Source: Mesorhizobium prunaredense
Lineage (GTDB): Bacteria; Pseudomonadota; Alphaproteobacteria; Rhizobiales; Rhizobiaceae
Direction of reading: 5' to 3'
Length of the DNA: 64,000 nt
NCBI RefSeq assembly: GCF_900156895.1
Contig: NZ_FTPD01000022.1
Span: 17,167-81,166, forward strand
Shown here: in pieces, positions 1 to 64,000 of the stretch
Position numbering within the stretch: position 1 is the stretch's first letter
Layout of the letters: each line of letters opens with the position of its first letter
Notes under the pieces: model-generated
Database searches by the model: none
What the model saw: the letters and a program-made list of their open reading frames with translations, nothing else
Told to the model about the DNA's origin: nothing
Program-made: the position numbers and the translations under genes

Positions 1-60
1 CGGTGCGGCTGCCAATCTCTCCCCCTGAGGGGGAGATGGCCGGCAGGCCAGAGGGGGGTG
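1..60. repeat. RIME-like palindromic intergenic repeat
   Basis: This stretch contains a C-run/G-run palindrome followed by a copy of the sequence gccggcaggccagagggggg. The same motif recurs at 7487-7648 and 9317-9487. It ends directly at the hisS stop codon, so it may also fold at the 3' end of the hisS transcript. Comparable mosaic elements (RIME) are known from rhizobial intergenic DNA; the family assignment is by resemblance only. Confidence 0.6.
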
Positions 61-61
61 T

Positions 62-1594
62 TCACGCGCCACCCTTCGCACGGTCGGCCGCCTGCGCCGC
101 CAGTATCTTCCTTACCTCGCCAACCAGATCGCTTTCCGCCACGGTCACCTGAGCCGGCCGCGCGGAGCGCCATTCGGCGTTGTCCACAATCTCCGCCGAC
201 ATCCGGGCGCCCTCGATCAGGTCCTTGATCTGCACCTCGCCTTTCGCCCGCTCGTCGCCGCCCTGGATGATGGCGACCGGGCTGCCGCGGCGGTCGGCAT
301 ATTTGAGCTGCGCCTTCATGCCGGCGCCGCCGAGATACATTTCGGAACGGATGCCGGCGGCGCGCAGCTCGGCCACCATTTTCTGGTAGCGGCCGAGACT
401 TTCCGTGTCCTTGTCCATGGTGAGCACGACGACCGGCGCGATCACGTCTGATGTATCGAGCTTGCCGAGGTTCTTCAGCGCCGTCATCAGCCTGGAGACG
501 CCGATGGAAAAACCGGTCGCCGGCACCGGCTCGCCACGAAAGCGCGAGACCAGCCCGTCATAACGGCCGCCACCGCCGACCGAGCCGAAGCGCACGATTT
601 TTCCCTCTTCGTTGGGAATTTCGGCCAGCAGTTCGGCTTCGTAGACCGGGCCGGTGTAATATTCGAGGCCGCGGACGACGGAAGGGTCGATGCGGATGCG
701 GTCCGGACCATAGCCGGCAGCTAGGACAAGCGCTTCAATCTCTTTGAGTTCAGAAAATCCTGCTTCGGCGGTGGGGTTGGCCTCAAGTGCCCTGTTCCAT
801 TTTCCTACATCGTTTTTGAGCCCAGCCTCGACGTGTTGGTTGTGAAGAACGACGGCGACAACGAACGCTGCTTGAACTTCGTCTAGCCCAGCCCCCTTTG
901 TGAAATCCCCCTCGCCCTCTTTACCGCCGTCCCAGCGACCTTTGCCCAGCAAAAGCTTGACGCCTTCCGGTCCAAACTTGTCCAGCTTATCGATTGCCCG
1001 CAGCACGGACAGCCGGCGTCCGATATTCTCGTCGCCGCCAAGGCCGATCGCCTCCAACACGCCGTCGAGCACCTTGCGATTGTTGACCCTAATGACGTAG
1101 TCGCCGCGCTTGATGCCGAGCGCTTCCATCACGTCGGCCATCATCATCGCCATTTCGGCGTCCGCCGCGACGCCCGGCGTCCCGATCGTGTCGGCGTCGA
1201 ACTGCATGAACTGGCGGAAGCGGCCAGGGCCGGGCTTCTCGTTGCGGAACACCCAGCCGGAGCGGTAGCTGCGATAGGGTTTCGGCAGGCGCTCAAAGTT
1301 CTCGGCTACGAAGCGCGCCATCGGCGCGGTCAGGTCGTAGCGCAGCGACAGCCACTGGTCGTCATCGTCCTGGAAGGAGAACACGCCTTCGTTCGGCCGG
1401 TCCTGGTCGGGCAGGAATTTGCCCAGCGCATCGGTGTATTCGATCAGCGGCTGGTCGACCGGCTCGAAGCCGTAAAGCTCATAGACCGAGCGGATCGTCG
1501 CCATCATCTTCTCGACGGCACGGATATCCTCGGCGCCGCGGTCGACAAGCCCGCGCGGCAGCCGCGCTTTCATCTTTTCCGATTTGTCGGCCAT
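62..1594 (-). CDS. hisS: histidyl-tRNA synthetase (HisRS)
   Basis: This gene charges tRNA-His with histidine in the cytoplasm. The 510-residue product shows class II synthetase motif 2 around residues 116-129 ([14 protein letters not shown]) and the histidine-binding stretch [21 protein letters not shown] segment marks motif 3. The start at 1594 gives [15 protein letters not shown]. An in-frame extension of 102 residues back to 1900 is rejected because it reads through an intergenic palindrome and has no HisRS homology. The protein is longer than E. coli HisRS, with an insertion in the middle, as in Alphaproteobacteria. The tRNA it would serve lies in this window at 51673-51749 and lacks G-1, which fits the divergent alphaproteobacterial HisRS/tRNA pair. 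Confidence 0.96.
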
Positions 1595-1678
1595 GGCATG
1601 GGTCTTTTTGCTAGGTAAAAGCTGACTTGTTTCGAGTGGGCGTGTCCTAACCGATGGGACTTGGCGCGGCAAGGGTTT

Positions 1679-1717
1679 GCTCCTTGCCTTCTCCCCGTGT
1701 GGGAGAAGGCAAGGAGC
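1679..1717. repeat. perfect 17-bp-stem palindrome, copy 1
   Basis: A perfect inverted repeat with a 17-bp stem (core CCTTGCCTTCTCCC) and the 5-base loop CGTGT lies in the hisS upstream region. A near-identical palindrome lies at 2064-2107, so the two copies bracket the small gene at 1799-2053. It is probably one of the dispersed rhizobial palindromic units. It has no U-run, so I do not call it a terminator. Confidence 0.7.
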
Positions 1718-1798
1718 TGAAACAATTCCGCCATAAGCGCGGCATCGTGCCGACACAATCGCAGCCGATAAAGCGCGCCGAAACAAGGGGTTCGGGCC

Positions 1799-2053
1799 AT
1801 GACCTTGGCGCGGGAATTCGACATCATCGACAGCCGCACCAGCGAGCTGCCCGCCCAGTTGCGGCCGGCCGATCATCATGCACCGGGACCTGCAGCCCAA
1901 ATGGCGGGACCGTTCGAGGTTACCTCGGACAAGCGTACAGGGCCGACCATGCGCGATGCGCTGCTGACCAGCCTGCTCGTGATCTATCCGGCATTTGCCA
2001 CGATAGCGGCTATCGTGGCCGGGCTCTTACTGGCGGGCGCCGGCGGCGCTTGA
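1799..2053 (+). CDS. small single-pass membrane protein, hypothetical
   Basis: This 84-residue open frame has a polar N-terminal half and one hydrophobic helix at about residues 54-81 ([24 protein letters not shown]), ending in a Gly/Ala tail. An AAGGGG sequence lies about ten bases before the ATG. I do not recognise the family. A shorter product from the internal Met at residue 51 would be almost only the membrane helix. It is bracketed by two copies of the same palindrome and lies upstream of, and divergent to, hisS. The helix supports its being real, but chance coding is possible at this size and G+C content. Confidence 0.45.
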
Positions 2054-2063
2054 GTTTTTGAGC

Positions 2064-2107
2064 GTCCCCTTGCCTTCTCCCCGTGCGGGAGTAAGGCAAG
2101 GGGGAGC
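2064..2107. repeat. palindromic unit, copy 2
   Basis: This is a second copy of the palindrome at 1679-1717, with one extra base in the right arm (GGGAGTAAGGCAAGG). It lies between the small membrane gene and the end of tag and touches the tag stop codon. Confidence 0.65.
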
Positions 2108-2742
2108 TACTTCGGCCTTTTGAAAGCCTTCCGCTCCGCCTCGACCTGCTCGCGGCAGACGCAGCCCTCGAGGTGGTCGTTGACCAGCCCCATGGCCTGC
2201 ATGAAGGCGTAGACGGTGGTCGGGCCGACAAAGCTCCAGCCGCGCTTCTTCAGCTCCTTCGAAATCCGCACCGAGACTACCGTGGTCGGATTGGCGCGCA
2301 GATGGGCGAGATCGACGATTTCGGGCCGTTCGTCCGGGCCAGGTTCGAACTTCCAGAACCAGGCCGCCAGCGAGCCGGCCTCGTCGGCCAATTCACGCGC
2401 GCGCCTGGCGTTGTTGATGGTCGAGACGACCTTGCCGCGGTGGCGAATGATGCCGGCATTGCCGAGCAGGCGCTCGACATCCTGTTCGGTGAAGGCGGCG
2501 ATCTTGTCGATATCGAAGCCGGCGAACGCCTCGCGAAAATTCTCGCGCTTGCGCAAAATCGTCAGCCAGGACAGGCCCGACTGAAAGCCTTCGAGGCAGA
2601 TCTTTTCGAACAGCCTGCGGTCGTCGGCGACCGGCCGGCCCCATTCGTGATCGTGGTAGTGCAAATAGTCCGGCAGATTGCCGTGCCAGAAGCAGCGCGC
2701 GATACCATCGGGTCCGGCGAGCAGGCCTGTCTTCTCATCCAT
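2107..2742 (-). CDS. tag: DNA-3-methyladenine glycosylase I
   Basis: Tag removes 3-methyladenine from alkylated DNA as the first step of base excision repair. The 211-residue product has the family pattern: an N-terminal RCFWHG followed by YHDHEWGRP, the segment LFEKICLEGFQSGLSWLTIL, GNAGIIRHRGKV, and a C-terminal HLEGCVCRE. The N- and C-terminal Cys/His residues match the structural zinc site of Tag. Length is close to the usual 190-210. The gene stands alone, convergent with the small membrane gene to its left and divergent from the L,D-transpeptidase gene to its right. Confidence 0.93.
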   Translation of the reverse strand: MDEKTGLLAGPDGIARCFWHGNLPDYLHYHDHEWGRPVADDRRLFEKICLEGFQSGLSWLTILRKRENFREAFAGFDIDKIAAFTEQDVERLLGNAGIIRHRGKVVSTINNARRARELADEAGSLAAWFWKFEPGPDERPEIVDLAHLRANPTTVVSVRISKELKKRGWSFVGPTTVYAFMQAMGLVNDHLEGCVCREQVEAERKAFKRPK

Positions 2743-2955
2743 GGCGGAATTCCATTGGTTAATGCGCCTCAGCGCTGCCTTTACCGCGGCTTTACCAGAT
2801 TCCTGAACCGGCCGGTAACCACACCGAAAGCTTTACTGACAATGCAGCATTTTACGCATTCCGATTCATGTTTCGGTTGCTGCTCCGCGCCCAATGTTCG
2901 CGACATCGGGGACGCTTGTGCGCCCCGGCGTGTTCGACGATCAAGGTGCGTTCCG

Positions 2956-3699
2956 ATGAAGATATTTTTGTTCCCGCTGCTCGGCGCCGCAGCCGTACTG
3001 GCCGCCACTACTCCCTCCAGCGCCAACGACCGTTATGCCGACAGGCCGCCGGTGATGGTGAGCCCCGACCTTTCGGCGCCCTGGGTGCTGCAGCTTGGCC
3101 GCGCGCCGGGCATCGTCCGTCAGAACCGGCAAGAGATGCAAAAGCCGCAGCGCCGTTCTCAGCGGCAGGCGCAACCGGCTCAGCTGCACACGGCGGCGGT
3201 GCGGGCGCCGTCCAAGAAGCGCATTATCGCGCGCCCGCAGATCAACCCGATCTACCTGCCGCAGGAAGTCGCCTATGACGGCCCGGAGAAGCCGGGCACG
3301 ATCGTCATCGATACGCGGGAGAATTTCCTCTATCTGGTCGAGAACAACGGCAAGGCGCGGCGCTATGGCGTCGGCACCGGCAAGCCGGGCTTCGAATGGG
3401 CCGGCAAGCACAAGATCTCGCAGAAGAAGGTCTGGCCCGAATGGCGACCGCCGGCGCAGATGATCTCGCGCGAGGCCGCCAACGGCCGTTATCTGCCGAC
3501 CTATGTCGCCGGCGGCGTCGAGAACCCGCTCGGGGCGCGCGCGCTTTATCTCGGCTCGACGCTCTACCGCATCCACGGCACCAACCAGCCATGGACGATC
3601 GGCGGCGCCGTGTCGTCGGGCTGCATTCGCATGCGCAACGAGGACGTCGTCGACCTCTATGAGCGGGTCGATGTTGGCACGACGGTTGCGGTGATGTAA
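2956..3699 (+). CDS. periplasmic L,D-transpeptidase (YkuD domain)
   Basis: The product is a 247-residue exported enzyme expected to make 3-3 cross-links in peptidoglycan or to attach proteins to it. It begins with a signal peptide (MKIFLFPLLGAAAVLAATTPSSAN) and a basic Gln-rich linker. The YkuD domain starts near residue 113 (GTIVIDTRENFLYLVENN). The catalytic signature is complete: His207 in IHGTNQPW and Cys223 in SSGCIRM. The frame is open far upstream, but only the ATG at 2956 gives a signal peptide. Rhizobiales carry many such paralogues, so its exact role is open. A terminator lies about 90 bases downstream. Confidence 0.9.
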   Translation: MKIFLFPLLGAAAVLAATTPSSANDRYADRPPVMVSPDLSAPWVLQLGRAPGIVRQNRQEMQKPQRRSQRQAQPAQLHTAAVRAPSKKRIIARPQINPIYLPQEVAYDGPEKPGTIVIDTRENFLYLVENNGKARRYGVGTGKPGFEWAGKHKISQKKVWPEWRPPAQMISREAANGRYLPTYVAGGVENPLGARALYLGSTLYRIHGTNQPWTIGGAVSSGCIRMRNEDVVDLYERVDVGTTVAVM

Positions 3700-3789
3700 T
3701 CTGCGGTTGATTTTGTTGCCGAGTCTGTCCAGAAGTCTCGGGATCATCGGAATACGGGGGACGGGCCGTGTGGGGATACGGTCAGTCAC

Positions 3790-3828
3790 GAAAGGGCAGC
3801 ACGGCAAACCGCGCTGCCCTTTCTGTTT
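3790..3828 (+). terminator. rho-independent terminator after the L,D-transpeptidase gene
   Basis: An 11-bp perfect stem (GAAAGGGCAGC with GCTGCCCTTTC) encloses a 12-base loop and is followed by TTTCTGTTT on the plus strand. It lies 90 bases beyond the transpeptidase stop and before folD, so it separates the two units. Confidence 0.75.
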
Positions 3829-3964
3829 CCGGGACGCGATAAGATAGTTTGGCAGGGTCGGGTGGTACGTCGCGCCCGCGGCATGGCGGTTCGCATTCCC
3901 GCTGCCATTCTCCTCGGTATTTTGCTATGTCGGCTGCAACGCTTCCAGACAAAGGCCTATCTCA

Positions 3965-4885
3965 ATGTCCCTGTCCGATGACAGCCGCTATCTCCGGGGC
4001 GGTCCGGTCGCCCAACGCATCATCGCCTCGGTGCGCGAGGATGCGGCGATCGCCACCGCCGAAGGTTTTCCGGCCAAACTGATATCGATCACCGTCGGCG
4101 ACACAGCTGCAGTCGATGTCTATGTGCGCAACCAGCGCGCCAAGGCGGCACTGGCCGGTATCGGTTTCGAGGAAAGACGATTTCCCGCCGACATCACCGC
4201 CGGCGAACTCGAAGCGGCGATCCACGGCCTCAACGCCGATCCGCGCGTCACCGGCATCATTATCCAGCGGCCGGTGCCGGTGCATATCCCGATCAAGACG
4301 CTTCAGGCGGCGGTGCATCCGCTCAAGGACGTCGAGGGCATGCATCCGGCCTCGATCGGCAACATCGTCTACAACCAGCTCGACCTCGCACCCTGCACGG
4401 CGGCCGCTTCGGTCGAACTGCTCAAGGAAACCGGTCTCGATCTCAAGGGGCTCGAGGTCGTCATCGTCGGCCACTCCGAGATCGTCGGCAAGCCGATCGC
4501 CTTCCTGCTGATGAGCGAAGGCGCGACGGTGACGGTGTGCCACCACATGACGCGCTCGGTGGCAGCGCATGCGCGGCGTGCCGATGCTCTGTTCGTCGCC
4601 GTCGGCAAGCCGCGGCTGATCAAGGCCGACATGGTCAAGCCCGGTGCGGCCGTCATCGACATCGGCATCAATGCCGAGATCGGACCGGACGGGGAGAGCC
4701 GCATCGTCGGCGACGTCGACGCCGAGAGCGTCAAGGACGTGGCGTCCTGGATCACGCCGGTGCCGGGCGGCGTCGGCCCGATCACCGTGGCGATCCTTTT
4801 GCGCAACACGATGGTGGCGCTCAGCCGCCAGCGCGCGCGTTACCAGGCGACCTACGGGGCTCCGGACAAGTTGGCGGCGGAATAA
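3965..4885 (+). CDS. folD: FolD-like methylenetetrahydrofolate dehydrogenase/cyclohydrolase, altered active site
   Basis: The FolD family interconverts 5,10-methylene-, methenyl- and 10-formyl-tetrahydrofolate. The 306-residue product has the family layout, with GHSEIVGKP in the Rossmann part and the C-terminal GDV and TPVPGGVGPITVA signatures. Two active-site positions differ from the usual form. The catalytic Lys in YVxxKxK appears as Gln57 (YVRNQRAK), unless a two-residue shift moves Lys60 into place. The Asp of KDVDG is Glu124 (KDVEG), and the usual PLP motif reads PVP. It may be a dehydrogenase-biased paralogue; rhizobia often have more than one folD. It is convergent with glcF, 12 bases apart. 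Confidence 0.85.
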   Translation: MSLSDDSRYLRGGPVAQRIIASVREDAAIATAEGFPAKLISITVGDTAAVDVYVRNQRAKAALAGIGFEERRFPADITAGELEAAIHGLNADPRVTGIIIQRPVPVHIPIKTLQAAVHPLKDVEGMHPASIGNIVYNQLDLAPCTAAASVELLKETGLDLKGLEVVIVGHSEIVGKPIAFLLMSEGATVTVCHHMTRSVAAHARRADALFVAVGKPRLIKADMVKPGAAVIDIGINAEIGPDGESRIVGDVDAESVKDVASWITPVPGGVGPITVAILLRNTMVALSRQRARYQATYGAPDKLAAE

Positions 4886-4897
4886 GCCGGCAGCGCT

Positions 4898-6229
4898 TCA
4901 CTCCGCTGCAACGGCTGCCCTGCTGTCCGGAACGCCCTCCGGCTGCGGCCCGCCATAGGCCCAGTCGAGCAATTTTATCGTATGCACCACCGGCAGCTTC
5001 GCCGCCGAGGCGATCTGGGTGATGCAGCCGATGTTGCCGGTGGCGACGATCTTAGCACCGGTCGCCTCGATATTTCTCACCTTGCGGTCACGCAGTTGAG
5101 CCGAAATCTCCGATTGCAAAATGTTGTAGGTGCCGGCCGAACCGCAGCACAAATGCCCCTCGCGCGGCTCGCGCACGACGAAACCGGCCCTTGCCAGAAG
5201 CTCCTTCGGCTGGCGGGTGATCTTCTGGCCGTGCTGCATCGAGCAGGCCGAGTGATAGGCGACGATGGTGCCGGGCTGGCGCACCGGCTCGGGCAGCTCG
5301 AGTTCCATCAGATATTCGGTGACGTCCTTGGCGAGCGCCGACACGCGCGCCGCCTTTTCGGCATAGGCGGGATCGAGGCGCAGCATGAAACCATAATCCT
5401 TGATCGTGGTGCCGCAGCCCGACGCGGTGATGACGATGGCGTCCAGCCCACCCTGGTCGATGGCGCGCGTCCAGGCGTCGACATTGCGCCTGGCCGAGGC
5501 AAGGGCTGCCGCCTCGCGGCCCATGTGATGCACCAGCGCGCCGCAGCAGCCCTCGCCCTCGGGAACCACGACCTCGACGCCGAGCCGCGTCAGCAGCGCG
5601 ATCGTCGTGTCGTTGATGGCGGGATCGAGCACGGACTGCGCGCAGCCTGTGAGAATGGCGACGCGGCCATTTTTGCTCGTGCCCTGCCCGGCATGGATGC
5701 CCGGCGAAGCCATTGGCGAGGCCGCGGGAACCGACGCCGGGGCGAGCTTGAGCATCGCACCCAGCGGCTTCAGCGCCGGGAGCTTTTCGAACAGACCGGC
5801 GAATGGCTGGCCGAGCCTCGCCAGCTTGAGCGCGGCGCGAAACCGCGAGGGATAAGGCAGGACCAAGGCCAGCACGGCGCGCGTCAGCCGATCGGGCAGC
5901 GGGCGCCTGTAGGTTTCCTCGATATGGGCACGTGCGTGGTCGACCAGATGCATGTAATTGACGCCTGACGGGCAGGTTGTCATGCAGGCGAGGCAGGACA
6001 GGCAACGGTCGATATGGGTGACGATCTCCTTGTCAGCCGGACGGCCGTTCTCCAGCATGTCCTTGATCAGGTAGATCCGCCCGCGCGGCGAATCCAGCTC
6101 GTTGCCAAGCGTCACATAGGTCGGACAGGTGGCCGTGCAGAAGCCGCAATGCACGCATTTGCGCAGGATCTTTTCCGATTCCGCGACATGCGGATCGGCA
6201 AGCTGGGCAGCTGAGAAATTGGTCTGCAT
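4898..6229 (-). CDS. glcF: glycolate oxidase iron-sulfur subunit
   Basis: GlcF is the Fe-S subunit that passes electrons from the GlcD/GlcE flavin subunits toward the respiratory chain during glycolate oxidation. The 443-residue product has two ferredoxin-type 4Fe-4S motifs near the N-terminus (CVHCGFCTATCP and CLSCLACMTTCP). Two Cys-rich CCG domains follow, seen as EGCCGALVHHMG and HLCCGSAGTYN. The start at 6229 (MQTNFSAAQL) has GGAGG just upstream. It is the last gene of the leftward glcD-glcE-glcF set and follows glcE with 10 bases between. Confidence 0.95.
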   Translation of the reverse strand: MQTNFSAAQLADPHVAESEKILRKCVHCGFCTATCPTYVTLGNELDSPRGRIYLIKDMLENGRPADKEIVTHIDRCLSCLACMTTCPSGVNYMHLVDHARAHIEETYRRPLPDRLTRAVLALVLPYPSRFRAALKLARLGQPFAGLFEKLPALKPLGAMLKLAPASVPAASPMASPGIHAGQGTSKNGRVAILTGCAQSVLDPAINDTTIALLTRLGVEVVVPEGEGCCGALVHHMGREAAALASARRNVDAWTRAIDQGGLDAIVITASGCGTTIKDYGFMLRLDPAYAEKAARVSALAKDVTEYLMELELPEPVRQPGTIVAYHSACSMQHGQKITRQPKELLARAGFVVREPREGHLCCGSAGTYNILQSEISAQLRDRKVRNIEATGAKIVATGNIGCITQIASAAKLPVVHTIKLLDWAYGGPQPEGVPDSRAAVAAE

Positions 6230-6239
6230 CTCGTACCTC

Positions 6240-7445
6240 CTAAGCCATGCGGCCGGGGTTGAGGATCGCCTTCGGATCGAATTCGGCTTTGAGCCTAGCC
6301 GACAACGCTGCCAGTTGCGGCGCCTGCGGCTCGAACACCGGCACAGCGGCGCGATGCGAAGGGGCGGCGCGCACCAGCGTCGCATGGCCGCTGCCATACT
6401 GCCTCACCAGTGCGCGCAGAAGATCGGCTTCGGGATCGCCATGCTCCATGCGCAGCCAGATCAGTCCACCCTGCCAGTCATAGAAGGCATCGACGGCCGC
6501 CTGCATGCGCAGCGCCAGCACCATCTGGTGGCCTTGCGCCGGCGCCATCGACACGCGCCACACTGGTTTTTCCAGGCCGTCGGCAAACGGCGCACAATCG
6601 CGGATATCGCGCCAGACCGAATGCGAAGTCTCGCCCGAGATTTCCTCGAGCGGGCCGGCATTTCCGAGCAGATCTTTCAGCGCCGCAATGCGGTAGGCGA
6701 CCGACGGCCCAAAACCCTCGACGCGCAGCAATGTCGCGGCAGTGCTGCCGAGACTACCGCCGGCGACCCGTGCGGCAACGCGTTCGGGAAGATGGGCAGC
6801 ACTCGACACTTCCGCGCTGGAGCCGAGCGCCAGCGCCATGGCGGCGGCGGCATGATCGTCGAGCAGGCCGCGCACAGCGAGCGTGACTTCGGTCTCGGCA
6901 GCGGGCAGCACCTTGAAAGTGACGTCGGTGAGGACGGCAAGCGTGCCCCAGCTGTTGGCCATGAGCTTGGACAGGTCGTAGCCGGTGACGTTCTTGACCA
7001 CGCGACCGCCCGACTTGAACGCCTCGCCCCGACCCGAAACCGCTGCTATGCCAAGAATATGGTCGCGCGCCGACCCCGCCTTCAGCCGGCGCGGGCCGCA
7101 AAGGTTCGCGGCCAGCACGCCGCCGATCGTGCCTTTTCCCTTTTCACCGCCGAGCAGCGCGCCATAGTCCAGCGGCTCGAAGGCAAGCTGCTGGCAGTTT
7201 TCGGCAAGCAGTGTTTCGATGTCTGCGAGCGGCGTTCCGGCTTTCGCCGACAGTACCAGTTCGGCCGGTTCGTAGAGCGTCACGCCCGACAGTTTCGACA
7301 GGTCGAGCGTGTGTTCGGTCTGCAGCGGCCGGCCGATGCCGCGCTTGGAACCGTGGCCAAGAATTTCGAGCGGCGTTTCTTCCGCCGCCGCCCAGGCGAC
7401 GGTGGCGAGGGTTTCGGCTGCGGTGGCGGGGGTGAAGGTGGTCAT
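6240..7445 (-). CDS. glcE: glycolate oxidase FAD-binding subunit
   Basis: GlcE is the second flavin-binding subunit of glycolate oxidase. The 401-residue product begins MTTFTPATAAETLATVAWAA and has a short FAD_binding_4 domain. Its features are the LEILGHGSKRGIGRP loop, GGVLAANLCGPRRLKAGSARDHILG and GRVVKNVTGYDLSKL, all typical of GlcE. The start at 7445 is chosen because the frame further upstream runs through a long inverted repeat. It lies between glcD and glcF; the 240-base gap to glcD is filled by that repeat, so transcription from glcD into glcE may be modulated. Confidence 0.94.
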   Translation of the reverse strand: MTTFTPATAAETLATVAWAAAEETPLEILGHGSKRGIGRPLQTEHTLDLSKLSGVTLYEPAELVLSAKAGTPLADIETLLAENCQQLAFEPLDYGALLGGEKGKGTIGGVLAANLCGPRRLKAGSARDHILGIAAVSGRGEAFKSGGRVVKNVTGYDLSKLMANSWGTLAVLTDVTFKVLPAAETEVTLAVRGLLDDHAAAAMALALGSSAEVSSAAHLPERVAARVAGGSLGSTAATLLRVEGFGPSVAYRIAALKDLLGNAGPLEEISGETSHSVWRDIRDCAPFADGLEKPVWRVSMAPAQGHQMVLALRMQAAVDAFYDWQGGLIWLRMEHGDPEADLLRALVRQYGSGHATLVRAAPSHRAAVPVFEPQAPQLAALSARLKAEFDPKAILNPGRMA

Positions 7446-7486
7446 GGCGACATAACCACCTCGAAGGACGATAAGTCGAGTTCTGT

Positions 7487-7648
7487 CGCGCCCCCCTCTG
7501 TCCTGCCGGACATCTCCCCCACAAGTGGGGAGATTGGCAGCTTCGTGGACGGCACTCTTTCTGCAACGTTGGCGATTGGCGAAACCGAAAATGACAGCCA
7601 ATCTCCCTCCTTGTGGGGGAGATGTCCGGCAGGACAGAGGGGGGCGCG
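7487..7648. repeat. long inverted repeat (two 52-bp arms) between glcD and glcE
   Basis: Arms at 7487-7538 and 7597-7648 are reverse complements with about two mismatches in 52 bases, around a 58-base spacer. Each arm is itself a mosaic containing a C-run/G-run palindrome and the gtccggcaggacagagggggg motif also found at position 1 and near 9317. In the glc transcript this would fold into a very stable stem-loop. Confidence 0.85.
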
Positions 7649-7685
7649 AAGGAACGCCGACTTAGAGAGACGAGCCCCCATCACT

Positions 7686-9182
7686 TCAAAACCTCGGAAT
7701 ATCCGGAAACGCCATCTGGCCGCGATGCACGTGCATGCGTCCGAGTTCGGCGCAGCGGCGAAGCTGCGGAAACACCTTGCCTGGGTTGAGCAGATGGTTG
7801 GGGTCGAAAGCGCATTTGACCCGCATCTGCTGGTCGAGATCGGTCTGGTTGAACATTTCCGGCATCAGGTCGCGCTTCTCGACGCCGACGCCGTGCTCGC
7901 CGGTCAGCACGCCGCCGACCTTGACGCAAAGCCGCAGGATGTCGGCGCCGAAACTTTCCGCCTTGTCGAGCTCGCCCGGCACGTTGGCGTCATAGAGGAT
8001 CAGCGGATGCAGATTGCCGTCGCCGGCATGGAAGACGTTGGCGACGCCGAGCCGGTATTTTTCGGAAAGTTCACGCATGCCGTGCAGGACGCGCGGCAGT
8101 TCCTTGCGCGGGATGGTGCCGTCCATGCAGTAATAGTCTGGCGAAATGCGGCCGACCGCGGGAAAGGCAGCCTTGCGGCCGGCCCAGAAACTCAGCCGCT
8201 CCTGCTCCGATTGCGATATGCGGCATGTGGTCGAGCCGTTCCTATAGGCGATTGGCTCAACCAGGCCGATCAAATGATCGACCTCGACGCCCGGCCCGTC
8301 GAGCTCGACGATCAGCAGCGCCTCGACATCCAAGGGATAGCCGGCATGGACGAAATCCTCGGCAGCATGGATCGCCGGACGATCCATCATCTCCATGCCG
8401 CCCGGGATGATGCCGGCGCCGATGATGTCGGCGACGCATTGGCCGCCCTGCTCGCTGGTCGGGAAGCCGATGAGCAGCGCGCGCGCCGTCTCCGGCTTCT
8501 TCAGAATGCGCACGGTGACCTCGGTGACGACGCCGAGCAGGCCTTCGGAACCAGTCATGACCCCGAGCAGGTCGTAGCCTTCCGCGTCGAGATGCTTGCC
8601 GCCGAGCCGCACCACCTCGCCGTTCATCAGCACCATCTCGATACCGAGCACATTGTTGGCGGTGAGGCCGTATTTCAGGCAATGCACGCCACCGGAATTC
8701 TCCGCGACATTGCCGCCGATCGAGCAGGCGATCTGGGAGGATGGATCGGGGGCGTAATAAAAGCCCTCCTGCTCGACGGCGGTGGTGATGCCGAGATTGG
8801 TGACGCCCGGCTGGGCGACGACGATGCGGTTGGGGAAATCGATCTCGATGATGCGGTTGAAGCGGCTCATGACCAAAAGCACGGCGTCTTCGAGCGGCAG
8901 CGCGCCGCCTGACAGCGAGGTGCCGGAACCGCGCGGCACGACGCGGATGTTACGGTCGTCGCAATACTTCAGCACACGCGAGACCTGCGCCACCGTTTCG
9001 GGCAGCACCACGACCATCGGCAACTGCCGATAGGCGGTAAGGCCGTCGCTCTCGAAGGCGCGCATTGAGTTGGCAGCGTCGACGACGCCCTCGCCCGGCA
9101 CGATGATGCGCATATCGGCGACGATCTCGTCGCGCCGGCGCATCGTGGCATCGTCTGGCTTCGGCATCAGCAGGCCGGACAT
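7686..9182 (-). CDS. glcD: glycolate oxidase catalytic subunit (FAD-linked)
   Basis: GlcD oxidises glycolate (and D-lactate) to the 2-oxo acid at the membrane. The 498-residue product has the FAD_binding_4 (PCMH) domain with VVPRGSGTSLSGGALP and the FAD-contacting IGGNVAENSGGVHCLKYGLT. The FAD-oxidase C-terminal domain carries HAGDGNLHPLIL and GGVLTGEHGVGVEKRDLM. The start at 9182 (MSGLLMPKPD) has GGAGAC upstream. It heads the glcD-glcE-glcF unit. A GntR/LldD pair for lactate lies nearby at 11-13 kb on the other strand, but there is no GlcC-type regulator adjacent. Confidence 0.95.
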   Translation of the reverse strand: MSGLLMPKPDDATMRRRDEIVADMRIIVPGEGVVDAANSMRAFESDGLTAYRQLPMVVVLPETVAQVSRVLKYCDDRNIRVVPRGSGTSLSGGALPLEDAVLLVMSRFNRIIEIDFPNRIVVAQPGVTNLGITTAVEQEGFYYAPDPSSQIACSIGGNVAENSGGVHCLKYGLTANNVLGIEMVLMNGEVVRLGGKHLDAEGYDLLGVMTGSEGLLGVVTEVTVRILKKPETARALLIGFPTSEQGGQCVADIIGAGIIPGGMEMMDRPAIHAAEDFVHAGYPLDVEALLIVELDGPGVEVDHLIGLVEPIAYRNGSTTCRISQSEQERLSFWAGRKAAFPAVGRISPDYYCMDGTIPRKELPRVLHGMRELSEKYRLGVANVFHAGDGNLHPLILYDANVPGELDKAESFGADILRLCVKVGGVLTGEHGVGVEKRDLMPEMFNQTDLDQQMRVKCAFDPNHLLNPGKVFPQLRRCAELGRMHVHRGQMAFPDIPRF

Positions 9183-9316
9183 CGACAGTCTCCTTCGATC
9201 GACTGGTAAAAATCTTTTACCAGCGGCAGGCGCTTGTTGCAAATCCTGCTTTGGCCGAAATCGGCAGCCGACACCGGCACGGTCTTGCGCCGGTCGGCGA
9301 GAGGAAGCGCTGACTT

Positions 9317-9487
9317 TCTCCCCCCTCGAGGGCCCTCGAGGGGGAGATGATCGCGAAGCGGCCAGAGGGGGTCGTCTCACGTAAATCGCCAACGTCGGGT
9401 CTCGCCGCGAAACGAGGGGGGCGCTCCATGCCATACGACCCCCTCTGTCGCCTTCGGCGACATCTCCCCCTCAAAGGGGGAGATTGC
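9317..9487. repeat. RIME-like composite palindrome
   Basis: Two palindromic blocks face each other here: a C-run/G-run hairpin with ccagagggggtcg at 9317-9373 and its inverted counterpart gaccccctctgtcgcc at 9437-9487. The right block overlaps the last codons of the DUF3422 gene. It is the same family as the elements at 1-60 and 7487-7648. Confidence 0.75.
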
Positions 9488-10814
9488 CTGCCTGCTCGCC
9501 TGCCGGCTTAGCGGGTTCGGAGTGCAGGCGGCGCACTCGGCGCACGCCCCACCAAACCAGCAGGATGGCGAGCGGCACCGAGGCGGCGGTGACGACCTCG
9601 GGCGCGACGGCATGGCCGAAGATCGAGGCGCCCTTGGCGAGGTAGCCGATGAGCCCGACGACATAATAGGAGACGGCGGCGACCGAGAGACCCTCCACTG
9701 TCTGCTGCAGCCGCAATTGCAGGCGGGCGCGGTTGTTCATCGACGCCAGCAGGTCGCGGTTCTGCTTCTCGACCTCGACGTCGACCCAGGTGCGCAACAG
9801 CGTGGTGGCGCGGGTGAGCTTGGTCGACAGATTGGCCTGACGCTCCTCGACCGAACGGCAGGTGCGCATGGCTGGGGCGACGCGGCGCTGCAGGAAGCCG
9901 CCCCAGGTGTCGTAGCCGGGCACCGCCTCTTCCTCCAGCGCCTCCAGCCGTTCGCGGACGATGCCGTCATAGGCGCGGCTGGCGCCGAAGCGATAGAGGC
10001 TGGAGGCTGCATCGGCCTCCAGTTCGGCGGCTAGCTCGGTCAGGTCGGCAAGCAGCGTCTGGTTGTCGCGGGTTTCGGCGACCTTCATTTCCAGCGTGGT
10101 CTGCGCCAGCCTGTCTTCGATGCGGCGCGCGCGACCGGACAGCATCAGCGCCAGCGGCAGGCCAAGCATGGCCAGCGTGCGGTAGGTCTCGATATCGATC
10201 AGCCGCTGCGCCAGCGCGCCGGTGCGTGCCGGCGTCAGGCCGCGGTCGAGCACCAGCATGCGGGTCATGCCGTCACCGTCCTGGCGAAAATCGGTGACGA
10301 TGGCGGCGTTGCCGCGCTCGACCAGCGAATAGCACAGGCTGGTCGGGTCGAAGCCGGCGATCAGCCTTTCGCTCGCCTGCGTCCATTTGCGGATTTCGAG
10401 CCTGATGCCGGAGATCACCGTTCCCGGCGGCGAAAAGCCGTTGCCGAAAGGCGAACCTTCCTGGCGCTGGCCGCTCTCGGAGAGCGGCCCTTCCCACAGA
10501 TAGGTGGAGAATTCCGTATGCCGTTCCCAGCGCAGCGAGCCCTTGCCCCACTTCATCGCGTGGTGGCGGGCATGAGGGTCGGGCGCGGCGATGCCGAGGC
10601 GCCGCGACAGTTCGGAAAGCACCGCCTGGTCGACGCCGGACCCGGCTTCGGTCATGAACGAAAGCTGCACCAGAACGCGCGGCTTCTCGACCAGCGGATG
10701 CGGACGGGCGTGAACCTCGCCGAGCGCGCCAGGCCGTCCCTCATGCGCGGGAAAGCCCATGACGCTGCCCTCGACGCGCGGCTGGAATTTAGGATTGGAC
10801 GGGTCATCTGCCAC
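9471..10814 (-). CDS. DUF3422 family membrane-anchored protein
   Basis: I recognise this as the DUF3422 family, whose function is unknown. The 447-residue product is soluble-looking for most of its length (FSTYLWEGP, DFRQDGDGMTRMLVLDRGLTP), with long helical stretches between about 225 and 350. Two membrane helices follow near the C-terminus (VAAVSYYVVGLIGYLA and ASVPLAILLVWWGV). The GTG at 10814 is chosen because GGGGGA lies six bases before it; an ATG exists upstream at 10871. The last residues (AGNLPL) are encoded by a palindromic repeat, so its natural C-terminus has probably been overwritten by repeat insertion. Confidence 0.8.
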   Translation of the reverse strand: MADDPSNPKFQPRVEGSVMGFPAHEGRPGALGEVHARPHPLVEKPRVLVQLSFMTEAGSGVDQAVLSELSRRLGIAAPDPHARHHAMKWGKGSLRWERHTEFSTYLWEGPLSESGQRQEGSPFGNGFSPPGTVISGIRLEIRKWTQASERLIAGFDPTSLCYSLVERGNAAIVTDFRQDGDGMTRMLVLDRGLTPARTGALAQRLIDIETYRTLAMLGLPLALMLSGRARRIEDRLAQTTLEMKVAETRDNQTLLADLTELAAELEADAASSLYRFGASRAYDGIVRERLEALEEEAVPGYDTWGGFLQRRVAPAMRTCRSVEERQANLSTKLTRATTLLRTWVDVEVEKQNRDLLASMNNRARLQLRLQQTVEGLSVAAVSYYVVGLIGYLAKGASIFGHAVAPEVVTAASVPLAILLVWWGVRRVRRLHSEPAKPAGEQAGNLPL

Positions 10815-10933
10815 GGCTGGTCCCCCGGGCCTGGTGCACTCGCGTCCCTCTAGAGCCAATTGCCGGGGCACGCAAACGACAAATTAGCCGAAAGCGATAT
10901 GCCGGGACGACGTCGGCCCCGGCCAAGCCGACG

Positions 10934-10958
10934 AACTGGATAAATAATTTGACCAGTT
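10934..10958. promoter_or_regulatory. candidate operator of the FCD-GntR regulator
   Basis: The inverted repeat AACTGG-N13-CCAGTT has an A/T-rich centre and lies about 55 bases upstream of the regulator gene. FCD-type GntR proteins usually bind palindromes containing GGT/ACC half sites and often regulate themselves. Inference from position and symmetry only. Confidence 0.35.
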
Positions 10959-11012
10959 GCCGACACTGGCTTTATCCTGCGCGACACCGGTTCAATCCCC
11001 AGGCCATCCCCG

Positions 11013-11816
11013 TTGAGCGACATTTTCTCCAGGATCGAGCATTCCCGCACCGCCGACGAGGTGGTGCAGCAGATCGAGAGCCTGATCCTCGAAGGCGTTC
11101 TGCGGACCGGCGACAGGCTGCCGGGCGAGCGCGAGCTGGCGCGCCGGTTCGAGGTGTCGCGGCCGATCCTGCGCGACGCGCTGAAGACGCTGGAGGGGCG
11201 CGGGCTTTTGACGACCCGGCCCGGCGGCGGCACCCATGTCGCCGACGTCATCGGCCAGCTGTTCACCAAGCCGGTGACGGACCTGATCTCCATGCACCGC
11301 AAGGCGGCAACCGACTATCTGGAATACCGCCGCGAGATCGAGGCGGTGGCGGCCGAGTATGCGGCGCGGCGCGCCACATCAGACGATCTGGCGCTGCTCG
11401 ACCGCATCATGGCGCGCATGGACGAGGCGCACCGGACCGGAAATTTCGACGACGAGGCGGAAATCGACGTGGAGTTCCACCACGCGATCTGCGAATGCGC
11501 GCACAACATCATCCTGTTGCACACGCTGCGCTCGTGCTATCGGCTGCTGTCGGACGGCGTGTTCCAGAACCGGCTCCTTGTGTTCAACGTGCCGGGCGCG
11601 CGCGAGGCGCTGCTTTCGCAGCACCGGGCGATCTACGCTGCGATCAAGGCCGGCGATCCGGCGGCCGCACGGCAGGCGGCGATGGACCACATCACCCATG
11701 TCGAACGCACCATGGCCGAGGCCGAGCGCAGCGGCGACTGGCAACGCGTGTCGCGGCTGAGGCTGATGCAGCGCTCCGAAGCCGGCGACAGCGAGCCGGC
11801 ACGGAAACGCTCGTGA
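11013..11816 (+). CDS. GntR/FadR-type (FCD) regulator, probable lactate regulator
   Basis: The 267-residue product has an N-terminal winged helix (residues 13-75, with LPGERELARRFEVSRPILRDALKTLEGRGLL) and an FCD ligand-binding domain (about 100-230). The metal/ligand residues appear in EIDVEFHHAICECAHN and the later SQHRAIYAAI. This is the LldR/PdhR branch of the family. The start is TTG at 11013, which places the winged helix at the usual distance. It lies 50 bases upstream of lldD on the same strand, so it most likely senses L-lactate or a related 2-hydroxy acid and controls that gene. A palindrome at 10934-10958 is a candidate site. Confidence 0.85.
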   Translation: MSDIFSRIEHSRTADEVVQQIESLILEGVLRTGDRLPGERELARRFEVSRPILRDALKTLEGRGLLTTRPGGGTHVADVIGQLFTKPVTDLISMHRKAATDYLEYRREIEAVAAEYAARRATSDDLALLDRIMARMDEAHRTGNFDDEAEIDVEFHHAICECAHNIILLHTLRSCYRLLSDGVFQNRLLVFNVPGAREALLSQHRAIYAAIKAGDPAAARQAAMDHITHVERTMAEAERSGDWQRVSRLRLMQRSEAGDSEPARKRS

Positions 11817-11865
11817 GGTCCGGCCAAGAATTACGACGAATTAGCGAACCATCAGCGGGAAGCCC

Positions 11866-13002
11866 ATGAGCATGATCCTCACCATCGCCGATCTCAAGGA
11901 CCTGGCGCGCCGCCGCGTGCCGAAGATGTTCTTCGACTATGCCGATTCCGGTGGATGGACCGAAAGCACCTACCGGGCCAATGAGGAGGATTTCCAAAAG
12001 ATCAAGTTCCGCCAGCGCGTACTGGTCGACATGAGCAACCGCTCGCTGGAATCGACCATGATAGGCGAGAAGGTGGCGATGCCGGTGGCGCTGGCGCCGA
12101 CCGGCATGACCGGCATGCAGCACCCCGACGGCGAGATGCTGGCGGCGCAGGCGGCGGAGGAATTCGGCGTGCCGTTCACGCTGTCGACGATGAGCATCTG
12201 CTCGATCGAGGATGTCGCATCGGTGACCAGGAAGCCGTTCTGGTTCCAGCTCTATGTGCTGCGCGACAAGGATTTCGTCCTCAGTCTCATCGACAGGGCG
12301 AAGGCGGCGAAATGCTCGGCGCTGGTGCTGACGCTCGACCTGCAGATCCTCGGGCAGCGCCACAAGGACATCCGCAACGGGCTGTCGGCGCCGCCGCGCT
12401 TCACGCCGAAGCATGTCTGGCAGGTGGCGAGCAGGCCGGGCTGGTGCCTTGGCATGGCGGGCACCAAGCGCCGGACTTTTCGCAACATCGTCGGCCACGC
12501 CAAGGGGGTCGGCGACCTCACCTCGCTGTCGTCGTGGACGACGGAGCAATTCGATCCGCATCTGTCGTGGAAGGACGTCGCCTGGATCAAGGAGCGCTGG
12601 GGCGGCAAGCTGATCCTGAAGGGCATCCTCGACAAGGAAGACGCGCTGATGGCGGCCAGGACCGGCGCCGACGCGATCATCGTCTCCAATCATGGCGGCC
12701 GCCAGCTCGACGGCGCGCCGTCGTCGATCTCGGTGCTGGAAGAAATCGCCGACGCGGTCGGCGACACGATCGAGGTGCATATGGATGGCGGCATCCGCTC
12801 TGGCCAGGACGTGCTGAAGGCGCTGTGCCTCGGCGCCAAGGGCACCTATATCGGCCGGCCTTTCCTCTACGGCCTCGGCGCGCTCGGCAAGGATGGGGTC
12901 ACCAAAGCCTTGGAAATCATCCGCAAGGAGATGGACATAACGCTGGCACTGTGCGGAAAGCGTCTGGTGACCGACATGGGCAAGGATCAGCTTCGGCGTT
13001 AG
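11866..13002 (+). CDS. lldD: FMN-dependent L-lactate dehydrogenase
   Basis: LldD oxidises L-lactate to pyruvate and feeds electrons to the quinone pool. The 378-residue product is a full alpha-hydroxy-acid oxidase TIM barrel. Seen are the N-terminal FFDYADSGGWTESTYR, the substrate/FMN stretch PVALAPTGMTGMQHPDGE, and the catalytic SNHGGRQLDGAPSS with the base His276. The FMN phosphate loop GGIRSGQDVLKAL follows. The adjacent GntR regulator supports lactate over glycolate or mandelate, although the family cannot be resolved by motif alone. The metallophosphoesterase gene starts 14 bases after its stop. Confidence 0.9.
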   Translation: MSMILTIADLKDLARRRVPKMFFDYADSGGWTESTYRANEEDFQKIKFRQRVLVDMSNRSLESTMIGEKVAMPVALAPTGMTGMQHPDGEMLAAQAAEEFGVPFTLSTMSICSIEDVASVTRKPFWFQLYVLRDKDFVLSLIDRAKAAKCSALVLTLDLQILGQRHKDIRNGLSAPPRFTPKHVWQVASRPGWCLGMAGTKRRTFRNIVGHAKGVGDLTSLSSWTTEQFDPHLSWKDVAWIKERWGGKLILKGILDKEDALMAARTGADAIIVSNHGGRQLDGAPSSISVLEEIADAVGDTIEVHMDGGIRSGQDVLKALCLGAKGTYIGRPFLYGLGALGKDGVTKALEIIRKEMDITLALCGKRLVTDMGKDQLRR

Positions 13003-13016
13003 ACTCCCGTGACGGC

Positions 13017-13811
13017 ATGATCACGGAGATGGAAGCATTGACTGCCCCCGGCATCCACTTTCTCGACGCGCGCGGACCGGAAGGCATGCGCATCTATGCG
13101 ATCGGCGACGTGCATGGCCGGCTCGACCTGCTCGCAGCCATGTACCGCCGGATTGCGGCCGAGATCAGCCAGGCGCGGCCGGCCGACTGGCGTGTCGTCC
13201 ATCTCGGCGACTATGTCGACCGCGGCCCGGACTCCAAGGGCGTCATCGATTTCCTGATCGAAGTACGAAAACGCGACCCGCGCCACCTGATGCTCGCCGG
13301 CAACCACGACATCGGCTTCCTCGACTTCCTCGACACTCCCGATGCGGACGGGCTTTTCATGCGCTATGGCGGCATCCAGACCGCGCAATCCTATGGCGTG
13401 GCGCTCAATGAAGGCGGCGGCGCGTGGTTTGGCAGGTCCGAGGCGGCACTGCGGCAAGGCCATGCAGCACTTGTCGAGGCCGTGCCGAAGAGCCATGTCG
13501 AGTTCCTGCAGTCGCTGCCGTTTTCACTGACCTTCGGCGACTTCTTCTTCTGCCACGCCGGCATCCGGCCAGGCATTGCGCTGGAAAGTCAGAGTGTGCA
13601 GGACCTGATCTGGATCCGCGATGTCTTCCACAATCATTCCGGCCTGCATCCAAAAATCGTGGTGCATGGCCACACGCCGGTGCCGGAGGCGCAGGTGATG
13701 GTCAACCGCGTCAATATCGACACGCTCGCCTACCAGACGGGAAACCTCAGCGCGCTTGTCGTCGAGGGTGCCGACAAGCGTATCCTGGTGGTGTCAGGCG
13801 AGAGGGGTTAA
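13017..13811 (+). CDS. PPP-type metallophosphoesterase (serine/threonine phosphatase-like)
   Basis: The 264-residue product has all the PPP-family metal motifs in order: GDVHGRLDLL, GDYVDRGPDSKGVIDFL, LAGNHD, a CHAG segment, and VHGHTPVPEAQV. It is therefore a two-metal phosphatase, acting on phosphoproteins or on small molecules such as bis-nucleoside tetraphosphates. The ATG at 13017 is used; Met5 at 13029 is an alternative. It follows lldD closely and may be co-transcribed, but a functional link is not evident. Confidence 0.88.
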   Translation: MITEMEALTAPGIHFLDARGPEGMRIYAIGDVHGRLDLLAAMYRRIAAEISQARPADWRVVHLGDYVDRGPDSKGVIDFLIEVRKRDPRHLMLAGNHDIGFLDFLDTPDADGLFMRYGGIQTAQSYGVALNEGGGAWFGRSEAALRQGHAALVEAVPKSHVEFLQSLPFSLTFGDFFFCHAGIRPGIALESQSVQDLIWIRDVFHNHSGLHPKIVVHGHTPVPEAQVMVNRVNIDTLAYQTGNLSALVVEGADKRILVVSGERG

Positions 13812-13815
13812 GCGC

Positions 13816-13956
13816 TTAGCGAAGCGCGGCGGTGACGCCGTAGCCGTCCACGGCGTTGTGGTTGTTGGCTGCGTCGCCGGCATAAGTGCCGAGGCCGCAC
13901 AAGACGATGGCCGACAACATGACAAAGGACAGAAGCGCTGCTTTCACGGACGTCAT
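13816..13956 (-). CDS. small secreted peptide, hypothetical (46 aa)
   Basis: This short frame encodes MTSVKAALLSFVMLSAIVLC followed by GLGTYAGDAANNHNAV and a short tail. The first 27 residues make a clear signal peptide with a likely cut after TYA, or a lipoprotein-like Cys at residue 20. Mature length would be only about 20 residues. An AGGAAG sequence lies upstream of the ATG. It is convergent with the phosphatase gene, whose stop is four bases away. I do not recognise the family; small exported proteins with the tail pattern NxxDGYGVTA are common but uncharacterised in rhizobia. The signal peptide is the main support. Confidence 0.5.
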   Translation of the reverse strand: MTSVKAALLSFVMLSAIVLCGLGTYAGDAANNHNAVDGYGVTAALR

Positions 13957-14230
13957 CTCTTGTTGAGCTTCCTGCATCTGTGCACGGGGTGGGTTACGAA
14001 TGGGTTGAAACGGAAAATCCGTCTCAAAGTTTCGACGATTTCGCTGCTTTTAGGCTTGTTCTGTATCGGCGATGTGTCGCGCGAGTGACCCAAAAGGTTC
14101 ATCGCGTTGCACGGACGATGCAGAGCGGCTGCCTTCTAGGGTGGTGGGCGGGCATAAGCCAAGGACGAAACATGCTGTCCACAGCGGATTTTTGCCGGCG
14201 TGCCAAATATGCAACGTCGGTACTGACTGA

Positions 14231-14947
14231 TCAGATCGTCGCCACCCAGGCGCGGGCGATGGCCAGCCCGGCGGCATCGGCATCCGATCCGTGGCGGGCC
14301 ATTTCGTCGTCGAGCCGATCGATCCAGTCCGGGTGCCGTTCGGCAATGAGCGATGCGAAGGATGCGCTCCAGTCACGGACCATCGGCCGGTCCGCCTCGA
14401 AATGGAACTGGAAGCCATAGACGGCGCGGCCGATGCGAAACGCCTGGTTCTCGGCGACTTCGTTGCCGGCGAGCCGCACGGCATTTTCGGGCAAGACAAA
14501 AGTGTCGTCATGCCATTCGAAGATGGGGAAATTTTCGGGCAGCGCGGCGAGCACTGGATCGGCCTTCGCCGCCGGAGTGAGCGAGACCTTGTGCCAGCCG
14601 AATTCCGAGGCGCCGCCGATCCGGTTCTCGCCGCCGAAGGCGCGCGCGACCAGTTGGCTGCCAAGGCAGATACCGAGCACGGCGCGATCCTTGCCGGCGA
14701 AATCGCGCGTCAGGTCGAGCAGTTCAGGAAAATACGGACAAATCTCGTCGTCCAGCGCATTCTGGGCGCCGCCGAGCACGACCATGGCGTCGTGCGCATC
14801 GCTGACCTGCGGCAGCATCTCGCCACAATAGGGCCGGCGCAGATCGATATCGGCGCCCGCCTCGACAAGAGCTGCGCCGATCTGGCCAAGGCCCTCGCTG
14901 TCGAAATTCTGGACCACCAGCACCCGCATCGAAAAACCTGCTGACAT
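14231..14947 (-). CDS. class I glutamine amidotransferase (GATase1-like)
   Basis: The 238-residue product is a stand-alone GATase1 domain of the type annotated as GMP synthase-like amidotransferase. The nucleophile elbow is complete (AVLGICLGSQLVARAFGG, with the catalytic Cys), and the FQFHFEAD stretch supplies the catalytic His and Glu. In such proteins the domain may serve a partner synthetase or act as a gamma-glutamyl hydrolase. There is no synthetase next to it. A 274-base gap to its left shows nothing recognisable. Confidence 0.85.
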   Translation of the reverse strand: MSAGFSMRVLVVQNFDSEGLGQIGAALVEAGADIDLRRPYCGEMLPQVSDAHDAMVVLGGAQNALDDEICPYFPELLDLTRDFAGKDRAVLGICLGSQLVARAFGGENRIGGASEFGWHKVSLTPAAKADPVLAALPENFPIFEWHDDTFVLPENAVRLAGNEVAENQAFRIGRAVYGFQFHFEADRPMVRDWSASFASLIAERHPDWIDRLDDEMARHGSDADAAGLAIARAWVATI

Positions 14948-15017
14948 GAAAACGATGCGACGAGCGATATCATGCCGTGATCATTCCAGCCAAGATGCGT
15001 ATTCGGAGAGATAGCCA

Positions 15018-15695
15018 ATGCCACTGCAGAATCGGGTCGACCCGTTCGGCGTCATCCACGCGGTGCCGGAACGCGGCCTGTTCATGGGCAATCGCGGCAT
15101 CATCCATGACCCCGAAACGAAGACGTTGCTGAAAAAGCGCTGGGCACTGCAGGCCTGGATTGTCTGCGTCTGCAAATTCCGCGCTGTGCGGCGCGAGCCG
15201 ATGGGCCGCAACAGGCAAAGCGACGACCAATCGGGGGGCAAAGCCGGCTGGACCGAATTGTTTTTCCTGGACGAGGTGACCGCGCTCTCGGCCGGGCATC
15301 GGCCCTGCTTCTTCTGCCGGCGCGAGCGGGCCAAGGATTTCGTCCGGCGCTTCGGCATAGCCTTCGGCATTGCCGAGCCGCGCGCACCGCAGGTCGACAA
15401 GCGGCTGCACAAGGAGCGGCTGGCGTCGGGTGGGCGGACACCGATCGTATCCGCGGAAGAGCTTGCCGGGTTGCCTGACGGCGCCATGGTTGCGGACGGC
15501 GGCAACGCTTATGCGATGCGTGGCGGCAAGGCGCTGCGCTGGTCGTTCGCAGGCTATGGTGATCCCGTGGGGCGCGATCAGGTCGGGCTCGGCGGTTTTG
15601 CCGACCGTCCAATCCGCCTGCTCACGCCGGCAACCACCGTATCCGTGCTGAGGCAAGGCTACGAACCGGTCTGGCATCCCTCGGCCGAGACTTGA
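15018..15695 (+). CDS. conserved hypothetical protein with a CxxC motif
   Basis: I recognise the sequence style (opening [11 protein letters not shown], then [13 protein letters not shown]) as a conserved hypothetical of Alphaproteobacteria, but I know no function. The 225-residue product is basic, with no membrane segment or signal. It has a short VCVCKF stretch and an [12 protein letters not shown] motif that could be part of a metal site. GGAGAGA lies six bases before the ATG at 15018. It is divergent from the amidotransferase and 31 bases upstream of rsmE, so it may be in one unit with rsmE. Confidence 0.75.
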
Positions 15696-15726
15696 CGCCA
15701 AGAGCCGGCTCGCCCATTGCTCGGCG

Positions 15727-16461
15727 ATGCGCGCCAATTACAAGATGCAGCGGCTGTTCGTGCCGGACGACCTCGGACCGGATATCGAATTCGAGGCGAG
15801 CCCGCAGCAGAGCCACTACCTGATGCATGTGCTGAGGCTCGGCGAAGGCGCCGAACTCCTGTTGTTCAACGGTCGCGACGGCGAATGGTCGGCGGCAGTC
15901 GCCGCCAAATCCAAAAAGGCGGTGCGGCTGAAGGTGCTGACCATGCAGCGGCCGCAGCCGCCGCTGCCCGATCTCGTCTACTGCTTTGCGCCGCTAAAGC
16001 AGGGTCGGCTCGACTATCTGGTGCAGAAGGCGGTCGAGATGGGCGCCGGCGTCCTGCAGCCGGTCATCACCCAGCACACGCAAGTGGCAAAGCCCGGCAT
16101 CGAACGGCTGCGCGCCAATGTCGTCGAGGCCGCCGAACAATGCGGCATCCTGGCGGTGCCGGAGGTGCGCGAAACGGAAAAATTCGAGCGCCTGCTGGCC
16201 GGCTGGGACAAGCAGCGGCGGTTGATCTTCTGCGACGAGGATGCCTCCACCAACAATCCGCTGCCGGCGCTGCAAGCGGTGCGGGAGAAGAAGTTCGGGC
16301 TGCTGGTCGGCCCCGAGGGCGGGTTTTCCGACGAGGAACGAAGGATGCTGCGGGCGCTGCCTTTCGTCACGGCCATTCCGCTCGGGCCGCGCATCCTGCG
16401 CGCCGATACGGCTGCGGTGGCGGCACTGGCGGTGATACAGGCAACAATCGGGGACTGGTGA
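15727..16461 (+). CDS. rsmE: 16S rRNA (uracil1498-N3)-methyltransferase
   Basis: RsmE methylates U1498 of 16S rRNA in the assembled small subunit. The 244-residue product has an N-terminal PUA-like domain ([22 protein letters not shown]) and a SPOUT methyltransferase domain. The knot motifs [13 protein letters not shown] and [11 protein letters not shown] are present; the usual Glu in the last motif is Asp here. Length is typical. It precedes gshA on the same strand, separated by a 200-base gap that holds a dispersed repeat. Confidence 0.93.
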
Positions 16462-16550
16462 TCAATCCGGTTGACCTGCGGCTCAGGATTTTTCGCTTGA
16501 TCGCCTACTGACATTTCGTCCATCTAGCGCCGGCGGTCGTCCGGCCGCCT

Positions 16551-16650
16551 GCAGCGCCGCGCGTCCTTTCGGGACGCGCATAGGACGTTGTAGCACTTGG
16601 TTTGGCGCATGATCCCCAGCGAAAATCGTTGCCGATTTTCGAATCATGCG
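16551..16650. repeat. dispersed intergenic repeat, family A, copy 1
   Basis: This element begins gcagcgccgcgcgtcc, contains ggacg-ttgtagcactt, and ends in an imperfect palindrome around cgaaaatcg/cgattttcg and aatcatgcg. Related copies in the opposite orientation lie at 47811-47897 and 51862-51959. It fills the gap between rsmE and gshA. Confidence 0.65.
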
Positions 16651-16664
16651 TCGGAGGGCTGTTC

Positions 16665-18038
16665 ATGGCGCGCGACACAACCGATTTCCGGCCGATCGAA
16701 GGCGTCGACGAGCTTGTCGAGCATCTGGCTGAAGGCAACAAGCCGCGCGACAAATGGCGCATCGGCACCGAACACGAGAAATTCCCGTTCTATGTCGACG
16801 GCAATGCGCCGGTGCCCTATGGCGGCGAGCACGGCATCCGCGCCATTCTCGAAGGCATGCAGGAAAAACTCGGCTGGGATCCGATCATGGATGCCGGCCG
16901 CATCATCGGCCTGGTCGAGCCGACCGGCCGGGGCGCGATCTCGCTGGAGCCCGGCGGCCAATTCGAACTGTCCGGCGCGCCGCTGGAGACGATCCACCAG
17001 ACCTGCCGCGAGGGCAATGCGCACCTGGCGCAGGTGCGCGAGATCGCCGAACCGATGGGCATCCGCTTCCTCGGCCTCGGCGGCAGCCCGAAATGGTCGC
17101 TGGCCGAGACGCCAAAAATGCCAAAATCGCGCTATGAGATCATGACGCGCTACATGCCCAAGGTCGGCAGCAAAGGCCTCGACATGATGTACCGCACCTG
17201 CACCATCCAGGTGAATCTCGACTTCGAGAGCGAGGTCGACATGCGCCGCAAGATGCAGGTGTCGCTGAAGCTGCAGCCGCTGTCGACGGCGCTGTTCGCA
17301 AACTCGCCGTTCACCGAGGGCCGGCCCAACGGATTTCAGAGCTGGCGCGGCGACATCTGGCGCGACACCGACAACCAGCGCTCGGGCCTGCTCGACTTCT
17401 GCTTCTCGCCCGGTTTCGGCTTCGCCGACTATGTCGAATGGGCGCTCGACGTGCCGATGTACTTCGTCATCCGCGACGGCCACTACCACGACATGACGCA
17501 CGTCACCTTCCGCCAGTTCATGGCGGGTGCGGCCCGCAACGAGATTTCTGACGGGCTGCCGACGATGGGCGATTGGGCGAACCATTTGTCGACGCTGTTC
17601 CCCGACGTGCGACTGAAGCGTTTCCTTGAAATGCGCGGCGCCGATGGCGGGCCATGGCGGCGTATCTGCGCGCTGCCGGCCTTCTGGGTCGGGCTGCTCT
17701 ATGACGCGGCGGCGCTCGACGCGGCCGAGGCGCTGACCTCGAGCTGGAGCTATGAAGAAGTGCTGGCGATGCGCAACGCCGTGCCGGAACAGGGCATTTC
17801 GGCGCCGTTCCGCAACACGACACTGCGCGAGATCGCCCGCGACGTGCTCGTCATCTCGCGCATGGGGCTGAAGAACCGCGGCCGCAAGAACCGCGACGGC
17901 TATGACGAAACCTCGTTCCTCAGTACGCTGGACGAAGTCGTCGCGCGCGGCACCACCAGCGCCGAGGAGCTGCTCTCCGCCTATCATACGCGCTGGGGCG
18001 GCTCGATCGAGCCGGTGTTCATGGAGTATGCGTATTAG
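16665..18038 (+). CDS. gshA: glutamate-cysteine ligase (plant/alphaproteobacterial type)
   Basis: GshA makes gamma-glutamylcysteine, the first step of glutathione synthesis. The 457-residue product belongs to the GCL family shared by Alphaproteobacteria and plants, not the E. coli type. Seen are WRIGTEHEKFPFY, GRGAISLEPGGQFELSG, MYRTCTIQVNLDF and NSPFTEGRPNGFQSWR. The start at 16665 has GGAGGG seven bases upstream; the frame is open a further 21 codons but that part is repeat DNA. No gshB is adjacent. Confidence 0.94.
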   Translation: MARDTTDFRPIEGVDELVEHLAEGNKPRDKWRIGTEHEKFPFYVDGNAPVPYGGEHGIRAILEGMQEKLGWDPIMDAGRIIGLVEPTGRGAISLEPGGQFELSGAPLETIHQTCREGNAHLAQVREIAEPMGIRFLGLGGSPKWSLAETPKMPKSRYEIMTRYMPKVGSKGLDMMYRTCTIQVNLDFESEVDMRRKMQVSLKLQPLSTALFANSPFTEGRPNGFQSWRGDIWRDTDNQRSGLLDFCFSPGFGFADYVEWALDVPMYFVIRDGHYHDMTHVTFRQFMAGAARNEISDGLPTMGDWANHLSTLFPDVRLKRFLEMRGADGGPWRRICALPAFWVGLLYDAAALDAAEALTSSWSYEEVLAMRNAVPEQGISAPFRNTTLREIARDVLVISRMGLKNRGRKNRDGYDETSFLSTLDEVVARGTTSAEELLSAYHTRWGGSIEPVFMEYAY

Positions 18039-18157
18039 CCTTTTGCACTCGGCTTGGCCGACAGCTCAGGAAAAACGCGCTTTCCGAAAATCGATTCCGA
18101 TTTTTGGGCCGATGCGATAGGCTCTCTCCTACGAGGATTTCCCGGAGGAGAAAACCA

Positions 18158-19024
18158 ATGCCTTCCTTGTTCGACATTCTGGCGCAGGCGCAAAACGGCA
18201 GCGGCATGCAGGCCCTGGCCCAACAATTCGGCCTTTCGCAGCAGCAAGCGCAATCGGCGGTCGAGGCGCTGCTGCCGGCCTTTTCACAGGGGCTGAAGCG
18301 CAGCACCTCCGACCCCTACGGGCTCGGCGCGTTCATGACGGCAATGGCCAGCGGCCAGCACGCCAAATATTTCGAGGACGCAGGCCGGGCCTTTTCGCCG
18401 CAGGGCGTCGATGAAGGCAACGGCATTCTTGGCCATCTGTTCGGCTCAAAAGACCTGTCCCGCGCCGTTGCCAGCCAGGCAGCGCAGGCTAGCGGCGTCA
18501 GCCAGCAGATCTTGCAGCAGATGTTGCCGGTCGTGGCTTCGATGATGATGGGCGGCCTGTTCAAGCAGACCACAAATCAGATGCAGGCAGCAGGCGGATT
18601 CGGCGGCGGCAGCAATCCGCTCGGCGAGATCATCGAGCAGATGATGCGGCAGGCCGGCGGCGGCGCGCCGGCACCGCAACAGCGCCAGGCACCACAGCCC
18701 GGCCCGATGGACAATCCGTTCGGCAAGATGCTGCAGGACATGTTCGGCGGCGCGCAGCAACCGCAGGGTCAGCCGCAGCAGGCGCCCAATCCCTACGGCG
18801 ACAATCCGCTCGGCAAAGTGCTGCAGGACATGTTCGGCGGCGGCGCGCAGCAGCCGCAGCGCGAAGCGCCGCAGCCACAGACCAATCCGAGCGGCAGGCC
18901 ACGCAATCCGTTCGACGATTTGTTCGGCAAGATGTTCGAGGCAGGCGCGCAGCAGCGCGACGATTACCAGAAGGGCGTGGAATCCATCTTCGATCAGTTC
19001 AAGCGAGGCATGGACCGGCGCTAA
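18158..19024 (+). CDS. DUF937-type protein with C-terminal repeats
   Basis: The 288-residue product starts like DUF937 proteins (helical bundles such as SLFDILAQAQ, FGLSQQQAQSAVEALLPAFSQGL, QILQQMLPVVASMMMGGLF). The C-terminal third is low complexity, rich in Gln, Pro and Gly. It carries three related modules of the form NPFGKMLQDMFGGAQQPQ, NPLGKVLQDMFGGGAQQPQ and NPFDDLFGKMFEAGAQQ. The start at 18158 has GGAGGAG just upstream. Function is unknown. The repeated amphipathic LQDMFGG helices suggest a binding or self-assembly role, which is inference. Confidence 0.8.
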   Translation: MPSLFDILAQAQNGSGMQALAQQFGLSQQQAQSAVEALLPAFSQGLKRSTSDPYGLGAFMTAMASGQHAKYFEDAGRAFSPQGVDEGNGILGHLFGSKDLSRAVASQAAQASGVSQQILQQMLPVVASMMMGGLFKQTTNQMQAAGGFGGGSNPLGEIIEQMMRQAGGGAPAPQQRQAPQPGPMDNPFGKMLQDMFGGAQQPQGQPQQAPNPYGDNPLGKVLQDMFGGGAQQPQREAPQPQTNPSGRPRNPFDDLFGKMFEAGAQQRDDYQKGVESIFDQFKRGMDRR

Positions 19025-19064
19025 ACCGACCAGGCGGTCGCAACCTGATCTTGAGCGCCGCCCA

Positions 19065-19097
19065 AAGAAAATGCCCGGTCCTTGTGAGAACCGGGCA
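19065..19097 (-). terminator. rho-independent terminator of the DUF1127 gene
   Basis: On the minus strand, TGCCCGGT and ACCGGGCA form an 8-bp stem around a 10-base loop and are followed by TTTTCTTTGG. It lies about 90 bases beyond the DUF1127 stop codon and has no T-run in the plus direction, so it serves the minus-strand gene. Confidence 0.6.
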
Positions 19098-19189
19098 GTG
19101 TGCAGGCGGGCCGGCGGGGAAACCGGCAGGGAGTGGGTGCCTGCGAAATCCTGTAGCGCCGTGCGCCCCAGGGCGCGCCACCAGCGCGA

Positions 19190-19480
19190 TCAGGTCACCT
19201 TGCGGGCAATACCCTCGATCGTGTCTGTGCGATCGGCCGCGATGGCGCGAAGCCTCTCGGTTGGATCGCGACCGAACGGCACGTCGATGGCGACGTGGAG
19301 ATCCGCGCGCGTCAAGCCAATGTCGGCAAGTTCGGCGTCCGACATCTCGCCAAGGCGATAGAAGGCGCGGCGGTTTTTCCAGGCGCGATAGACGTTGGAG
19401 ATGGTGTTGACCACGCGCGTCGCAATAGCCGGACGCGACGTGATGCGCGAAGTCTCGGTGGCGAAATCAAACGTAGCCAT
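19190..19480 (-). CDS. DUF1127 small protein
   Basis: The 96-residue product has the DUF1127 core (YRAWKNRRAFYRLGEMSDAELADIGLTRADL), preceded by an N-terminal extension. DUF1127 proteins are small, basic and often stress-induced in Alphaproteobacteria; some act as RNA-binding proteins. The start at 19480 (MATFDFATE) has GGAGAC upstream; the frame runs further but lacks a better site. It is divergent from a LysR regulator with a shared control region, a common rhizobial arrangement, so the LysR protein probably controls it. Confidence 0.85.
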   Translation of the reverse strand: MATFDFATETSRITSRPAIATRVVNTISNVYRAWKNRRAFYRLGEMSDAELADIGLTRADLHVAIDVPFGRDPTERLRAIAADRTDTIEGIARKVT

Positions 19481-19602
19481 GTCAGTCTCCTTCATATTCG
19501 AACGGACAGGGACGGGCGATCGGCGCTGGCAACAGCGGCCGTCCCGGTCCCGATTCACATGCCGTCATGTGGACAGTCGTAAATTTGCCATCGTTCGATT
19601 GA

Positions 19603-19654
19603 TTAATCCAACGAATGTTTCTAATCTTTAGCATCAACACTAATGATGGATTAG
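19603..19654. promoter_or_regulatory. candidate LysR control region between the DUF1127 and LysR genes
   Basis: TTAATCC (19603-19609) and GGATTAG (19648-19654) are near-inverted repeats. Related CTAATC and CTAATG segments sit between them in an A/T-rich stretch directly before the LysR start. The spacing suits a LysR tetramer. Inference from symmetry and position. Confidence 0.35.
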
Positions 19655-19658
19655 ACCG

Positions 19659-20609
19659 ATGAAAGCGCCACTCGATCTCGATCAGTTGCAGACCTTCGTC
19701 TCGATCGTCGACACCGGCAGCTTCACCCGCGCGGCGGAAGCGGTGCATCGGACCCAGTCGGCGGTGTCCATGCAGATGCGCCGGCTCGAGGAACGGATCG
19801 GCAAGCCGCTGTTCGAAAAGGACGGCCGCACCAACAGGCTGACCGAGGAGGGCGACAGGCTGCTCTCCTACGCAAGACGGCTGCTGTTCCTCAATCGGGA
19901 AACGCTGGCCGCCTTCGACGACCGGCGGCTCGAAGGCACGATCCGCATCGGCACGCCGGACGACTATGCCGATCGCTTCCTGCCCGAGATCATGGCCCGC
20001 TTCGCCCGTTCCAACCCACGTGTCGAACTGACAGTCATCTGCGAGCCGACGCCGGGGCTGGTCGAGCATATCAAGCGCGGCAATCTCGATCTGGCGCTGG
20101 TGACGCACAATGACGCGCACGGCCAGTCGGAAGTGGTGCGGCGCGAACCGCTGCTGTGGGTGACTTCGGCCAACCACGCGACGCATGAGCAGGAAGTTCT
20201 GCCGATGGCCTTCGGCCGGCCGAACTGCATCTGGCGGCGGGCCGCGGTCGACGTGCTCGACCGGCAGAACCGCGACTACCGCATCCTGTTCACCAGCTTC
20301 TCGGCAACCGTCATCACCGCCGCGGTGCTTTCAGGCCTGGCGATCTCGGTGCTGCCGGAATGCGCGCTGCGCCCCGGCATGCGGGTTCTGGGCGACGCCG
20401 ACGGGTTCGGCGCCCTGCCCGATTGCCGCATCGGCATCATGCGCGGCCAGACGTCGCGTCCGGAGATCGTCGACGCGCTGGCCCGTCACATTTCGGAAAG
20501 CCTCGACAATATTTCCGTGCCGCTCGGCGAAGACACGGGAAGCTTCGACTTCGCAGCCTTTTCGAAGATGAAGCGGGGCAAGCCGAACCAGATCGTGCCG
20601 GGCTGGTAA
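19659..20609 (+). CDS. LysR-family transcriptional regulator
   Basis: The 316-residue product has an N-terminal winged helix-turn-helix (residues 5-64, with GSFTRAAEAVHRTQSAVSMQMRRLEERIG). The effector domain starts near residue 90 (GTIRIGTPDDYADRFLPEIMARF). The inducer is unknown. Proteins of this type sit next to a DUF1127 gene in many rhizobia, as here. Its start at 19659 is directly downstream of the candidate operator, so self-regulation is likely. It ends four bases from the convergent GGDEF-EAL gene. Confidence 0.88.
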   Translation: MKAPLDLDQLQTFVSIVDTGSFTRAAEAVHRTQSAVSMQMRRLEERIGKPLFEKDGRTNRLTEEGDRLLSYARRLLFLNRETLAAFDDRRLEGTIRIGTPDDYADRFLPEIMARFARSNPRVELTVICEPTPGLVEHIKRGNLDLALVTHNDAHGQSEVVRREPLLWVTSANHATHEQEVLPMAFGRPNCIWRRAAVDVLDRQNRDYRILFTSFSATVITAAVLSGLAISVLPECALRPGMRVLGDADGFGALPDCRIGIMRGQTSRPEIVDALARHISESLDNISVPLGEDTGSFDFAAFSKMKRGKPNQIVPGW

Positions 20610-20612
20610 GGA

Positions 20613-22859
20613 TCAGGCGGAAACTGCTGCCGGCGTGCTGTCCTTGCCAGGCAAAAGGCCGGCCAGGCGCAGCAATTGCGCCGGCTCCAGCGGCAGCGAC
20701 AGCAGGTGGCCTTGAAACTCTCGGCAGCCCATGGCGACGAGCAGCGCTTTTTGCTCTTCGGTCTCCACGCCTTCCGCGGTGACGCCGACGTCAAGAGCGT
20801 CGGCTAGATCGACCAGCGCCCTGACGATCGCCGCCGAACTCTCGTCGCGGCCGAGGAGGTTCACGAAGGAGCGGTCGATCTTGAGCTTGTCGATGGCGTG
20901 GCGGCGCAGATAGTTCAACGACGAATAGCCGGTGCCGAAATCGTCGAGCACTATGGCGATCCCCGACTGGCGCAAGGCGGCCAGAGCCGCCCTGGTCGTA
21001 TCGTTGTTGTCCAACAGCACGCCCTCGGTGATCTCGAGCTGCAGGCGCCCTGGCGCCAATCCGGTCTCGGCGAGAACCGCCGCAAGCTGCTCGGCGAAAC
21101 CGGCGTCGCGCAGTTGCAGCGGCGACACGTTGACAGCCACCCAAGGCAATTCGGTGCCGACAGCGAAGCGGCAAGCCTCTTGCAGCACCCATTTGCCGAG
21201 CTGGCCGATCATGCCACGTTCTTCGGCGATGGCGATGAATTGTGCTGGCGGCAAGCCACCATGGACCTCATGTCCCCACCGGATCAGCGCCTCGGCACCG
21301 AGGATCGTGCTGCCGTCCGCGGCAAAGATCGGCTGATACGCCAGCTTGATCCCGGTTCCGCCATTCAGGGCATGGCGAAGCTCGCTCTCAACCTGACGCT
21401 TGCGCAACAGGAGGTCGTCCATGTCGCCGGCGAAGACCTGGTAGCGGCCGCGGCCGTTCTTCTTGGCTTCGTAAAGCGCGATATCGGCCTTGCGCAGCAA
21501 GTCGTCCGCATCGGCATCCGGACCGGTCGACAATGCTATGCCAATGCTGGCGCTGACAAAAACCTGGTCGTCGGCCAGCTTGAACGGCTCCTGCAGCTTT
21601 TGAAGCAGACCCTCCGAAACATCTTCGGCGCCTCGGATGTCGTTAACATCAATCAGGATCATGGCGAACTCATCGCCGCCGAGCCGTGCCACCGTGTCGA
21701 CCTCCCGGATTGCCTGCTGGAGCCTCGCGGCGGTCTGGCGGACAAGCTCGTCGCCGGCAGGATGGCCAAGCGTGTCGTTGACGTGCTTGAAACGGTCGAG
21801 GTCGAGATAGAGCAGTGCCACTTTGGCTGTTTCGTGACTGGCCGTGAGCAAAGCGCGCCGGAGCCGGTCCTCGAACAGCGCCCGGTTGGGAAGGCCGGTG
21901 AGCGTATCGTGGAAGGCGAGATACTGCGCCTCGGCCTGACTGGTCTGCAGCGCCGACGATGCACGGCGGAGGCGGCGCAGCAGGAACGCCAGGACACCTG
22001 CCGCGAGCAGCGCGCCACCGGTCAGGGCCGGGCCTGCCTCGCGCACCAGTGCGCTGCCGGGCCGCTCCTGATCCCAGCCGGCATAAGCCAGGATGACGCC
22101 GCGTGAGTCGACCAGCGGAATGGCAGCCTCGCCGACCGGCTGCGACAACGGCAGCAGGCGGGCGCCCGCCAACAGATATTGCCCGGCGATCTTGGCCAGC
22201 AGAGCGTCGGTGATGAAGTCCACCGAGATATGAAGGTATTCGCTGCCGGGCGCCTGGATGACGCGGTCGGAACTCGGCACCAGCGGCATGATGCTGAGGA
22301 TGGCAGGTTTTCCGTCAAGCTCCACCAGATCCCCTGCGGCCAATTTGACCGGACCGCCGGCCAGGTTTTCTTGCGACGGCTCACGGATCAACCGGCGCAC
22401 CCTTTCGACGGTGGGCAACAGAACCGGTTCATCCTCGCGGTAACGCGCCGGCGCCAGCACGTTTCCTTCATGCATCGCATGGATCGGACGATCGGCGGCA
22501 TCCAGTACATAGACCCGGTCATGCCCATAGTAGGAATACATCCAGACGCTGATGTTATCGATCATCCAGTCCACGTTGCCGGCCTTGGCATTGATGACGG
22601 AATCGTCCCAGACGGCGATGCTTTCCTGCTCGCGATCCACCGCCGCGATCCGGTCCCGCATGCCGTTGGCGAAAAGGATTTTCTGCCGCTCGAGGGAGGC
22701 GCTATCCGCCTGCACAGTGGCGTAAAAGCCGAAGCCGACGACCATGGCCAGCGCGAAAATGGCAAGCGCCATCACCGTCAGCGTGACCTGGAACGTTAGT
22801 GGGCTGCGTTGAAGGCGACGGCTCATGCGTCCTGGCCACTCTCTTTTCCGCACAGTCAT
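20613..22859 (-). CDS. CHASE4-GGDEF-EAL cyclic-di-GMP enzyme
   Basis: The 748-residue membrane protein joins a periplasmic sensor to both c-di-GMP domains. A first membrane helix (LTVMALAIFALAMVVGFGFYA) is followed by a CHASE4-type sensor containing SIAVWDDSV. A second helix (GGALLAAGVLAFLL) precedes GGDEF (intact RLGGDEFA) and EAL (GAEALIRW, VNVSPLQL, DDFGTGYSSLNYL, EGVETEEQ). Both domains look catalytically competent. The start at 22859 is used; Met12 at 22826 is a good alternative. It is divergent from xseA with only 22 bases between. Confidence 0.9.
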   Translation of the reverse strand: MTVRKREWPGRMSRRLQRSPLTFQVTLTVMALAIFALAMVVGFGFYATVQADSASLERQKILFANGMRDRIAAVDREQESIAVWDDSVINAKAGNVDWMIDNISVWMYSYYGHDRVYVLDAADRPIHAMHEGNVLAPARYREDEPVLLPTVERVRRLIREPSQENLAGGPVKLAAGDLVELDGKPAILSIMPLVPSSDRVIQAPGSEYLHISVDFITDALLAKIAGQYLLAGARLLPLSQPVGEAAIPLVDSRGVILAYAGWDQERPGSALVREAGPALTGGALLAAGVLAFLLRRLRRASSALQTSQAEAQYLAFHDTLTGLPNRALFEDRLRRALLTASHETAKVALLYLDLDRFKHVNDTLGHPAGDELVRQTAARLQQAIREVDTVARLGGDEFAMILIDVNDIRGAEDVSEGLLQKLQEPFKLADDQVFVSASIGIALSTGPDADADDLLRKADIALYEAKKNGRGRYQVFAGDMDDLLLRKRQVESELRHALNGGTGIKLAYQPIFAADGSTILGAEALIRWGHEVHGGLPPAQFIAIAEERGMIGQLGKWVLQEACRFAVGTELPWVAVNVSPLQLRDAGFAEQLAAVLAETGLAPGRLQLEITEGVLLDNNDTTRAALAALRQSGIAIVLDDFGTGYSSLNYLRRHAIDKLKIDRSFVNLLGRDESSAAIVRALVDLADALDVGVTAEGVETEEQKALLVAMGCREFQGHLLSLPLEPAQLLRLAGLLPGKDSTPAAVSA

Positions 22860-22881
22860 CAGATCGGGTTAAGATCGGGTT

Positions 22882-24507
22882 ATGACGTCAGCTATGAGCG
22901 ACGGCCTTGACGCCGGCCAACAACCGCCCCCCAATCGGCCAATGAGCGACGCAGCATCCGAATCACGTACCAACGCCACCGAATACACGGTCAGCGAGAT
23001 TTCCGGCGCGCTGAAGCGCACGGTCGAGGACGTCTTCGGCAATGTGCGGGTGCGCGGCGAAATATCAGGCTATCGCGGGCCGCACTCCTCCGGCCATGCC
23101 TATTTCTGCCTCAAGGACGACCGCGCGCGGCTCGACGCCGTGGTCTGGAAGACCACGATGGGCCGGCTGAAATTCCGCCCCGAGGAAGGCATGGAGGTGA
23201 TCGCCACCGGCCGGCTCACCACCTATCCCGGAAAGTCCACCTACCAGATCGTCATCGACAATCTGGAGCCGGCCGGCGCCGGGGCGCTGATGGCACTGCT
23301 GGAAGAGCGCAAGCGCCGGCTGCAGTCCGAAGGCCTGTTCGATGCCGGCCGCAAACGCTTGCTGCCGTTCATGCCGCGTGTCATCGGCGTCGTCACCTCG
23401 CCGACAGGCTCTGTCATCCGCGACATCATCCACCGGATCAAGGACCGGTTTCCGCTGCATGTGCTGGTCTGGCCGGTGCGGGTGCAGGGCGAAACGGCAG
23501 GCGCCGAAGTGACCGCCGCCGTCAACGGCTTCAACGCACTGGCGCAGGATGGCGCCATACCGCAGCCCGACCTGCTGATCGTGGCGCGCGGCGGCGGCAG
23601 CCTGGAGGACCTTTGGGGGTTCAATGACGAGGCGCTGGCCCGCGCCGTCGCCGCCTCCCGCATTCCGGTGATCTCCGCCGTCGGCCATGAAACGGACTGG
23701 ACGCTGATCGACCTGGCGGCGGATGTGCGGGCGCCGACACCGACGGGTGCCGCCGAAATCGCCGTGCCCGTGCGCGCCGACCTCGAAGTGACGCTTGCCG
23801 GCCTTGGCGCACGGCTCAAGGCCGCGGTGTCGCGCAATTTCGAGCGCAAGCGCCAGGCGGTGCGTGCAGCCGCCCGGGCGCTGCCCTCGCCCGACCAGTT
23901 GCTGGCATTGCCGCGCCGGCGTTTCGACGAGGCGACGAGCCGGCTTGGCCGGGCACTGTCCGTCAGCGTCCAGCGCAAGCGAGCCAGGCTTCAGGCGCAG
24001 CGGCTGACGCCGGCCACCCTGTCGCGACGCATGAACGAGGCCCGCACGCTGGCCGGCCGCGACCTTGGCCGTGCGCAAGCGGCGTTCTTCGCCATCGTGC
24101 GCGAGCGGCGAACGCGATTTTCGCGCACCGCGGCGCGGCTGTCGCCGGCGCCGCTCGCAAGGCGGCAGAAATTGCAGGCAGATGCCCTGGCGGCGCTGTG
24201 GCGGCGGCAGGACCGGGTGATTTCGGTGCGGCTCGAGCGCTTGCGCGGGAAACTGACCCAGGCCGACCGGCTGCTGGCGACGCTGTCGCACAAGGCGGTG
24301 CTGGCGCGCGGCTTCGCCCTGGTGAAAGACGCCGACGGCGCGGTGATCAAGCAAGCGGCGGAAGTGGTGCCGGGGCTGGCACTTTCGCTGGAGTTCGCCG
24401 ACGGGACCGCCGATGCGATTGCGACCAGCGGCGCGGCGCGGCCGAAAACAACTGCAAAGCCGGCCGCCAAAGCCAAGGAGCCCGGCAATCAGGGCTCGCT
24501 GTTTTGA
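22882..24507 (+). CDS. xseA: exodeoxyribonuclease VII large subunit
   Basis: XseA is the catalytic subunit of exonuclease VII, which degrades single-stranded DNA. The 541-residue product has an N-terminal OB fold (about 35-135, with [26 protein letters not shown]). The nuclease domain carries [33 protein letters not shown] and [25 protein letters not shown] long basic helical part follows. The tail of about 60 residues (Ala/Lys-rich, ending NQGSLF) is typical of rhizobial XseA. Met21 at 22942 could also be the start. The small subunit gene is not adjacent. Confidence 0.93.
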
Positions 24508-24513
24508 GTGCCC

Positions 24514-25650
24514 ATGATTTCCGGCAATCCACATCACCAGACGACGCCTTCCGGCAAGCCGCGCGCGCGAGCCTTCGGCCTTCGTTTTGACGGCACGCCC
24601 GGACCGTTCAACGCCATCACCGATGTGGCTGGCGTTGCGGTCGGTTATTCGACGCTGATTTCGGGCGAAGGTGCGCTGGTGGTCGGCGAGGGGCCGGTGC
24701 GCACCGGCGTGACCGCCATCCTGCCCAGACCGCGCGCCGAGCTGGCCACGCCGGTGTTTGCCGGCATTTTCAGCCAGAACGGCAATGGCGAATTGACCGG
24801 CTCGCACATCATCGAGGAAACCGGTGCCTTCAATTTTCCGATCACCATCACCAACACGCATTCCTGCGGCGTTTCACGCGACGGAACGCTGCGCTGGATG
24901 CAGCGCGTGCTGCCGGCCGCGCTCGACAGCGGCTGGGGCCTGCCGGTGGCGGCGGAAACCTATGACGGCTTCCTGAACGACATCAATGGCCACCATCTCA
25001 GGTTTGAGCATGTCGCCGCGGCCCTCGATGGCGCGACCAGCGGATCGATCGAGGAAGGCAGCGTCGGCGGAGGCACCGGCATGATCGCCTTCGGTTTCAA
25101 GGCAGGCTCCGGCACGGCATCGCGCCTCGTCGAATGGCACGGCCGGCACTACACGGTCGGCGCGTTCGTGCAGGCGAATTTCGGCAAGCGGAGCAATTTT
25201 ACCATTCGCGGCCTGCGCGCCGGGCCCGATCTGGTTGAAACGCCGATCGGTGAAAGCACGCCGCGCGCCGAAAAGAGCTCGATTATCGGGATCGTCGCCA
25301 CCGATGCGCCGCTGCTGCCGCATCAGATGAAGCGCCTGGCTCGCCGGGCGCCGCTCGGCGTCGCTATGACCGGCGGCTTCGGCTATCATAGCTCGGGCGA
25401 TATTTTCCTGGCCTTTTCGACCGCCAACCGCGAGGCGGCGCTGGCGCGGCCAAGCCGCATCGCCAGCGCCGATTTTATCCCGGATACCGACATCGACCCG
25501 TTCTTCGACGCCGTGATCGGGAGTGTGGAGGAAGCGATCCTCAATGCGCTGGTCGCCAATGACGACATGACCGGGCGCGACGCCAATTTCGTGCCGGCGC
25601 TGCCAAAGGCATGGCTCAAGAGCAAATTCGGGGCCAGGCAGGGAAAGTAG
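24514..25650 (+). CDS. P1/DmpA-family peptidase (N-terminal nucleophile aminopeptidase)
   Basis: The 378-residue product is a DmpA-type Ntn hydrolase that cleaves itself and then acts as an aminopeptidase or beta-peptidase. The self-cleavage site is EEGSVGGGTGM, with Ser183 as the predicted nucleophile after Gly182. Family motifs include AITDVAGVAVGYST, TITNTHSCGVSRDGTL and MTGGFGYHSSGDIFLAFSTAN. The ATG at 24514 is used; a GTG two codons earlier directly follows the xseA stop. It is probably co-transcribed with xseA. Confidence 0.88.
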   Translation: MISGNPHHQTTPSGKPRARAFGLRFDGTPGPFNAITDVAGVAVGYSTLISGEGALVVGEGPVRTGVTAILPRPRAELATPVFAGIFSQNGNGELTGSHIIEETGAFNFPITITNTHSCGVSRDGTLRWMQRVLPAALDSGWGLPVAAETYDGFLNDINGHHLRFEHVAAALDGATSGSIEEGSVGGGTGMIAFGFKAGSGTASRLVEWHGRHYTVGAFVQANFGKRSNFTIRGLRAGPDLVETPIGESTPRAEKSSIIGIVATDAPLLPHQMKRLARRAPLGVAMTGGFGYHSSGDIFLAFSTANREAALARPSRIASADFIPDTDIDPFFDAVIGSVEEAILNALVANDDMTGRDANFVPALPKAWLKSKFGARQGK

Positions 25651-25718
25651 AACTGTGTGGCGTGTCACGCGTCGCACAGGTGAATAGATGCCTTTCGCCA
25701 GGTCGGCATGTCACTCGC

Positions 25719-25822
25719 TAAAGCGCGTCGCGTTTGAAGGGATTCATGCGACGCGCTTTAGTTCTTTGTTTTATGCATGTCATTATCCCAAAACCGCTGC
25801 GCACTTTTGGGCGACATGCATT
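25719..25822. repeat. dispersed intergenic repeat, family B, copy 1
   Basis: The element opens with an inverted repeat (aaagcgcgtcgcg with cgacgcgcttt), then an A/T-rich spacer ttttatgcatgtcattatccc and a second inverted pair around gcgcac-ttttgggcgacatgcat. A second copy with the same layout lies at 58846-58947. Here it reaches into the stop codon of the DUF768 gene. Confidence 0.7.
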
Positions 25823-26063
25823 AGTCCGAATTCATTTCGTCCTGGTCGGCCTCAGCCGCCTCTTCCAGCCTCGACGCGATAAGTTCCTGAATGTCGCCGA
25901 CCTCTTCCTGGATATCCTCCAGCGGTATGCCGGCCTCAGCCGCCTTCGCCGCGCATTCCTTGGCGAGGGACTCGGCCTGCTCCTCGATCCTGTCCAGAGA
26001 GGACTGGCAGTGGACCTTTTCGCCGATCCACTCCTGCAAGAACTCGATCGCGTGTTCGCTCAT
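25821..26063 (-). CDS. DUF768 family small acidic protein
   Basis: The 80-residue product (opening MSEHAIEFLQEWIGEKV) matches the DUF768 family, which as I know it is largely confined to Mesorhizobium and close relatives; function is unknown. The remainder is acidic and helical (EEQAESLAKECAAKAAEAG, DIQEEVGDIQELIASRLEEA). The start at 26063 is chosen on the family pattern; the frame is open 22 codons further without similarity. It lies just outside the proposed left boundary of the island. Confidence 0.75.
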   Translation of the reverse strand: MSEHAIEFLQEWIGEKVHCQSSLDRIEEQAESLAKECAAKAAEAGIPLEDIQEEVGDIQELIASRLEEAAEADQDEMNSD

Positions 26064-26260
26064 GCTGCTGTTCCCTGGCGGCTGCGCCGGTTGGTAATCA
26101 TAAACGCCGGCATCCCCGAAAAGATGCACGCTCCTATTCCAACCGAGTCGTCGTCACCCGGCAAGCCGATCTTGCCCAAGCTCCACAGGGCTGACGGGCA
26201 TCGAAGGTTCAAGGAGCACATTCTAAAATTCTGAAGGAGATTCTATTTTCCTGAGGAGAC

Positions 26261-26280
26261 TGGCACCGTTGGTTGGGATC
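26261..26280. repeat. left att-like duplicate of the tRNA-His 3' end
   Basis: TGGCACCGTTGGTTGGGATC here matches TGGTACCGTTGGCTGGGATC at 51673-51692 at 18 of 20 positions, in the same orientation. The similarity stops on both sides, as expected of an attachment-site core. The surrounding bases do not fold into a tRNA. Confidence 0.6.
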
Positions 26281-26528
26281 ATATCCCGGATCGCGCCATT
26301 GTTTCTACTTGCTGTTTTCCGGTATTCCAGTCAATTTGTATGACAAAAGGTGTCACAGTACGTGGCACGTTTGCGGCGCCATTCGCTGCGCGACCCTAGG
26401 CTTACGCGGCCAAAGCCGCCGCTATATAGTGACATCCTCAGGCAATGTCGACTCTGCTCACCGTCCTGCTTCTTTCCGCCGCGCCGAGCGTATCTGGATG
26501 GCATTTTGTCATCGTCGGGGGCGAGCAT

Positions 26529-26570
26529 TTTCGCCGGAATCGGGCGGGCGCATTGAGATGCTGAGCGGCT
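26529..26570. repeat. diverged direct repeat, left copy
   Basis: This segment aligns with 42291-42333 in the same orientation at about 36 of 43 positions with one gap. The shared cores are cgccggaa, cgggcgcatt and gatgctgagc. The right copy lies at the broken end of an aldehyde dehydrogenase pseudogene, so the pair brackets the A/T-richer 15.8-kb block. Confidence 0.5.
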
Positions 26571-26893
26571 AGGCGCGGGATGACTTTTAAGCTGAGTCGA
26601 GTAGGGATTCCCAAATCAGAGGAATTTGATTCAACCTGCTGGCTCGGCAGAGGAGGAGATCTGCAGGTGAGTTGGTCGACCTGGAAAGCCGCACGCGGAT
26701 GCTTCTCATCCGTGATCGTAAGGGCCCTCGACAGAAGGAGGGGAAACAACAAGCGGATTCTGCTGTCCGCTGCATCTGGCTACGACGGATGGGCAATTGT
26801 CGAAGGGCAACTATCATTCCGGAGTAACGGCGACGATCGGATTTTTCCTTCAACGGCAAGTAAGTTGGCACAGCTTTTCGCCGGGGGTGCGCC

Positions 26894-26965
26894 GACCTAA
26901 GCATCCAAGACCTTCATTTCCATGACTTGCGTACTGACTGGCTCCAGCAGCGCTTGAACGAGTAG
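26894..26965 (+). pseudogene. remnant of a tyrosine recombinase (integrase) gene
   Basis: In frame from 26894 the DNA reads DLSIQDLHFHDLRTDWLQ and then stops at TAG (26963-26965). DLHFHDLR matches box II of rhizobial phage-type integrases, including the catalytic His-x-x-Arg. The usual continuation (a GT or HT followed by the C-terminal tyrosine helix) is missing, and nothing upstream in this frame looks like the rest of the enzyme. Its place 0.6 kb inside the tRNA-His-like repeat fits a decayed island integrase. It is very short, so chance cannot be excluded. Confidence 0.4.
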
Positions 26966-27047
26966 TGAAACGACGGGTGTGACCCAGGGAGCCGCGAGCG
27001 TGAGCGAGACGGTTCTCGACCTCGCTTTTCCGCGGCAAAGATTCCAG

Positions 27048-29654
27048 TCACCGGCGTGAACGCCCGGTTCCGGCAACGGCTCGGGAAAGAATCAGGGGGA
27101 TCAACCCCCCTGCTTCCATCATCATCAACTCGAGCTCGGTTTCGATCGCGATCAAACCGCGGAAAGAAAGCTCGCTTCCGTCGTTGCGTTCGATTCGGAT
27201 ATGAATTTCAGATCGCGGACGCACAGCGGTCGCGTCGATGAAAATCCGATTGCCAGGCTCGTAGGTAAATCGCCCTGCTGTCGCTTCCTTCGGCAGAATA
27301 ATGGGCAGGATGCCCATGCCGACGAGATTTGTTCTGTGAATGCGCTCAAAACTAAGCGCAAGGACAGCGTGAACGCCCATCAGCGCGACACCTTTAGCAG
27401 CCCAATCGCGCGATGACCCGGTCCCGTAGCGTTCCCCAGCGATGATTATCGTGCTCACCTGTGCGTCCCGATAACGGCACGCGACGTCCCAAAGTGGCGC
27501 TATCTCTCCACTCGGGATGTGGATTGTATAGCCCGGAGGCGCCTGCGGCGCGAGATAGTTGAGCGCGTCACGGTTGTCGAACAGGCCGCGCACCATCACT
27601 TCCCAATTCCCCCGCCTCGCGGCGAGCACATTAAGATCGTCTGCAGAAACGCTCCGCGCGGTCAGATGTTTACCTGCGATGCTGTCTTGCGCGATTTGTC
27701 CAGCCGGCGATACGTGGTCCGTGGTCATGTCGTCGCCCAGAACCAGGAGCGGGTAAGCCTCATACGCTCCCAGGCGATTCGGTTGATTAGCCGATGCAAA
27801 AGGCGGGCGGCGGATGTAGGTCGACGAGACGTCCCATGGGAATTGCGGCGAATCAGGTGCGACGAGGTTTGCCCACGCCGCGTTTTGGCTGGCATCGTGA
27901 AACGCTTTCCCATAGTCGGTGCTGTCCGCGTTTGCAGCGAGGACAGCGTCGACCTCAGAACGATCCGGCCAGAGGTCACTCAGATAGATCTGGCGGCCGC
28001 CATCGCCCTGTCCCACAGGATCGCACGTAATATCGCGCATCACATCGCCTGCGAGCGCATAGGCAACGACCATCGGCGGAGAGGCAAGAAATCCATTCTG
28101 CAGGTGTGGGTGAATGCGGCCTGGAAAGTTGCGGTTGCCCGAGAGCACGGCGACGGCGTTAAGGCCGCTCGTTATTGCTGCCTCCATCTCGGGAGGAAGA
28201 GGGCCGGAATTGCCAATGCAAGTCGTGCATCCAAAGCCGACGATGCCGAAGCCGACAGCCTCGAAATCCTCAAGTAGTCCGGATCGGGCAAGGTAGCGTT
28301 GGGCGGCCGGCGAACCTGGCGCAAGAGATGTTTTCACCCAACACGGTGGCTTCATCCCGAGCTTGCGCGCCTTACGAGCAACCAGTCCAGCGGCGACTAA
28401 GAGCGATGGATCGGAGGTATTGGTGCAACTGGTAACGGCGGCGATGGCCACCGCACCCTCGGGAATGCCGGGCGCTGCCAAATAGGGCGGCGCCTTCCCG
28501 GCCAACTGCTTGAGGACACGCGGGACATCGCCCGGCCGAACGAGATCTTGCGGCCGGCGCGGCCCAGCGAGAGTGGTATGTATTTGCGATAATTCCAATT
28601 GGAGGATGTCGGTGTAGCGAGGGCGAGCCGCGGGGTCGAACCAAAGCATCATCGCCTTGGCAATCGCTTCGACGCGATCGGTCAACTCCTTAGGGCGGCC
28701 GGTCGCCGCAAGGTAGCGAACCGTGTTTTCGTCAATGGGGAAATACCCCGTAGAGGCGCCATACTCCGGAGCCATGTTTGCGACAACGGCGCGATCCCCT
28801 GCGGTGAGCGTGGAAACGCCCGGGCCGAAAAACTCAACGAACTGCCCAGACACGCCGTAACTGCGAAGCCTGCTTGTGACCGCGAGCGCAAGATCGGTTG
28901 ACAAAGTGCCGGCCGGTAACCGTCCGCTGAGATATACGCCCAAAACGTCGGGGAGCCTCAAAGTAACCGGCATGCCAAAAATCGCGCTCTCGGCTTCCAG
29001 TCCACCTACGCCCCAGGCGAGCACGCCGATGCCGTTTATCATAGGAGTGTGACTGTCGGTGCCCAGCAGAGTGTCAGGCACTGCCCACTCTTCGCCATCG
29101 CGCCGCACGACAGCGACGACGCTGGCAAGCTGCTCCAGATTGATCGTGTGCATAATGCCGGTTCCCGGCGGATGAACGCGAAATCCCGATAACGCCTTTG
29201 TCGCCCATTTCATCAGCCGGTAGCGTTCTGCGTTTCGCTGGACCTCTTTGGCCATGTTGAAGGGGAACGCATCGGCCGCCGCAAATCGGTCAACGGCTAT
29301 GCTGTGGTCGACCGAGACATCAACGGGGATGACAGGTGAGAAGGAGGTGGGATCGCCGCCAGACTCCGCAATGGCATCACGCATTGCGGCGATGTCCACC
29401 AAAGCGGGCACGCAGGTGGTGTCATGCATGAGCACACGGCTTGGTGCGAAGGGTATTTCATCCTCGCTGCGGCCGGTGCGGAGCCAATCGCGAAAGAGGC
29501 CGGCCATTGCGTCCCCTTCCCCAGCATTTCGGAGATTGTTCTCCAAGAGGATCCGTAGAACATAGGGAAGCCTTTCCAGGTCGGGACCAAAAGCCTTGCC
29601 GAGATCGAGGATTCTAAATTTTCGCCCCGCAGCCCGAACGATTTGGGTATGCAT
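27048..29654 (-). CDS. acnA: aconitate hydratase, AcnA family (accessory copy)
   Basis: The 868-residue enzyme should isomerise citrate and isocitrate, or a related tricarboxylate, using a 4Fe-4S cluster. The cluster cysteines are present (TSCTNTSDPSLL and FGCTTCIGNSGPL), as are the substrate loops GTDSHTPMINGIGVLAWGVGGLEAE, TTDHVSPAG and GTGSSRDWAAKG. It is shorter than typical AcnA (about 890). AAGGAGC precedes the start. It is divergent from a trans-aconitate methyltransferase gene, and the promoter between them holds the motif shared by the whole catabolic cluster. A housekeeping aconitase would normally lie elsewhere, so a specialised substrate or an inducible extra copy is likely. Confidence 0.9.
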   Translation of the reverse strand: MHTQIVRAAGRKFRILDLGKAFGPDLERLPYVLRILLENNLRNAGEGDAMAGLFRDWLRTGRSEDEIPFAPSRVLMHDTTCVPALVDIAAMRDAIAESGGDPTSFSPVIPVDVSVDHSIAVDRFAAADAFPFNMAKEVQRNAERYRLMKWATKALSGFRVHPPGTGIMHTINLEQLASVVAVVRRDGEEWAVPDTLLGTDSHTPMINGIGVLAWGVGGLEAESAIFGMPVTLRLPDVLGVYLSGRLPAGTLSTDLALAVTSRLRSYGVSGQFVEFFGPGVSTLTAGDRAVVANMAPEYGASTGYFPIDENTVRYLAATGRPKELTDRVEAIAKAMMLWFDPAARPRYTDILQLELSQIHTTLAGPRRPQDLVRPGDVPRVLKQLAGKAPPYLAAPGIPEGAVAIAAVTSCTNTSDPSLLVAAGLVARKARKLGMKPPCWVKTSLAPGSPAAQRYLARSGLLEDFEAVGFGIVGFGCTTCIGNSGPLPPEMEAAITSGLNAVAVLSGNRNFPGRIHPHLQNGFLASPPMVVAYALAGDVMRDITCDPVGQGDGGRQIYLSDLWPDRSEVDAVLAANADSTDYGKAFHDASQNAAWANLVAPDSPQFPWDVSSTYIRRPPFASANQPNRLGAYEAYPLLVLGDDMTTDHVSPAGQIAQDSIAGKHLTARSVSADDLNVLAARRGNWEVMVRGLFDNRDALNYLAPQAPPGYTIHIPSGEIAPLWDVACRYRDAQVSTIIIAGERYGTGSSRDWAAKGVALMGVHAVLALSFERIHRTNLVGMGILPIILPKEATAGRFTYEPGNRIFIDATAVRPRSEIHIRIERNDGSELSFRGLIAIETELELMMMEAGGLIPLILSRAVAGTGRSRR

Positions 29655-29671
29655 CTATGCTCCTTGAAATT

Positions 29672-29698
29672 TTGGCTTTATCATCCTAAAAAGCCAAT
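29672..29698. promoter_or_regulatory. candidate GntR operator, acnA/tam divergent promoter
   Basis: The inverted repeat TTGGCTTTA-N6-TAAAAAGCCAAT lies between the two divergent starts (29654 and 29724). The half TAAAAAGCCAAT recurs, in either orientation, before gntR (30501-30513), before the dehydrogenase gene (31563-31574) and, weaker, before the transporter (32755-32764). This is therefore probably the binding site of the cluster regulator. Confidence 0.55.
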
Positions 29699-29723
29699 CA
29701 AATGAAATGTCAAGGACAGGGCA

Positions 29724-30498
29724 ATGTCATCATCATGGTCGCCTGCGCACTACCTCACACTCGCCGATCACCGCACGAGGCCCGCGATCGACCTTCTGGC
29801 CATGGTCCCCAACCAGGATCCGGCAAAAGTCACTGACCTCGGCTGCGGCCCGGGCAACTTAACGGAACTTCTTGTCGCCCGCTTCCCGGCCGCCACTGTC
29901 AGCGGGATGGACCCATCACCCCAGATGATCGAAGCCGCGCGGAAGCGACTCCCCTCGATTGATTTCAGCGTTTCTCGAATTGAGCGTTGGGTGCCTGCTA
30001 AGAGACAAGACGTCATCTTCGCCAAATGCCGTTCTGCAGTGGCTCCCGGACCATGGCAGCTTGCTACTCCGTCTCCTCAACGCATTGGAAATGAAAGGAA
30101 CGCTGGCGACTCAAATGCCGGACAGTTTGAATGAGCCGACCCATCTGTGCATGCGAGAGGTGGCGCGGGACGCCAGATGGTCTCAGCGTCTCGCGAGCGC
30201 TGACTCGGAGCGCGCCTCGATTGAGACGGCCCCCGCTTACTTTAGGATGTTGAAAGCGCATTGCCGCCAAGTGGAGGTGTGGCGCACGACCTACCACCAT
30301 CCTCTTAAACGCGTGGATGGAATTATCGAGTGGTTTAGTAGCACGGGACTCCTGCCCTATCTCTCGCGGCTGGAGCGTGACCAGAAAGAACAGTATCTCG
30401 AGGCCTACCGAACCTTGCTGGCGAAGCACTATTCGGTCTTTGATGACGGGACGGTGCTGTTGCCATTCCCGCGCGTCTTCATGATGGCGACGCGATAA
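29724..30498 (+). pseudogene. tam: trans-aconitate 2-methyltransferase, frameshifted
   Basis: Tam methylates trans-aconitate, a by-product that inhibits aconitase. The first frame (from 29724) gives MSSSWSPAHYLTLADHRTRP and the SAM-binding VTDLGCGPGNLTELL. It then leaves homology at about residue 100. The second frame picks up with NAVLQWLPDHGSL, MPDSLNEPTHLCMREVA, EVWRTTYHHPL and LLPFPRVFMMATR at the end. Removing one A from the AAA at 30024-30026 joins the two into 257 residues, the normal length. So it is either a recent pseudogene or a sequencing error in a short run. Its pairing with acnA makes functional sense. Confidence 0.8.
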
Positions 30499-30500
30499 GG

Positions 30501-30513
30501 ATTGGCTTTTTTA
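30501..30513. promoter_or_regulatory. candidate GntR operator before gntR
   Basis: ATTGGCTTTTTTA is the reverse complement form of the cluster motif TAAAAAGCCAAT with one extra A/T. It lies about 100 bases before the regulator start, right after the tam stop, which suggests self-regulation. Confidence 0.45.
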
Positions 30514-30613
30514 GAAAGTGTCGTGCAAACTTCTCCGCGAAGCAGCGGGAATCATCTTGGCCGCTGAGCGGATTTCCACGCCGACTACGGCCAATAGCAG
30601 TTCGGAGCCCCTT

Positions 30614-31531
30614 ATGCCAGCAAGCGCCTTGGCACGAAACATCGCCAGTCAGATAACGCTGCTAGTCACCACGGGCGAGCTCGCCGCGGGCGCTCATGTG
30701 CGAACCCAGCATTTGGCGGACAGGTTCGGCGTGTCACGTTCACCGGTGCGCGAGGCTATGCAGGTTCTCTCAGAGCAGGGATTCCTGGAGCAGAGGGAAA
30801 ATCGAGGCTTCTTCGTGAAGGATCTTCCCGAGTCGCAAACTGTCGAGCCGGTAAGCGACGAAGCGAAGCCGTTTGAAGTCGAGAACGACTATCAGCGCCT
30901 AGCAGAAGATTGGTTGATGGACCGAATCCCTGCCGAAATGACCGAGGGCGCGCTACGCGATCGCTATCAGGTCACCAAGGCGCAGTTGAGCGACATGCTA
31001 ATGCGCGCTTTGCGTGAGGGCTGGGCGGAGCGCAAGCAGGGCTATGGCTGGCGGTTTTTGCCGGTGGCGAAGACACCGGAGGCATTCGAACAGATATATC
31101 GCTTTCGAATGCTCATCGAGCCAGCGGCGATGCTGGAACCAGGATTCATGCTTGATCGCCGCATCATCGACGAGCAACGACGGATCCAAACAAGGATGCT
31201 GGAGACCGATATTGCCCGTCTGCCAGCTGAACGGCTCCTTCACAATGGCTCTTTATACCACGAGGAGTTGATCAAGATGTCGAACAACCCGTTCTTTCAT
31301 CTGTCACTCGTTCGCGTCAATCAGATGCGACGTCTCCTGGAATATCGTTCTCGCGTCGACCGTGATCGCCTCGTGGTTCAATGCCAGGATCATCTTGCAA
31401 TTCTTGATCTTTTGGAGCGCGGCGAAGTCGCTGAGGCCTCCTACGCGATGCGAAGGCATTTGGGTGGCGCGATGTCGCGCAAGTCACCGATCGCCTGGTC
31501 TTGGTCCCATCAGGCACAAGAAAAATCGTAG
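30614..31531 (+). CDS. GntR-family regulator with two winged-helix domains
   Basis: The 305-residue product begins with a GntR winged helix (ASALARNIASQITLLVTTGEL, then HLADRFGVSRSPVREAMQVLSEQGFL). A second helix-turn-helix-like module of similar size follows at about residues 92-155 (DYQRLAEDWLMDRIPAEM, LRDRYQVTKAQLSDMLMRAL, ending KQGYGWRFLP). A C-terminal FCD-like domain follows, with EQIYRFRMLIEPAAMLEP and CQDHLAILDLLERGE. The frame is open to a GTG at 30518, but the ATG at 30614 fits the family start. It most likely controls this catabolic cluster through the TAAAAAGCCAAT sites. Confidence 0.82.
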   Translation: MPASALARNIASQITLLVTTGELAAGAHVRTQHLADRFGVSRSPVREAMQVLSEQGFLEQRENRGFFVKDLPESQTVEPVSDEAKPFEVENDYQRLAEDWLMDRIPAEMTEGALRDRYQVTKAQLSDMLMRALREGWAERKQGYGWRFLPVAKTPEAFEQIYRFRMLIEPAAMLEPGFMLDRRIIDEQRRIQTRMLETDIARLPAERLLHNGSLYHEELIKMSNNPFFHLSLVRVNQMRRLLEYRSRVDRDRLVVQCQDHLAILDLLERGEVAEASYAMRRHLGGAMSRKSPIAWSWSHQAQEKS

Positions 31532-31562
31532 CGGCTGCATTTTTTGATTGCATTTTCCTGCG

Positions 31563-31574
31563 TAAAAAGCCAAT
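31563..31574. promoter_or_regulatory. candidate GntR operator before the catabolic operon
   Basis: TAAAAAGCCAAT is repeated exactly as in the acnA/tam promoter. It lies 58 bases upstream of the dehydrogenase start, in the only sizeable gap between gntR and the operon. Confidence 0.5.
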
Positions 31575-31631
31575 AAGTTTCCCGAGAGACATTTTGGCGG
31601 GACCGTCCCGTCGCGCCTAGGGAGACGCTCC

Positions 31632-32726
31632 ATGAGAATTATGGTCACGCCATGCGACGGCATCGGCCCGGAAATCACAGCTGCGACGATGGAGGTAATG
31701 GAGTCCGTCAACCAGGCGTTTGGTCTCGGGCTCGAGTACGACTATGAGGACACCGGCTTCACCAGTCTGGAGAAGTACGGGACGACCCTTCGCGATGAGA
31801 CACTCGAGCGGGCTCGCGGATACGACGGCATCATCCTGGGTACGCAGTCCCATATGGACTATCCAGCCCGCGACAAGGGCGGTGTGAACGTCTCGGCCGG
31901 CTTCCGCGTCAAGCTCGATCTTTATGCAAACGTCCGCCCGGCCCGCGTACGTCCGTTCTTGGATAGCACCGCCAAACAGATGGACCTCGTTATCATGCGA
32001 GAGGCAACGGAAGGCTTCTATTCGGATCGAAACATGTTCGCCGGGACAGGGGAGTTCATGCCGACGCCTGATGTAGCGCTGTCGGTCCGCAAGATCACTG
32101 CACATGCCTGCGAGCGTATCGCTCGCGCTGGCTTCGAACTGGCGATGAAGCGGGATAAGCACGTAACGGCCGTGCACAAGGCCAATTGTTTCCACCTTAC
32201 CGATGGCCTGTTCATGACGCAGGTGCGCAAGGTCGCGGCCGAGTTTCCAGAGGTGCGCCTCGACGATTTCATCATCGACGCCATGACAGCGCATCTGGTG
32301 CGCAGCCCCTCCCGTTTCGACGTGATCGTTACGACCAACTTCTACGCCGACATCCTTTCCGATCTTGCCAGCGAGCTATCCGGAAGTCTTGGGCTGGCCG
32401 GTTCGATCAACGCAAATGCTGAACTCGGTCTTGTCTGCGCGCAGGCGCAGCACGGGTCGGCGCCCGACATCCAGAACCAGAATATCGCCAATCCGACGTC
32501 ACTCATCCTCTCTGCCGCCATGATGCTCTCCTGGATTGGCGAGAGGCGCGATCTCGCCAATTTCGAAGCGGCGGGGGCTGAGATAGAGCGTGCCGTAGAC
32601 GAGGTTCTCGCCAATCCGCAAACGCGCACCCGAGATCTCGGTGGCACCACCAATACCGATGCGTTCGGATCAGCTGTTGCGAAAGCGATCAGAGCGACGA
32701 CAGCGCGCGAAGCGGCGCGCGCCTGA
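31632..32726 (+). CDS. isocitrate/isopropylmalate dehydrogenase-family enzyme
   Basis: The 364-residue product belongs to the beta-decarboxylating dehydrogenases (isopropylmalate, isocitrate, homoisocitrate, tartrate/D-malate). Seen are a variant nucleotide loop TPCDGIGPEI, the substrate-specificity stretch REATEGFYSDRN, the catalytic KANCFHLTDGLF, and NFYADILSDLASELSGSLGLAGS with the metal-binding aspartates. The specificity loop does not clearly match any named member. It opens the operon, with GGGAGA before the ATG. Together with the nearby aconitase it may form a hydratase-dehydrogenase pair, or it may oxidise a C4 acid sugar ahead of the OtnK/OtnC-like steps. The substrate is unknown. 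Confidence 0.85.
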   Translation: MRIMVTPCDGIGPEITAATMEVMESVNQAFGLGLEYDYEDTGFTSLEKYGTTLRDETLERARGYDGIILGTQSHMDYPARDKGGVNVSAGFRVKLDLYANVRPARVRPFLDSTAKQMDLVIMREATEGFYSDRNMFAGTGEFMPTPDVALSVRKITAHACERIARAGFELAMKRDKHVTAVHKANCFHLTDGLFMTQVRKVAAEFPEVRLDDFIIDAMTAHLVRSPSRFDVIVTTNFYADILSDLASELSGSLGLAGSINANAELGLVCAQAQHGSAPDIQNQNIANPTSLILSAAMMLSWIGERRDLANFEAAGAEIERAVDEVLANPQTRTRDLGGTTNTDAFGSAVAKAIRATTAREAARA

Positions 32727-32754
32727 CAATGTGCTGAGTGCATTTCTAACACCG

Positions 32755-32764
32755 TAAAACCAAT
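32755..32764. promoter_or_regulatory. weak copy of the GntR motif before the transporter
   Basis: TAAAACCAAT resembles the cluster motif with two bases (AG) missing. It lies 85 bases before the binding-protein gene in a 122-base gap, so a second promoter here is possible. Weak evidence on its own. Confidence 0.25.
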
Positions 32765-32848
32765 TCCGCAGTTGTCAGAGGCGCACGAGCGGCTCGGACC
32801 AGCGCCCGGAGGAGCATCGTGCACGGGCGAAATCTAGGGAGAAGCAAA

Positions 32849-33934
32849 ATGATGAACTCGAACATCCGATATGCGCGGCAGCTTGCAAGTTTCACCGCTC
32901 TTGTCGCAGTGACGCTGCCGCTTTCACCGGTGCTGGCCCAAGACGCGGCTTTGATCGACGCTGCAAAGAAAGAAGGTACAGTGTCGGTGTACACCTCCAC
33001 CGATGCTGAGCAGTCGCAGAAGCTCCAGGACGCATTTACAAAGAAGTATGGCATTGCAATTGCCTACAATGATGTGGGCACCAATGGCGCCTACAACCAA
33101 GTGATCTCGGAAGCCGCGGCTGGCCAGGTAACGGCGGATGTTGTCTGGAGCTCAGCGATGGACTTGCAGATGACGCTGGTCAAGGACGGCTATGCTCAGG
33201 AATACGCATCCCCCGAGGCTGCAAACATCCCGGCATGGGCAAACTACAAGAACATTCTCTTTGGCACCACGGTCGAGCCAATCGGCGTAATCTACAATAC
33301 CAAGGCACTGACTGAAGATCGCCTTCCCAAGACCTATGCCGACATGATCACCTTTTTGAAAAACAATAAGACCGAGTTGCAGGGCAAGGTCGCGACCTTC
33401 GATCCGGAGAAGAGCGGTTCGGGATTTTTGCATCATTCAAACGACGCCCGCCAGCGCAAGGATTTCTGGGATTTGGCGAAGGCCATGGGCGATGACGGTG
33501 CCAAAATCTACTCGAGCTCCGGCGGTATGAAGGAAACGGTGGTGTCCGGCGAGAACGTGATCGCCATCAATATCATCGGCTCTTATGCCCTTGATTGGGT
33601 GAAGGAGAGCCCGAACCTGGGCGTCCATTTCGCAAGCGACTACACACCAGCTTTTTCCCGCTTGGCACTGGTCGCCAACAATGCGCCGCATCCGAATGCT
33701 GCCAAGCTATTTGTCGATTTTCTGCTCTCGCAGGAAGGTCAGTCGGCGTTGGCGGAAGGCGGCTTGCCGGCAGTCCGCAAGGACGCCACTGGCGGCCTGA
33801 ATATTGATACGCTCAGTAAGCGCGTCGGCGGAGGCCTAAAGCCTATTGCCGTCGACGAAGGTCTGCTCGAGTACATGGAGCCGACAAAGCGCGTCCAGTT
33901 CCTGAACGACTGGAAGGCCGCGCTCGGACGTTAA
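32849..33934 (+). CDS. ABC transporter periplasmic binding protein (FbpA/AfuA-like family)
   Basis: The 361-residue product has a signal peptide cleaved after SPVLAQ and the fold of family 1 extracellular binding proteins labelled iron(III) or 2-aminoethylphosphonate. Seen are KEGTVSVYTSTDAEQSQKL, DVVWSSAMDLQM, PIGVIYNTKAL and HPNAAKLFVDFLLSQEGQ. The paired tyrosines used for iron by true FbpA are not evident, and the operon is catabolic, so an organic acid ligand is more likely than iron. GGGAGAAG precedes the ATG. The permease and ATPase genes follow directly. Confidence 0.85.
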   Translation: MMNSNIRYARQLASFTALVAVTLPLSPVLAQDAALIDAAKKEGTVSVYTSTDAEQSQKLQDAFTKKYGIAIAYNDVGTNGAYNQVISEAAAGQVTADVVWSSAMDLQMTLVKDGYAQEYASPEAANIPAWANYKNILFGTTVEPIGVIYNTKALTEDRLPKTYADMITFLKNNKTELQGKVATFDPEKSGSGFLHHSNDARQRKDFWDLAKAMGDDGAKIYSSSGGMKETVVSGENVIAINIIGSYALDWVKESPNLGVHFASDYTPAFSRLALVANNAPHPNAAKLFVDFLLSQEGQSALAEGGLPAVRKDATGGLNIDTLSKRVGGGLKPIAVDEGLLEYMEPTKRVQFLNDWKAALGR

Positions 33935-34012
33935 TGGGACTACGCATTGCAGCGCGACAATGTGCGCGCCGCAATGCTCCCTCGCCCTTAGCCGATAGCG
34001 AAAGCCACCGAT

Positions 34013-35770
34013 ATGAACGTTCAGACTCAAAATCCCGCCCTCGCCGCGGTCGGAGTGGCGCATGCGCACCACTACCCTGCGAAGATGCCGGTCGTAGGCA
34101 ACGCACGCCTTTATCGCATTGTCGTCATTGGTCTGTTGGCCTTGGCGGTGCTAACGCCTGTTGGGCTGATCATCTATCAGAGCTTTCTAACCGGCCCGTT
34201 TTTCAGCCCGCGGGCTGCTTTGGGGCTGGATGCATATGCCTATGTTTTCACGGACCGGAACTTCTACAAAGCCCTCGGCACAACGGCAGTGTTCGCGTTT
34301 GGTATGGTTGCAATCGCTGTTCCGCTAGGCGGTTTGCTGGCGTTCCTGATCACACGGACGGACATTCGATATAAGCGGCTGCTTGAGATCCTCGTCCTGG
34401 TGCCGATGTTCATCTCATCGATCGTGCTGGCCTTTGGCTATACTGTTTCGGTCGGGCCAACCGGCTTCCTATCGCTTGCAATGCGCGACCTCATCGGGAT
34501 CGTTCCGTGGAATATCTACAGCCTTACCGGCATGATCGTGATCGCTGGGCTGAGCCATGTCCCACACGTCCATCTGTATGTGTCTTCAGCGATGAGAAGT
34601 CTCCCCTCAGACTTGGAGGAGGCAGCTCGCACCAGCGGAGCAAACATTTGGCAAGTGTCACGTGACGTCACGCTTCCGATGGTTCTGCCATCGATCGTGT
34701 TTGCAGCCTCGCTGAATGTTCTGCTCGGCTTTGAAACCTTTGGTATCCCGCTCGTGCTCGGCGATCCAAATGGTATCATGGTACTCACGACCTATATCTA
34801 CAAACTCACCACGCTGTTTGGGACACCTACCTATCAATTGATGGCTGTGGTGGCCGTAGTGCTCCTGCTCATCACGCTGCCACTTGTCTGGATGCAGCGC
34901 CGTCTGCTGCGCAATGCAAGGCGCTATGCCGCACTCGGTGGCAAAGGCTCGCGCGTTGCCACGCTAAAACTGGGTCGCAATGGCCAACTCGTCGCGTTGG
35001 GCGTTATCGGCCTGTGGCTGTTCGTCTCCGTGGTTCTGCCGATTGGCGGGATTACCGTCAGAGCGTTCGTCGATGCGTGGGGAGAAGGCGTCAACCTGCT
35101 GGATCAGCTCACCCTGGCAAACTTCGCCCGTTTGACTGAAGTGCCAAGCCTCGTCCGCGGCATGATCAACACCGTTATCCTGTCCGTCGTCGGAGGCGCG
35201 GTAGCCGTTGGTATCTATCTGCTTGTCGGGCTTGCCGGCCACCGCAATCACGGCTTGTCCAACACGGTGCTCGACTACATTGTCCTCCTGCCCCGCGCCT
35301 TGCCTGGTCTGGTGATCGGCCTGGCCTTCTTCTGGGTCTTTCTGTTCGTGCCGTTCCTGACGCCGTTGCGGCCGACGTTGTTCAGCTTGTTCATCGCTTA
35401 CGTGGTGGTCGGTCTGTCCTATGGACTGCGCTTGCTGCAGGGCACGCTGATCCAGGTCGCGCCGGAGCTGGAGGAGTCGGCGCGCACGACCGGTGCAACG
35501 ATTGGGCGCACCTGGCGCGACATCGTCATTCCGATCGTCCGACCGGGTCTCGCAGGCGCCTGGGCGTTGATCATGATCATCTTTCTGCGCGAATATGCGA
35601 CCGGTGTGTATCTGATGGGCGCCGGCACCGAAGTGATCGGCTCGCTGATGGTATCGCTGCTGACCACCGGCGCGATGAACACCATCGCCGCCCTCGCCCT
35701 CATCAGCATTGTCTTGACCGGCGCCGGCCTCGCGCTCGCGCTTCGACTGGGAGCACGCATCCATGACTGA
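34013..35770 (+). CDS. ABC transporter permease, fused two-domain (FbpB-like)
   Basis: The 585-residue inner-membrane protein has two permease halves, about 12 membrane helices in all. Each half carries an EAA loop, seen as DLEEAARTSGANIWQVSRDVTLPMVLPS and ELEESARTTGATIGRTWRDIVIPIVRPG. This fused arrangement is usual for the iron(III)/phosphonate-type importers. The first helix starts near residue 35 after a cytoplasmic lead. It overlaps the ATPase start by 8 bases, so the two are translationally coupled. Confidence 0.9.
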   Translation: MNVQTQNPALAAVGVAHAHHYPAKMPVVGNARLYRIVVIGLLALAVLTPVGLIIYQSFLTGPFFSPRAALGLDAYAYVFTDRNFYKALGTTAVFAFGMVAIAVPLGGLLAFLITRTDIRYKRLLEILVLVPMFISSIVLAFGYTVSVGPTGFLSLAMRDLIGIVPWNIYSLTGMIVIAGLSHVPHVHLYVSSAMRSLPSDLEEAARTSGANIWQVSRDVTLPMVLPSIVFAASLNVLLGFETFGIPLVLGDPNGIMVLTTYIYKLTTLFGTPTYQLMAVVAVVLLLITLPLVWMQRRLLRNARRYAALGGKGSRVATLKLGRNGQLVALGVIGLWLFVSVVLPIGGITVRAFVDAWGEGVNLLDQLTLANFARLTEVPSLVRGMINTVILSVVGGAVAVGIYLLVGLAGHRNHGLSNTVLDYIVLLPRALPGLVIGLAFFWVFLFVPFLTPLRPTLFSLFIAYVVVGLSYGLRLLQGTLIQVAPELEESARTTGATIGRTWRDIVIPIVRPGLAGAWALIMIIFLREYATGVYLMGAGTEVIGSLMVSLLTTGAMNTIAALALISIVLTGAGLALALRLGARIHD

Positions 35771-36836
35771 ACTTGTCGTCAACAACGTCCAAAAATGGTT
35801 GGGTGGGCTGCAGATCTTGAAGGGCGCTTCCTTCACCGCCGAGCGCGGCTCGATCGTCGCGCTGCTGGGCGCGTCCGGCAGCGGCAAGACAACGCTGTTG
35901 CGTTGCGTTGCCGGGCTGGAACAGCCCGAAATCGGGCGCATCGTCATCGGCGACAAGACTGTGCTCGACGGGGAGCGCAAGATCGCGCTGCCTCCGGAGC
36001 AGCGAAACATTGGTCTGGTTTTCCAATCCTACGCCCTGTGGCCGCACCGGACCGTGCGAGAAAATGTGGGCTACGGCCTGAAACTGCGCGGCGTCGCGCC
36101 GGCCGAGATCGGCAGGCGCGTGCAGGCGATCCTCGAGCGGCTCGGCCTCGGTCACCTCGCCGACCGATACCCATCGCAATTGTCGGGAGGTCAGCAGCAG
36201 CGCGTCGCCATCTGCCGGGCCCTGGTCTATGAGCCTCGCGTGCTGCTTCTCGACGAGCCGCTTTCGAATCTCGACGCGAAACTGCGCGAGGAGGCACGCT
36301 ACTGGATCCGGAAGCTCATTCTCGACCTCGAGATTTGTGCGATCCTGGTCACCCACGATCAAAGCGAGGCACTTGCCGCGGCCGACAACATCCTGCTGCT
36401 GCAGGATGGACGCATCGTGCAGCAGGGGACGCCCCAGGAGATCTATTCAAATCCCAACAGCTTCTATTCCGCGGACTTCCTGGGTGCCAACAACATCATC
36501 AAGGGCCGCGTGCAGACCCTCGATGGCGCCAAGGCGACGATCGGCGGCGAAGGTTGGTCACTGCCAGGCGTCGTCCGTGATGCGGCAGGCGTCAGCGGAA
36601 ATAGTGATGCGACAGCCGTCATCAGGGTCGAGCAGATTTCAGTTTCGGACAAGGCCATGGAAGGGGGCTTCGAGATGGATCTCGATGATTCCATCTATCT
36701 CGGCGATCGTTGGGAATACAGGCTGCACCGCGGCGGGTTGATTGCCAAGGCAAATGGCGCACTGCAGATCGCCCCGGGCAAGGTTTGGGCCCGGATTCCT
36801 TCCGACGCTGTTTGGGTGTTTCCGGCGCAGAAGTGA
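35763..36836 (+). CDS. ABC transporter ATP-binding protein (FbpC/PotA-like)
   Basis: The 357-residue ATPase powers the importer above. It has Walker A (LLGASGSGKTTLLR), the signature LSGGQQQRVAICRAL, Walker B (VLLLDEPLSNLD) and the switch His (LVTHDQSEALA). A C-terminal TOBE-like domain starts near residue 240. Its start overlaps the permease stop. Confidence 0.92.
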   Translation: MTELVVNNVQKWLGGLQILKGASFTAERGSIVALLGASGSGKTTLLRCVAGLEQPEIGRIVIGDKTVLDGERKIALPPEQRNIGLVFQSYALWPHRTVRENVGYGLKLRGVAPAEIGRRVQAILERLGLGHLADRYPSQLSGGQQQRVAICRALVYEPRVLLLDEPLSNLDAKLREEARYWIRKLILDLEICAILVTHDQSEALAAADNILLLQDGRIVQQGTPQEIYSNPNSFYSADFLGANNIIKGRVQTLDGAKATIGGEGWSLPGVVRDAAGVSGNSDATAVIRVEQISVSDKAMEGGFEMDLDDSIYLGDRWEYRLHRGGLIAKANGALQIAPGKVWARIPSDAVWVFPAQK

Positions 36837-36901
36837 GCGCCGTCCGGCGGCTGCCCTCCTCCTGGCGGCCGCCGGTCCTCCCGACATCCTGGAGTTACGC
36901 A

Positions 36902-37594
36902 GTGACCGCACGCCCCCGCATCACCCTCGTTCATGCTACGCCGATCGCGATGGACCCAATTCGCGACGCCATGGCGGCGAATTGGCCTGAAGCCGAGCCG
37001 GTCAACATTCTCGAGGACAGTTTGTCACCCGACCGGGCGAAGGTCGACAGCATCAATGACGCACTGACAGATCGGATCGTTTCGCTTACCCGTTATGCGG
37101 AATCGATTGGCAGCGCGGCGGTGCTGTTTACCTGTTCGGCGTTTTCTTCGGCGATCGAACTGGCCGCGTCGCTTGCTTCCGTTCCGGTGCTCAAGCCGAA
37201 CGAAGCCATGTTCGAGGCCGCGATCCGGCAAGGTGGCAGAACCGCGATGCTATACACCTTTCCGCCGGCGCGCGCGGGGATGGAACATGAGTTTCGCGAG
37301 GAGGCGGATCGTATCAATCCATCGGCAACATTGACCAGTTTCCTGGTCGAAGGTGCGATCGATGCTGTAAGAGCCGGTGACGTCGCCACTCACAATCGTC
37401 TTGTCGCAGAGGCCGCCACAAGGATCGAGGGCTTCGATGCTATCACGCTCGCGCATTTCTCGACGGCGCGTGCAAAATCTGCGGTTGAGGCCAAGACAAC
37501 AACACCGGTTTTGACAAGTCCTGATGCGGCCGTTGCCAAACTGCGCTCCCTGCTTGGTGTCGGGGCCACCACTTCCCAGCAGGCCGGGAGGTAG
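36902..37594 (+). CDS. Asp/Glu racemase-superfamily enzyme with a single active-site Cys
   Basis: The 230-residue product has the Asp/Glu/hydantoin racemase fold. The first catalytic Cys is present (VLFTCSAFSSAIE, Cys78), and so is the glycine/proline pattern around PVLKPNEAMFEAAI. The second Cys of two-base racemases is missing: the matching stretch reads ITLAHFSTARAKS, with Phe186 or His185 at the place. A one-Cys member may be a decarboxylase, isomerase or lyase instead of a racemase. The GTG start has GGAG seven bases upstream. It lies in the catabolic operon between the transporter and the kinase. Confidence 0.75.
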   Translation: MTARPRITLVHATPIAMDPIRDAMAANWPEAEPVNILEDSLSPDRAKVDSINDALTDRIVSLTRYAESIGSAAVLFTCSAFSSAIELAASLASVPVLKPNEAMFEAAIRQGGRTAMLYTFPPARAGMEHEFREEADRINPSATLTSFLVEGAIDAVRAGDVATHNRLVAEAATRIEGFDAITLAHFSTARAKSAVEAKTTTPVLTSPDAAVAKLRSLLGVGATTSQQAGR

Positions 37595-37599
37595 TTCGG

Positions 37600-38871
37600 A
37601 TGCTGCTTGGTGTCATTGCAGACGACTTCACCGGTGCGAGCGATATCGCCAACACGATCGCCAAAGGCCTACCCGGGCAGGGCGGTTTGCGGACTGCGCA
37701 ATTTTTGGGCGTTCCGCGGAAGGAAACAACGAGCGACATTGAAGCCGGCGTGATCGCGCTCAAGAGCCGCTCGATCGCGGCTGCGGATGCCGTTGCCCAG
37801 TCACTTGAGGCGCTGCATTGGCTGCTCGCCCACGGATGTAGACAGGTTGTCTTCAAATATTGCTCGACCTTTGATTCGACGCCCACCGGCAATATTGGAC
37901 CAGTGGCCGAGGCACTGGCTGAGGCGCTCGATGCCCATGGCGTCATCGCTTGCCCGGCTTTTCCTGCTGCTGGTCGCACCGTCTACCAGGGCCATCTCTT
38001 CGTTCACGACCGGCTCCTCAACGAGTCCGGCTTGCAAAACCATCCCCTCAACCCGATGACCGACCCCGACATTCGGCGCTGGCTGACACGTCAGTCGCGC
38101 TATCCCGTCGGATTGGTGACTTGGTCGTCTGTCCGGGCTGGTCCGGCTGAGATTACTGCAAAACTTCGAAAAGCCCATGGGTCTGGCCAGCGCCTGGTGA
38201 TCGTAGATGCTCTTGGCGATGACGACCTTGTCGCGATCGGAACTGCCGCGGCGAGCGCGAAACTTATTACGGGGGGCTCCGGCGTGGCGATGGGTCTCCC
38301 GGCCAACTTCATCGCCGCCGGATTGGCTCGCGGCTCAACTTCGCTCGGCATCGGCGTCGACGGTCCTGAAGCGATCCTGGCTGGCAGCTGCTCAGGCGCG
38401 ACGCGTGGTCAGGTAGAACGGCACCAGCAAAAGCACCCCACCCTCGCGATCGATGTGGATTCCGTGATGCGGGGGGACACGACCGCCTCCGATCTCGTCA
38501 GTTTCGTTCTCGGCAACCACGGCAAGGCGCCACTGGTCTTTTCGTCCGGTTCGCCCGATGAGGTGAGCCGACTGCAAGGCCGGTATGGACGCGACGCGAT
38601 TGCAGAAACGCTTGATGCGCTTTTCGCCGATACGGCGCGGAAGCTTGTGTCCGCTGGCGTCCGGAGGCTCGTGGTGGCCGGCGGCGAAACCTCCGGAGCC
38701 GTCGTTACCGCGCTCGACCTCGGTGCGCTGACCATCGGTCCTGAAATTGATCCGGGCGTGCCCGTTGTCATCTCAACCGGCCAAGCACCGGTTGCAATGG
38801 CGCTCAAGTCAGGCAATTTTGGTGCGCCCGACTTCTTCGTAAAAGCTTTGGATAGGATGGCGGGTAGATGA
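37600..38871 (+). CDS. otnK: DUF1537 four-carbon acid sugar kinase, OtnK-like
   Basis: The family phosphorylates C4 acid sugars; OtnK makes 3-oxo-tetronate 4-phosphate. The 423-residue product has the N-terminal GVIADDFTGASDIANT, the substrate stretch VFKYCSTFDSTPTGNIGP and ACPAFPAAGRTVYQGHLFV. In the C-terminal ATP half VVAGGETSGAVVTAL is seen. This is the OtnK layout, and the class II aldolase that follows with an overlapping stop/start fits OtnC. I infer conversion of a 3-oxo-tetronate to DHAP via these two enzymes. Specificity within DUF1537 is hard to call by eye. Confidence 0.8.
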   Translation: MLLGVIADDFTGASDIANTIAKGLPGQGGLRTAQFLGVPRKETTSDIEAGVIALKSRSIAAADAVAQSLEALHWLLAHGCRQVVFKYCSTFDSTPTGNIGPVAEALAEALDAHGVIACPAFPAAGRTVYQGHLFVHDRLLNESGLQNHPLNPMTDPDIRRWLTRQSRYPVGLVTWSSVRAGPAEITAKLRKAHGSGQRLVIVDALGDDDLVAIGTAAASAKLITGGSGVAMGLPANFIAAGLARGSTSLGIGVDGPEAILAGSCSGATRGQVERHQQKHPTLAIDVDSVMRGDTTASDLVSFVLGNHGKAPLVFSSGSPDEVSRLQGRYGRDAIAETLDALFADTARKLVSAGVRRLVVAGGETSGAVVTALDLGALTIGPEIDPGVPVVISTGQAPVAMALKSGNFGAPDFFVKALDRMAGR

Positions 38872-39506
38872 CCACTGAAGCGAACATTCGCGAGAACATT
38901 GCTCGCCTTTCAAAATCCCTGTTCGACCGAGGCTTCTCGGCGGGTTCGGCCGGGAACATCAGCGCCGCCGTTGAAGATGGATTGCTGATAACACCGACAA
39001 ATTCGTGCCTGGGTTTTCTGGACCCTGGCCGTATCTCCAAGCTGGACAAAGAGGGCCGCCACATCGCCGGTGACAAGCCATCCAAGGAAGTGTTTTTGCA
39101 TCGCGCCTTTTACGAAACGCGGCCTGGCACGGGCGCAGTCGTACACCTGCACTCCACATTCGCCACTGCCCTTTCCTGTCTGAGCGACCTTGATCCAAAC
39201 GACTGTGTGCCGCCGCTGACGCCTTACGTTGTCATGCGCGTCGGCAAGGTCGGCCTCATTCGATACCTGCGCCCTGGCGACGAAGGCCTCGGGCAATTGA
39301 TCCGAGACTTGGGTGGTGCGTATTCGGCTGTTCTGCTCGCCAACCATGGCCCGGTCGTCGCAGGAAAGGATCTCACGTCTGCCGTTTACGCGGCGGAGGA
39401 ACTTGAAGAGACAGCCAAATTGCTCGTCCTGACACGCGGCCTGCCGACGACTTTGCTCACGCCCGATCAAGTCACCGAACTCCTCACTGTTTTTGCAAAT
39501 TATTGA
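38868..39506 (+). CDS. otnC: class II aldolase/decarboxylase, OtnC-like
   Basis: OtnC decarboxylates 3-oxo-tetronate 4-phosphate to dihydroxyacetone phosphate. The 212-residue product is a class II (zinc) aldolase of the fuculose type. Its metal ligands are seen in VVHLHSTFATAL and LLANHGPVVAG, and the general acid region in GDKPSKEVFLHRAFY. The substrate phosphate loop is GFSAGSAGNIS. The start codon overlaps the kinase stop (ATGA), so the two proteins are made together. Confidence 0.82.
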   Translation: MTTEANIRENIARLSKSLFDRGFSAGSAGNISAAVEDGLLITPTNSCLGFLDPGRISKLDKEGRHIAGDKPSKEVFLHRAFYETRPGTGAVVHLHSTFATALSCLSDLDPNDCVPPLTPYVVMRVGKVGLIRYLRPGDEGLGQLIRDLGGAYSAVLLANHGPVVAGKDLTSAVYAAEELEETAKLLVLTRGLPTTLLTPDQVTELLTVFANY

Positions 39507-39513
39507 GTTGGAC

Positions 39514-39987
39514 ATGAAAACTGCCGATCTCGTCGACGCCCACGGAGAAGCCGTCAAATTTTGCAATCTGCCATTCATGAAGCTAGGCCGCCGCAAGGCG
39601 TTCTTCGGGCCAGTCGCTACCGTGAAATGCTTCGAAGACAATGCGTTGCTAAAGGCTGAGCTGGAAAAGCCGGGAAATGGCCGCGTAATGGTGGTTGATG
39701 GCGGCGGCTCGACTCGCGTCGCCCTAATTGGCGACCAGATTGGATTGCTTCTGGAAAAGAACAGCTGGGCCGGCATCGTCATCAACGGTGCGGTGCGCGA
39801 CAGCGCTGAGCTCGATGACATGGACGTCGCCGTTTTTTGCCTCGCGGTCACGCCGAAGAAATCCTCCAAGGATGCCGCCGGCAAGACAGGTGTGACGATC
39901 CATTTCGGCGGTATCGAATTCAAACCGAACATGTTCGCCTATGCTGATCGCGATGGGCTTCTCGTATCGGAGACAAGCTTTGCTTGA
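39514..39987 (+). CDS. RraA-like aldolase/decarboxylase
   Basis: The 157-residue product is a full-length RraA-type protein: MKTADLVDAHGEAVKFCNLP, the central VMVVDGGGSTRVALIGDQIG, and the active-site GIVINGAVRDSAELDDMDVAVF. Members either inhibit RNase E or act as divalent-metal aldolases and decarboxylases on 4-hydroxy-2-oxo acids and oxaloacetate. The operon favours an enzyme. The ATG at 39514 is used; an in-frame TTG at 39493 overlaps the aldolase gene. Confidence 0.75.
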   Translation: MKTADLVDAHGEAVKFCNLPFMKLGRRKAFFGPVATVKCFEDNALLKAELEKPGNGRVMVVDGGGSTRVALIGDQIGLLLEKNSWAGIVINGAVRDSAELDDMDVAVFCLAVTPKKSSKDAAGKTGVTIHFGGIEFKPNMFAYADRDGLLVSETSFA

Positions 39988-40044
39988 AGGCGCACACCAA
40001 GCGTCTGGCAGGCGACGCGACCATATGTCGGCGGAGCAACGCAA

Positions 40045-41442
40045 ATGATTACCTCTATCAATCCGGCCACAGGCGCCGAGGTTGTGCACTTTGAGCCTCA
40101 CAACGACGCTGTGATCGAATCCGCTCTTCAAGCTGCGGCTGCGGCGCAAAGATCATGGCGGCAGGAATCCGTTTCAGAACGCGTGAAACTCCTCACCGCT
40201 ATGGCGAGAGTGCTGCGGTCCGGCAAGGCCCGCTACGCTGCCTTGGTCACCGAAGAAATGGGCAAGCCAATCGTTGAATCTGAAGGTGAGATCGAAAAAT
40301 GTGCATGGAATTGCGATTTCTATGCCGACCATGCACCGAACTACCTTGCCGATGAACCGATCGCCTCAAATGCGAGTGAGAGTTCAGTCGTCTTCGATCC
40401 CTTGGGTGTCGTGCTCGCCATCATGCCCTGGAACTATCCATTTTGGCAGTTCTTTCGGTTCGCCGCGCCTGCGTTTGCGGCCGGCAACGGGGCAATCTTG
40501 AAACACGCCAACAACGTGCCCCGATGCGCCATGGCCATTGCCGAGATCATGGAACAGGCCGGTTGCCCACGCGGCCTGTTCGCCACTCTACTCATCGAAC
40601 CTTCAAAGGTCGCTTCGATCATCGCAGACGAAAGGATTGCCGCTGTCACGCTGACCGGCTCGACAGAGGTCGGAGCCATCGTTGCCGCGCAAGCCGGCAA
40701 GGCTTTGAAAAAACAGGTCCTTGAACTTGGGGGATCCGATCCCTTTATCGTCCTTGCGGACGCTGATCTGAAGGAGGCCGCGGCAATCGCTGTCAAGGCG
40801 CGGTACATCAATGTCGGACAGTCATGCGTCAACGCCAAACGTTTCATAATCGAGGAAAGCATCGCGGACGAGTTCGTCGGTCTTTTCTGCGCCGAGGTCG
40901 CCAACTTAAAGATTGGCGATCCGAACGATCGCGACACAAATATCGGCCCAATGGCTCGCGCGAATTTGCGCGATGGGCTTCACCGACAGGTTGAAATTAC
41001 CGTTGCTGCGGGAGCAACGCTGAGGCTCGGGGGCAAGCCATTCGAGGGCCAAGGATATTACTATCCGCCAACAGTTCTCGACCATGTCACACGGTCGATG
41101 ACGGCATTTCGCGAAGAGACATTCGGGCCTGTAGCAGCGATAATACGTGCGAAAGACGCGGACGAAGCCATCGAGCTTGCCAATGACACTGAATTCGGAC
41201 TCGGCGCCGCGCTTTGGACGCGCGACCTTGAATCAGCCCGAAAACTGGCGCGCCGTATCGATGCCGGTGCAGTTTTCATCAATGGCATGGTCGCGTCAGA
41301 CCCGCGATATCCATTCGGGGGCATCAAACGTTCGGGCTATGGTCGCGAACTTGGGGTCTACGGAATACGTGAGTTCGTCAACATCAAGACGGTCTGGGTC
41401 GGTCCTGCAAAAGTTCCGCCGACCACGTCGCCTCGGAAATAG
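40045..41442 (+). CDS. NAD(P)-dependent aldehyde dehydrogenase (succinate-semialdehyde type)
   Basis: The 465-residue enzyme oxidises an aldehyde to the acid. It is of the short succinate-semialdehyde dehydrogenase (Sad/GabD) type. The general base Glu227 lies in LELGGSDPFIV and the nucleophile Cys261 in NVGQSCVNAKRF. The cofactor region MPWNYPFWQFFRFAAPA and the C-terminal FGGIKRSGYGRELG are intact. The role in the operon is unknown; it could handle glycolaldehyde, a semialdehyde or a tartronate-type product. Confidence 0.9.
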   Translation: MITSINPATGAEVVHFEPHNDAVIESALQAAAAAQRSWRQESVSERVKLLTAMARVLRSGKARYAALVTEEMGKPIVESEGEIEKCAWNCDFYADHAPNYLADEPIASNASESSVVFDPLGVVLAIMPWNYPFWQFFRFAAPAFAAGNGAILKHANNVPRCAMAIAEIMEQAGCPRGLFATLLIEPSKVASIIADERIAAVTLTGSTEVGAIVAAQAGKALKKQVLELGGSDPFIVLADADLKEAAAIAVKARYINVGQSCVNAKRFIIEESIADEFVGLFCAEVANLKIGDPNDRDTNIGPMARANLRDGLHRQVEITVAAGATLRLGGKPFEGQGYYYPPTVLDHVTRSMTAFREETFGPVAAIIRAKDADEAIELANDTEFGLGAALWTRDLESARKLARRIDAGAVFINGMVASDPRYPFGGIKRSGYGRELGVYGIREFVNIKTVWVGPAKVPPTTSPRK

Positions 41443-41454
41443 GGGATTACCGTC

Positions 41455-41865
41455 ATGGCTGGTGCAACCGCCAGAATACTGCGCCCGAAAGAGATAAAGG
41501 CCAACGAGCGAGGAGGTGGCGCTCGGACGACCCCTTTAGTAACCCGCAAGATTGGCTCGACGAGCATGATCAATGGCATCACCGCATTCGATCCTGGCGC
41601 GGCTATCGGACTGCATAAGCACAACTGCGAGGAAACAGTGATGGTCCTCGACGGCAATGCCGTCGCCGAGATCGACGGGGTGCGCCACCATCTAGGGCCA
41701 AACGACACCACTTGGATTCCCGCCGATATTCCGCATCGCTTCATCAACGCGTCCGATACCGAGCCGATGCGGATTTTTTGGATTTATGCCTCGATCGAAG
41801 CAACGCGAACAATGATTGCTACGGGCGACACCCGAACGATCGATGCCGAGCACATGCAATCTTGA
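41455..41865 (+). CDS. cupin-domain protein
   Basis: The 136-residue product is a single-domain cupin. Metal-binding motif 1 reads GAAIGLHKHNCEETVMVLDG, and motif 2 is PADIPHRFINASD. Such proteins are isomerases, small dioxygenases or sugar-acid binding proteins. It follows the aldehyde dehydrogenase by 12 bases and is the last gene of the catabolic operon. Its function is not evident from sequence. Confidence 0.8.
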   Translation: MAGATARILRPKEIKANERGGGARTTPLVTRKIGSTSMINGITAFDPGAAIGLHKHNCEETVMVLDGNAVAEIDGVRHHLGPNDTTWIPADIPHRFINASDTEPMRIFWIYASIEATRTMIATGDTRTIDAEHMQS

Positions 41866-41961
41866 AGTAGGGCCGACAGGAAATGGCGTCGCCGGTTCGC
41901 CGGTCCATCAACGGGCAAGGACTTCAGCGGCCCGCGCCACGTTTGTTGCAGCCCTTACCCT

Positions 41962-42292
41962 TTATGGCCGGACATAGCTCGTCTTCACATTTGTGAAGAA
42001 CTCCCGCGCATAGGAGCCCTGTTCGCGCTGCCCGAGGCTCGACCTCTTCGTGCCTCCGAAAGGAACGTGGTAGTCGACACCGGCGGTGGGCGTATTGACC
42101 ATGACCATCCCGGCCTGCGCGTGACGCCTGAAATGGCTGGCATGCTTCAAGCTGGTGGTGCAAATGCCCGACGCAAGGCCAAACGGCGTGTCGTTGGCGA
42201 CGTGAAGTGCTCCCCTCATAGTCGCGCACGCGGATGACAGATGCGACCGGGCCGAACACCTCCTCGCGGTTGGCGGGCGCCATATTTGTAGT
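41962..42292 (-). pseudogene. truncated and frameshifted aldehyde dehydrogenase (C-terminal part)
   Basis: On the minus strand, one frame gives TTNMAPANREEVFGPVASVIRVRDYEG. A second frame then gives ALHVANDTPFGLASGICTTSLKHA and PFGGTKRSSLGQREQGSYAREFFTN before the stop at 41962. Joining them needs loss of one C from the run at 42212-42215. The catalytic Cys half is absent. The end resembles 2-oxoglutarate-semialdehyde dehydrogenases. Homology begins exactly at a direct repeat (42291-42333), so the gene was probably cut when the A/T-rich block was inserted. Confidence 0.75.
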
Positions 42293-42333
42293 TCGCCGGA
42301 AACCGACCGGGCGCATTTGGATGCTGAGCCGCT
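42291..42333. repeat. diverged direct repeat, right copy
   Basis: This is the counterpart of 26529-26570. It sits between the broken aldehyde dehydrogenase and the sugar ABC operon, at the point where composition changes from A/T-richer to host-like. Confidence 0.5.
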
Positions 42334-42339
42334 GATGCA

Positions 42340-43095
42340 TTAGCCGCCAACCATGAGCTTGACGACTTCGTCATGGTTGGTTTCCGAGATCCTGCGCTCG
42401 CCGGCCTGGATACCGCGGCGCAGCACGACGATGCGGTCGGAAACGGCGAAAATATCCTGCAGATTGTGCGAGATGAAGATCACCCCCCGGCCTTGCGCCT
42501 TGAGCTGGTGGATGAGCGAGATGACCTTGCGCTGCTCCGGCACGCCGAGGGCCGCGGTCGGTTCGTCCATGATCAGGATCTGCGCGTCCCAATAGACGGC
42601 TCGGCCGATGGCAACGGCCTGCCGTTGACCGCCGGAGAAATTGCTGACCGGGGCGTCGAGCCGGCTGACATGGAAATCCAGCCGCCCCATGGTCTGCTTG
42701 GCGGCGACGGCCATGGCCTTGCGATCGAGCACCGGCAAGAAACCGAAGGCCTTGCGCATGGGTTCACGGCCGAGGAAGATATTGGCGCCGATGGACAGAT
42801 TGTCGGCGAGAGCGAGATCCTGGTAAATGGTCTCGATGCCTTTTTCGCGCGCCTCCTGCGGCGTCGCGAAGGTGACCGGCTGCCCCCTCAGCAGAATTTC
42901 ACCGCCGGTCGGCTGAAAGACGCCCGATATCGCCTTGATCAGCGTCGTCTTGCCGGCGCCGTTGTCGCCGGCCAGCGCCACCACTTCGCCCGGCCGCACG
43001 GCCATGGAGAAATCGTTCAGTGCCTGCACCGCACCGAAATGCTTGGAAAGGTGTCGGACCTCGAGAAGCGGGGTGGTTTGTTCGGAACTATTCAT
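42340..43095 (-). CDS. sugar ABC transporter ATP-binding protein (FrcA-like, single domain)
   Basis: The 251-residue ATPase is of the ribose/fructose class but has only one ATPase domain, like FrcA of rhizobia, not the double RbsA form. Walker A is ALAGDNGAGKTTLIKA, the signature FSGGQRQAVAIGRAV and Walker B ILIMDEPTAAL. The start at 43095 overlaps the permease end by 8 bases. It is the last gene of the leftward binding protein-permease-ATPase operon. Confidence 0.92.
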   Translation of the reverse strand: MNSSEQTTPLLEVRHLSKHFGAVQALNDFSMAVRPGEVVALAGDNGAGKTTLIKAISGVFQPTGGEILLRGQPVTFATPQEAREKGIETIYQDLALADNLSIGANIFLGREPMRKAFGFLPVLDRKAMAVAAKQTMGRLDFHVSRLDAPVSNFSGGQRQAVAIGRAVYWDAQILIMDEPTAALGVPEQRKVISLIHQLKAQGRGVIFISHNLQDIFAVSDRIVVLRRGIQAGERRISETNHDEVVKLMVGG

Positions 43096-44140
43096 CCTGG
43101 CGAGCTCCACTGAACCGGCGCTGCGCCTGGTCGATAAGGACGGAGATAATGATGACGAGGCCGACGGCGATGAACTGCCAGAACGGCTCGACATTGACGA
43201 AAACCAGCCCGTATTGAATGACGGCGATGACCAAGGCGCCGGCGACCGTCCCGAAGATGGTGCCGGAGCCACCGAACAGGCTGGCGCCGCCGATCACCAC
43301 GGCTGCAACGCTGTCGAGCAGCAAGGGTTCGCCGGCCTGGGCGGCGCCCGCGGTGAAGCGCGCTGCATAGAGCGCGCCCCCGAGGCCGGCGCACATCGCC
43401 GAAAGCACGTAGAGGCGCAGGATGTGGCCTCTGATGTCGATGCCGGCGCGGCGCGCCGCCTGCACATTGGCGCCGATGGCGTAGTTGTGCTGGCCGAACC
43501 GGGTCTGGCTCAGGATGTAGTGCATCACCACGACAAAGACGGCGGCAATGATGACGAGATAAGGCACCCCGTAGAACCTGCCGTTGCCAAGCAGCGCGAA
43601 CCAGGAATTCTGGACCGGCACCGTCGTGCCGCCGGCCAGCAGGAATGCAGCGCCGCGCGCCACGCCAAACATGCCAAGCGTGCCGATGAAGGGTGGAATT
43701 CTGAGGCGCGAGATCAGCAAGCCATTGATGACGCCAGGCACGCCGGCGACGATCACGGCCGCCAGAATGCCCAACATCATGGCCAGAGGCACCGGCATGG
43801 CGACGCCAGCCATATTCGTGGCGTGGGCGGCGACGACGGCCGCGAGACCCATGATGAAGCCCAGCGAGAGGTCGATGCCTCCCGAAATAATAACGAAGGT
43901 CTGCCCGGTCGCCAGCAGCAACGGCGCCACGGCAAATATCGCAATGGACTGCACGTTGAACGGGTTGAGCACGAAGGTCGCGCCGAAGGAGAGCCTCGAC
44001 CAGACCTCGAAACAGATGATCAGGCCCGCAAGGAACAGCCAGGCGCGTCCTTCGGCGATGCGTGCGAGCCAACTCCTGGCCGGGTCACCGTGATCCGCCT
44101 GAGGAGCGACATGCGTTTCGATTGGCGATGTTGAAGTCAT
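43088..44140 (-). CDS. sugar ABC transporter permease (RbsC/FrcC-like)
   Basis: The 350-residue membrane protein has about ten hydrophobic helices and the class motif TFVIISGGIDLSLGFIMGLAAV. The conserved GLLISRLRIPPFIGTLGMFGVARG is also present, as in ribose/fructose permeases. The ATG at 44140 is used; a TTG seven codons earlier is possible. It follows the binding-protein gene, with a stable hairpin in the gap. Confidence 0.92.
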   Translation of the reverse strand: MTSTSPIETHVAPQADHGDPARSWLARIAEGRAWLFLAGLIICFEVWSRLSFGATFVLNPFNVQSIAIFAVAPLLLATGQTFVIISGGIDLSLGFIMGLAAVVAAHATNMAGVAMPVPLAMMLGILAAVIVAGVPGVINGLLISRLRIPPFIGTLGMFGVARGAAFLLAGGTTVPVQNSWFALLGNGRFYGVPYLVIIAAVFVVVMHYILSQTRFGQHNYAIGANVQAARRAGIDIRGHILRLYVLSAMCAGLGGALYAARFTAGAAQAGEPLLLDSVAAVVIGGASLFGGSGTIFGTVAGALVIAVIQYGLVFVNVEPFWQFIAVGLVIIISVLIDQAQRRFSGARQDE

Positions 44141-44186
44141 GAATGGTTCCGATCCGGTCAAACAGGGTCAAAGAGACCCGGCGCAG

Positions 44187-44214
44187 GTCTCCTTCCGGCA
44201 GGCCGGAAGGAGAC
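44187..44214 (-). other. intra-operon hairpin after the binding-protein gene
   Basis: A perfect 13-bp stem (GTCTCCTTCCGGC with its complement) with a two-base loop lies between the binding-protein stop and the permease start. There is no U-run. Such hairpins stabilise the upstream message, so the binding protein is probably made in excess of the membrane parts. Confidence 0.65.
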
Positions 44215-44223
44215 TGGCTGGAC

Positions 44224-45204
44224 TTATTCGGAATAGAGATATTTCGAGATGTTCGGGTCGGCGATGTTGGCCTTGTCCATGATCGTAAAGCCGGTACCGA
44301 TCGCAACCGGGATCGACTGGCCGGTCAGATGGGCATAGGCCGACACGACACCGAAATAGCCAATTTCCGCGGGATGCTGGGCAATCGCTACGTCGACAAG
44401 GCCAGTGTTGATGTTGTCGACAATGCTGGTCGGCGCATCGAACGCCACGACCTTGACGGTGCCGGTCTGCCCGGCCTGCTGGACGCCATTCGCCGCGCCA
44501 AGCGCCGAGAACAGGTTGGCGCCGAACACCCCGACGAGATCGGGATTGCGCGCGAACACAGCCTGCAGTTGCGAGGCGGCCTTGTTGGCGTCGTTGTCGT
44601 TGAACTGGGTTTCGAGAACGGTGACGCCGGGATGGTTGGCCGCCATCTCCTTTTTAAAACCCTCTTCACGCTGGTCGGTGGTCGAAATGCCTGGCTTGAC
44701 GTTCGAAACGTAGACCTTGCCCTTGTCGCCTATGGCCTTGGCCAATGCCCGCGCGGCGATCTCGCCGCCCAGAATGTTGTCGGAGGCAATATAGGACAGT
44801 GGAAAATCCGCCTCGCCGGCGCCGGTCTGGTAGACGCCGCTGCCGATGAAGGTGTCGACGGTGATCACCGGAATGCCGGCGTCATGGGCCTTGCGCAGGG
44901 GTTCGACCAATTGAACCTTGTCGGTCGGCGCGATCAGGATGGCATCCGGCTTCTTGGCGATGACCGCGTCAAGCACGGGGACCTGCGTTACCGGATTGAA
45001 ATCCGGGGCGCCCTGGAAAACCAGGGTCACGCCAAGGGCATCGGCTGCCGCCTGGGCTCCCTTGCGCATGGTGATGTAAAAGCCGTCGGTGGTAAGACCC
45101 GGAATGAGCGCAATGGTGAATTTTTTGTCCTGCGCCAATGCGGGCTTGACCAGCGCCACTGCGCAGATGGCGAGAGCCGCCAGGGCGGCAACAATCTTCT
45201 TCAT
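44224..45204 (-). CDS. sugar ABC transporter periplasmic binding protein (RbsB-like)
   Basis: The 326-residue protein has a signal peptide (MKKIVAALAALAICAVALVK, cut after ALAQ) and a periplasmic binding protein type I fold. Seen are FTIALIPGLTTDGFYITMRKGAQ, PDAILIAPTDKVQLVEPL and GIPVITVDTFIGSG. The ligand should be a monosaccharide or similar polyol; the contact residues cannot be read by eye. GGAGG precedes the ATG. Its promoter region shares a 28-bp element with the aldolase gene at 46874. Confidence 0.9.
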   Translation of the reverse strand: MKKIVAALAALAICAVALVKPALAQDKKFTIALIPGLTTDGFYITMRKGAQAAADALGVTLVFQGAPDFNPVTQVPVLDAVIAKKPDAILIAPTDKVQLVEPLRKAHDAGIPVITVDTFIGSGVYQTGAGEADFPLSYIASDNILGGEIAARALAKAIGDKGKVYVSNVKPGISTTDQREEGFKKEMAANHPGVTVLETQFNDNDANKAASQLQAVFARNPDLVGVFGANLFSALGAANGVQQAGQTGTVKVVAFDAPTSIVDNINTGLVDVAIAQHPAEIGYFGVVSAYAHLTGQSIPVAIGTGFTIMDKANIADPNISKYLYSE

Positions 45205-45441
45205 AACATCCTCCTCCTAATGTTGGCAGATTTTGCCGTTGCGAGTCGTCCCGGTTAGTGAAGTGCTGGCGGCGAGAAGCGGGTTTCGCCTGCTTGCTGT
45301 TATGGGCAGCCTCCTCCCGAGCGCCCCCAAGTCGTTAGATCGGCCATCGAAACCGACCAGCCAGATGCGCAGTCCCGTTACTAGCCTCCGCAAGGTGCAG
45401 GAACAGCGCCGCTCGGCGCATGCTTGCCCTAGCCGCAAGGT

Positions 45442-45469
45442 TGTAACACTTTGCTGAAAGAAATTGCAA
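45442..45469 (-). promoter_or_regulatory. shared 28-bp promoter/operator element, copy 1
   Basis: Read on the minus strand, toward the transporter operon, this element starts TTGCAATTTCTTTCAG and ends GTGTTACA. It matches 46633-46660 at 26 of 28 positions. TTGCAA and TTACAA are 17 bases apart, so it could include -35 and -10 boxes, with the conserved spacer TTTCAGCAA as the regulator site. Confidence 0.55.
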
Positions 45470-45572
45470 CCGCGTATTTCCGGGATCGAAACGCTTTCAA
45501 ACCGGACACCATCTGCCTCCTCCGCAGAGCCCCTCATGCAGACTATTGCCCCAACGCTTTGACGACACAACT

Positions 45573-45600
45573 GATGATTTCGCGGCGATGATTTCGCGGC
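45573..45600. repeat. 14-bp tandem duplication
   Basis: gatgatttcgcggc is repeated twice without a gap, in the region upstream of the transporter promoter. Likely a slippage product. Confidence 0.7.
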
Positions 45601-45683
45601 GGCCGGCTCTCGAAACCGCGTTTGGTGTCAATCAGTTTGGGATCGATTAGCTGTCCCGATGTCACGCATCGGCGTGCCCACCA

Positions 45684-46589
45684 TTATCGGGGCAAGAGAG
45701 CCTCGAGGATGGCCTGGGCCGTCTTCGTGTCCGTCACCAGAGCATTGATAAGCCTGGCGCGGACGGCACCAATGATTGCCATCGCCTTCTCCGGCGAGGC
45801 GGCGACCCCGATCACCAGGGGGACGGCTCGAAGCTGGGCCGGCGACATTGCGATCATCCGGCCCTCCCCCTCCCACGGGATGAGCGTGCCTTCGGCATCG
45901 AAGTAGTGGCGGATGACGTCACCCGCCGCATGAAACAGGGCCTGTTCGCTCAGCGTGGCCGCGCTCGCTTCGGGCGGATTGGTGGCATGGGGCAGGCCGA
46001 TGCCGACGATCGCAACGTCGGTCCGGTCCCAAAGCGCGACGCTGTCGCGGATGGCCGCATCGCCGAGGAAGACCTCACGCAATTCCGAGGACGGCAGATA
46101 GGGCGCATGGATGAAATGCGGCGTCCCGCCCAACTCTTCGGCGGCCAGCCGCACAAACTCGTTGATTTGAAAATGCGCCGCCTGCTGCTGCATGCCGCCG
46201 GTGGCAGCGACGGTAAGAACGCCGGGAATGCGCGGCAGGCCTGCCTGGATCACCTCGCGAATGGCTCGCCCCCAGCCGATGGCGACGACCGAGCCGGCCG
46301 TCAGTCCGACTTGCTTGAGCAAGGCGCCGAGCGGCGCAGCGAGCGCCGTCAGCGCACCGGCTGCCGGCGTTTCGATGACCGCCGCGTCACGCAGCCCGAG
46401 TGCCTCGACCAGTTGCGTGGTGATGCCTTCGGGGGTTGCAAGATCGAGAACCTCGATCCGCACGATGCCCTCCGCCCTCGCCCGCTGCAGGAGGCGCGAT
46501 ATGGTCGCGGTGGAAACGCCAAGCCGCCGCGCGATATCGACCTGCGACATGTCCGCCTCATAGTGCAGTTTGGCGACCGTATGCAGCAT
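45684..46589 (-). CDS. SorC/DeoR-type sugar-binding transcriptional regulator
   Basis: The 301-residue product has an N-terminal helix-turn-helix (LHYEADMSQVDIARRLGVSTATISRLLQRARAEGIV) and a SorC sugar-phosphate-binding domain (about 55-300). The latter contains VVAIGWGRAIREVIQ and VAIVGIGLP. SorC regulators respond to a phosphorylated intermediate of the pathway they control. It lies between the transporter operon and the aldolase-kinase genes. A conserved element precedes both, so it very likely regulates both. No better start is seen upstream of 46589. Confidence 0.88.
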   Translation of the reverse strand: MLHTVAKLHYEADMSQVDIARRLGVSTATISRLLQRARAEGIVRIEVLDLATPEGITTQLVEALGLRDAAVIETPAAGALTALAAPLGALLKQVGLTAGSVVAIGWGRAIREVIQAGLPRIPGVLTVAATGGMQQQAAHFQINEFVRLAAEELGGTPHFIHAPYLPSSELREVFLGDAAIRDSVALWDRTDVAIVGIGLPHATNPPEASAATLSEQALFHAAGDVIRHYFDAEGTLIPWEGEGRMIAMSPAQLRAVPLVIGVAASPEKAMAIIGAVRARLINALVTDTKTAQAILEALLPR

Positions 46590-46632
46590 CGTCCGCGATG
46601 CGGTTGCATCTTGTGCGGGAGGGGCAGGCAGC

Positions 46633-46660
46633 TTGCAATTCCTTTCAGCAATGTGTTACA
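46633..46660 (+). promoter_or_regulatory. shared 28-bp promoter/operator element, copy 2
   Basis: On the plus strand, reading toward the aldolase gene, this element starts TTGCAATTCCTTTCAG and ends GTGTTACA, with two differences from the copy before the transporter operon. It lies between the divergent SorC and aldolase genes, 214 bases before the aldolase start. Confidence 0.55.
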
Positions 46661-46873
46661 GACCATCGACCGATGGGAGTTATCGCGCAAATCCGGCTGA
46701 CTCGCAACGTGGGCTGGTTTCCACGGCAGATTGCGCGCCAAGCCCAAATTTGTCGGTCCGATAGCGCAGCAAAGCGGCAAAACCTCCTGCCGAAAGGCAG
46801 ATAAAAACTGAACTTTCTTGTTTCCACTGATCTGCGCCCTGGTGGATGGGCGCCAACATCGGACAGAAGACCC

Positions 46874-47779
46874 ATGACAAAGATGACGACCGCAGAGTTG
46901 CGCGGCTACCAGCAGATATGCGGCAAGGACGGGGCCATGATGGCCATCGCCTGTGACCAGCGCGGCGGCATGCGAAGCTTGCTTGCGTCGGACCCCGCCG
47001 AACAGGCCAAGATCACCAACGACATGCTGGGCGACACCAAGTCGGACATCACGCGATACCTCGCCAGCCAGGCATCCTGCGTACTGCTCGACCCGCTCTG
47101 CGCGGTGCCGCGGGTTGTCGATGAAGGGGTGCTGAGCCGCGATACGGCTCTGCTCATCGGCCTCGACGCTTCGGGCTTCGACGTCTCGCCCGCCGGCTAC
47201 CGCCTGTCGCGCCTCGCTCCCGGCATCGGCGCGCGCCGCGTCCGCGAGCTCGGCGGCACCGGCGGCAAGATCATGGTCTATCTCAGGGCCGACAGGCCTG
47301 AGGCGAACGAGCATAATGTCGCCATTCTGCGCCAATGCATCGCCGATTTCGCGCAAGAGGACCTCCTGCTCGTCGTCGAGTTCCTGACCTATCAGCTCGA
47401 AGCGGAAAGCCTTGAAGAGTATGCGGCCAAGATCCCCTGGCTCGTCGAAGAGGGCACCCGGATTTCGCTGGAATGCGGGGCCAAGGTGCTCAAGCTTCCT
47501 TATCCCGGAACGCCGGAAGCCTGCGCCAGGATCAGCAGCATGGCTGGCGAGGTGCCATGGGCGGTCCTCTCCGCCGGCGTCAACCACGCAACCTTCCTGG
47601 GCCAGGTCGAGATCGCGATGCGGAACGGCGCGTCAGGCGTCATCGCCGGCCGGTCGCTGTGGAAGGACTGCATCTCGCTCGACCGTGACATTCAGCGGGA
47701 AAGGCTCAGGACTATCGCAGTATCGAGATTGCGCGAGCTTCAGGCGGTGATCGGAAACTACCGGCAGAAAGCCGCTTAG
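46874..47779 (+). CDS. class I aldolase of the LacD/YihT (DeoC/LacD) family
   Basis: The 301-residue product resembles tagatose-1,6-bisphosphate aldolase (LacD) and sulfofructose-1-phosphate aldolase (YihT). Seen are MAIACDQRGGMRSLL near the N-terminus, the Schiff-base Lys207 in AKVLKLPYPG, and the C-terminal WAVLSAGVNHATF and GASGVIAGRSLWKD phosphate loop. It should cleave a phosphorylated ketose into DHAP and an aldehyde. The gene lies downstream of the SorC-linked element and upstream of the ROK fusion kinase, which probably makes its substrate. Whether the sugar is tagatose-, fructose- or sulfo-type is not resolved. Confidence 0.82.
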   Translation: MTKMTTAELRGYQQICGKDGAMMAIACDQRGGMRSLLASDPAEQAKITNDMLGDTKSDITRYLASQASCVLLDPLCAVPRVVDEGVLSRDTALLIGLDASGFDVSPAGYRLSRLAPGIGARRVRELGGTGGKIMVYLRADRPEANEHNVAILRQCIADFAQEDLLLVVEFLTYQLEAESLEEYAAKIPWLVEEGTRISLECGAKVLKLPYPGTPEACARISSMAGEVPWAVLSAGVNHATFLGQVEIAMRNGASGVIAGRSLWKDCISLDRDIQRERLRTIAVSRLRELQAVIGNYRQKAA

Positions 47780-47810
47780 CACAATGACGCCGAACCGAAG
47801 GTCCGCGATG

Positions 47811-47897
47811 CAAATCGTCGTCGATCTTCGAAAAGCATCATGCGCAAATCAAAAGTACTATAGCGTCCTGTGCGCACCAGGATGCGCGACGCTGTAG
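47811..47897. repeat. dispersed intergenic repeat, family A, copy 2
   Basis: This copy is in the opposite orientation to 16551-16650. It shares the aatcgtcgtcgat palindrome, gcatcatgcgcaaa, and the ending gcgcgacgctgtag. It fills most of the gap between the aldolase and the ROK kinase genes, so the two may not be on one simple transcript. Confidence 0.6.
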
Positions 47898-47933
47898 TTA
47901 TCCGACGTTCACACCAGGCACGCATAGGACGTC

Positions 47934-49433
47934 ATGCCTCTTAGTTCGATGGCCATAGGAATCGATATCGGCGGCACCAATCTGCGCGCCGCCCGTGTTT
48001 CCGGCACGGGCGAAATCCTCGACCGCATTTCCGAGAAAAGCGCGCCGGACCCCGAGCTCGTGCTCTCCCGGATCGCCGAAATGGTGCGCCGGCTCGATTC
48101 CCCCGAAGTTGCGGCCATTGGCATCGGCGTCCCCGGCCGCGTCGATGCGCGGCTTGGCGCGGTCTTGTCCGGGGGCTATGTCAACCTCGCCTCGGTCTCC
48201 CTGGCGCAACGACTGGAAAGCCTGGCGGGCAAGCCCGTGGTGATCGACAATGACTGCAACATGGCACTGGTCGCCGAAATGGCTCTCGGTGCCGCCAGAG
48301 GCCATGAAAGCATCGTCATGTTCACGATCGGGACCGGCATTGGCGGTGCCGTGGTCCAGGACCGGCGAATCGTCCGCGGCAAGGGGACGGCGGGGCAGCT
48401 CGGCCACATCACCGTCGACATATCAGGCGAAGCGTGCGTCTGCGGCCGGCGCGGCTGCGTTGAAACCACCAGCTCAGGCACGGCGCTTGGCCGTCACATC
48501 GCGCGGGCAGGCCTCGGTCCGGACGTTTCGGTCGATCAGCTTTTTGCCCGGGATGCGGGCGGCGATCGCTTGGCGCGCGGTATACTGGAAGCCTGGGCCG
48601 GGCCGCTGCGTGCGGCAATCGATACGACCGTGGCCATGTTCGACCCCGACCTGGTGCTGCTCGGCGGCGGACTTGGCCTGGCGGCCCATCGGGCGCTTGC
48701 CAGGGCTCCTGCCCTGGCTCCCTGGTACCAATGCCCGGTGGAAGCGGCGCAACTGGGCGACGACGCCGGGGTCATCGGCGCCGGTCTGCAAGCGCTCGCC
48801 GCACAAGCAGAAGTTGCGCAAGCAGAAGTTGCACAAGTCTCGCCAGTGTCCTTGCCGACCGCCCGGCTCGATCGCACCAGGCGCGCCGTGCCCAGCCGGC
48901 GCGCCGTGCTCGTCAACGGCATCCCCGCCAGCGGCAAAAGCACGGTCTCGCGCGGCATCGCCGAGCGCATGGGTTGGCCATTGCTGGCACTCGATACGAT
49001 CAAGAACCCGTTCCTCGAAGTGCTTGGCGGCGGCGATCGCGAATTCAACCGCATACTCGGCCGCGCCAGTTACCAGGCCATCTGGTCAGTCGTCGGCGAG
49101 GCCCCGGCGGGCACCATATTTGTCGTAGACGCCTGGTTCGGCTTCCAGCCGCGCCAGGTGCTCGAGGATCACCTGCGCAGCGCCGGCGTCGAGCAGACCG
49201 CCGAGATCTGGTGCCATGCGCCCGGCGAGGTTCTGGCCGAGCGCTATCGCGCACGGCTCGACCAGCGTCCGGCCGGCCATCCCGGCGCGACCTACATCCC
49301 CGAACTGATCGAACTGGCCAAGCGCGCCGAGCCGCTGCGGCGCGGACCGCTGTTTGACGTCGACACGACCAGACCGATCGCCTTCGACGCCATCGCGCGA
49401 TGGCTGCAGGCGACGATTGCGGCTGACAGATAG
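47934..49433 (+). CDS. fusion of a ROK sugar kinase and a P-loop kinase
   Basis: The 499-residue product joins two different kinase folds. Residues 6-288 are a complete ROK kinase: GIDIGGTNLRAAR (8-20), the catalytic Asp107 in DNDCNMALVAE, FTIGTGIGGAV, and the zinc site His158 with Cys168, Cys170 and Cys175. The usual Glu of the GExGH motif is Gln155. A short linker with a duplicated AQAEV follows. Residues about 320-499 form a P-loop kinase with Walker A GIPASGKST (329-337) and VVDAWFGFQ, similar to small-molecule kinases of the AAA_33/zeta type. Neighbouring aldolase and sugar importer suggest consecutive phosphorylation of one sugar; this is inference. Confidence 0.85.
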   Translation: MPLSSMAIGIDIGGTNLRAARVSGTGEILDRISEKSAPDPELVLSRIAEMVRRLDSPEVAAIGIGVPGRVDARLGAVLSGGYVNLASVSLAQRLESLAGKPVVIDNDCNMALVAEMALGAARGHESIVMFTIGTGIGGAVVQDRRIVRGKGTAGQLGHITVDISGEACVCGRRGCVETTSSGTALGRHIARAGLGPDVSVDQLFARDAGGDRLARGILEAWAGPLRAAIDTTVAMFDPDLVLLGGGLGLAAHRALARAPALAPWYQCPVEAAQLGDDAGVIGAGLQALAAQAEVAQAEVAQVSPVSLPTARLDRTRRAVPSRRAVLVNGIPASGKSTVSRGIAERMGWPLLALDTIKNPFLEVLGGGDREFNRILGRASYQAIWSVVGEAPAGTIFVVDAWFGFQPRQVLEDHLRSAGVEQTAEIWCHAPGEVLAERYRARLDQRPAGHPGATYIPELIELAKRAEPLRRGPLFDVDTTRPIAFDAIARWLQATIAADR

Positions 49434-49687
49434 GCAGCGCGGCACTAAAGCGCGTCGAGGGGGGATCGCGCCTCAAGACCCTCAAGCGCGCCATGTACGG
49501 GCGAGCCGGCGCCGAACTCCCGAGCGCCAGGATGCTGCCGATCCATGTTCTCAATCATCACACAAATGAGGAGGATTCTTACAAAGGCCTGGCGGAGGGC
49601 TGATACAAGCTGAGTAGTTAACCCGTCCTTCAGTGGGCTTGCATAAGCTTACGTTGCGAAGCGGCATGGAAGCGAACTGACTGGTCT

Positions 49688-51595
49688 ATGGCCCCCAAGA
49701 AACAACACGCGCTGGAGGCCAGAATCCTTCAAGATCAGCTTGCTGATCTGAAGGCCGGTCTCTCCGTGTCGATGCCGATAAGCACTATGCTGTCAGCCCT
49801 GATTTTGACGGTGCAGGCCCTTTCTGGCGGAGGCTTCGCCGCCGCAATCTGGTTCCTGGTTGTCAATGCGATAAATGCCGCCCGCCTCGGACTCGCCCGT
49901 TATCCGCTAAAGGAGACGGGGCATCAGGACGATCTAACAGGGATTTCGCAGCGGCTTCGCTGGTTTGGCATCCTTGCTCTTCTGGCAGGGTTTGCCTGGT
50001 CCTTTCTTGCCGTCCTTACTGCTGGCTACACAACACCCCAAGCGCCGCTGCATTTGATTATTCTGGCCGGCATTTCAGCTGGTGCGGTTACATACGGCAG
50101 TTCATATGCCGCGGCAGCGATAAACTTCATCACGCCCCCGCTCCTCATCACAGCGGCGTGCTTGCTGGCGAAAGGCAACTTTGAAGCCTATGTTCTTACT
50201 TTCGCCGTTCTGCTCTTCTTGGGCGGTCTGGTTCGAGCCTTGTTTGTTGGACAAGCCCGCTTCCGCGAAGCGAGCCGATTGACACATGAGGCGGAGCGGC
50301 TTGCGGCGGAAATGGAGCGCAATTCCAGGGAGGACCACCTGACGGCCCTTCTCAACAGACGGGGCCTCCAACACGCGATCAATCAACTCGAGAATACAGA
50401 CGGCCCCTTCGTTGCAATGCTGATTGATCTAGACGGCTTCAAATCTGTCAACGATACCTACGGTCACAGGACCGGTGATGAACTGCTCGTCATGATCGCC
50501 CGCCGGATAGAGCAGGAAGCGCCGGCAGGCTCAACGCTCGCCCGTATCGGCGGCGATGAGTTCGTGCTGTTTTTTCCCTCACTCAGGAGTTCGCTTTCTC
50601 CCAGCAGCCTCGCATCCAATATCATAGCCAAAGTCGCCAGCCCCTATCCTAAGGTCGCGTCCGTCCGGATCGGTGCATCGATCGGAATATACTTGGCTGA
50701 ACGGCCGGGGCTGACGGAAATGTTGCTGCGGGCGGATGTCGCCCTTTACACGGCCAAGCGTCGTGGCAGGAACGAATTTTGCCTGTTCGATGCCGAACTC
50801 GACACGGAATTGCAACGTCGCCAGTCCATCGAACGCGACCTTCATTCGGCGATAGAGGCGAGAACGCTGGCACCTTGGTTCCAGTCCATCGTCAGGCTCG
50901 ACACCGAGGCCGTGATCGGTTTCGAAGCCTTGCTAAGGTGGTCCCATCCGATCCATGGCTCCATCTCTCCACCCGAAATCATGACAGCCGCACGCGAAAC
51001 CGGAATGCTTCAACTGCTAACGCAAACGGTATTCTCCGACTGTTGTGCTCTTATCGACGGCTTGGTGAAAGCTGACCGTCGAGATGTTCGTGTGGCAATG
51101 AATGTTTCACCGCGCGAATTGGAAGCCGGCGATATCGACGACATGGTTCTGGATGGTCTGGCGGCAAAAGACCTCCCGACAACGATGTTCGAAATCGAGA
51201 TTACCGAAGAATCTCCAGTGGACCCGGACAGAGTGGACGAAAAGCTCGGACGGCTGTCACATGCCGGCATTTCCATCGCGCTCGATGACTTCGGCACCGG
51301 CTTTTCCACGTTGGCATCGCTCAAGGACAGTCGGATACGCAAGGTGAAAATAGACCAAGGCTTCATTCGCGGCTTAGCCAAGTCTCGGGAGGACCGGCTG
51401 CTTGTCAAAACGGTGATCGATCTTGGTCGGGCGCTCGGGATCGATGTCATGGCCGAGGGCGTCGAAACAGAGGCGGATCGGCAAATTCTTTACAAGCTTG
51501 GCTGCAGAACTGCTCAGGGCTTCCTATTCTCCGAGGCGGTCCCTCTAAGCCAAGCACTTGAGGTGGCACTAAAAGAGCACGCTACGGAGTTGTGA
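49688..51595 (+). CDS. membrane GGDEF-EAL cyclic-di-GMP enzyme
   Basis: The 635-residue protein has an N-terminal membrane region with about six helices (residues 28-195), no periplasmic sensor domain, then GGDEF and EAL. GGDEF is intact (RIGGDEFVLF), as is EAL (GFEALLRW, MNVSPRELE, DDFGTGFSTLASL, AEGVETEADRQ). Both activities are therefore possible. Composition is A/T-richer than most flanking genes. It is the cargo gene nearest the tRNA-His attachment site. Its upstream 254-base gap shows nothing beyond a fragment of repeat family B. Confidence 0.9.
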   Translation: MAPKKQHALEARILQDQLADLKAGLSVSMPISTMLSALILTVQALSGGGFAAAIWFLVVNAINAARLGLARYPLKETGHQDDLTGISQRLRWFGILALLAGFAWSFLAVLTAGYTTPQAPLHLIILAGISAGAVTYGSSYAAAAINFITPPLLITAACLLAKGNFEAYVLTFAVLLFLGGLVRALFVGQARFREASRLTHEAERLAAEMERNSREDHLTALLNRRGLQHAINQLENTDGPFVAMLIDLDGFKSVNDTYGHRTGDELLVMIARRIEQEAPAGSTLARIGGDEFVLFFPSLRSSLSPSSLASNIIAKVASPYPKVASVRIGASIGIYLAERPGLTEMLLRADVALYTAKRRGRNEFCLFDAELDTELQRRQSIERDLHSAIEARTLAPWFQSIVRLDTEAVIGFEALLRWSHPIHGSISPPEIMTAARETGMLQLLTQTVFSDCCALIDGLVKADRRDVRVAMNVSPRELEAGDIDDMVLDGLAAKDLPTTMFEIEITEESPVDPDRVDEKLGRLSHAGISIALDDFGTGFSTLASLKDSRIRKVKIDQGFIRGLAKSREDRLLVKTVIDLGRALGIDVMAEGVETEADRQILYKLGCRTAQGFLFSEAVPLSQALEVALKEHATEL

Positions 51596-51672
51596 GGGCC
51601 GGTGGCGGCTCATAACAAAGACGGCGCATAACGCCGCGGCCGCACCGCTTTTGCCCCGGTTACATGAACCAA

Positions 51673-51692
51673 TGGTACCGTTGGCTGGGATC
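51673..51692. repeat. right att-like site (tRNA-His 3' end)
   Basis: These are the last 20 bases of the tRNA-His gene, including CCA. They recur at 26261-26280 with two mismatches. The intact tRNA side is expected to be the outer end of the element. Confidence 0.55.
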
Positions 51693-51749
51693 GAACCAGC
51701 GACCTCCGGATCCACAATCCGGCGCTCTAACCATCTGAGCTACAACGGC
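51673..51749 (-). tRNA. tRNA-His (anticodon GTG), without G-1 and with A73
   Basis: A full cloverleaf is seen: acceptor GCCGTTG/CAACGGT (a G-U first pair), D stem GCTC/GAGC, anticodon stem CCGGA/TCCGG with loop TTGTGGA, T stem GCTGG/CCAGC with loop TTCGATC, and an encoded CCA. The base before position 1 is T, not G, and the discriminator is A. Most bacteria have G-1 opposite C73 in tRNA-His; its absence marks a clade of Alphaproteobacteria with a divergent HisRS. The 3' end is the proposed integration site of the island to its left. Confidence 0.95.
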
Positions 51750-51861
51750 ACGTTCGCCTGAGCGGGGTGGGAACGTTCATTCTCCGCGACCCGCTCTGTC
51801 GTTCGGCGATGCGTCCATACGGGCTATCGGAGTTTAATTCAAGGCTTTTGGCCGCGCATGA

Positions 51862-51959
51862 CCGCGAAAATCAGAATCGATTTCGCTGGGAATCATGCGC
51901 AAAAATCCCAGGCTCCACCGCGTCCTTTGCGCGCCAAAGAAGGCGCGCGGCGCTGTAGG
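51862..51959. repeat. dispersed intergenic repeat, family A, copy 3
   Basis: The element carries the palindrome around aaaatcagaatcgattt, aatcatgcgcaaaa, cgtcctttgcgcgcc and the ending gcgcggcgctgtag. It is in the opposite orientation to the copy before gshA. It lies between the tRNA and the small RNA. Confidence 0.6.
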
Positions 51960-52000
51960 GCAAAGAGCGCTCCGGCATCGACATTATATTTCGCCGGGCA

Positions 52001-52119
52001 AAGAAAAAGGCCGGCGGGAGGAGGTGCCGGCCTTTTCCTGTTCCGAGCCAGCGGGAGGAGGTGCTGGCTGGTCATCCCGGAGAGCAGAGGGAGGAGGTTC
52101 CACTCGCCGGGTATTCGCT
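52001..52119 (-). ncRNA. small RNA with three anti-Shine-Dalgarno loops (alpha-r14/cuckoo type)
   Basis: The minus strand carries three consecutive hairpins, each with CCTCCTCCC in the loop: about 52075-52110 (stem CCCGG/CCGGG), 52046-52067 (perfect GCCAGC/GCTGGC) and 52009-52032 (perfect GGCCGGC/GCCGGCC). The last is followed by TTTTTCTTT, so it is also the terminator. CCTCCTCCC is the complement of the ribosome binding site. This architecture matches the alpha-r14 and cuckoo small RNAs of Alphaproteobacteria. A TATAGT box at 52126-52131 would place the start near 52119, giving about 119 bases. It lies directly downstream of the phasin gene; it may also be processed from that transcript. Confidence 0.75.
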
Positions 52120-52194
52120 TGGACCACTATATCTCACATAATCCTGTTCGAAGAAATGCGACCTTTTGTTGCATCTTCAAATTATGCGCAAATA

Positions 52195-52695
52195 TTAGGC
52201 GGCCTTAACTTCCTTCATGGCCTTCTCGAAGGCGGTCTTGATCGGCTTGGAGACGTCCTCGGCCGCCTTGGAGGCGACGGTCTGGAAATCCTTTGCCTGC
52301 TCGACAGTCATCTCGACCTGCTTGCGCAGGAATGCGGTCTGCAGTTCGACGACTTCCGACAGCGACTTGGCGCCGATCAGAGCTTCGAAATGCGACAAGC
52401 CGGCTTCGGTGTTGGCGCGCAGAGCGGCAATGGTCTTGAGCGACAGGTCGCTGGAAACGGTCTTGGCGGTCTCAAAGGTCGACTCAAGAGCCTTCTGGGT
52501 CTCTTCGGCGCCGGTCTTCAGCTTGGCATAGGCCTCTTTCGACTGCTCGACGCCCTTTTCGGCGAAAGCACGGATCTGGTCGGTGGCCTTGGAAGCGTCG
52601 AAGCTCGGGAATTCAATGGTATCAGCGGTCTTGGTCCTGGACAATTTTCCATCCTTTGCAGTGGCAGCGGCTTCGAGGAAAGCCGTCTCGTTCAT
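52195..52695 (-). CDS. phasin-family protein
   Basis: Phasins coat polyhydroxyalkanoate granules. The 166-residue product has the phasin core: FDASKATDQIRAFAEKGVEQ, AYAKLKTGAEETQKALE, ALRANTEAGLSHFEALIGA and VELQTAFLRKQVEMTVEQA. It is all helical, with no Cys and no membrane segment. The start at 52695 fits the family, though no clear ribosome site precedes it. Its neighbour acetoacetyl-CoA synthetase (56839-58833) also belongs to PHB metabolism. The small RNA with anti-SD loops follows it. Confidence 0.88.
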   Translation of the reverse strand: MNETAFLEAAATAKDGKLSRTKTADTIEFPSFDASKATDQIRAFAEKGVEQSKEAYAKLKTGAEETQKALESTFETAKTVSSDLSLKTIAALRANTEAGLSHFEALIGAKSLSEVVELQTAFLRKQVEMTVEQAKDFQTVASKAAEDVSKPIKTAFEKAMKEVKAA

Positions 52696-52891
52696 GTATG
52701 GTGTCAATATAAAGGCAAATCTTGTGCATTGCAATATCTTTGTTGCAGCGCACCATAAATTTCCCAGCGTTAACCACGAGCCCAGAGATTCCGGCGGTTG
52801 CACGCTATGGCTTGTGGACCTTCGCGCCGTCGGCTTTTATTAACAAAGTGTTAACTGCAAACTGCCCGCTTCGTAAGGGTTCCCAAAGCGC

Positions 52892-55800
52892 ATGCCGTCT
52901 GAAAACTACTCCTTCCTCGACGTCGCCGTGCTCGACGCGGTCCGCCAGCGCTTTGCCGCCGGCGACGCGATGGCCCTTCTGTCGGCCGACCTCGAACAGG
53001 TGATCTGGGCCAACGGACCAGGGGCAGCGGTGTTCGGCTACCCCGACATCGAGGCGATCATCGGCGCCTCGGCGGGCTTGCCGCCGATCGCCAGGCGCCA
53101 GATCATGGCGACAAGCGGTTTTCCACAGATCGGCCGCGACCGCGCCATCACGGTCCGGCTGGCAACCGGCCTGACCAGCCGCGCGGTTGGCTTTCTGGCC
53201 AGCGCGGTGACAATGCCTGACGGCGAAAACGCGATCATGCTGGCGGTGCCGGCGACGCAGACCGGCTCGCGCAGCGCCGCCGAGATCGCCGCTCGGGCCA
53301 TCAGCGGCTTTACCGAAGACGGTCATTTCATCGCCTTCGTCGATGCCAACGGCAACATCGAGGCCGCTTCCGATGGTTTTTCGGCACTCGGCATCTTGCC
53401 CGAAACGCTGGCGGCGCTTGTCGCCGATGTTGCGAACGAGAGCGGTCGCATCGTCAAACGCCTTGTTCCAGGCGGCACCGCTTCCTACCCAGCCGGCCTC
53501 GCCCGGCTGACGGACGAGCGACATCTGCTGGTGGTGATCGACGAGAACCAGCTGGACTCCGAAGCAGCCCCTGCTGGCGAGCCTAGCGCGGGGGCGGCAG
53601 CCGATGCCGCAGTCCAGCCAAAAGCAGAACAGGACAACGCGCCGGCAACAGCAACGGAGACCGCCCAGGCGAACGTCAAAGACACGTCGGCATCGGCGCA
53701 GCATGACAATCCCGATTCGACCGGGCCCGATTCGACCGGGCCCGATTCGACCGGGACCGATGCGACCGAGCAGGGTCCGGAAGCGGCGGACAGCGACCGC
53801 CCGGCTGGCGGCGAGACGCCTGTGCAGCATGACCATTGGTATTTCAGCGCCAGCGAGGACGAGGCGCAAATGCCGGGACCGGATGCGGCCGGTCCTGTCG
53901 AGGCGGATGCTTCGGCGGAAAGTTCCGCACAAGATGCCGTCAGGGCCGCCTCCCCCGTCGAAAATGCCATCCCCTCGATCGACCGCGCGGCGGCGCCCCT
54001 GCGTTTCGTCTGGCGCACCGACGCAGAGGGCAGGTTCAGTGCGCTGTCGCCGGAATTCGCGGAACTCGTCGGCAAGCCTGCGGCCGATGTGATCGGCCGG
54101 CGCTTCAGGGACGTCGCGGCCACCTTCGACCTCGATGCGACCGGCGAGATCGCCGGCCTGCTCGACCGACGCGATACCTGGTCCGGCCGCTCGGTGCTGT
54201 GGCCGGTCGCCGGCACCGATTTCAAGATACCCGTCGACCTGGCGGCGCTGCCCGTCTACGGCCGCAGCCGTGCCTTCGAAGGCTTTCGCGGTTTCGGCGT
54301 TGCCCGCACCGGCGATGCGGTGGTCGATCCGGAAGCGATCGGTACGGCGCTTGTCGCCAATGCCGACCTCCCCGCGGCCGTCGACCCGGAAGTCGCCAAA
54401 ACGGCTGACCAAACCGACCCGTTCCAGGGCGAGGTGCCGGCGCTGACCATCGTGCCGAAGCCGGAGCGGCGCTTTGCCGACAAGGTGATCCGGTTGGCCG
54501 AGCACAGGCAGCCGGCCAACGATAAAGGCCTGTCGACGCTGGAACGCAGTGCGTTCCGTGAGATCGGCGAGCGGCTCAAGAAGGACAATCCCCCGACCGA
54601 ACAGCCCGATGCCGCAATTGCGGCAGAGCCGGCTGCGGCGGAACCGACCGCAACCGATGTCGAAGACGAGAGGGATGTCGCAAGGCTCGACGGTGAGCAG
54701 CCGCAAGCAACCGTGTCCGACCTCCCAGGCTCGCTGCTCGACTACGCCGACCGGGACTATGTCGCCGACAATAGCGACGGCACGCCGGTTTCCGAGCCGG
54801 ACAAACCGGCGCGGGAGATCGCCGAGCCCACCGACGCCGCCAGTCGATCGCGCGCCGAAGACGCCGACAGCATGACGGCTGCCGATTTCCGCGATGCAGA
54901 AGACAGCGAGGACTGGGCGCGGCCCGAAGACGGCGAAACCCGTTCGTCAACCGATGACAACGGCGATGCCGGCGACGTCGAGCCGGCGCCGGTCGAGCGG
55001 CCGCGCCTGCCGGTGGCGCCGTTCATGCTCGAAGGGTTCGTGCCATCGGCTTTTTCGACCGCAGACGACAGCAAGGCTCCGGACATTTCGATCCTCGGCA
55101 AGCTGCCGGTGCCGATGCTCATCCATTCCGGCGACGATCTTCACTATGCGAATGAGGAATTCCTCAGCCTGACCGGCTATGATACGCTCGACCAGCTGGA
55201 GGATGCCGGTGGCCTCGACGCGCTGTTTGCCGATCCTTACGACGGCAGCGCCTCCGATGGAACCGATCACGCGCTGCGGTTGAAGGCGCGTGACGGTCAG
55301 GAGTTCCCGATCGAGGCCATTCTGCGCTCGGTTCCCTGGCGTGGCGGCAAGGCGCTGATGCTGGTCGTGCGCCGTTCCGGCGACGACGAGGCAGCAGGTG
55401 CCGCCGACGACCAGACGCAGCCGGACACTTCCGAGCTCAAGGCGCGCATCGCCGAGATGCGCACCATCATCGACACCGCGACCGACGGCGTCGTGCTGAT
55501 CGGCCGAGACGGAACGATCCGCTCGATCAGCCGACCGGCGGAAGCGCTGTTCGGTTTCGACAGCGACGAGGTGACCGGAAAACCCTTCGTCTCGCTATTC
55601 GCGATCGAAAGCCAGCGCGCCGCGCGAGACTATCTCGACGGATTGTCCGAGCCCGGCGTGGCGAGCGTGCTCAACGACGGCCGCGAGGTGATCGGACGCG
55701 AGGCGCAGGGGCGCTTCATTCCGCTGTTCATGACCATCGGCAGGCTGCCCAACGACAGCGGCTTCTGTGCGGTGGTGCGCGACATCACCCAGTGGAAGCG

Positions 55801-56554
55801 GGCCGAAGAGGATCTGACCCAGGCGCGCGCCGTCGCCGAGCGCGCCTCCTCGCAGAAGACCGACTTCCTCGCCCGCATCAGCCACGAAATCCGCACGCCG
55901 CTCAACGCCATCATCGGGTTCTCCGAGCTGATGGTCGACGAAAAATTCGGACCGGTCGCCAATGACCGCTACCGCGACTATCTGCGCGACATCAACCGGT
56001 CGGGCAACCATGTGCTCGACCTGGTCAACGATCTGCTCGATATTTCGAAAATCGAGGCCGGCCAGCAGGAGATGGCCTATGAGGCAGTGTCGCTCAACGA
56101 CACGCTGGCCGAGACCGTGGCGATGATGCAGCCGCAAGCCAACCGCGAACGTGTCATCATCCGCTCCAGCTTTGCCTCGAGGCTGCCGGAAGTGGTGGCC
56201 GATCTGCGCAGCGTGCGCCAGATCGCGCTGAACATCCTGTCGAATGCCATCCGCTACACGCAGGCCGGTGGCCAGGTGATCGTATCGACAGCCTACGAGA
56301 ACTCCGGCGACGTCGTGATGCGCGTGCGCGACACCGGCATCGGCATGAGCCAGTCCGAGATCGAGCAGGCGCTCAAGCCGTTCAAGCAGATCAACGCGCT
56401 GAAGCGCGGGCGCGGCGACGGCACCGGTCTCGGGCTGCCGCTGACCAAGGCGATGGTCGAGGCGAACCGGGCCCGGTTCACCATCAACTCGACGTCCGGC
56501 GAGGGCACTCTGGTCGAAGTCGCTTTCCCGTCGACCCGCGTGCTGGCGGATTAG
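52892..56554 (+). CDS. large PAS-domain sensor histidine kinase (PdhS/PleC/DivJ-like)
   Basis: The 1220-residue protein has no membrane helix. An N-terminal PAS-like region (1-210) is followed by an acidic, disordered linker containing PDSTG repeats (residues 274-293). A PAS domain lies near 370-490, then another acidic stretch, and two further PAS domains (about 730-830 and 860-970). HisKA carries the phospho-acceptor His998 in RISHEIRTPLNAIIGFSELM, and HATPase_c has GIGMSQSEIEQ and GTGLGLPLTK. The HisKA continuation YRDYLRDINRSGNHVLDLVNDLLDIS is typical of the PdhS/PleC/DivJ group that controls DivK and the cell cycle. PdhS of Brucella is likewise soluble. No response regulator is adjacent. 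Confidence 0.85.
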   Translation: MPSENYSFLDVAVLDAVRQRFAAGDAMALLSADLEQVIWANGPGAAVFGYPDIEAIIGASAGLPPIARRQIMATSGFPQIGRDRAITVRLATGLTSRAVGFLASAVTMPDGENAIMLAVPATQTGSRSAAEIAARAISGFTEDGHFIAFVDANGNIEAASDGFSALGILPETLAALVADVANESGRIVKRLVPGGTASYPAGLARLTDERHLLVVIDENQLDSEAAPAGEPSAGAAADAAVQPKAEQDNAPATATETAQANVKDTSASAQHDNPDSTGPDSTGPDSTGTDATEQGPEAADSDRPAGGETPVQHDHWYFSASEDEAQMPGPDAAGPVEADASAESSAQDAVRAASPVENAIPSIDRAAAPLRFVWRTDAEGRFSALSPEFAELVGKPAADVIGRRFRDVAATFDLDATGEIAGLLDRRDTWSGRSVLWPVAGTDFKIPVDLAALPVYGRSRAFEGFRGFGVARTGDAVVDPEAIGTALVANADLPAAVDPEVAKTADQTDPFQGEVPALTIVPKPERRFADKVIRLAEHRQPANDKGLSTLERSAFREIGERLKKDNPPTEQPDAAIAAEPAAAEPTATDVEDERDVARLDGEQPQATVSDLPGSLLDYADRDYVADNSDGTPVSEPDKPAREIAEPTDAASRSRAEDADSMTAADFRDAEDSEDWARPEDGETRSSTDDNGDAGDVEPAPVERPRLPVAPFMLEGFVPSAFSTADDSKAPDISILGKLPVPMLIHSGDDLHYANEEFLSLTGYDTLDQLEDAGGLDALFADPYDGSASDGTDHALRLKARDGQEFPIEAILRSVPWRGGKALMLVVRRSGDDEAAGAADDQTQPDTSELKARIAEMRTIIDTATDGVVLIGRDGTIRSISRPAEALFGFDSDEVTGKPFVSLFAIESQRAARDYLDGLSEPGVASVLNDGREVIGREAQGRFIPLFMTIGRLPNDSGFCAVVRDITQWKRAEEDLTQARAVAERASSQKTDFLARISHEIRTPLNAIIGFSELMVDEKFGPVANDRYRDYLRDINRSGNHVLDLVNDLLDISKIEAGQQEMAYEAVSLNDTLAETVAMMQPQANRERVIIRSSFASRLPEVVADLRSVRQIALNILSNAIRYTQAGGQVIVSTAYENSGDVVMRVRDTGIGMSQSEIEQALKPFKQINALKRGRGDGTGLGLPLTKAMVEANRARFTINSTSGEGTLVEVAFPSTRVLAD
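53711..53770 (+). repeat. 15-bp tandem repeat inside the histidine kinase gene
   Basis: The unit cccgattcgaccggg is repeated three times exactly and a fourth time with three changes. It encodes PDSTG three times and then TDATE in the disordered linker. Copy number probably varies between strains. Confidence 0.85.
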
Positions 56555-56564
56555 TCCAAAAAGA

Positions 56565-56586
56565 AAGGCGTCCAACAGGACGCCTT
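56565..56586. terminator. shared terminator hairpin after the histidine kinase
   Basis: A 9-bp stem (AAGGCGTCC/GGACGCCTT) with a 4-base loop lies 10 bases beyond the kinase stop. On the minus strand it is followed by TCTTTTTGG, so it is the better terminator for leftward transcripts (acsA or a small RNA). The plus side has no T-run. Confidence 0.55.
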
Positions 56587-56589
56587 GAA

Positions 56590-56838
56590 TGATTGATTGC
56601 TGTACATCGGGGGCTTGAGCGAATTCAGATCCTCTGGGGATTTAGAGGAACGGGATTTCTCCCTCAAGTTACGCACGACTATCGATGTCGGCCCTTAACA
56701 AAACCTTACCGGCACCGCGAAAAATTTACCAAAGTGTACCACTCATGAAATCTAGGTAAATTCGAGCGAGATATTTCGTTAACCATGCTCGGCTCCGTTT
56801 GAACGCGTGACGGTTCTCATGTCTTGGACCTCGAGAAA
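56590..56838. other. A/T-richer gap between convergent genes, possible small RNA
   Basis: This 249-base gap has no gene. It is A/T-richer than its surroundings. It contains a short inverted pair (TCCTCT with AGAGGA at 56628-56649) and ends, on the minus strand, at the terminator hairpin 56565-56586. A leftward small RNA is possible, but I see no promoter I would trust. Confidence 0.3.
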
Positions 56839-58833
<1,995 letters not shown>

Positions 58834-58845
58834 GATCGTTCCTCC

Positions 58846-58947
58846 TTAAAGCACGTTACGCTTGAAGAGATTCACGCGACGCGCTTTAGACTTTTGTTAT
58901 TATCATGTCGTTATCCTAAAACGTTGCGCATTTTGGCGACATGCATT
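58846..58947. repeat. dispersed intergenic repeat, family B, copy 2
   Basis: This copy has the same layout as 25719-25822: aaagcacgttacg with gacgcgcttt, then ttattatcatgtcgttatcc, then gcgcattttggcgacatgcat. It fills the upstream region of the acetoacetyl-CoA synthetase gene. Confidence 0.7.
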
Positions 58948-59112
58948 GGCATCGCTTATGCATATCGCAGCGCAGCAGAGCAAGATTTTGTTCGGCCGAG
59001 CGACGCGTATGTGCGCAAATGCCATCGCTGGGCCATAAAGACTTGAAATGCGTCAGCCGTGGGTTACACCCGTCGGGCGATTTTTTGTCGGAACGGAAGC
59101 ATACGGGGCGAC

Positions 59113-60963
59113 ATGCCATCACCTTTGATCCGGCGCGGAATATGGGCGATCGGCGTTGCCGTGCTCGTCATCGCGCTAGCCGTTGCCGCCCTGCCGCTCG
59201 TCGCCTCAACCCGTATCGTGCGCGACCGCATCGCCTGGGAAATGAGTGCGTGGAGCGGATTCAGGGTCACCATCGATGGCGCGCCACGGATCGAGGTCTG
59301 GCCGAATTTCCGTGCCATCCTGGCCGACGTGACGCTTTCGCAATGGACAGAGACCGACGCGCTGCCGGTGATCGAGGCTGAACGGGTCGAGGTCAATCTC
59401 TCCGCCATGGCGGCGTTGCGTGGCAATGTGGTGTTCTCGACGGCGCGGCTGATCCGGCCAACGATCAGGGTTCAACGCGCAGCACATGGACTCTTCCTGC
59501 CCGCCCTGCCTTCAGGCGGGCGCATCACCCGTTCCATTGACATCGCTCGCGCCGTGGTCAGCGCCAATCCAGCCAAGCCGGACCTGAGCAAGCTGCCGAC
59601 TGATCCGTTCGGCACCGTAGAGTTCAGGAACGGCCGCGTGGTGACCTCCGTCGATGGCAAGGACGCTGAGATACTGAGCAGCCTGAGCGGCCAGGCGAAC
59701 TGGGCCGCAATGAACAGCAATGCGACGCTGTCGGCGACGGGGATCTGGCGCGGCGAAAGCGTCGCGGTGGATGCCGCATCGTCAAACCCGCTGGTGCTGT
59801 TTGGCGGAGGTGCGGCGCCGATGACGCTTTCCTTCAAGGCGGCCCCTGCCAGTTTTTCGTTCGACGGCGTGGCCAGCATGTCCGAGAACGCCTATTTCGA
59901 CGGCCAGGCGAAATTTGCCGCACCCTCGCTCAGGCGTGTGCTCGAATGGTCGCGGGCCGGCATCGCGCCAGGCGCGGCAATCGGCTCGGTTTCCGTTTCC
60001 AGCAAGGTCACGGCGACCTCCGGCCGCATTAAATTCGAAAACACCGAGATCGCTCTGGACGACAATCCGGGAATGGGTGCGCTGGACTTCTCCTTTGGCG
60101 AGGCGCGGCCGGTGATCGCCGGTACGCTCGCCTTCGAGACGCTCGACCTGCGGTCGTTTCTCTCCGCCTTCGCACCCCTGGCGCCTACGAGCGGCGCTGG
60201 CCCCGGCGAAATCGACATAAGCGTCGCCGACCGGATCGATCTCGATCTCAGACTGTCGGCAGCGCAGGCCACCGCAGGCGCCATCCAGCTTGCCGACGTC
60301 GCCGCCGCCGCCCAGGTCAAGAACGGTCTTGCCGTCTTCGATATTTCCGATGCATCGGCCTTTGGCGGCAACATCCAGAGCAGTCTTCGTTTCGACCGCA
60401 AGCCGGAAGGCACGCAGGTCGAGATCAGGCTGCTCGCCTCCGACATCGATGGCGGGGCTTTTGGCACCGCAGCCGGAATGACGCGACTGGTGCCGATCGG
60501 CACGGGAACCGTTTCGGTCATCCTCAAAGGGCCGGGCAGAACCTGGGATTCCATTTTCGAAAACGCCGACGGCTCGGTTTCGGCGAAATTCGGCCAGGGC
60601 GCGTTGAGCCGGTTCAACCTGCCGGCGTTTCTCAAACACAATGAACAGGGCGGGTTCTTCGCGCTCGACGATGTCTCCGACGGAACGCTGCCGATCGACG
60701 GGGCCGAACTCAAGGCGAGCATTTCGAACGGTGTGGCGAAGATCGACAAGGCCGAAGCGAATTCGGCGAAGTACAAGATCTGGCTTTCCGGTATCGCCTC
60801 CTATGCCGGGCGCGGGCTGGCGCTGTCCGGCGGCATCATTCAGGCGGACCAGCCAGCCACGCAGACAAATAGCCAGGGTCCCAACCAGTCTTCGTTCTTC
60901 ATCGGCGGAACGTGGAGCACGCCGTTCATCTCGCCGATAAGCCGCGGGGTATCCGGCGAGTAG
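59113..60963 (+). CDS. AsmA-like envelope protein
   Basis: The 616-residue product has one N-terminal membrane helix (GIWAIGVAVLVIALAVAALPL) followed by a long beta-rich periplasmic part. It has AsmA-type features: VTIDGAPRIEVWPNFRAILADVTLSQ near the N-terminus and a C-terminal AsmA_2 region (LSAAQATAGAIQLADVAAAAQVKNG). AsmA-like proteins act in lipid transport and outer-membrane balance. The ATG at 59113 is used; an in-frame GTG at 59059 would put 18 residues before the helix. It is convergent with the polyamine transporter genes. Confidence 0.85.
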   Translation: MPSPLIRRGIWAIGVAVLVIALAVAALPLVASTRIVRDRIAWEMSAWSGFRVTIDGAPRIEVWPNFRAILADVTLSQWTETDALPVIEAERVEVNLSAMAALRGNVVFSTARLIRPTIRVQRAAHGLFLPALPSGGRITRSIDIARAVVSANPAKPDLSKLPTDPFGTVEFRNGRVVTSVDGKDAEILSSLSGQANWAAMNSNATLSATGIWRGESVAVDAASSNPLVLFGGGAAPMTLSFKAAPASFSFDGVASMSENAYFDGQAKFAAPSLRRVLEWSRAGIAPGAAIGSVSVSSKVTATSGRIKFENTEIALDDNPGMGALDFSFGEARPVIAGTLAFETLDLRSFLSAFAPLAPTSGAGPGEIDISVADRIDLDLRLSAAQATAGAIQLADVAAAAQVKNGLAVFDISDASAFGGNIQSSLRFDRKPEGTQVEIRLLASDIDGGAFGTAAGMTRLVPIGTGTVSVILKGPGRTWDSIFENADGSVSAKFGQGALSRFNLPAFLKHNEQGGFFALDDVSDGTLPIDGAELKASISNGVAKIDKAEANSAKYKIWLSGIASYAGRGLALSGGIIQADQPATQTNSQGPNQSSFFIGGTWSTPFISPISRGVSGE

Positions 60964-61033
60964 GCAACGAAGCTGCTGCGGTCGTCGTCAGAAGTGCGCT
61001 TCCTGCCGGCCTTTGCTGCTGCCGCCCCTTTCG

Positions 61034-61852
61034 TCACCCACGCTGAGCGGCCTGCTCGTCGCGCTGGCGCTGGACCTCGCGACGCTTGTTGGCGAGCGAC
61101 GCGATGATGACGCCGACCGCCACAACCGCGATCAGGATGGTGCAGGCGGCGTTGATCTCCGGCGTCACACCGAGACGAACCTGGCTGTAGATCTTCATCG
61201 GCAGCGTGGTGGCGCCAGGCCCTGAGGTGAAGCTGGCAATGACCAGATCGTCGAGCGACAGTGTGAACGCCAGCATCCAGCCGGACACGATCGCCGGCAT
61301 GATGACCGGCAGCGTGATCTGGAAGAAGGTCTTCACCGGCGGCGCGCCAAGATCCATCGCGGCTTCTTCGAGCGAGCGGTCGAACGTGATCAGGCGCGAC
61401 TGCACGACGACGGCGACGAAGCACATGGTCAGGGTGATGTGGGCAAGCGTGACGGTGAGAAAGCCGCGGTCGAGACCGACGGCGACGAAGAGCAGCAGCA
61501 GCGACAGGCCGGTAATGACTTCCGGCATGACCAGCGGCGCAAAGACCATGCCGGAAAACAGCGTCCGGCCCTTGAAGCGCGTGTAGCGCGTCAAGGTGAG
61601 AGCCGCCAGCGTGCCGAGCACGGTCGCCACGGTGGCCGAGATGACGGCGACGCGGGCCGTTACCCAGGTGGCGTCCATCAGGCCCTGGTTGTGGAACAGC
61701 GAGACGTACCATTTGGTCGAGAAGCCGCCCCAGACGGTGACCAGTTTCGATTCGTTGAAAGAGAAGACGACGAGCAGGACGATCGGCAGGTAAAGAAAGG
61801 CAAAGCCGAGCACGATCGAAGTGATGTTGAAGCGGCTCCAGGTGGCGTTCAT
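61034..61852 (-). CDS. potI: putrescine/spermidine ABC transporter permease
   Basis: The 272-residue membrane protein has six helices and the EAA loop SLEEAAMDLGAPPVKTFFQITLPVIMPA, as in PotI. TRYTRFKGRTLFSGMVFAPLVMPEVI is also typical. It is the last gene of the leftward potG-potH-potI unit and starts 4 bases after potH ends. The basic C-terminus (RREVQRQRDEQAAQRG) is cytoplasmic. Confidence 0.93.
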   Translation of the reverse strand: MNATWSRFNITSIVLGFAFLYLPIVLLVVFSFNESKLVTVWGGFSTKWYVSLFHNQGLMDATWVTARVAVISATVATVLGTLAALTLTRYTRFKGRTLFSGMVFAPLVMPEVITGLSLLLLFVAVGLDRGFLTVTLAHITLTMCFVAVVVQSRLITFDRSLEEAAMDLGAPPVKTFFQITLPVIMPAIVSGWMLAFTLSLDDLVIASFTSGPGATTLPMKIYSQVRLGVTPEINAACTILIAVVAVGVIIASLANKRREVQRQRDEQAAQRG

Positions 61853-61856
61853 GGGT

Positions 61857-62831
61857 CTACCGATCCTGTTCCTGGGCGCGGGCCTGGGCCCGCTGGAAGA
61901 GCATGATCGGCACGATCAGCAGCAACAGCAGGATGACGGCGACGGCCGAAGACACCGGCCAGTCACGATTGGCGAAGAACTCGTTCCACAGCGTCTTGCC
62001 GATCATCAGCGTCTGTGAGCCGCCGAGCAGGTCGGGAATGACGAACTCGCCGACCGCCGGGATGAACACCAGCAGGCAGCCGGCGATGACGCCGGGCAGC
62101 GACAGCGGAAAGGTGATCTTCCAGAAGGCGCTGGTCGGTGGGCAGCCGAGATCCTTGGCTGCCTCGATCAGCGAATAATCCATCTTTTCCAGCGACGAAT
62201 AGAGCGGCAGCACCATGAACGGCAGGTAGGAATAGACGATGCCGATGAAGATCGCCGTATAGGTGTTGAGGATGATCAGCGGCTGGCTGATGACGCCGGT
62301 GGCGAGCAGCAGCTGGTTGAGCAGCCCCTCAGGCTTGAGGATGCCGATCCAGGCGTAGACCCGGATCAGGAACGAGGTCCAGAACGGCAGGATCACCAGC
62401 ATCAGCAAAGTCGGGCGCAGCATCGCCGGGGCGCGGGCCATGCCGTAGGCGATCGGGTAGCCGACAAGCAATGTCAGCACCGTCGAGATGGCCGCGACGA
62501 TGACGCTGGTCACATAGGCGTTGACGTAGAGCGCGTCCTGCGTCAGCCATGTGTAGTTGTCGATGCTGAGCTCGTTCAGCTGGGCGAAGAAACCGGCAAG
62601 GCCGTCGCCGAAGCCGAGCACCGGCGTGTAGGGCGGTATGGCGATCGCCGTCTGCGACAGCGAAATCTTGAAGACGATAACAAACGGAATGAGGAAGAAG
62701 AAGACCAGCCAGAGATACGGGATGAGGATGACAAGGCGGCCAACGAAGGCCTCTCCCAGTCTGGCCAGGGCGGATTTGCCCGCAGCGGTGGCCCGAGAGC
62801 TTGCAGCAGCGGTGACAGCGGCATTCGACAT
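61857..62831 (-). CDS. potH: putrescine/spermidine ABC transporter permease
   Basis: The 324-residue membrane protein has six helices after a short cytoplasmic lead. Seen are IPYLWLVFFFLIPFVIVFKISLS, DNYTWLTQDALYVNAYVTS and the EAA loop LIEAAKDLGCPPTSAFWKITFPLSLPG. This is the PotH/PotB pattern. The tail RAQARAQEQDR is basic and polar. It lies 9 bases after potG. Confidence 0.93.
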   Translation of the reverse strand: MSNAAVTAAASSRATAAGKSALARLGEAFVGRLVILIPYLWLVFFFLIPFVIVFKISLSQTAIAIPPYTPVLGFGDGLAGFFAQLNELSIDNYTWLTQDALYVNAYVTSVIVAAISTVLTLLVGYPIAYGMARAPAMLRPTLLMLVILPFWTSFLIRVYAWIGILKPEGLLNQLLLATGVISQPLIILNTYTAIFIGIVYSYLPFMVLPLYSSLEKMDYSLIEAAKDLGCPPTSAFWKITFPLSLPGVIAGCLLVFIPAVGEFVIPDLLGGSQTLMIGKTLWNEFFANRDWPVSSAVAVILLLLLIVPIMLFQRAQARAQEQDR

Positions 62832-62840
62832 GGCCGCCCC

Positions 62841-63980
62841 CTATCGCGTCAGCACGACGCCGGCATCCGGCCGGAACGATACCCAGGCGCGGTCGTTCCA
62901 ACTCAGCGGATCCTCGGTGATGCGGGCCGCGTTCATCGTGCTCGCCCGCACCACCTGGCCGTCGTCCAGCCTGACGTGATAGACGGTCATGTCGCCGAGA
63001 TAGGCGATATCGTAGACCTCGCCCTCGATGGCGTTGACAGCGCCGGCCGGTCTCGTCGACGATATCTTGATCTTCTCCGGCCTGATGGCGAAGGCGACGG
63101 CCGCGCCAGTTGCGGCATCGCCGGTATTTTCGGTCCGGATGGTGATGCCGTTGCCGGCATCGATGCTTGCAGCACCCGCCTCGCCATGCGCAATCTTGCC
63201 TTCGAACATGTTGACGTTGCCGACAAAGCCGGCGACGAAACGGGAACCCGGCGCCTCGTAGACTTCGGCCGGCGTCGCCACCTGCATCACCTCGCCCTTG
63301 TCGATGATGGCGATGCGGTCGGCCATGGTCATCGCCTCTTCCTGGTCGTGGGTGACGACGACGAAGGTGAGGCCGAGTGACTGCTGCAGATCCATCAGCT
63401 CGAACTGCGTTTCCTCACGCAGCTTCTTGTCCAGCGCGCCCAACGGCTCGTCGAGCAGCAGCACCTTCGGCCGCTTGGCGACTGAGCGGGCAAGCGCGAC
63501 GCGCTGGCGCTGGCCGCCGGACAATTGGTGCGGCTTGCGCTTGGCGAACTGCTCGAGCTTGACCAGCTTCAGCATCTCTCCAACGCGCGCCGCGATCTCG
63601 GGCTTCGGCATGCCATCCTGCTTGAGGCCGAAGGCGATGTTGTTTTCGACCGTCATATGCGGGAACAGCGCATAGGACTGGAACATCATGTTGACCGGCC
63701 GCCGGTATGGCGGGATGCCGCGCAGATCCTGGCCATCGAGCAGGATGCGGCCGGCGGTCGGCTCCTCGAACCCGGCGAGCATCCGCAGAAGCGTCGACTT
63801 TCCGCAGCCGGATGCGCCGAGCAGGGCAAAGAACTCGCGCTCGAATATCGTCAGCGACAAATTGTTGACAGCGGTGAAGTCACCGAACTTCTTGGTGACC
63901 TTGTCGAACTGGATGTACGGCTTGGCGTTCGGATCGTTCCATGGCGCGAAATCCCTGCGGATGCTGCCAAGCGATTTCAT
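62841..63980 (-). CDS. potG: putrescine/spermidine ABC transporter ATP-binding protein
   Basis: The 379-residue ATPase has Walker A (LLGASGCGKSTLLRML), the signature LSGGQRQRVALARSV, Walker B (VLLLDEPLGALD) and the switch His (VVTHDQEEAMT). A C-terminal TOBE domain (about 300-375) matches PotG/PotA. GGAG lies a few bases before the start at 63980. The binding-protein gene (potF) is expected just beyond the window edge to the right. Confidence 0.94.
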   Translation of the reverse strand: MKSLGSIRRDFAPWNDPNAKPYIQFDKVTKKFGDFTAVNNLSLTIFEREFFALLGASGCGKSTLLRMLAGFEEPTAGRILLDGQDLRGIPPYRRPVNMMFQSYALFPHMTVENNIAFGLKQDGMPKPEIAARVGEMLKLVKLEQFAKRKPHQLSGGQRQRVALARSVAKRPKVLLLDEPLGALDKKLREETQFELMDLQQSLGLTFVVVTHDQEEAMTMADRIAIIDKGEVMQVATPAEVYEAPGSRFVAGFVGNVNMFEGKIAHGEAGAASIDAGNGITIRTENTGDAATGAAVAFAIRPEKIKISSTRPAGAVNAIEGEVYDIAYLGDMTVYHVRLDDGQVVRASTMNAARITEDPLSWNDRAWVSFRPDAGVVLTR

Positions 63981-64000
63981 GTCCCACTCCGTGCTGTTCC

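What the first reader, a model, noticed from the sequence alone, without database searches (positions are those of the whole stretch)
47934..49433. ROK kinase fused to a P-loop kinase
A full zinc-type ROK kinase is joined by a short duplicated linker to an unrelated P-loop kinase with intact Walker A. With a LacD/YihT-type aldolase upstream, the fusion could perform two phosphorylations on one sugar, for example to a bisphosphate. I know of no described enzyme with this build.
Basis: partly seen in the sequence, partly recalled or inferred. Interest (0 to 1): 0.7.

Follow-up and report, generated by a model that had tools for sequence, protein, structure and literature searches.

The report
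Two sugar kinases fused in one
A soil bacterium carries one protein made of two unrelated sugar kinases, in a small gene set that probably imports a rare plant sugar, adds a phosphate to each end and cuts it in two; the general pathway was guessed in print in 2017, but the fused enzyme was not noted in anything found here.

Summary
ORF 47934-49433 (+, 499 aa) is a zinc-type ROK kinase (residues 8-284) joined by a variable, disordered linker to an intact P-loop kinase (about 322-495). It is not a local oddity: the same fusion occurs in Mesorhizobium, Rhizobium, Agrobacterium and Rhodobacterales, nearly always with a LacD-type aldolase, a SorC regulator and a three-gene sugar ABC importer. Among 150 related genomes the P-loop kinase and the aldolase were found in exactly the same 36. 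Four genomes keep the two kinases as adjacent or overlapping separate genes. Best reading: ROK adds the terminal phosphate, the P-loop domain the second (C1), and the aldolase cleaves the ketose bisphosphate. The importer's binding protein is 77% identical to Avi_5339 (PDB 5dkv), reported to bind mannoheptulose. New here: the fusion, its spread and split relatives, the PTS swap, and a conserved Glu-to-Gln change in the ROK sugar site. No activity has been shown.

The parts
47934..49433 (+). ROK kinase - P-loop kinase fusion gene, 499 aa
47955..48785 (+). ROK kinase domain (residues 8-284), zinc motif and N106-D107 intact; Q155 where the compared ROK proteins have Glu
   Evidence: PF00480 E 1.5e-51
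48786..48896 (+). variable linker with a 15-nt unit repeated twice (about 48804-48831)
   Evidence: by eye; pLDDT under 50 at residues 303-317; length varies between strains
48897..49418 (+). P-loop kinase domain (about residues 322-495); Walker A 329-336, D354, D399, R437/R441/R445, GHPG 448-451
   Evidence: PF13671 above cut-off; relative of PDB 2rhm, E 9.3e-16
46874..47779 (+). LacD/DeoC-type class I aldolase, 301 aa
   Evidence: PF01791 E 1.4e-15; found in the same 36 of 150 genomes as the P-loop kinase
45684..46589 (-). SorC/DeoR-type regulator with sugar-binding domain, divergent from the aldolase
   Evidence: PF04198 E 2.4e-44
44224..45204 (-). sugar-binding protein of the ABC importer, 77% identical to PDB 5dkv (A. 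vitis Avi_5339)
43088..44161 (-). ABC importer permease
   Evidence: PF02653 E 5.6e-37
42340..43095 (-). ABC importer ATPase (start inferred at the ATG near 43095; the listed ORF runs to 43272)
   Evidence: PF00005 E 4e-32

Best explanation
The protein is a bifunctional ketose double-kinase. The ABC importer brings in a ketose with the D-tagatose-like C3-C5 configuration, most likely D-mannoheptulose. The ROK domain phosphorylates the terminal hydroxyl (C7 of a heptulose, C6 of a hexulose). The P-loop domain then phosphorylates C1, as phosphoribulokinase does on ribulose 5-phosphate, giving the 1,7- (or 1,6-) bisphosphate. The LacD-type aldolase cleaves this to glycerone phosphate plus erythrose 4-phosphate (or glyceraldehyde 3-phosphate). 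Shown here: the fusion, its conservation, the linked gene set, split and PTS-linked relatives. Inferred: order of steps, positions phosphorylated, and the sugar. The fusion most likely just keeps both steps together on a flexible tether; channelling is not shown.
For: 1) Gene set: 78 of 79 genome loci have the aldolase, 77 the SorC regulator, 76 all three ABC genes. 2) In 150 relatives the aldolase and the P-loop kinase were found in the identical 36 genomes. 3) An importer, two kinases and an aldolase make a complete route without an isomerase if the aldolase substrate is a bisphosphate; LacD relatives act on bisphosphates or, in YihT, on a sugar with an anion at each end (recalled). Residues recalled as catalytic in LacD (D27, K125, E163, K205, R278) are kept in the alignments. 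4) PTS swap: all 13 PTS-linked P-loop kinase loci examined have a ketose-bisphosphate aldolase (9 class II, 4 LacD-type) and no match to the window's ROK domain in the stretch fetched; two (L139, L155) keep SorC, LacD-type aldolase and P-loop kinase with no Pfk match. In L139 none of seven further ORFs scanned is a kinase. A PTS delivers a sugar phosphate, i.e. it does the ROK step. 5) The binding protein's closest solved relative 5dkv is Avi_5339, reported to bind mannoheptulose, from which the same pathway was proposed. 6) Gln at 155 in 105 of 105 readable rows, against Glu in five PDB ROK rows and in the four other ROK matches of this genome, fits an unusual sugar. 7) The genome has a separate tagatose kinase homologue with a GatZ homologue beside it, so tagatose probably has another route.
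Against: No activity data. Eleven of the 13 PTS-linked operons also carry a Pfk-like gene, so the P-loop kinase is not the only candidate second kinase there. The mannoheptulose binding is an unpublished observation quoted in one paper; I recall, but could not read here, that 5dkv was solved with D-tagatose (its title is cut before the ligand). Eleven of 79 loci have a tagatose kinase and GatZ homologue near the gene set, so the importer may also serve tagatose. The genome has one PF00365 (Pfk) protein, so a general Pfk cannot be ruled out as a second kinase. The further ORFs of L155 were read by eye only.
Confidence: 0.62

Rival explanations
1. Same double-kinase mechanism, but the physiological sugar is D-tagatose: tagatose 6-phosphate, tagatose 1,6-bisphosphate, then glycerone phosphate and glyceraldehyde 3-phosphate.
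For: LacD/DeoC-type aldolase; 11 of 79 loci have a tagatose kinase and a GatZ homologue near by; 5dkv recalled as a D-tagatose complex.
Against: Those loci, and this genome on another contig, already have a PfkB-type tagatose kinase plus GatZ pair, which would make the fusion redundant; mannoheptulose binding is reported for Avi_5339.
Confidence: 0.2
2. The ROK domain (or PTS) makes a ketose 1-phosphate, the aldolase cleaves it to glycerone phosphate and a free aldose, and the P-loop domain phosphorylates that aldose (erythrose or glyceraldehyde).
For: Fits the same gene set and the PTS operons; would allow a separate role for the Pfk-like gene beside the P-loop kinase in 11 of 13 PTS operons.
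Against: Known ROK sugar kinases act on the terminal hydroxyl (recalled); LacD-type enzymes expect a second anion (recalled).
Confidence: 0.12
3. The P-loop domain acts on an unrelated substrate or only regulates the ROK domain.
For: AAA_33 covers many activities (recalled); NCBIfam gives no match above cut-off and the closest PDB entry is a 'putative kinase' (2rhm).
Against: Identical distribution with the aldolase in 150 genomes; largely invariant active-site positions in fused, split and PTS-linked forms; free-standing forms beside bisphosphate aldolases of two unrelated classes (class II confirmed by PF01116 for L135).
Confidence: 0.06

Closest known systems
Predicted mannoheptulose locus of Rhodobacteriaceae bin08 (PMC5507952; section 15 and passages seen)
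   Same: ABC importer with an Avi_5339-like binding protein, COG3684 aldolase, ROK kinase and a second kinase; [quoted passage not shown]
   Different: Described as two kinases (COG1940 and COG0529); no fusion mentioned in what I saw (its supplementary tables were not available, so the bin08 gene structure is not known to me); prediction only
ROK glucokinases / N-acetylmannosamine kinases (PDB 3vov, 2qm1, 3vgk, 2yhw)
   Same: Fold, catalytic Asp, zinc motif
   Different: Gln at 155 instead of Glu; carries a second kinase; below the cut-off of every NCBIfam model that it matched
PDB 2rhm putative kinase and AAA_33 kinases
   Same: Sequence relatives of the C-terminal domain
   Different: 2rhm is called only a putative kinase
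Phosphoribulokinase (recalled)
   Same: P-loop kinase that adds the C1 phosphate to a ketose phosphate
   Different: Not among the profile or PDB sequence matches of this domain
LacD tagatose-bisphosphate aldolase and YihT sulfofructose-phosphate aldolase
   Same: Neighbour enzyme's family; active-site residues aligned with LacD
   Different: Below the LacD and PRK12858 cut-offs

Membership tests
ROK kinase (PF00480) | Profile score above gathering cut-off | tested here: met
   176.1 bits against 22.9
ROK kinase (PF00480) | DxGGT motif, catalytic Asp in the ND pair, zinc motif | tested here: met
   Invariant in 34 aligned fusions and in the readable rows (104-105) of 106
ROK kinase (PF00480) | ATP-dependent sugar phosphorylation | not testable with these tools
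   needs an assay
Glucokinase, ManNAc kinase, allose kinase (NCBIfam) | Curated cut-off | tested here: not met
   136.1 against 260.35 for TIGR00744; allose kinase 135.3 against 253; PRK05082 134.6 against 283
AAA_33 P-loop kinase (PF13671) | Profile score above gathering cut-off, Walker A | tested here: met
   31.6 against 27; Walker A Lys335 in 106 of 106 rows
Chloramphenicol phosphotransferase-like (PF07931) | Profile score above gathering cut-off | tested here: not met
   21.9 against 22; many homologues do carry the label
Adenylylsulfate kinase (COG0529, label used in PMC5507952) | Profile match | tested here: inconclusive
   No APS kinase Pfam or NCBIfam entry among matches at E 0.1; COG models not available
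LacD tagatose-bisphosphate aldolase (neighbour) | NCBIfam cut-off | tested here: not met
   TIGR01232 67.1 against 432.2; PRK12858 158.3 against 184; PF01791 is met
Mannoheptulose pathway of PMC5507952 | Avi_5339-like binding protein with ROK, second kinase and COG3684 aldolase in one locus | tested here: met
   (COG3684 inferred from the LacD-type profiles)
Mannoheptulose pathway of PMC5507952 | Growth on, or enzyme activity with, mannoheptulose | not testable with these tools
   no data

The most novel reading that the evidence does not exclude
The C-terminal domain founds a new family of ketose-phosphate 1-kinases, unrelated to PfkA and PfkB, and the fusion is one polypeptide that turns a free plant heptulose (D-mannoheptulose) into its 1,7-bisphosphate, so that rhizobia degrade a seven-carbon plant sugar with three enzyme activities encoded by two genes.
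Probability: 0.38. Interest if true: 0.62.

Novelty: new variant of a known kind. Interest (0 to 1): 0.46.

Why it matters
If right, it gives an experimental handle on a sugar-degradation pathway that is so far only a prediction, assigns a function to a free-standing P-loop kinase family also found in PTS operons, and replaces the labels 'glucokinase' or 'ROK family protein' that this protein bears in many records. It would also show how soil and plant bacteria use a heptulose that dominates the sugars of some plants, such as avocado at harvest (PMC12473306, start of abstract in a search listing).

Tried and rejected
Chance fusion or assembly join: rejected. G009 and G088 looked split but are single open frames. 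Inactive C-terminal domain: not supported. Glucokinase label: fails cut-offs. Fold search of the fusion model listed only ROK-fold proteins in its 50 rows, so it says nothing about the P-loop domain; the model does not fix the domain orientation (pTM 0.65). The library title of 5dkv is cut before its ligand. Literature: brought up only PMC5507952 on this pathway and, in the listings seen, nothing on a ROK/P-loop kinase fusion; the library holds open-licence papers only. PMC12193009 (passages seen) has none of the heptulose terms asked for. One origin or several for the fusion: unresolved, because the split genes fall next to the fused Mesorhizobium group (all four in the P-loop tree, three of four in the ROK tree), which needs either two fusions or a later fission. 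The presence/absence match is partly shared inheritance and not 36 independent events; I take it that both calls drew the same 150 genomes (94 negatives of each are not listed).

Full report
What is there. The ORF at 47934-49433 (+) encodes 499 residues. Residues 8-284 are a ROK kinase (PF00480, E 1.5e-51) and 325-445 match AAA_33 (PF13671, E 2.4e-7, above cut-off). The closest solved relatives by sequence are ROK glucokinases (3vov, 2qm1) for the first domain and 2rhm, a 'putative kinase' (E 9.3e-16), for the second. An AlphaFold2 model from 34 fusions has mean pLDDT 88.7, pTM 0.65, and a low-confidence linker at 303-317.

It is widespread and maintained. The 120 homologues listed, of 2,339 found among 7,994 scored, each cover at least 98% of the query; those that bear a name are nearly all Mesorhizobium. 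A genome scan found 145 relatives and kept the best 80 (79 loci), from Mesorhizobium, Rhizobium, Agrobacterium, Kaistiaceae and Rhodobacterales among others; 26 plasmid records also matched, 24 of them over at least 80% of the query. Of 108 loci with a P-loop domain match, the script called 102 fused, 4 split and 2 P-loop only; the 102 include repeats of the window's own locus and the partial loci L046, L071 and L084, and L071's frame breaks inside the P-loop domain. In eight Mesorhizobium-group sequences (28 pairs) median dN/dS is 0.17 for ROK and 0.15 for the P-loop domain, against 0.42 for the linker (20 pairs, dS near saturation). In a 34-row alignment the DxGGT, ND and zinc-motif residues of ROK and the Walker A lysine, D354, D399 and the three arginines of the P-loop domain are invariant. 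In a wider count of 106 rows, repeats included, 20 of 22 P-loop positions do not vary (S336 and Q405 do); with 13 PTS-linked rows added, 17 of 22 do not. One relative, G040, has an in-frame TAA within its match.

Split forms. L081 (Kaistia), L104, L105 and L108 have the two kinases as separate neighbouring genes: stop and start overlap in L104 and L105, and the second gene starts 4 bases (L081) or 9 bases (L108) after the first ends. In the P-loop tree the four form one group beside Mesorhizobium (94/89; joint branch 96/91); in the ROK tree three do and L105 lies apart. The fusion therefore arose more than once or was later undone; the data do not decide.

The gene set. Of the 79 loci, 78 have the LacD-type aldolase, 77 the SorC regulator, 76 all three ABC genes (identity limits 45%, 45% and 55%). 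Misses: aldolase L084; ABC L023, L071, L084; SorC L079, L084. L023 and L084 are cut by a contig end and L071 is a 6.9-kb contig; L079 lacks a SorC match on a 17-kb locus. In 150 related genomes the aldolase (E 1e-20) and the P-loop domain (E 1e-15) were found in the same 36. Across the class the P-loop domain is rare: 2 of 385 genomes, this one included, at E 1e-15.

The sugar. The binding protein matches 5dkv over about 300 residues (E 3.3e-162; 77% identity). That entry is Avi_5339 of A. vitis, and the A. vitis loci L055, L060 and L061 carry a protein 98-99% identical to it beside their own fusion. PMC5507952 (section 15 read; [quoted passage not shown] Whether the two kinases are fused there is not said in what I saw. 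Mannoheptulose shares the C3-C5 configuration of D-tagatose (established chemistry), which suits a tagatose-type aldolase. This genome also has a tagatose kinase homologue (406 bits against a cut-off of 420) with a GatZ homologue beside it on another contig, and 11 of 79 loci have such a pair near the gene set. So tagatose probably has its own route, though the importer may carry both sugars.

Natural swap. Thirteen PTS-linked P-loop kinase loci were examined: two from plasmid-collection records (L111 Klebsiella, L112 Sodalis), seven of the 11 hits (the other four are Alphaproteobacteria, G000 among them; of these L141 was fetched and carries the full fused gene set) and the four of the 11 hits not seen before. 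All 13 have PTS genes and a ketose-bisphosphate aldolase, and none has a match to the window's ROK domain in the 16 to 21 kb fetched. Nine have a class II aldolase plus Pfk (class II confirmed by PF01116 for L135, E 7.4e-89; the others by likeness), two a LacD-type aldolase plus Pfk (L112, L142), and two (L139, L155) SorC plus LacD-type aldolase with no Pfk match. In L139 none of seven further ORFs matched a kinase family in Pfam; in L155 the further ORFs were only read by eye. A PTS supplies a sugar phosphate, so the P-loop enzyme staying while ROK goes is what one expects if ROK does the first and the P-loop enzyme a later phosphorylation. The Pfk-like gene in 11 of 13 is the main difficulty.

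Sugar-site clue. Residue 155 is Gln in 105 of 105 readable rows, split forms included; the five aligned PDB ROK rows (two of them the same human enzyme) and the four other ROK matches of this genome have Glu. That this Glu contacts the sugar is recalled, not tested.

Verdict. The mechanism is probable but unproved, and its outline is in print as a hypothesis. The scope of 'not in print' is the ten searches named under Tried and rejected.

Noticed in passing
window 31632-41442 (+): Upstream block with an isopropylmalate-type dehydrogenase, an ABC importer, a DUF1537-type kinase (SBD_N/NBD_C) overlapping a class II aldolase, and an aldehyde dehydrogenase: looks like a four-carbon acid-sugar pathway (pathway recalled).
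   Followed up: partly
window 41924-42340 (-): ORF beside the ABC ATPase gene, part of which reads by eye like a piece of an aldehyde dehydrogenase; no Pfam match at E 1e-5, possibly a gene remnant.
   Followed up: no
L135-L138, L140, L156-L158, L111: Recurrent operon Pfk - PTS IIB - IIC - class II aldolase - about 90-aa hypothetical - IIA - P-loop kinase; sugar unknown.
   Followed up: partly
L055 2078-2857, L053, L067: Short-chain dehydrogenase (family scanned in L055 only) next to the ABC ATPase gene, a candidate for oxidising a sugar alcohol to the ketose.
   Followed up: no
L113 and L114: Gfo/Idh/MocA oxidoreductase and sugar phosphate isomerase/epimerase genes near the gene set on plasmids of Rhizobium sp. 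SL42 and Aureimonas sp. AU20.
   Followed up: no
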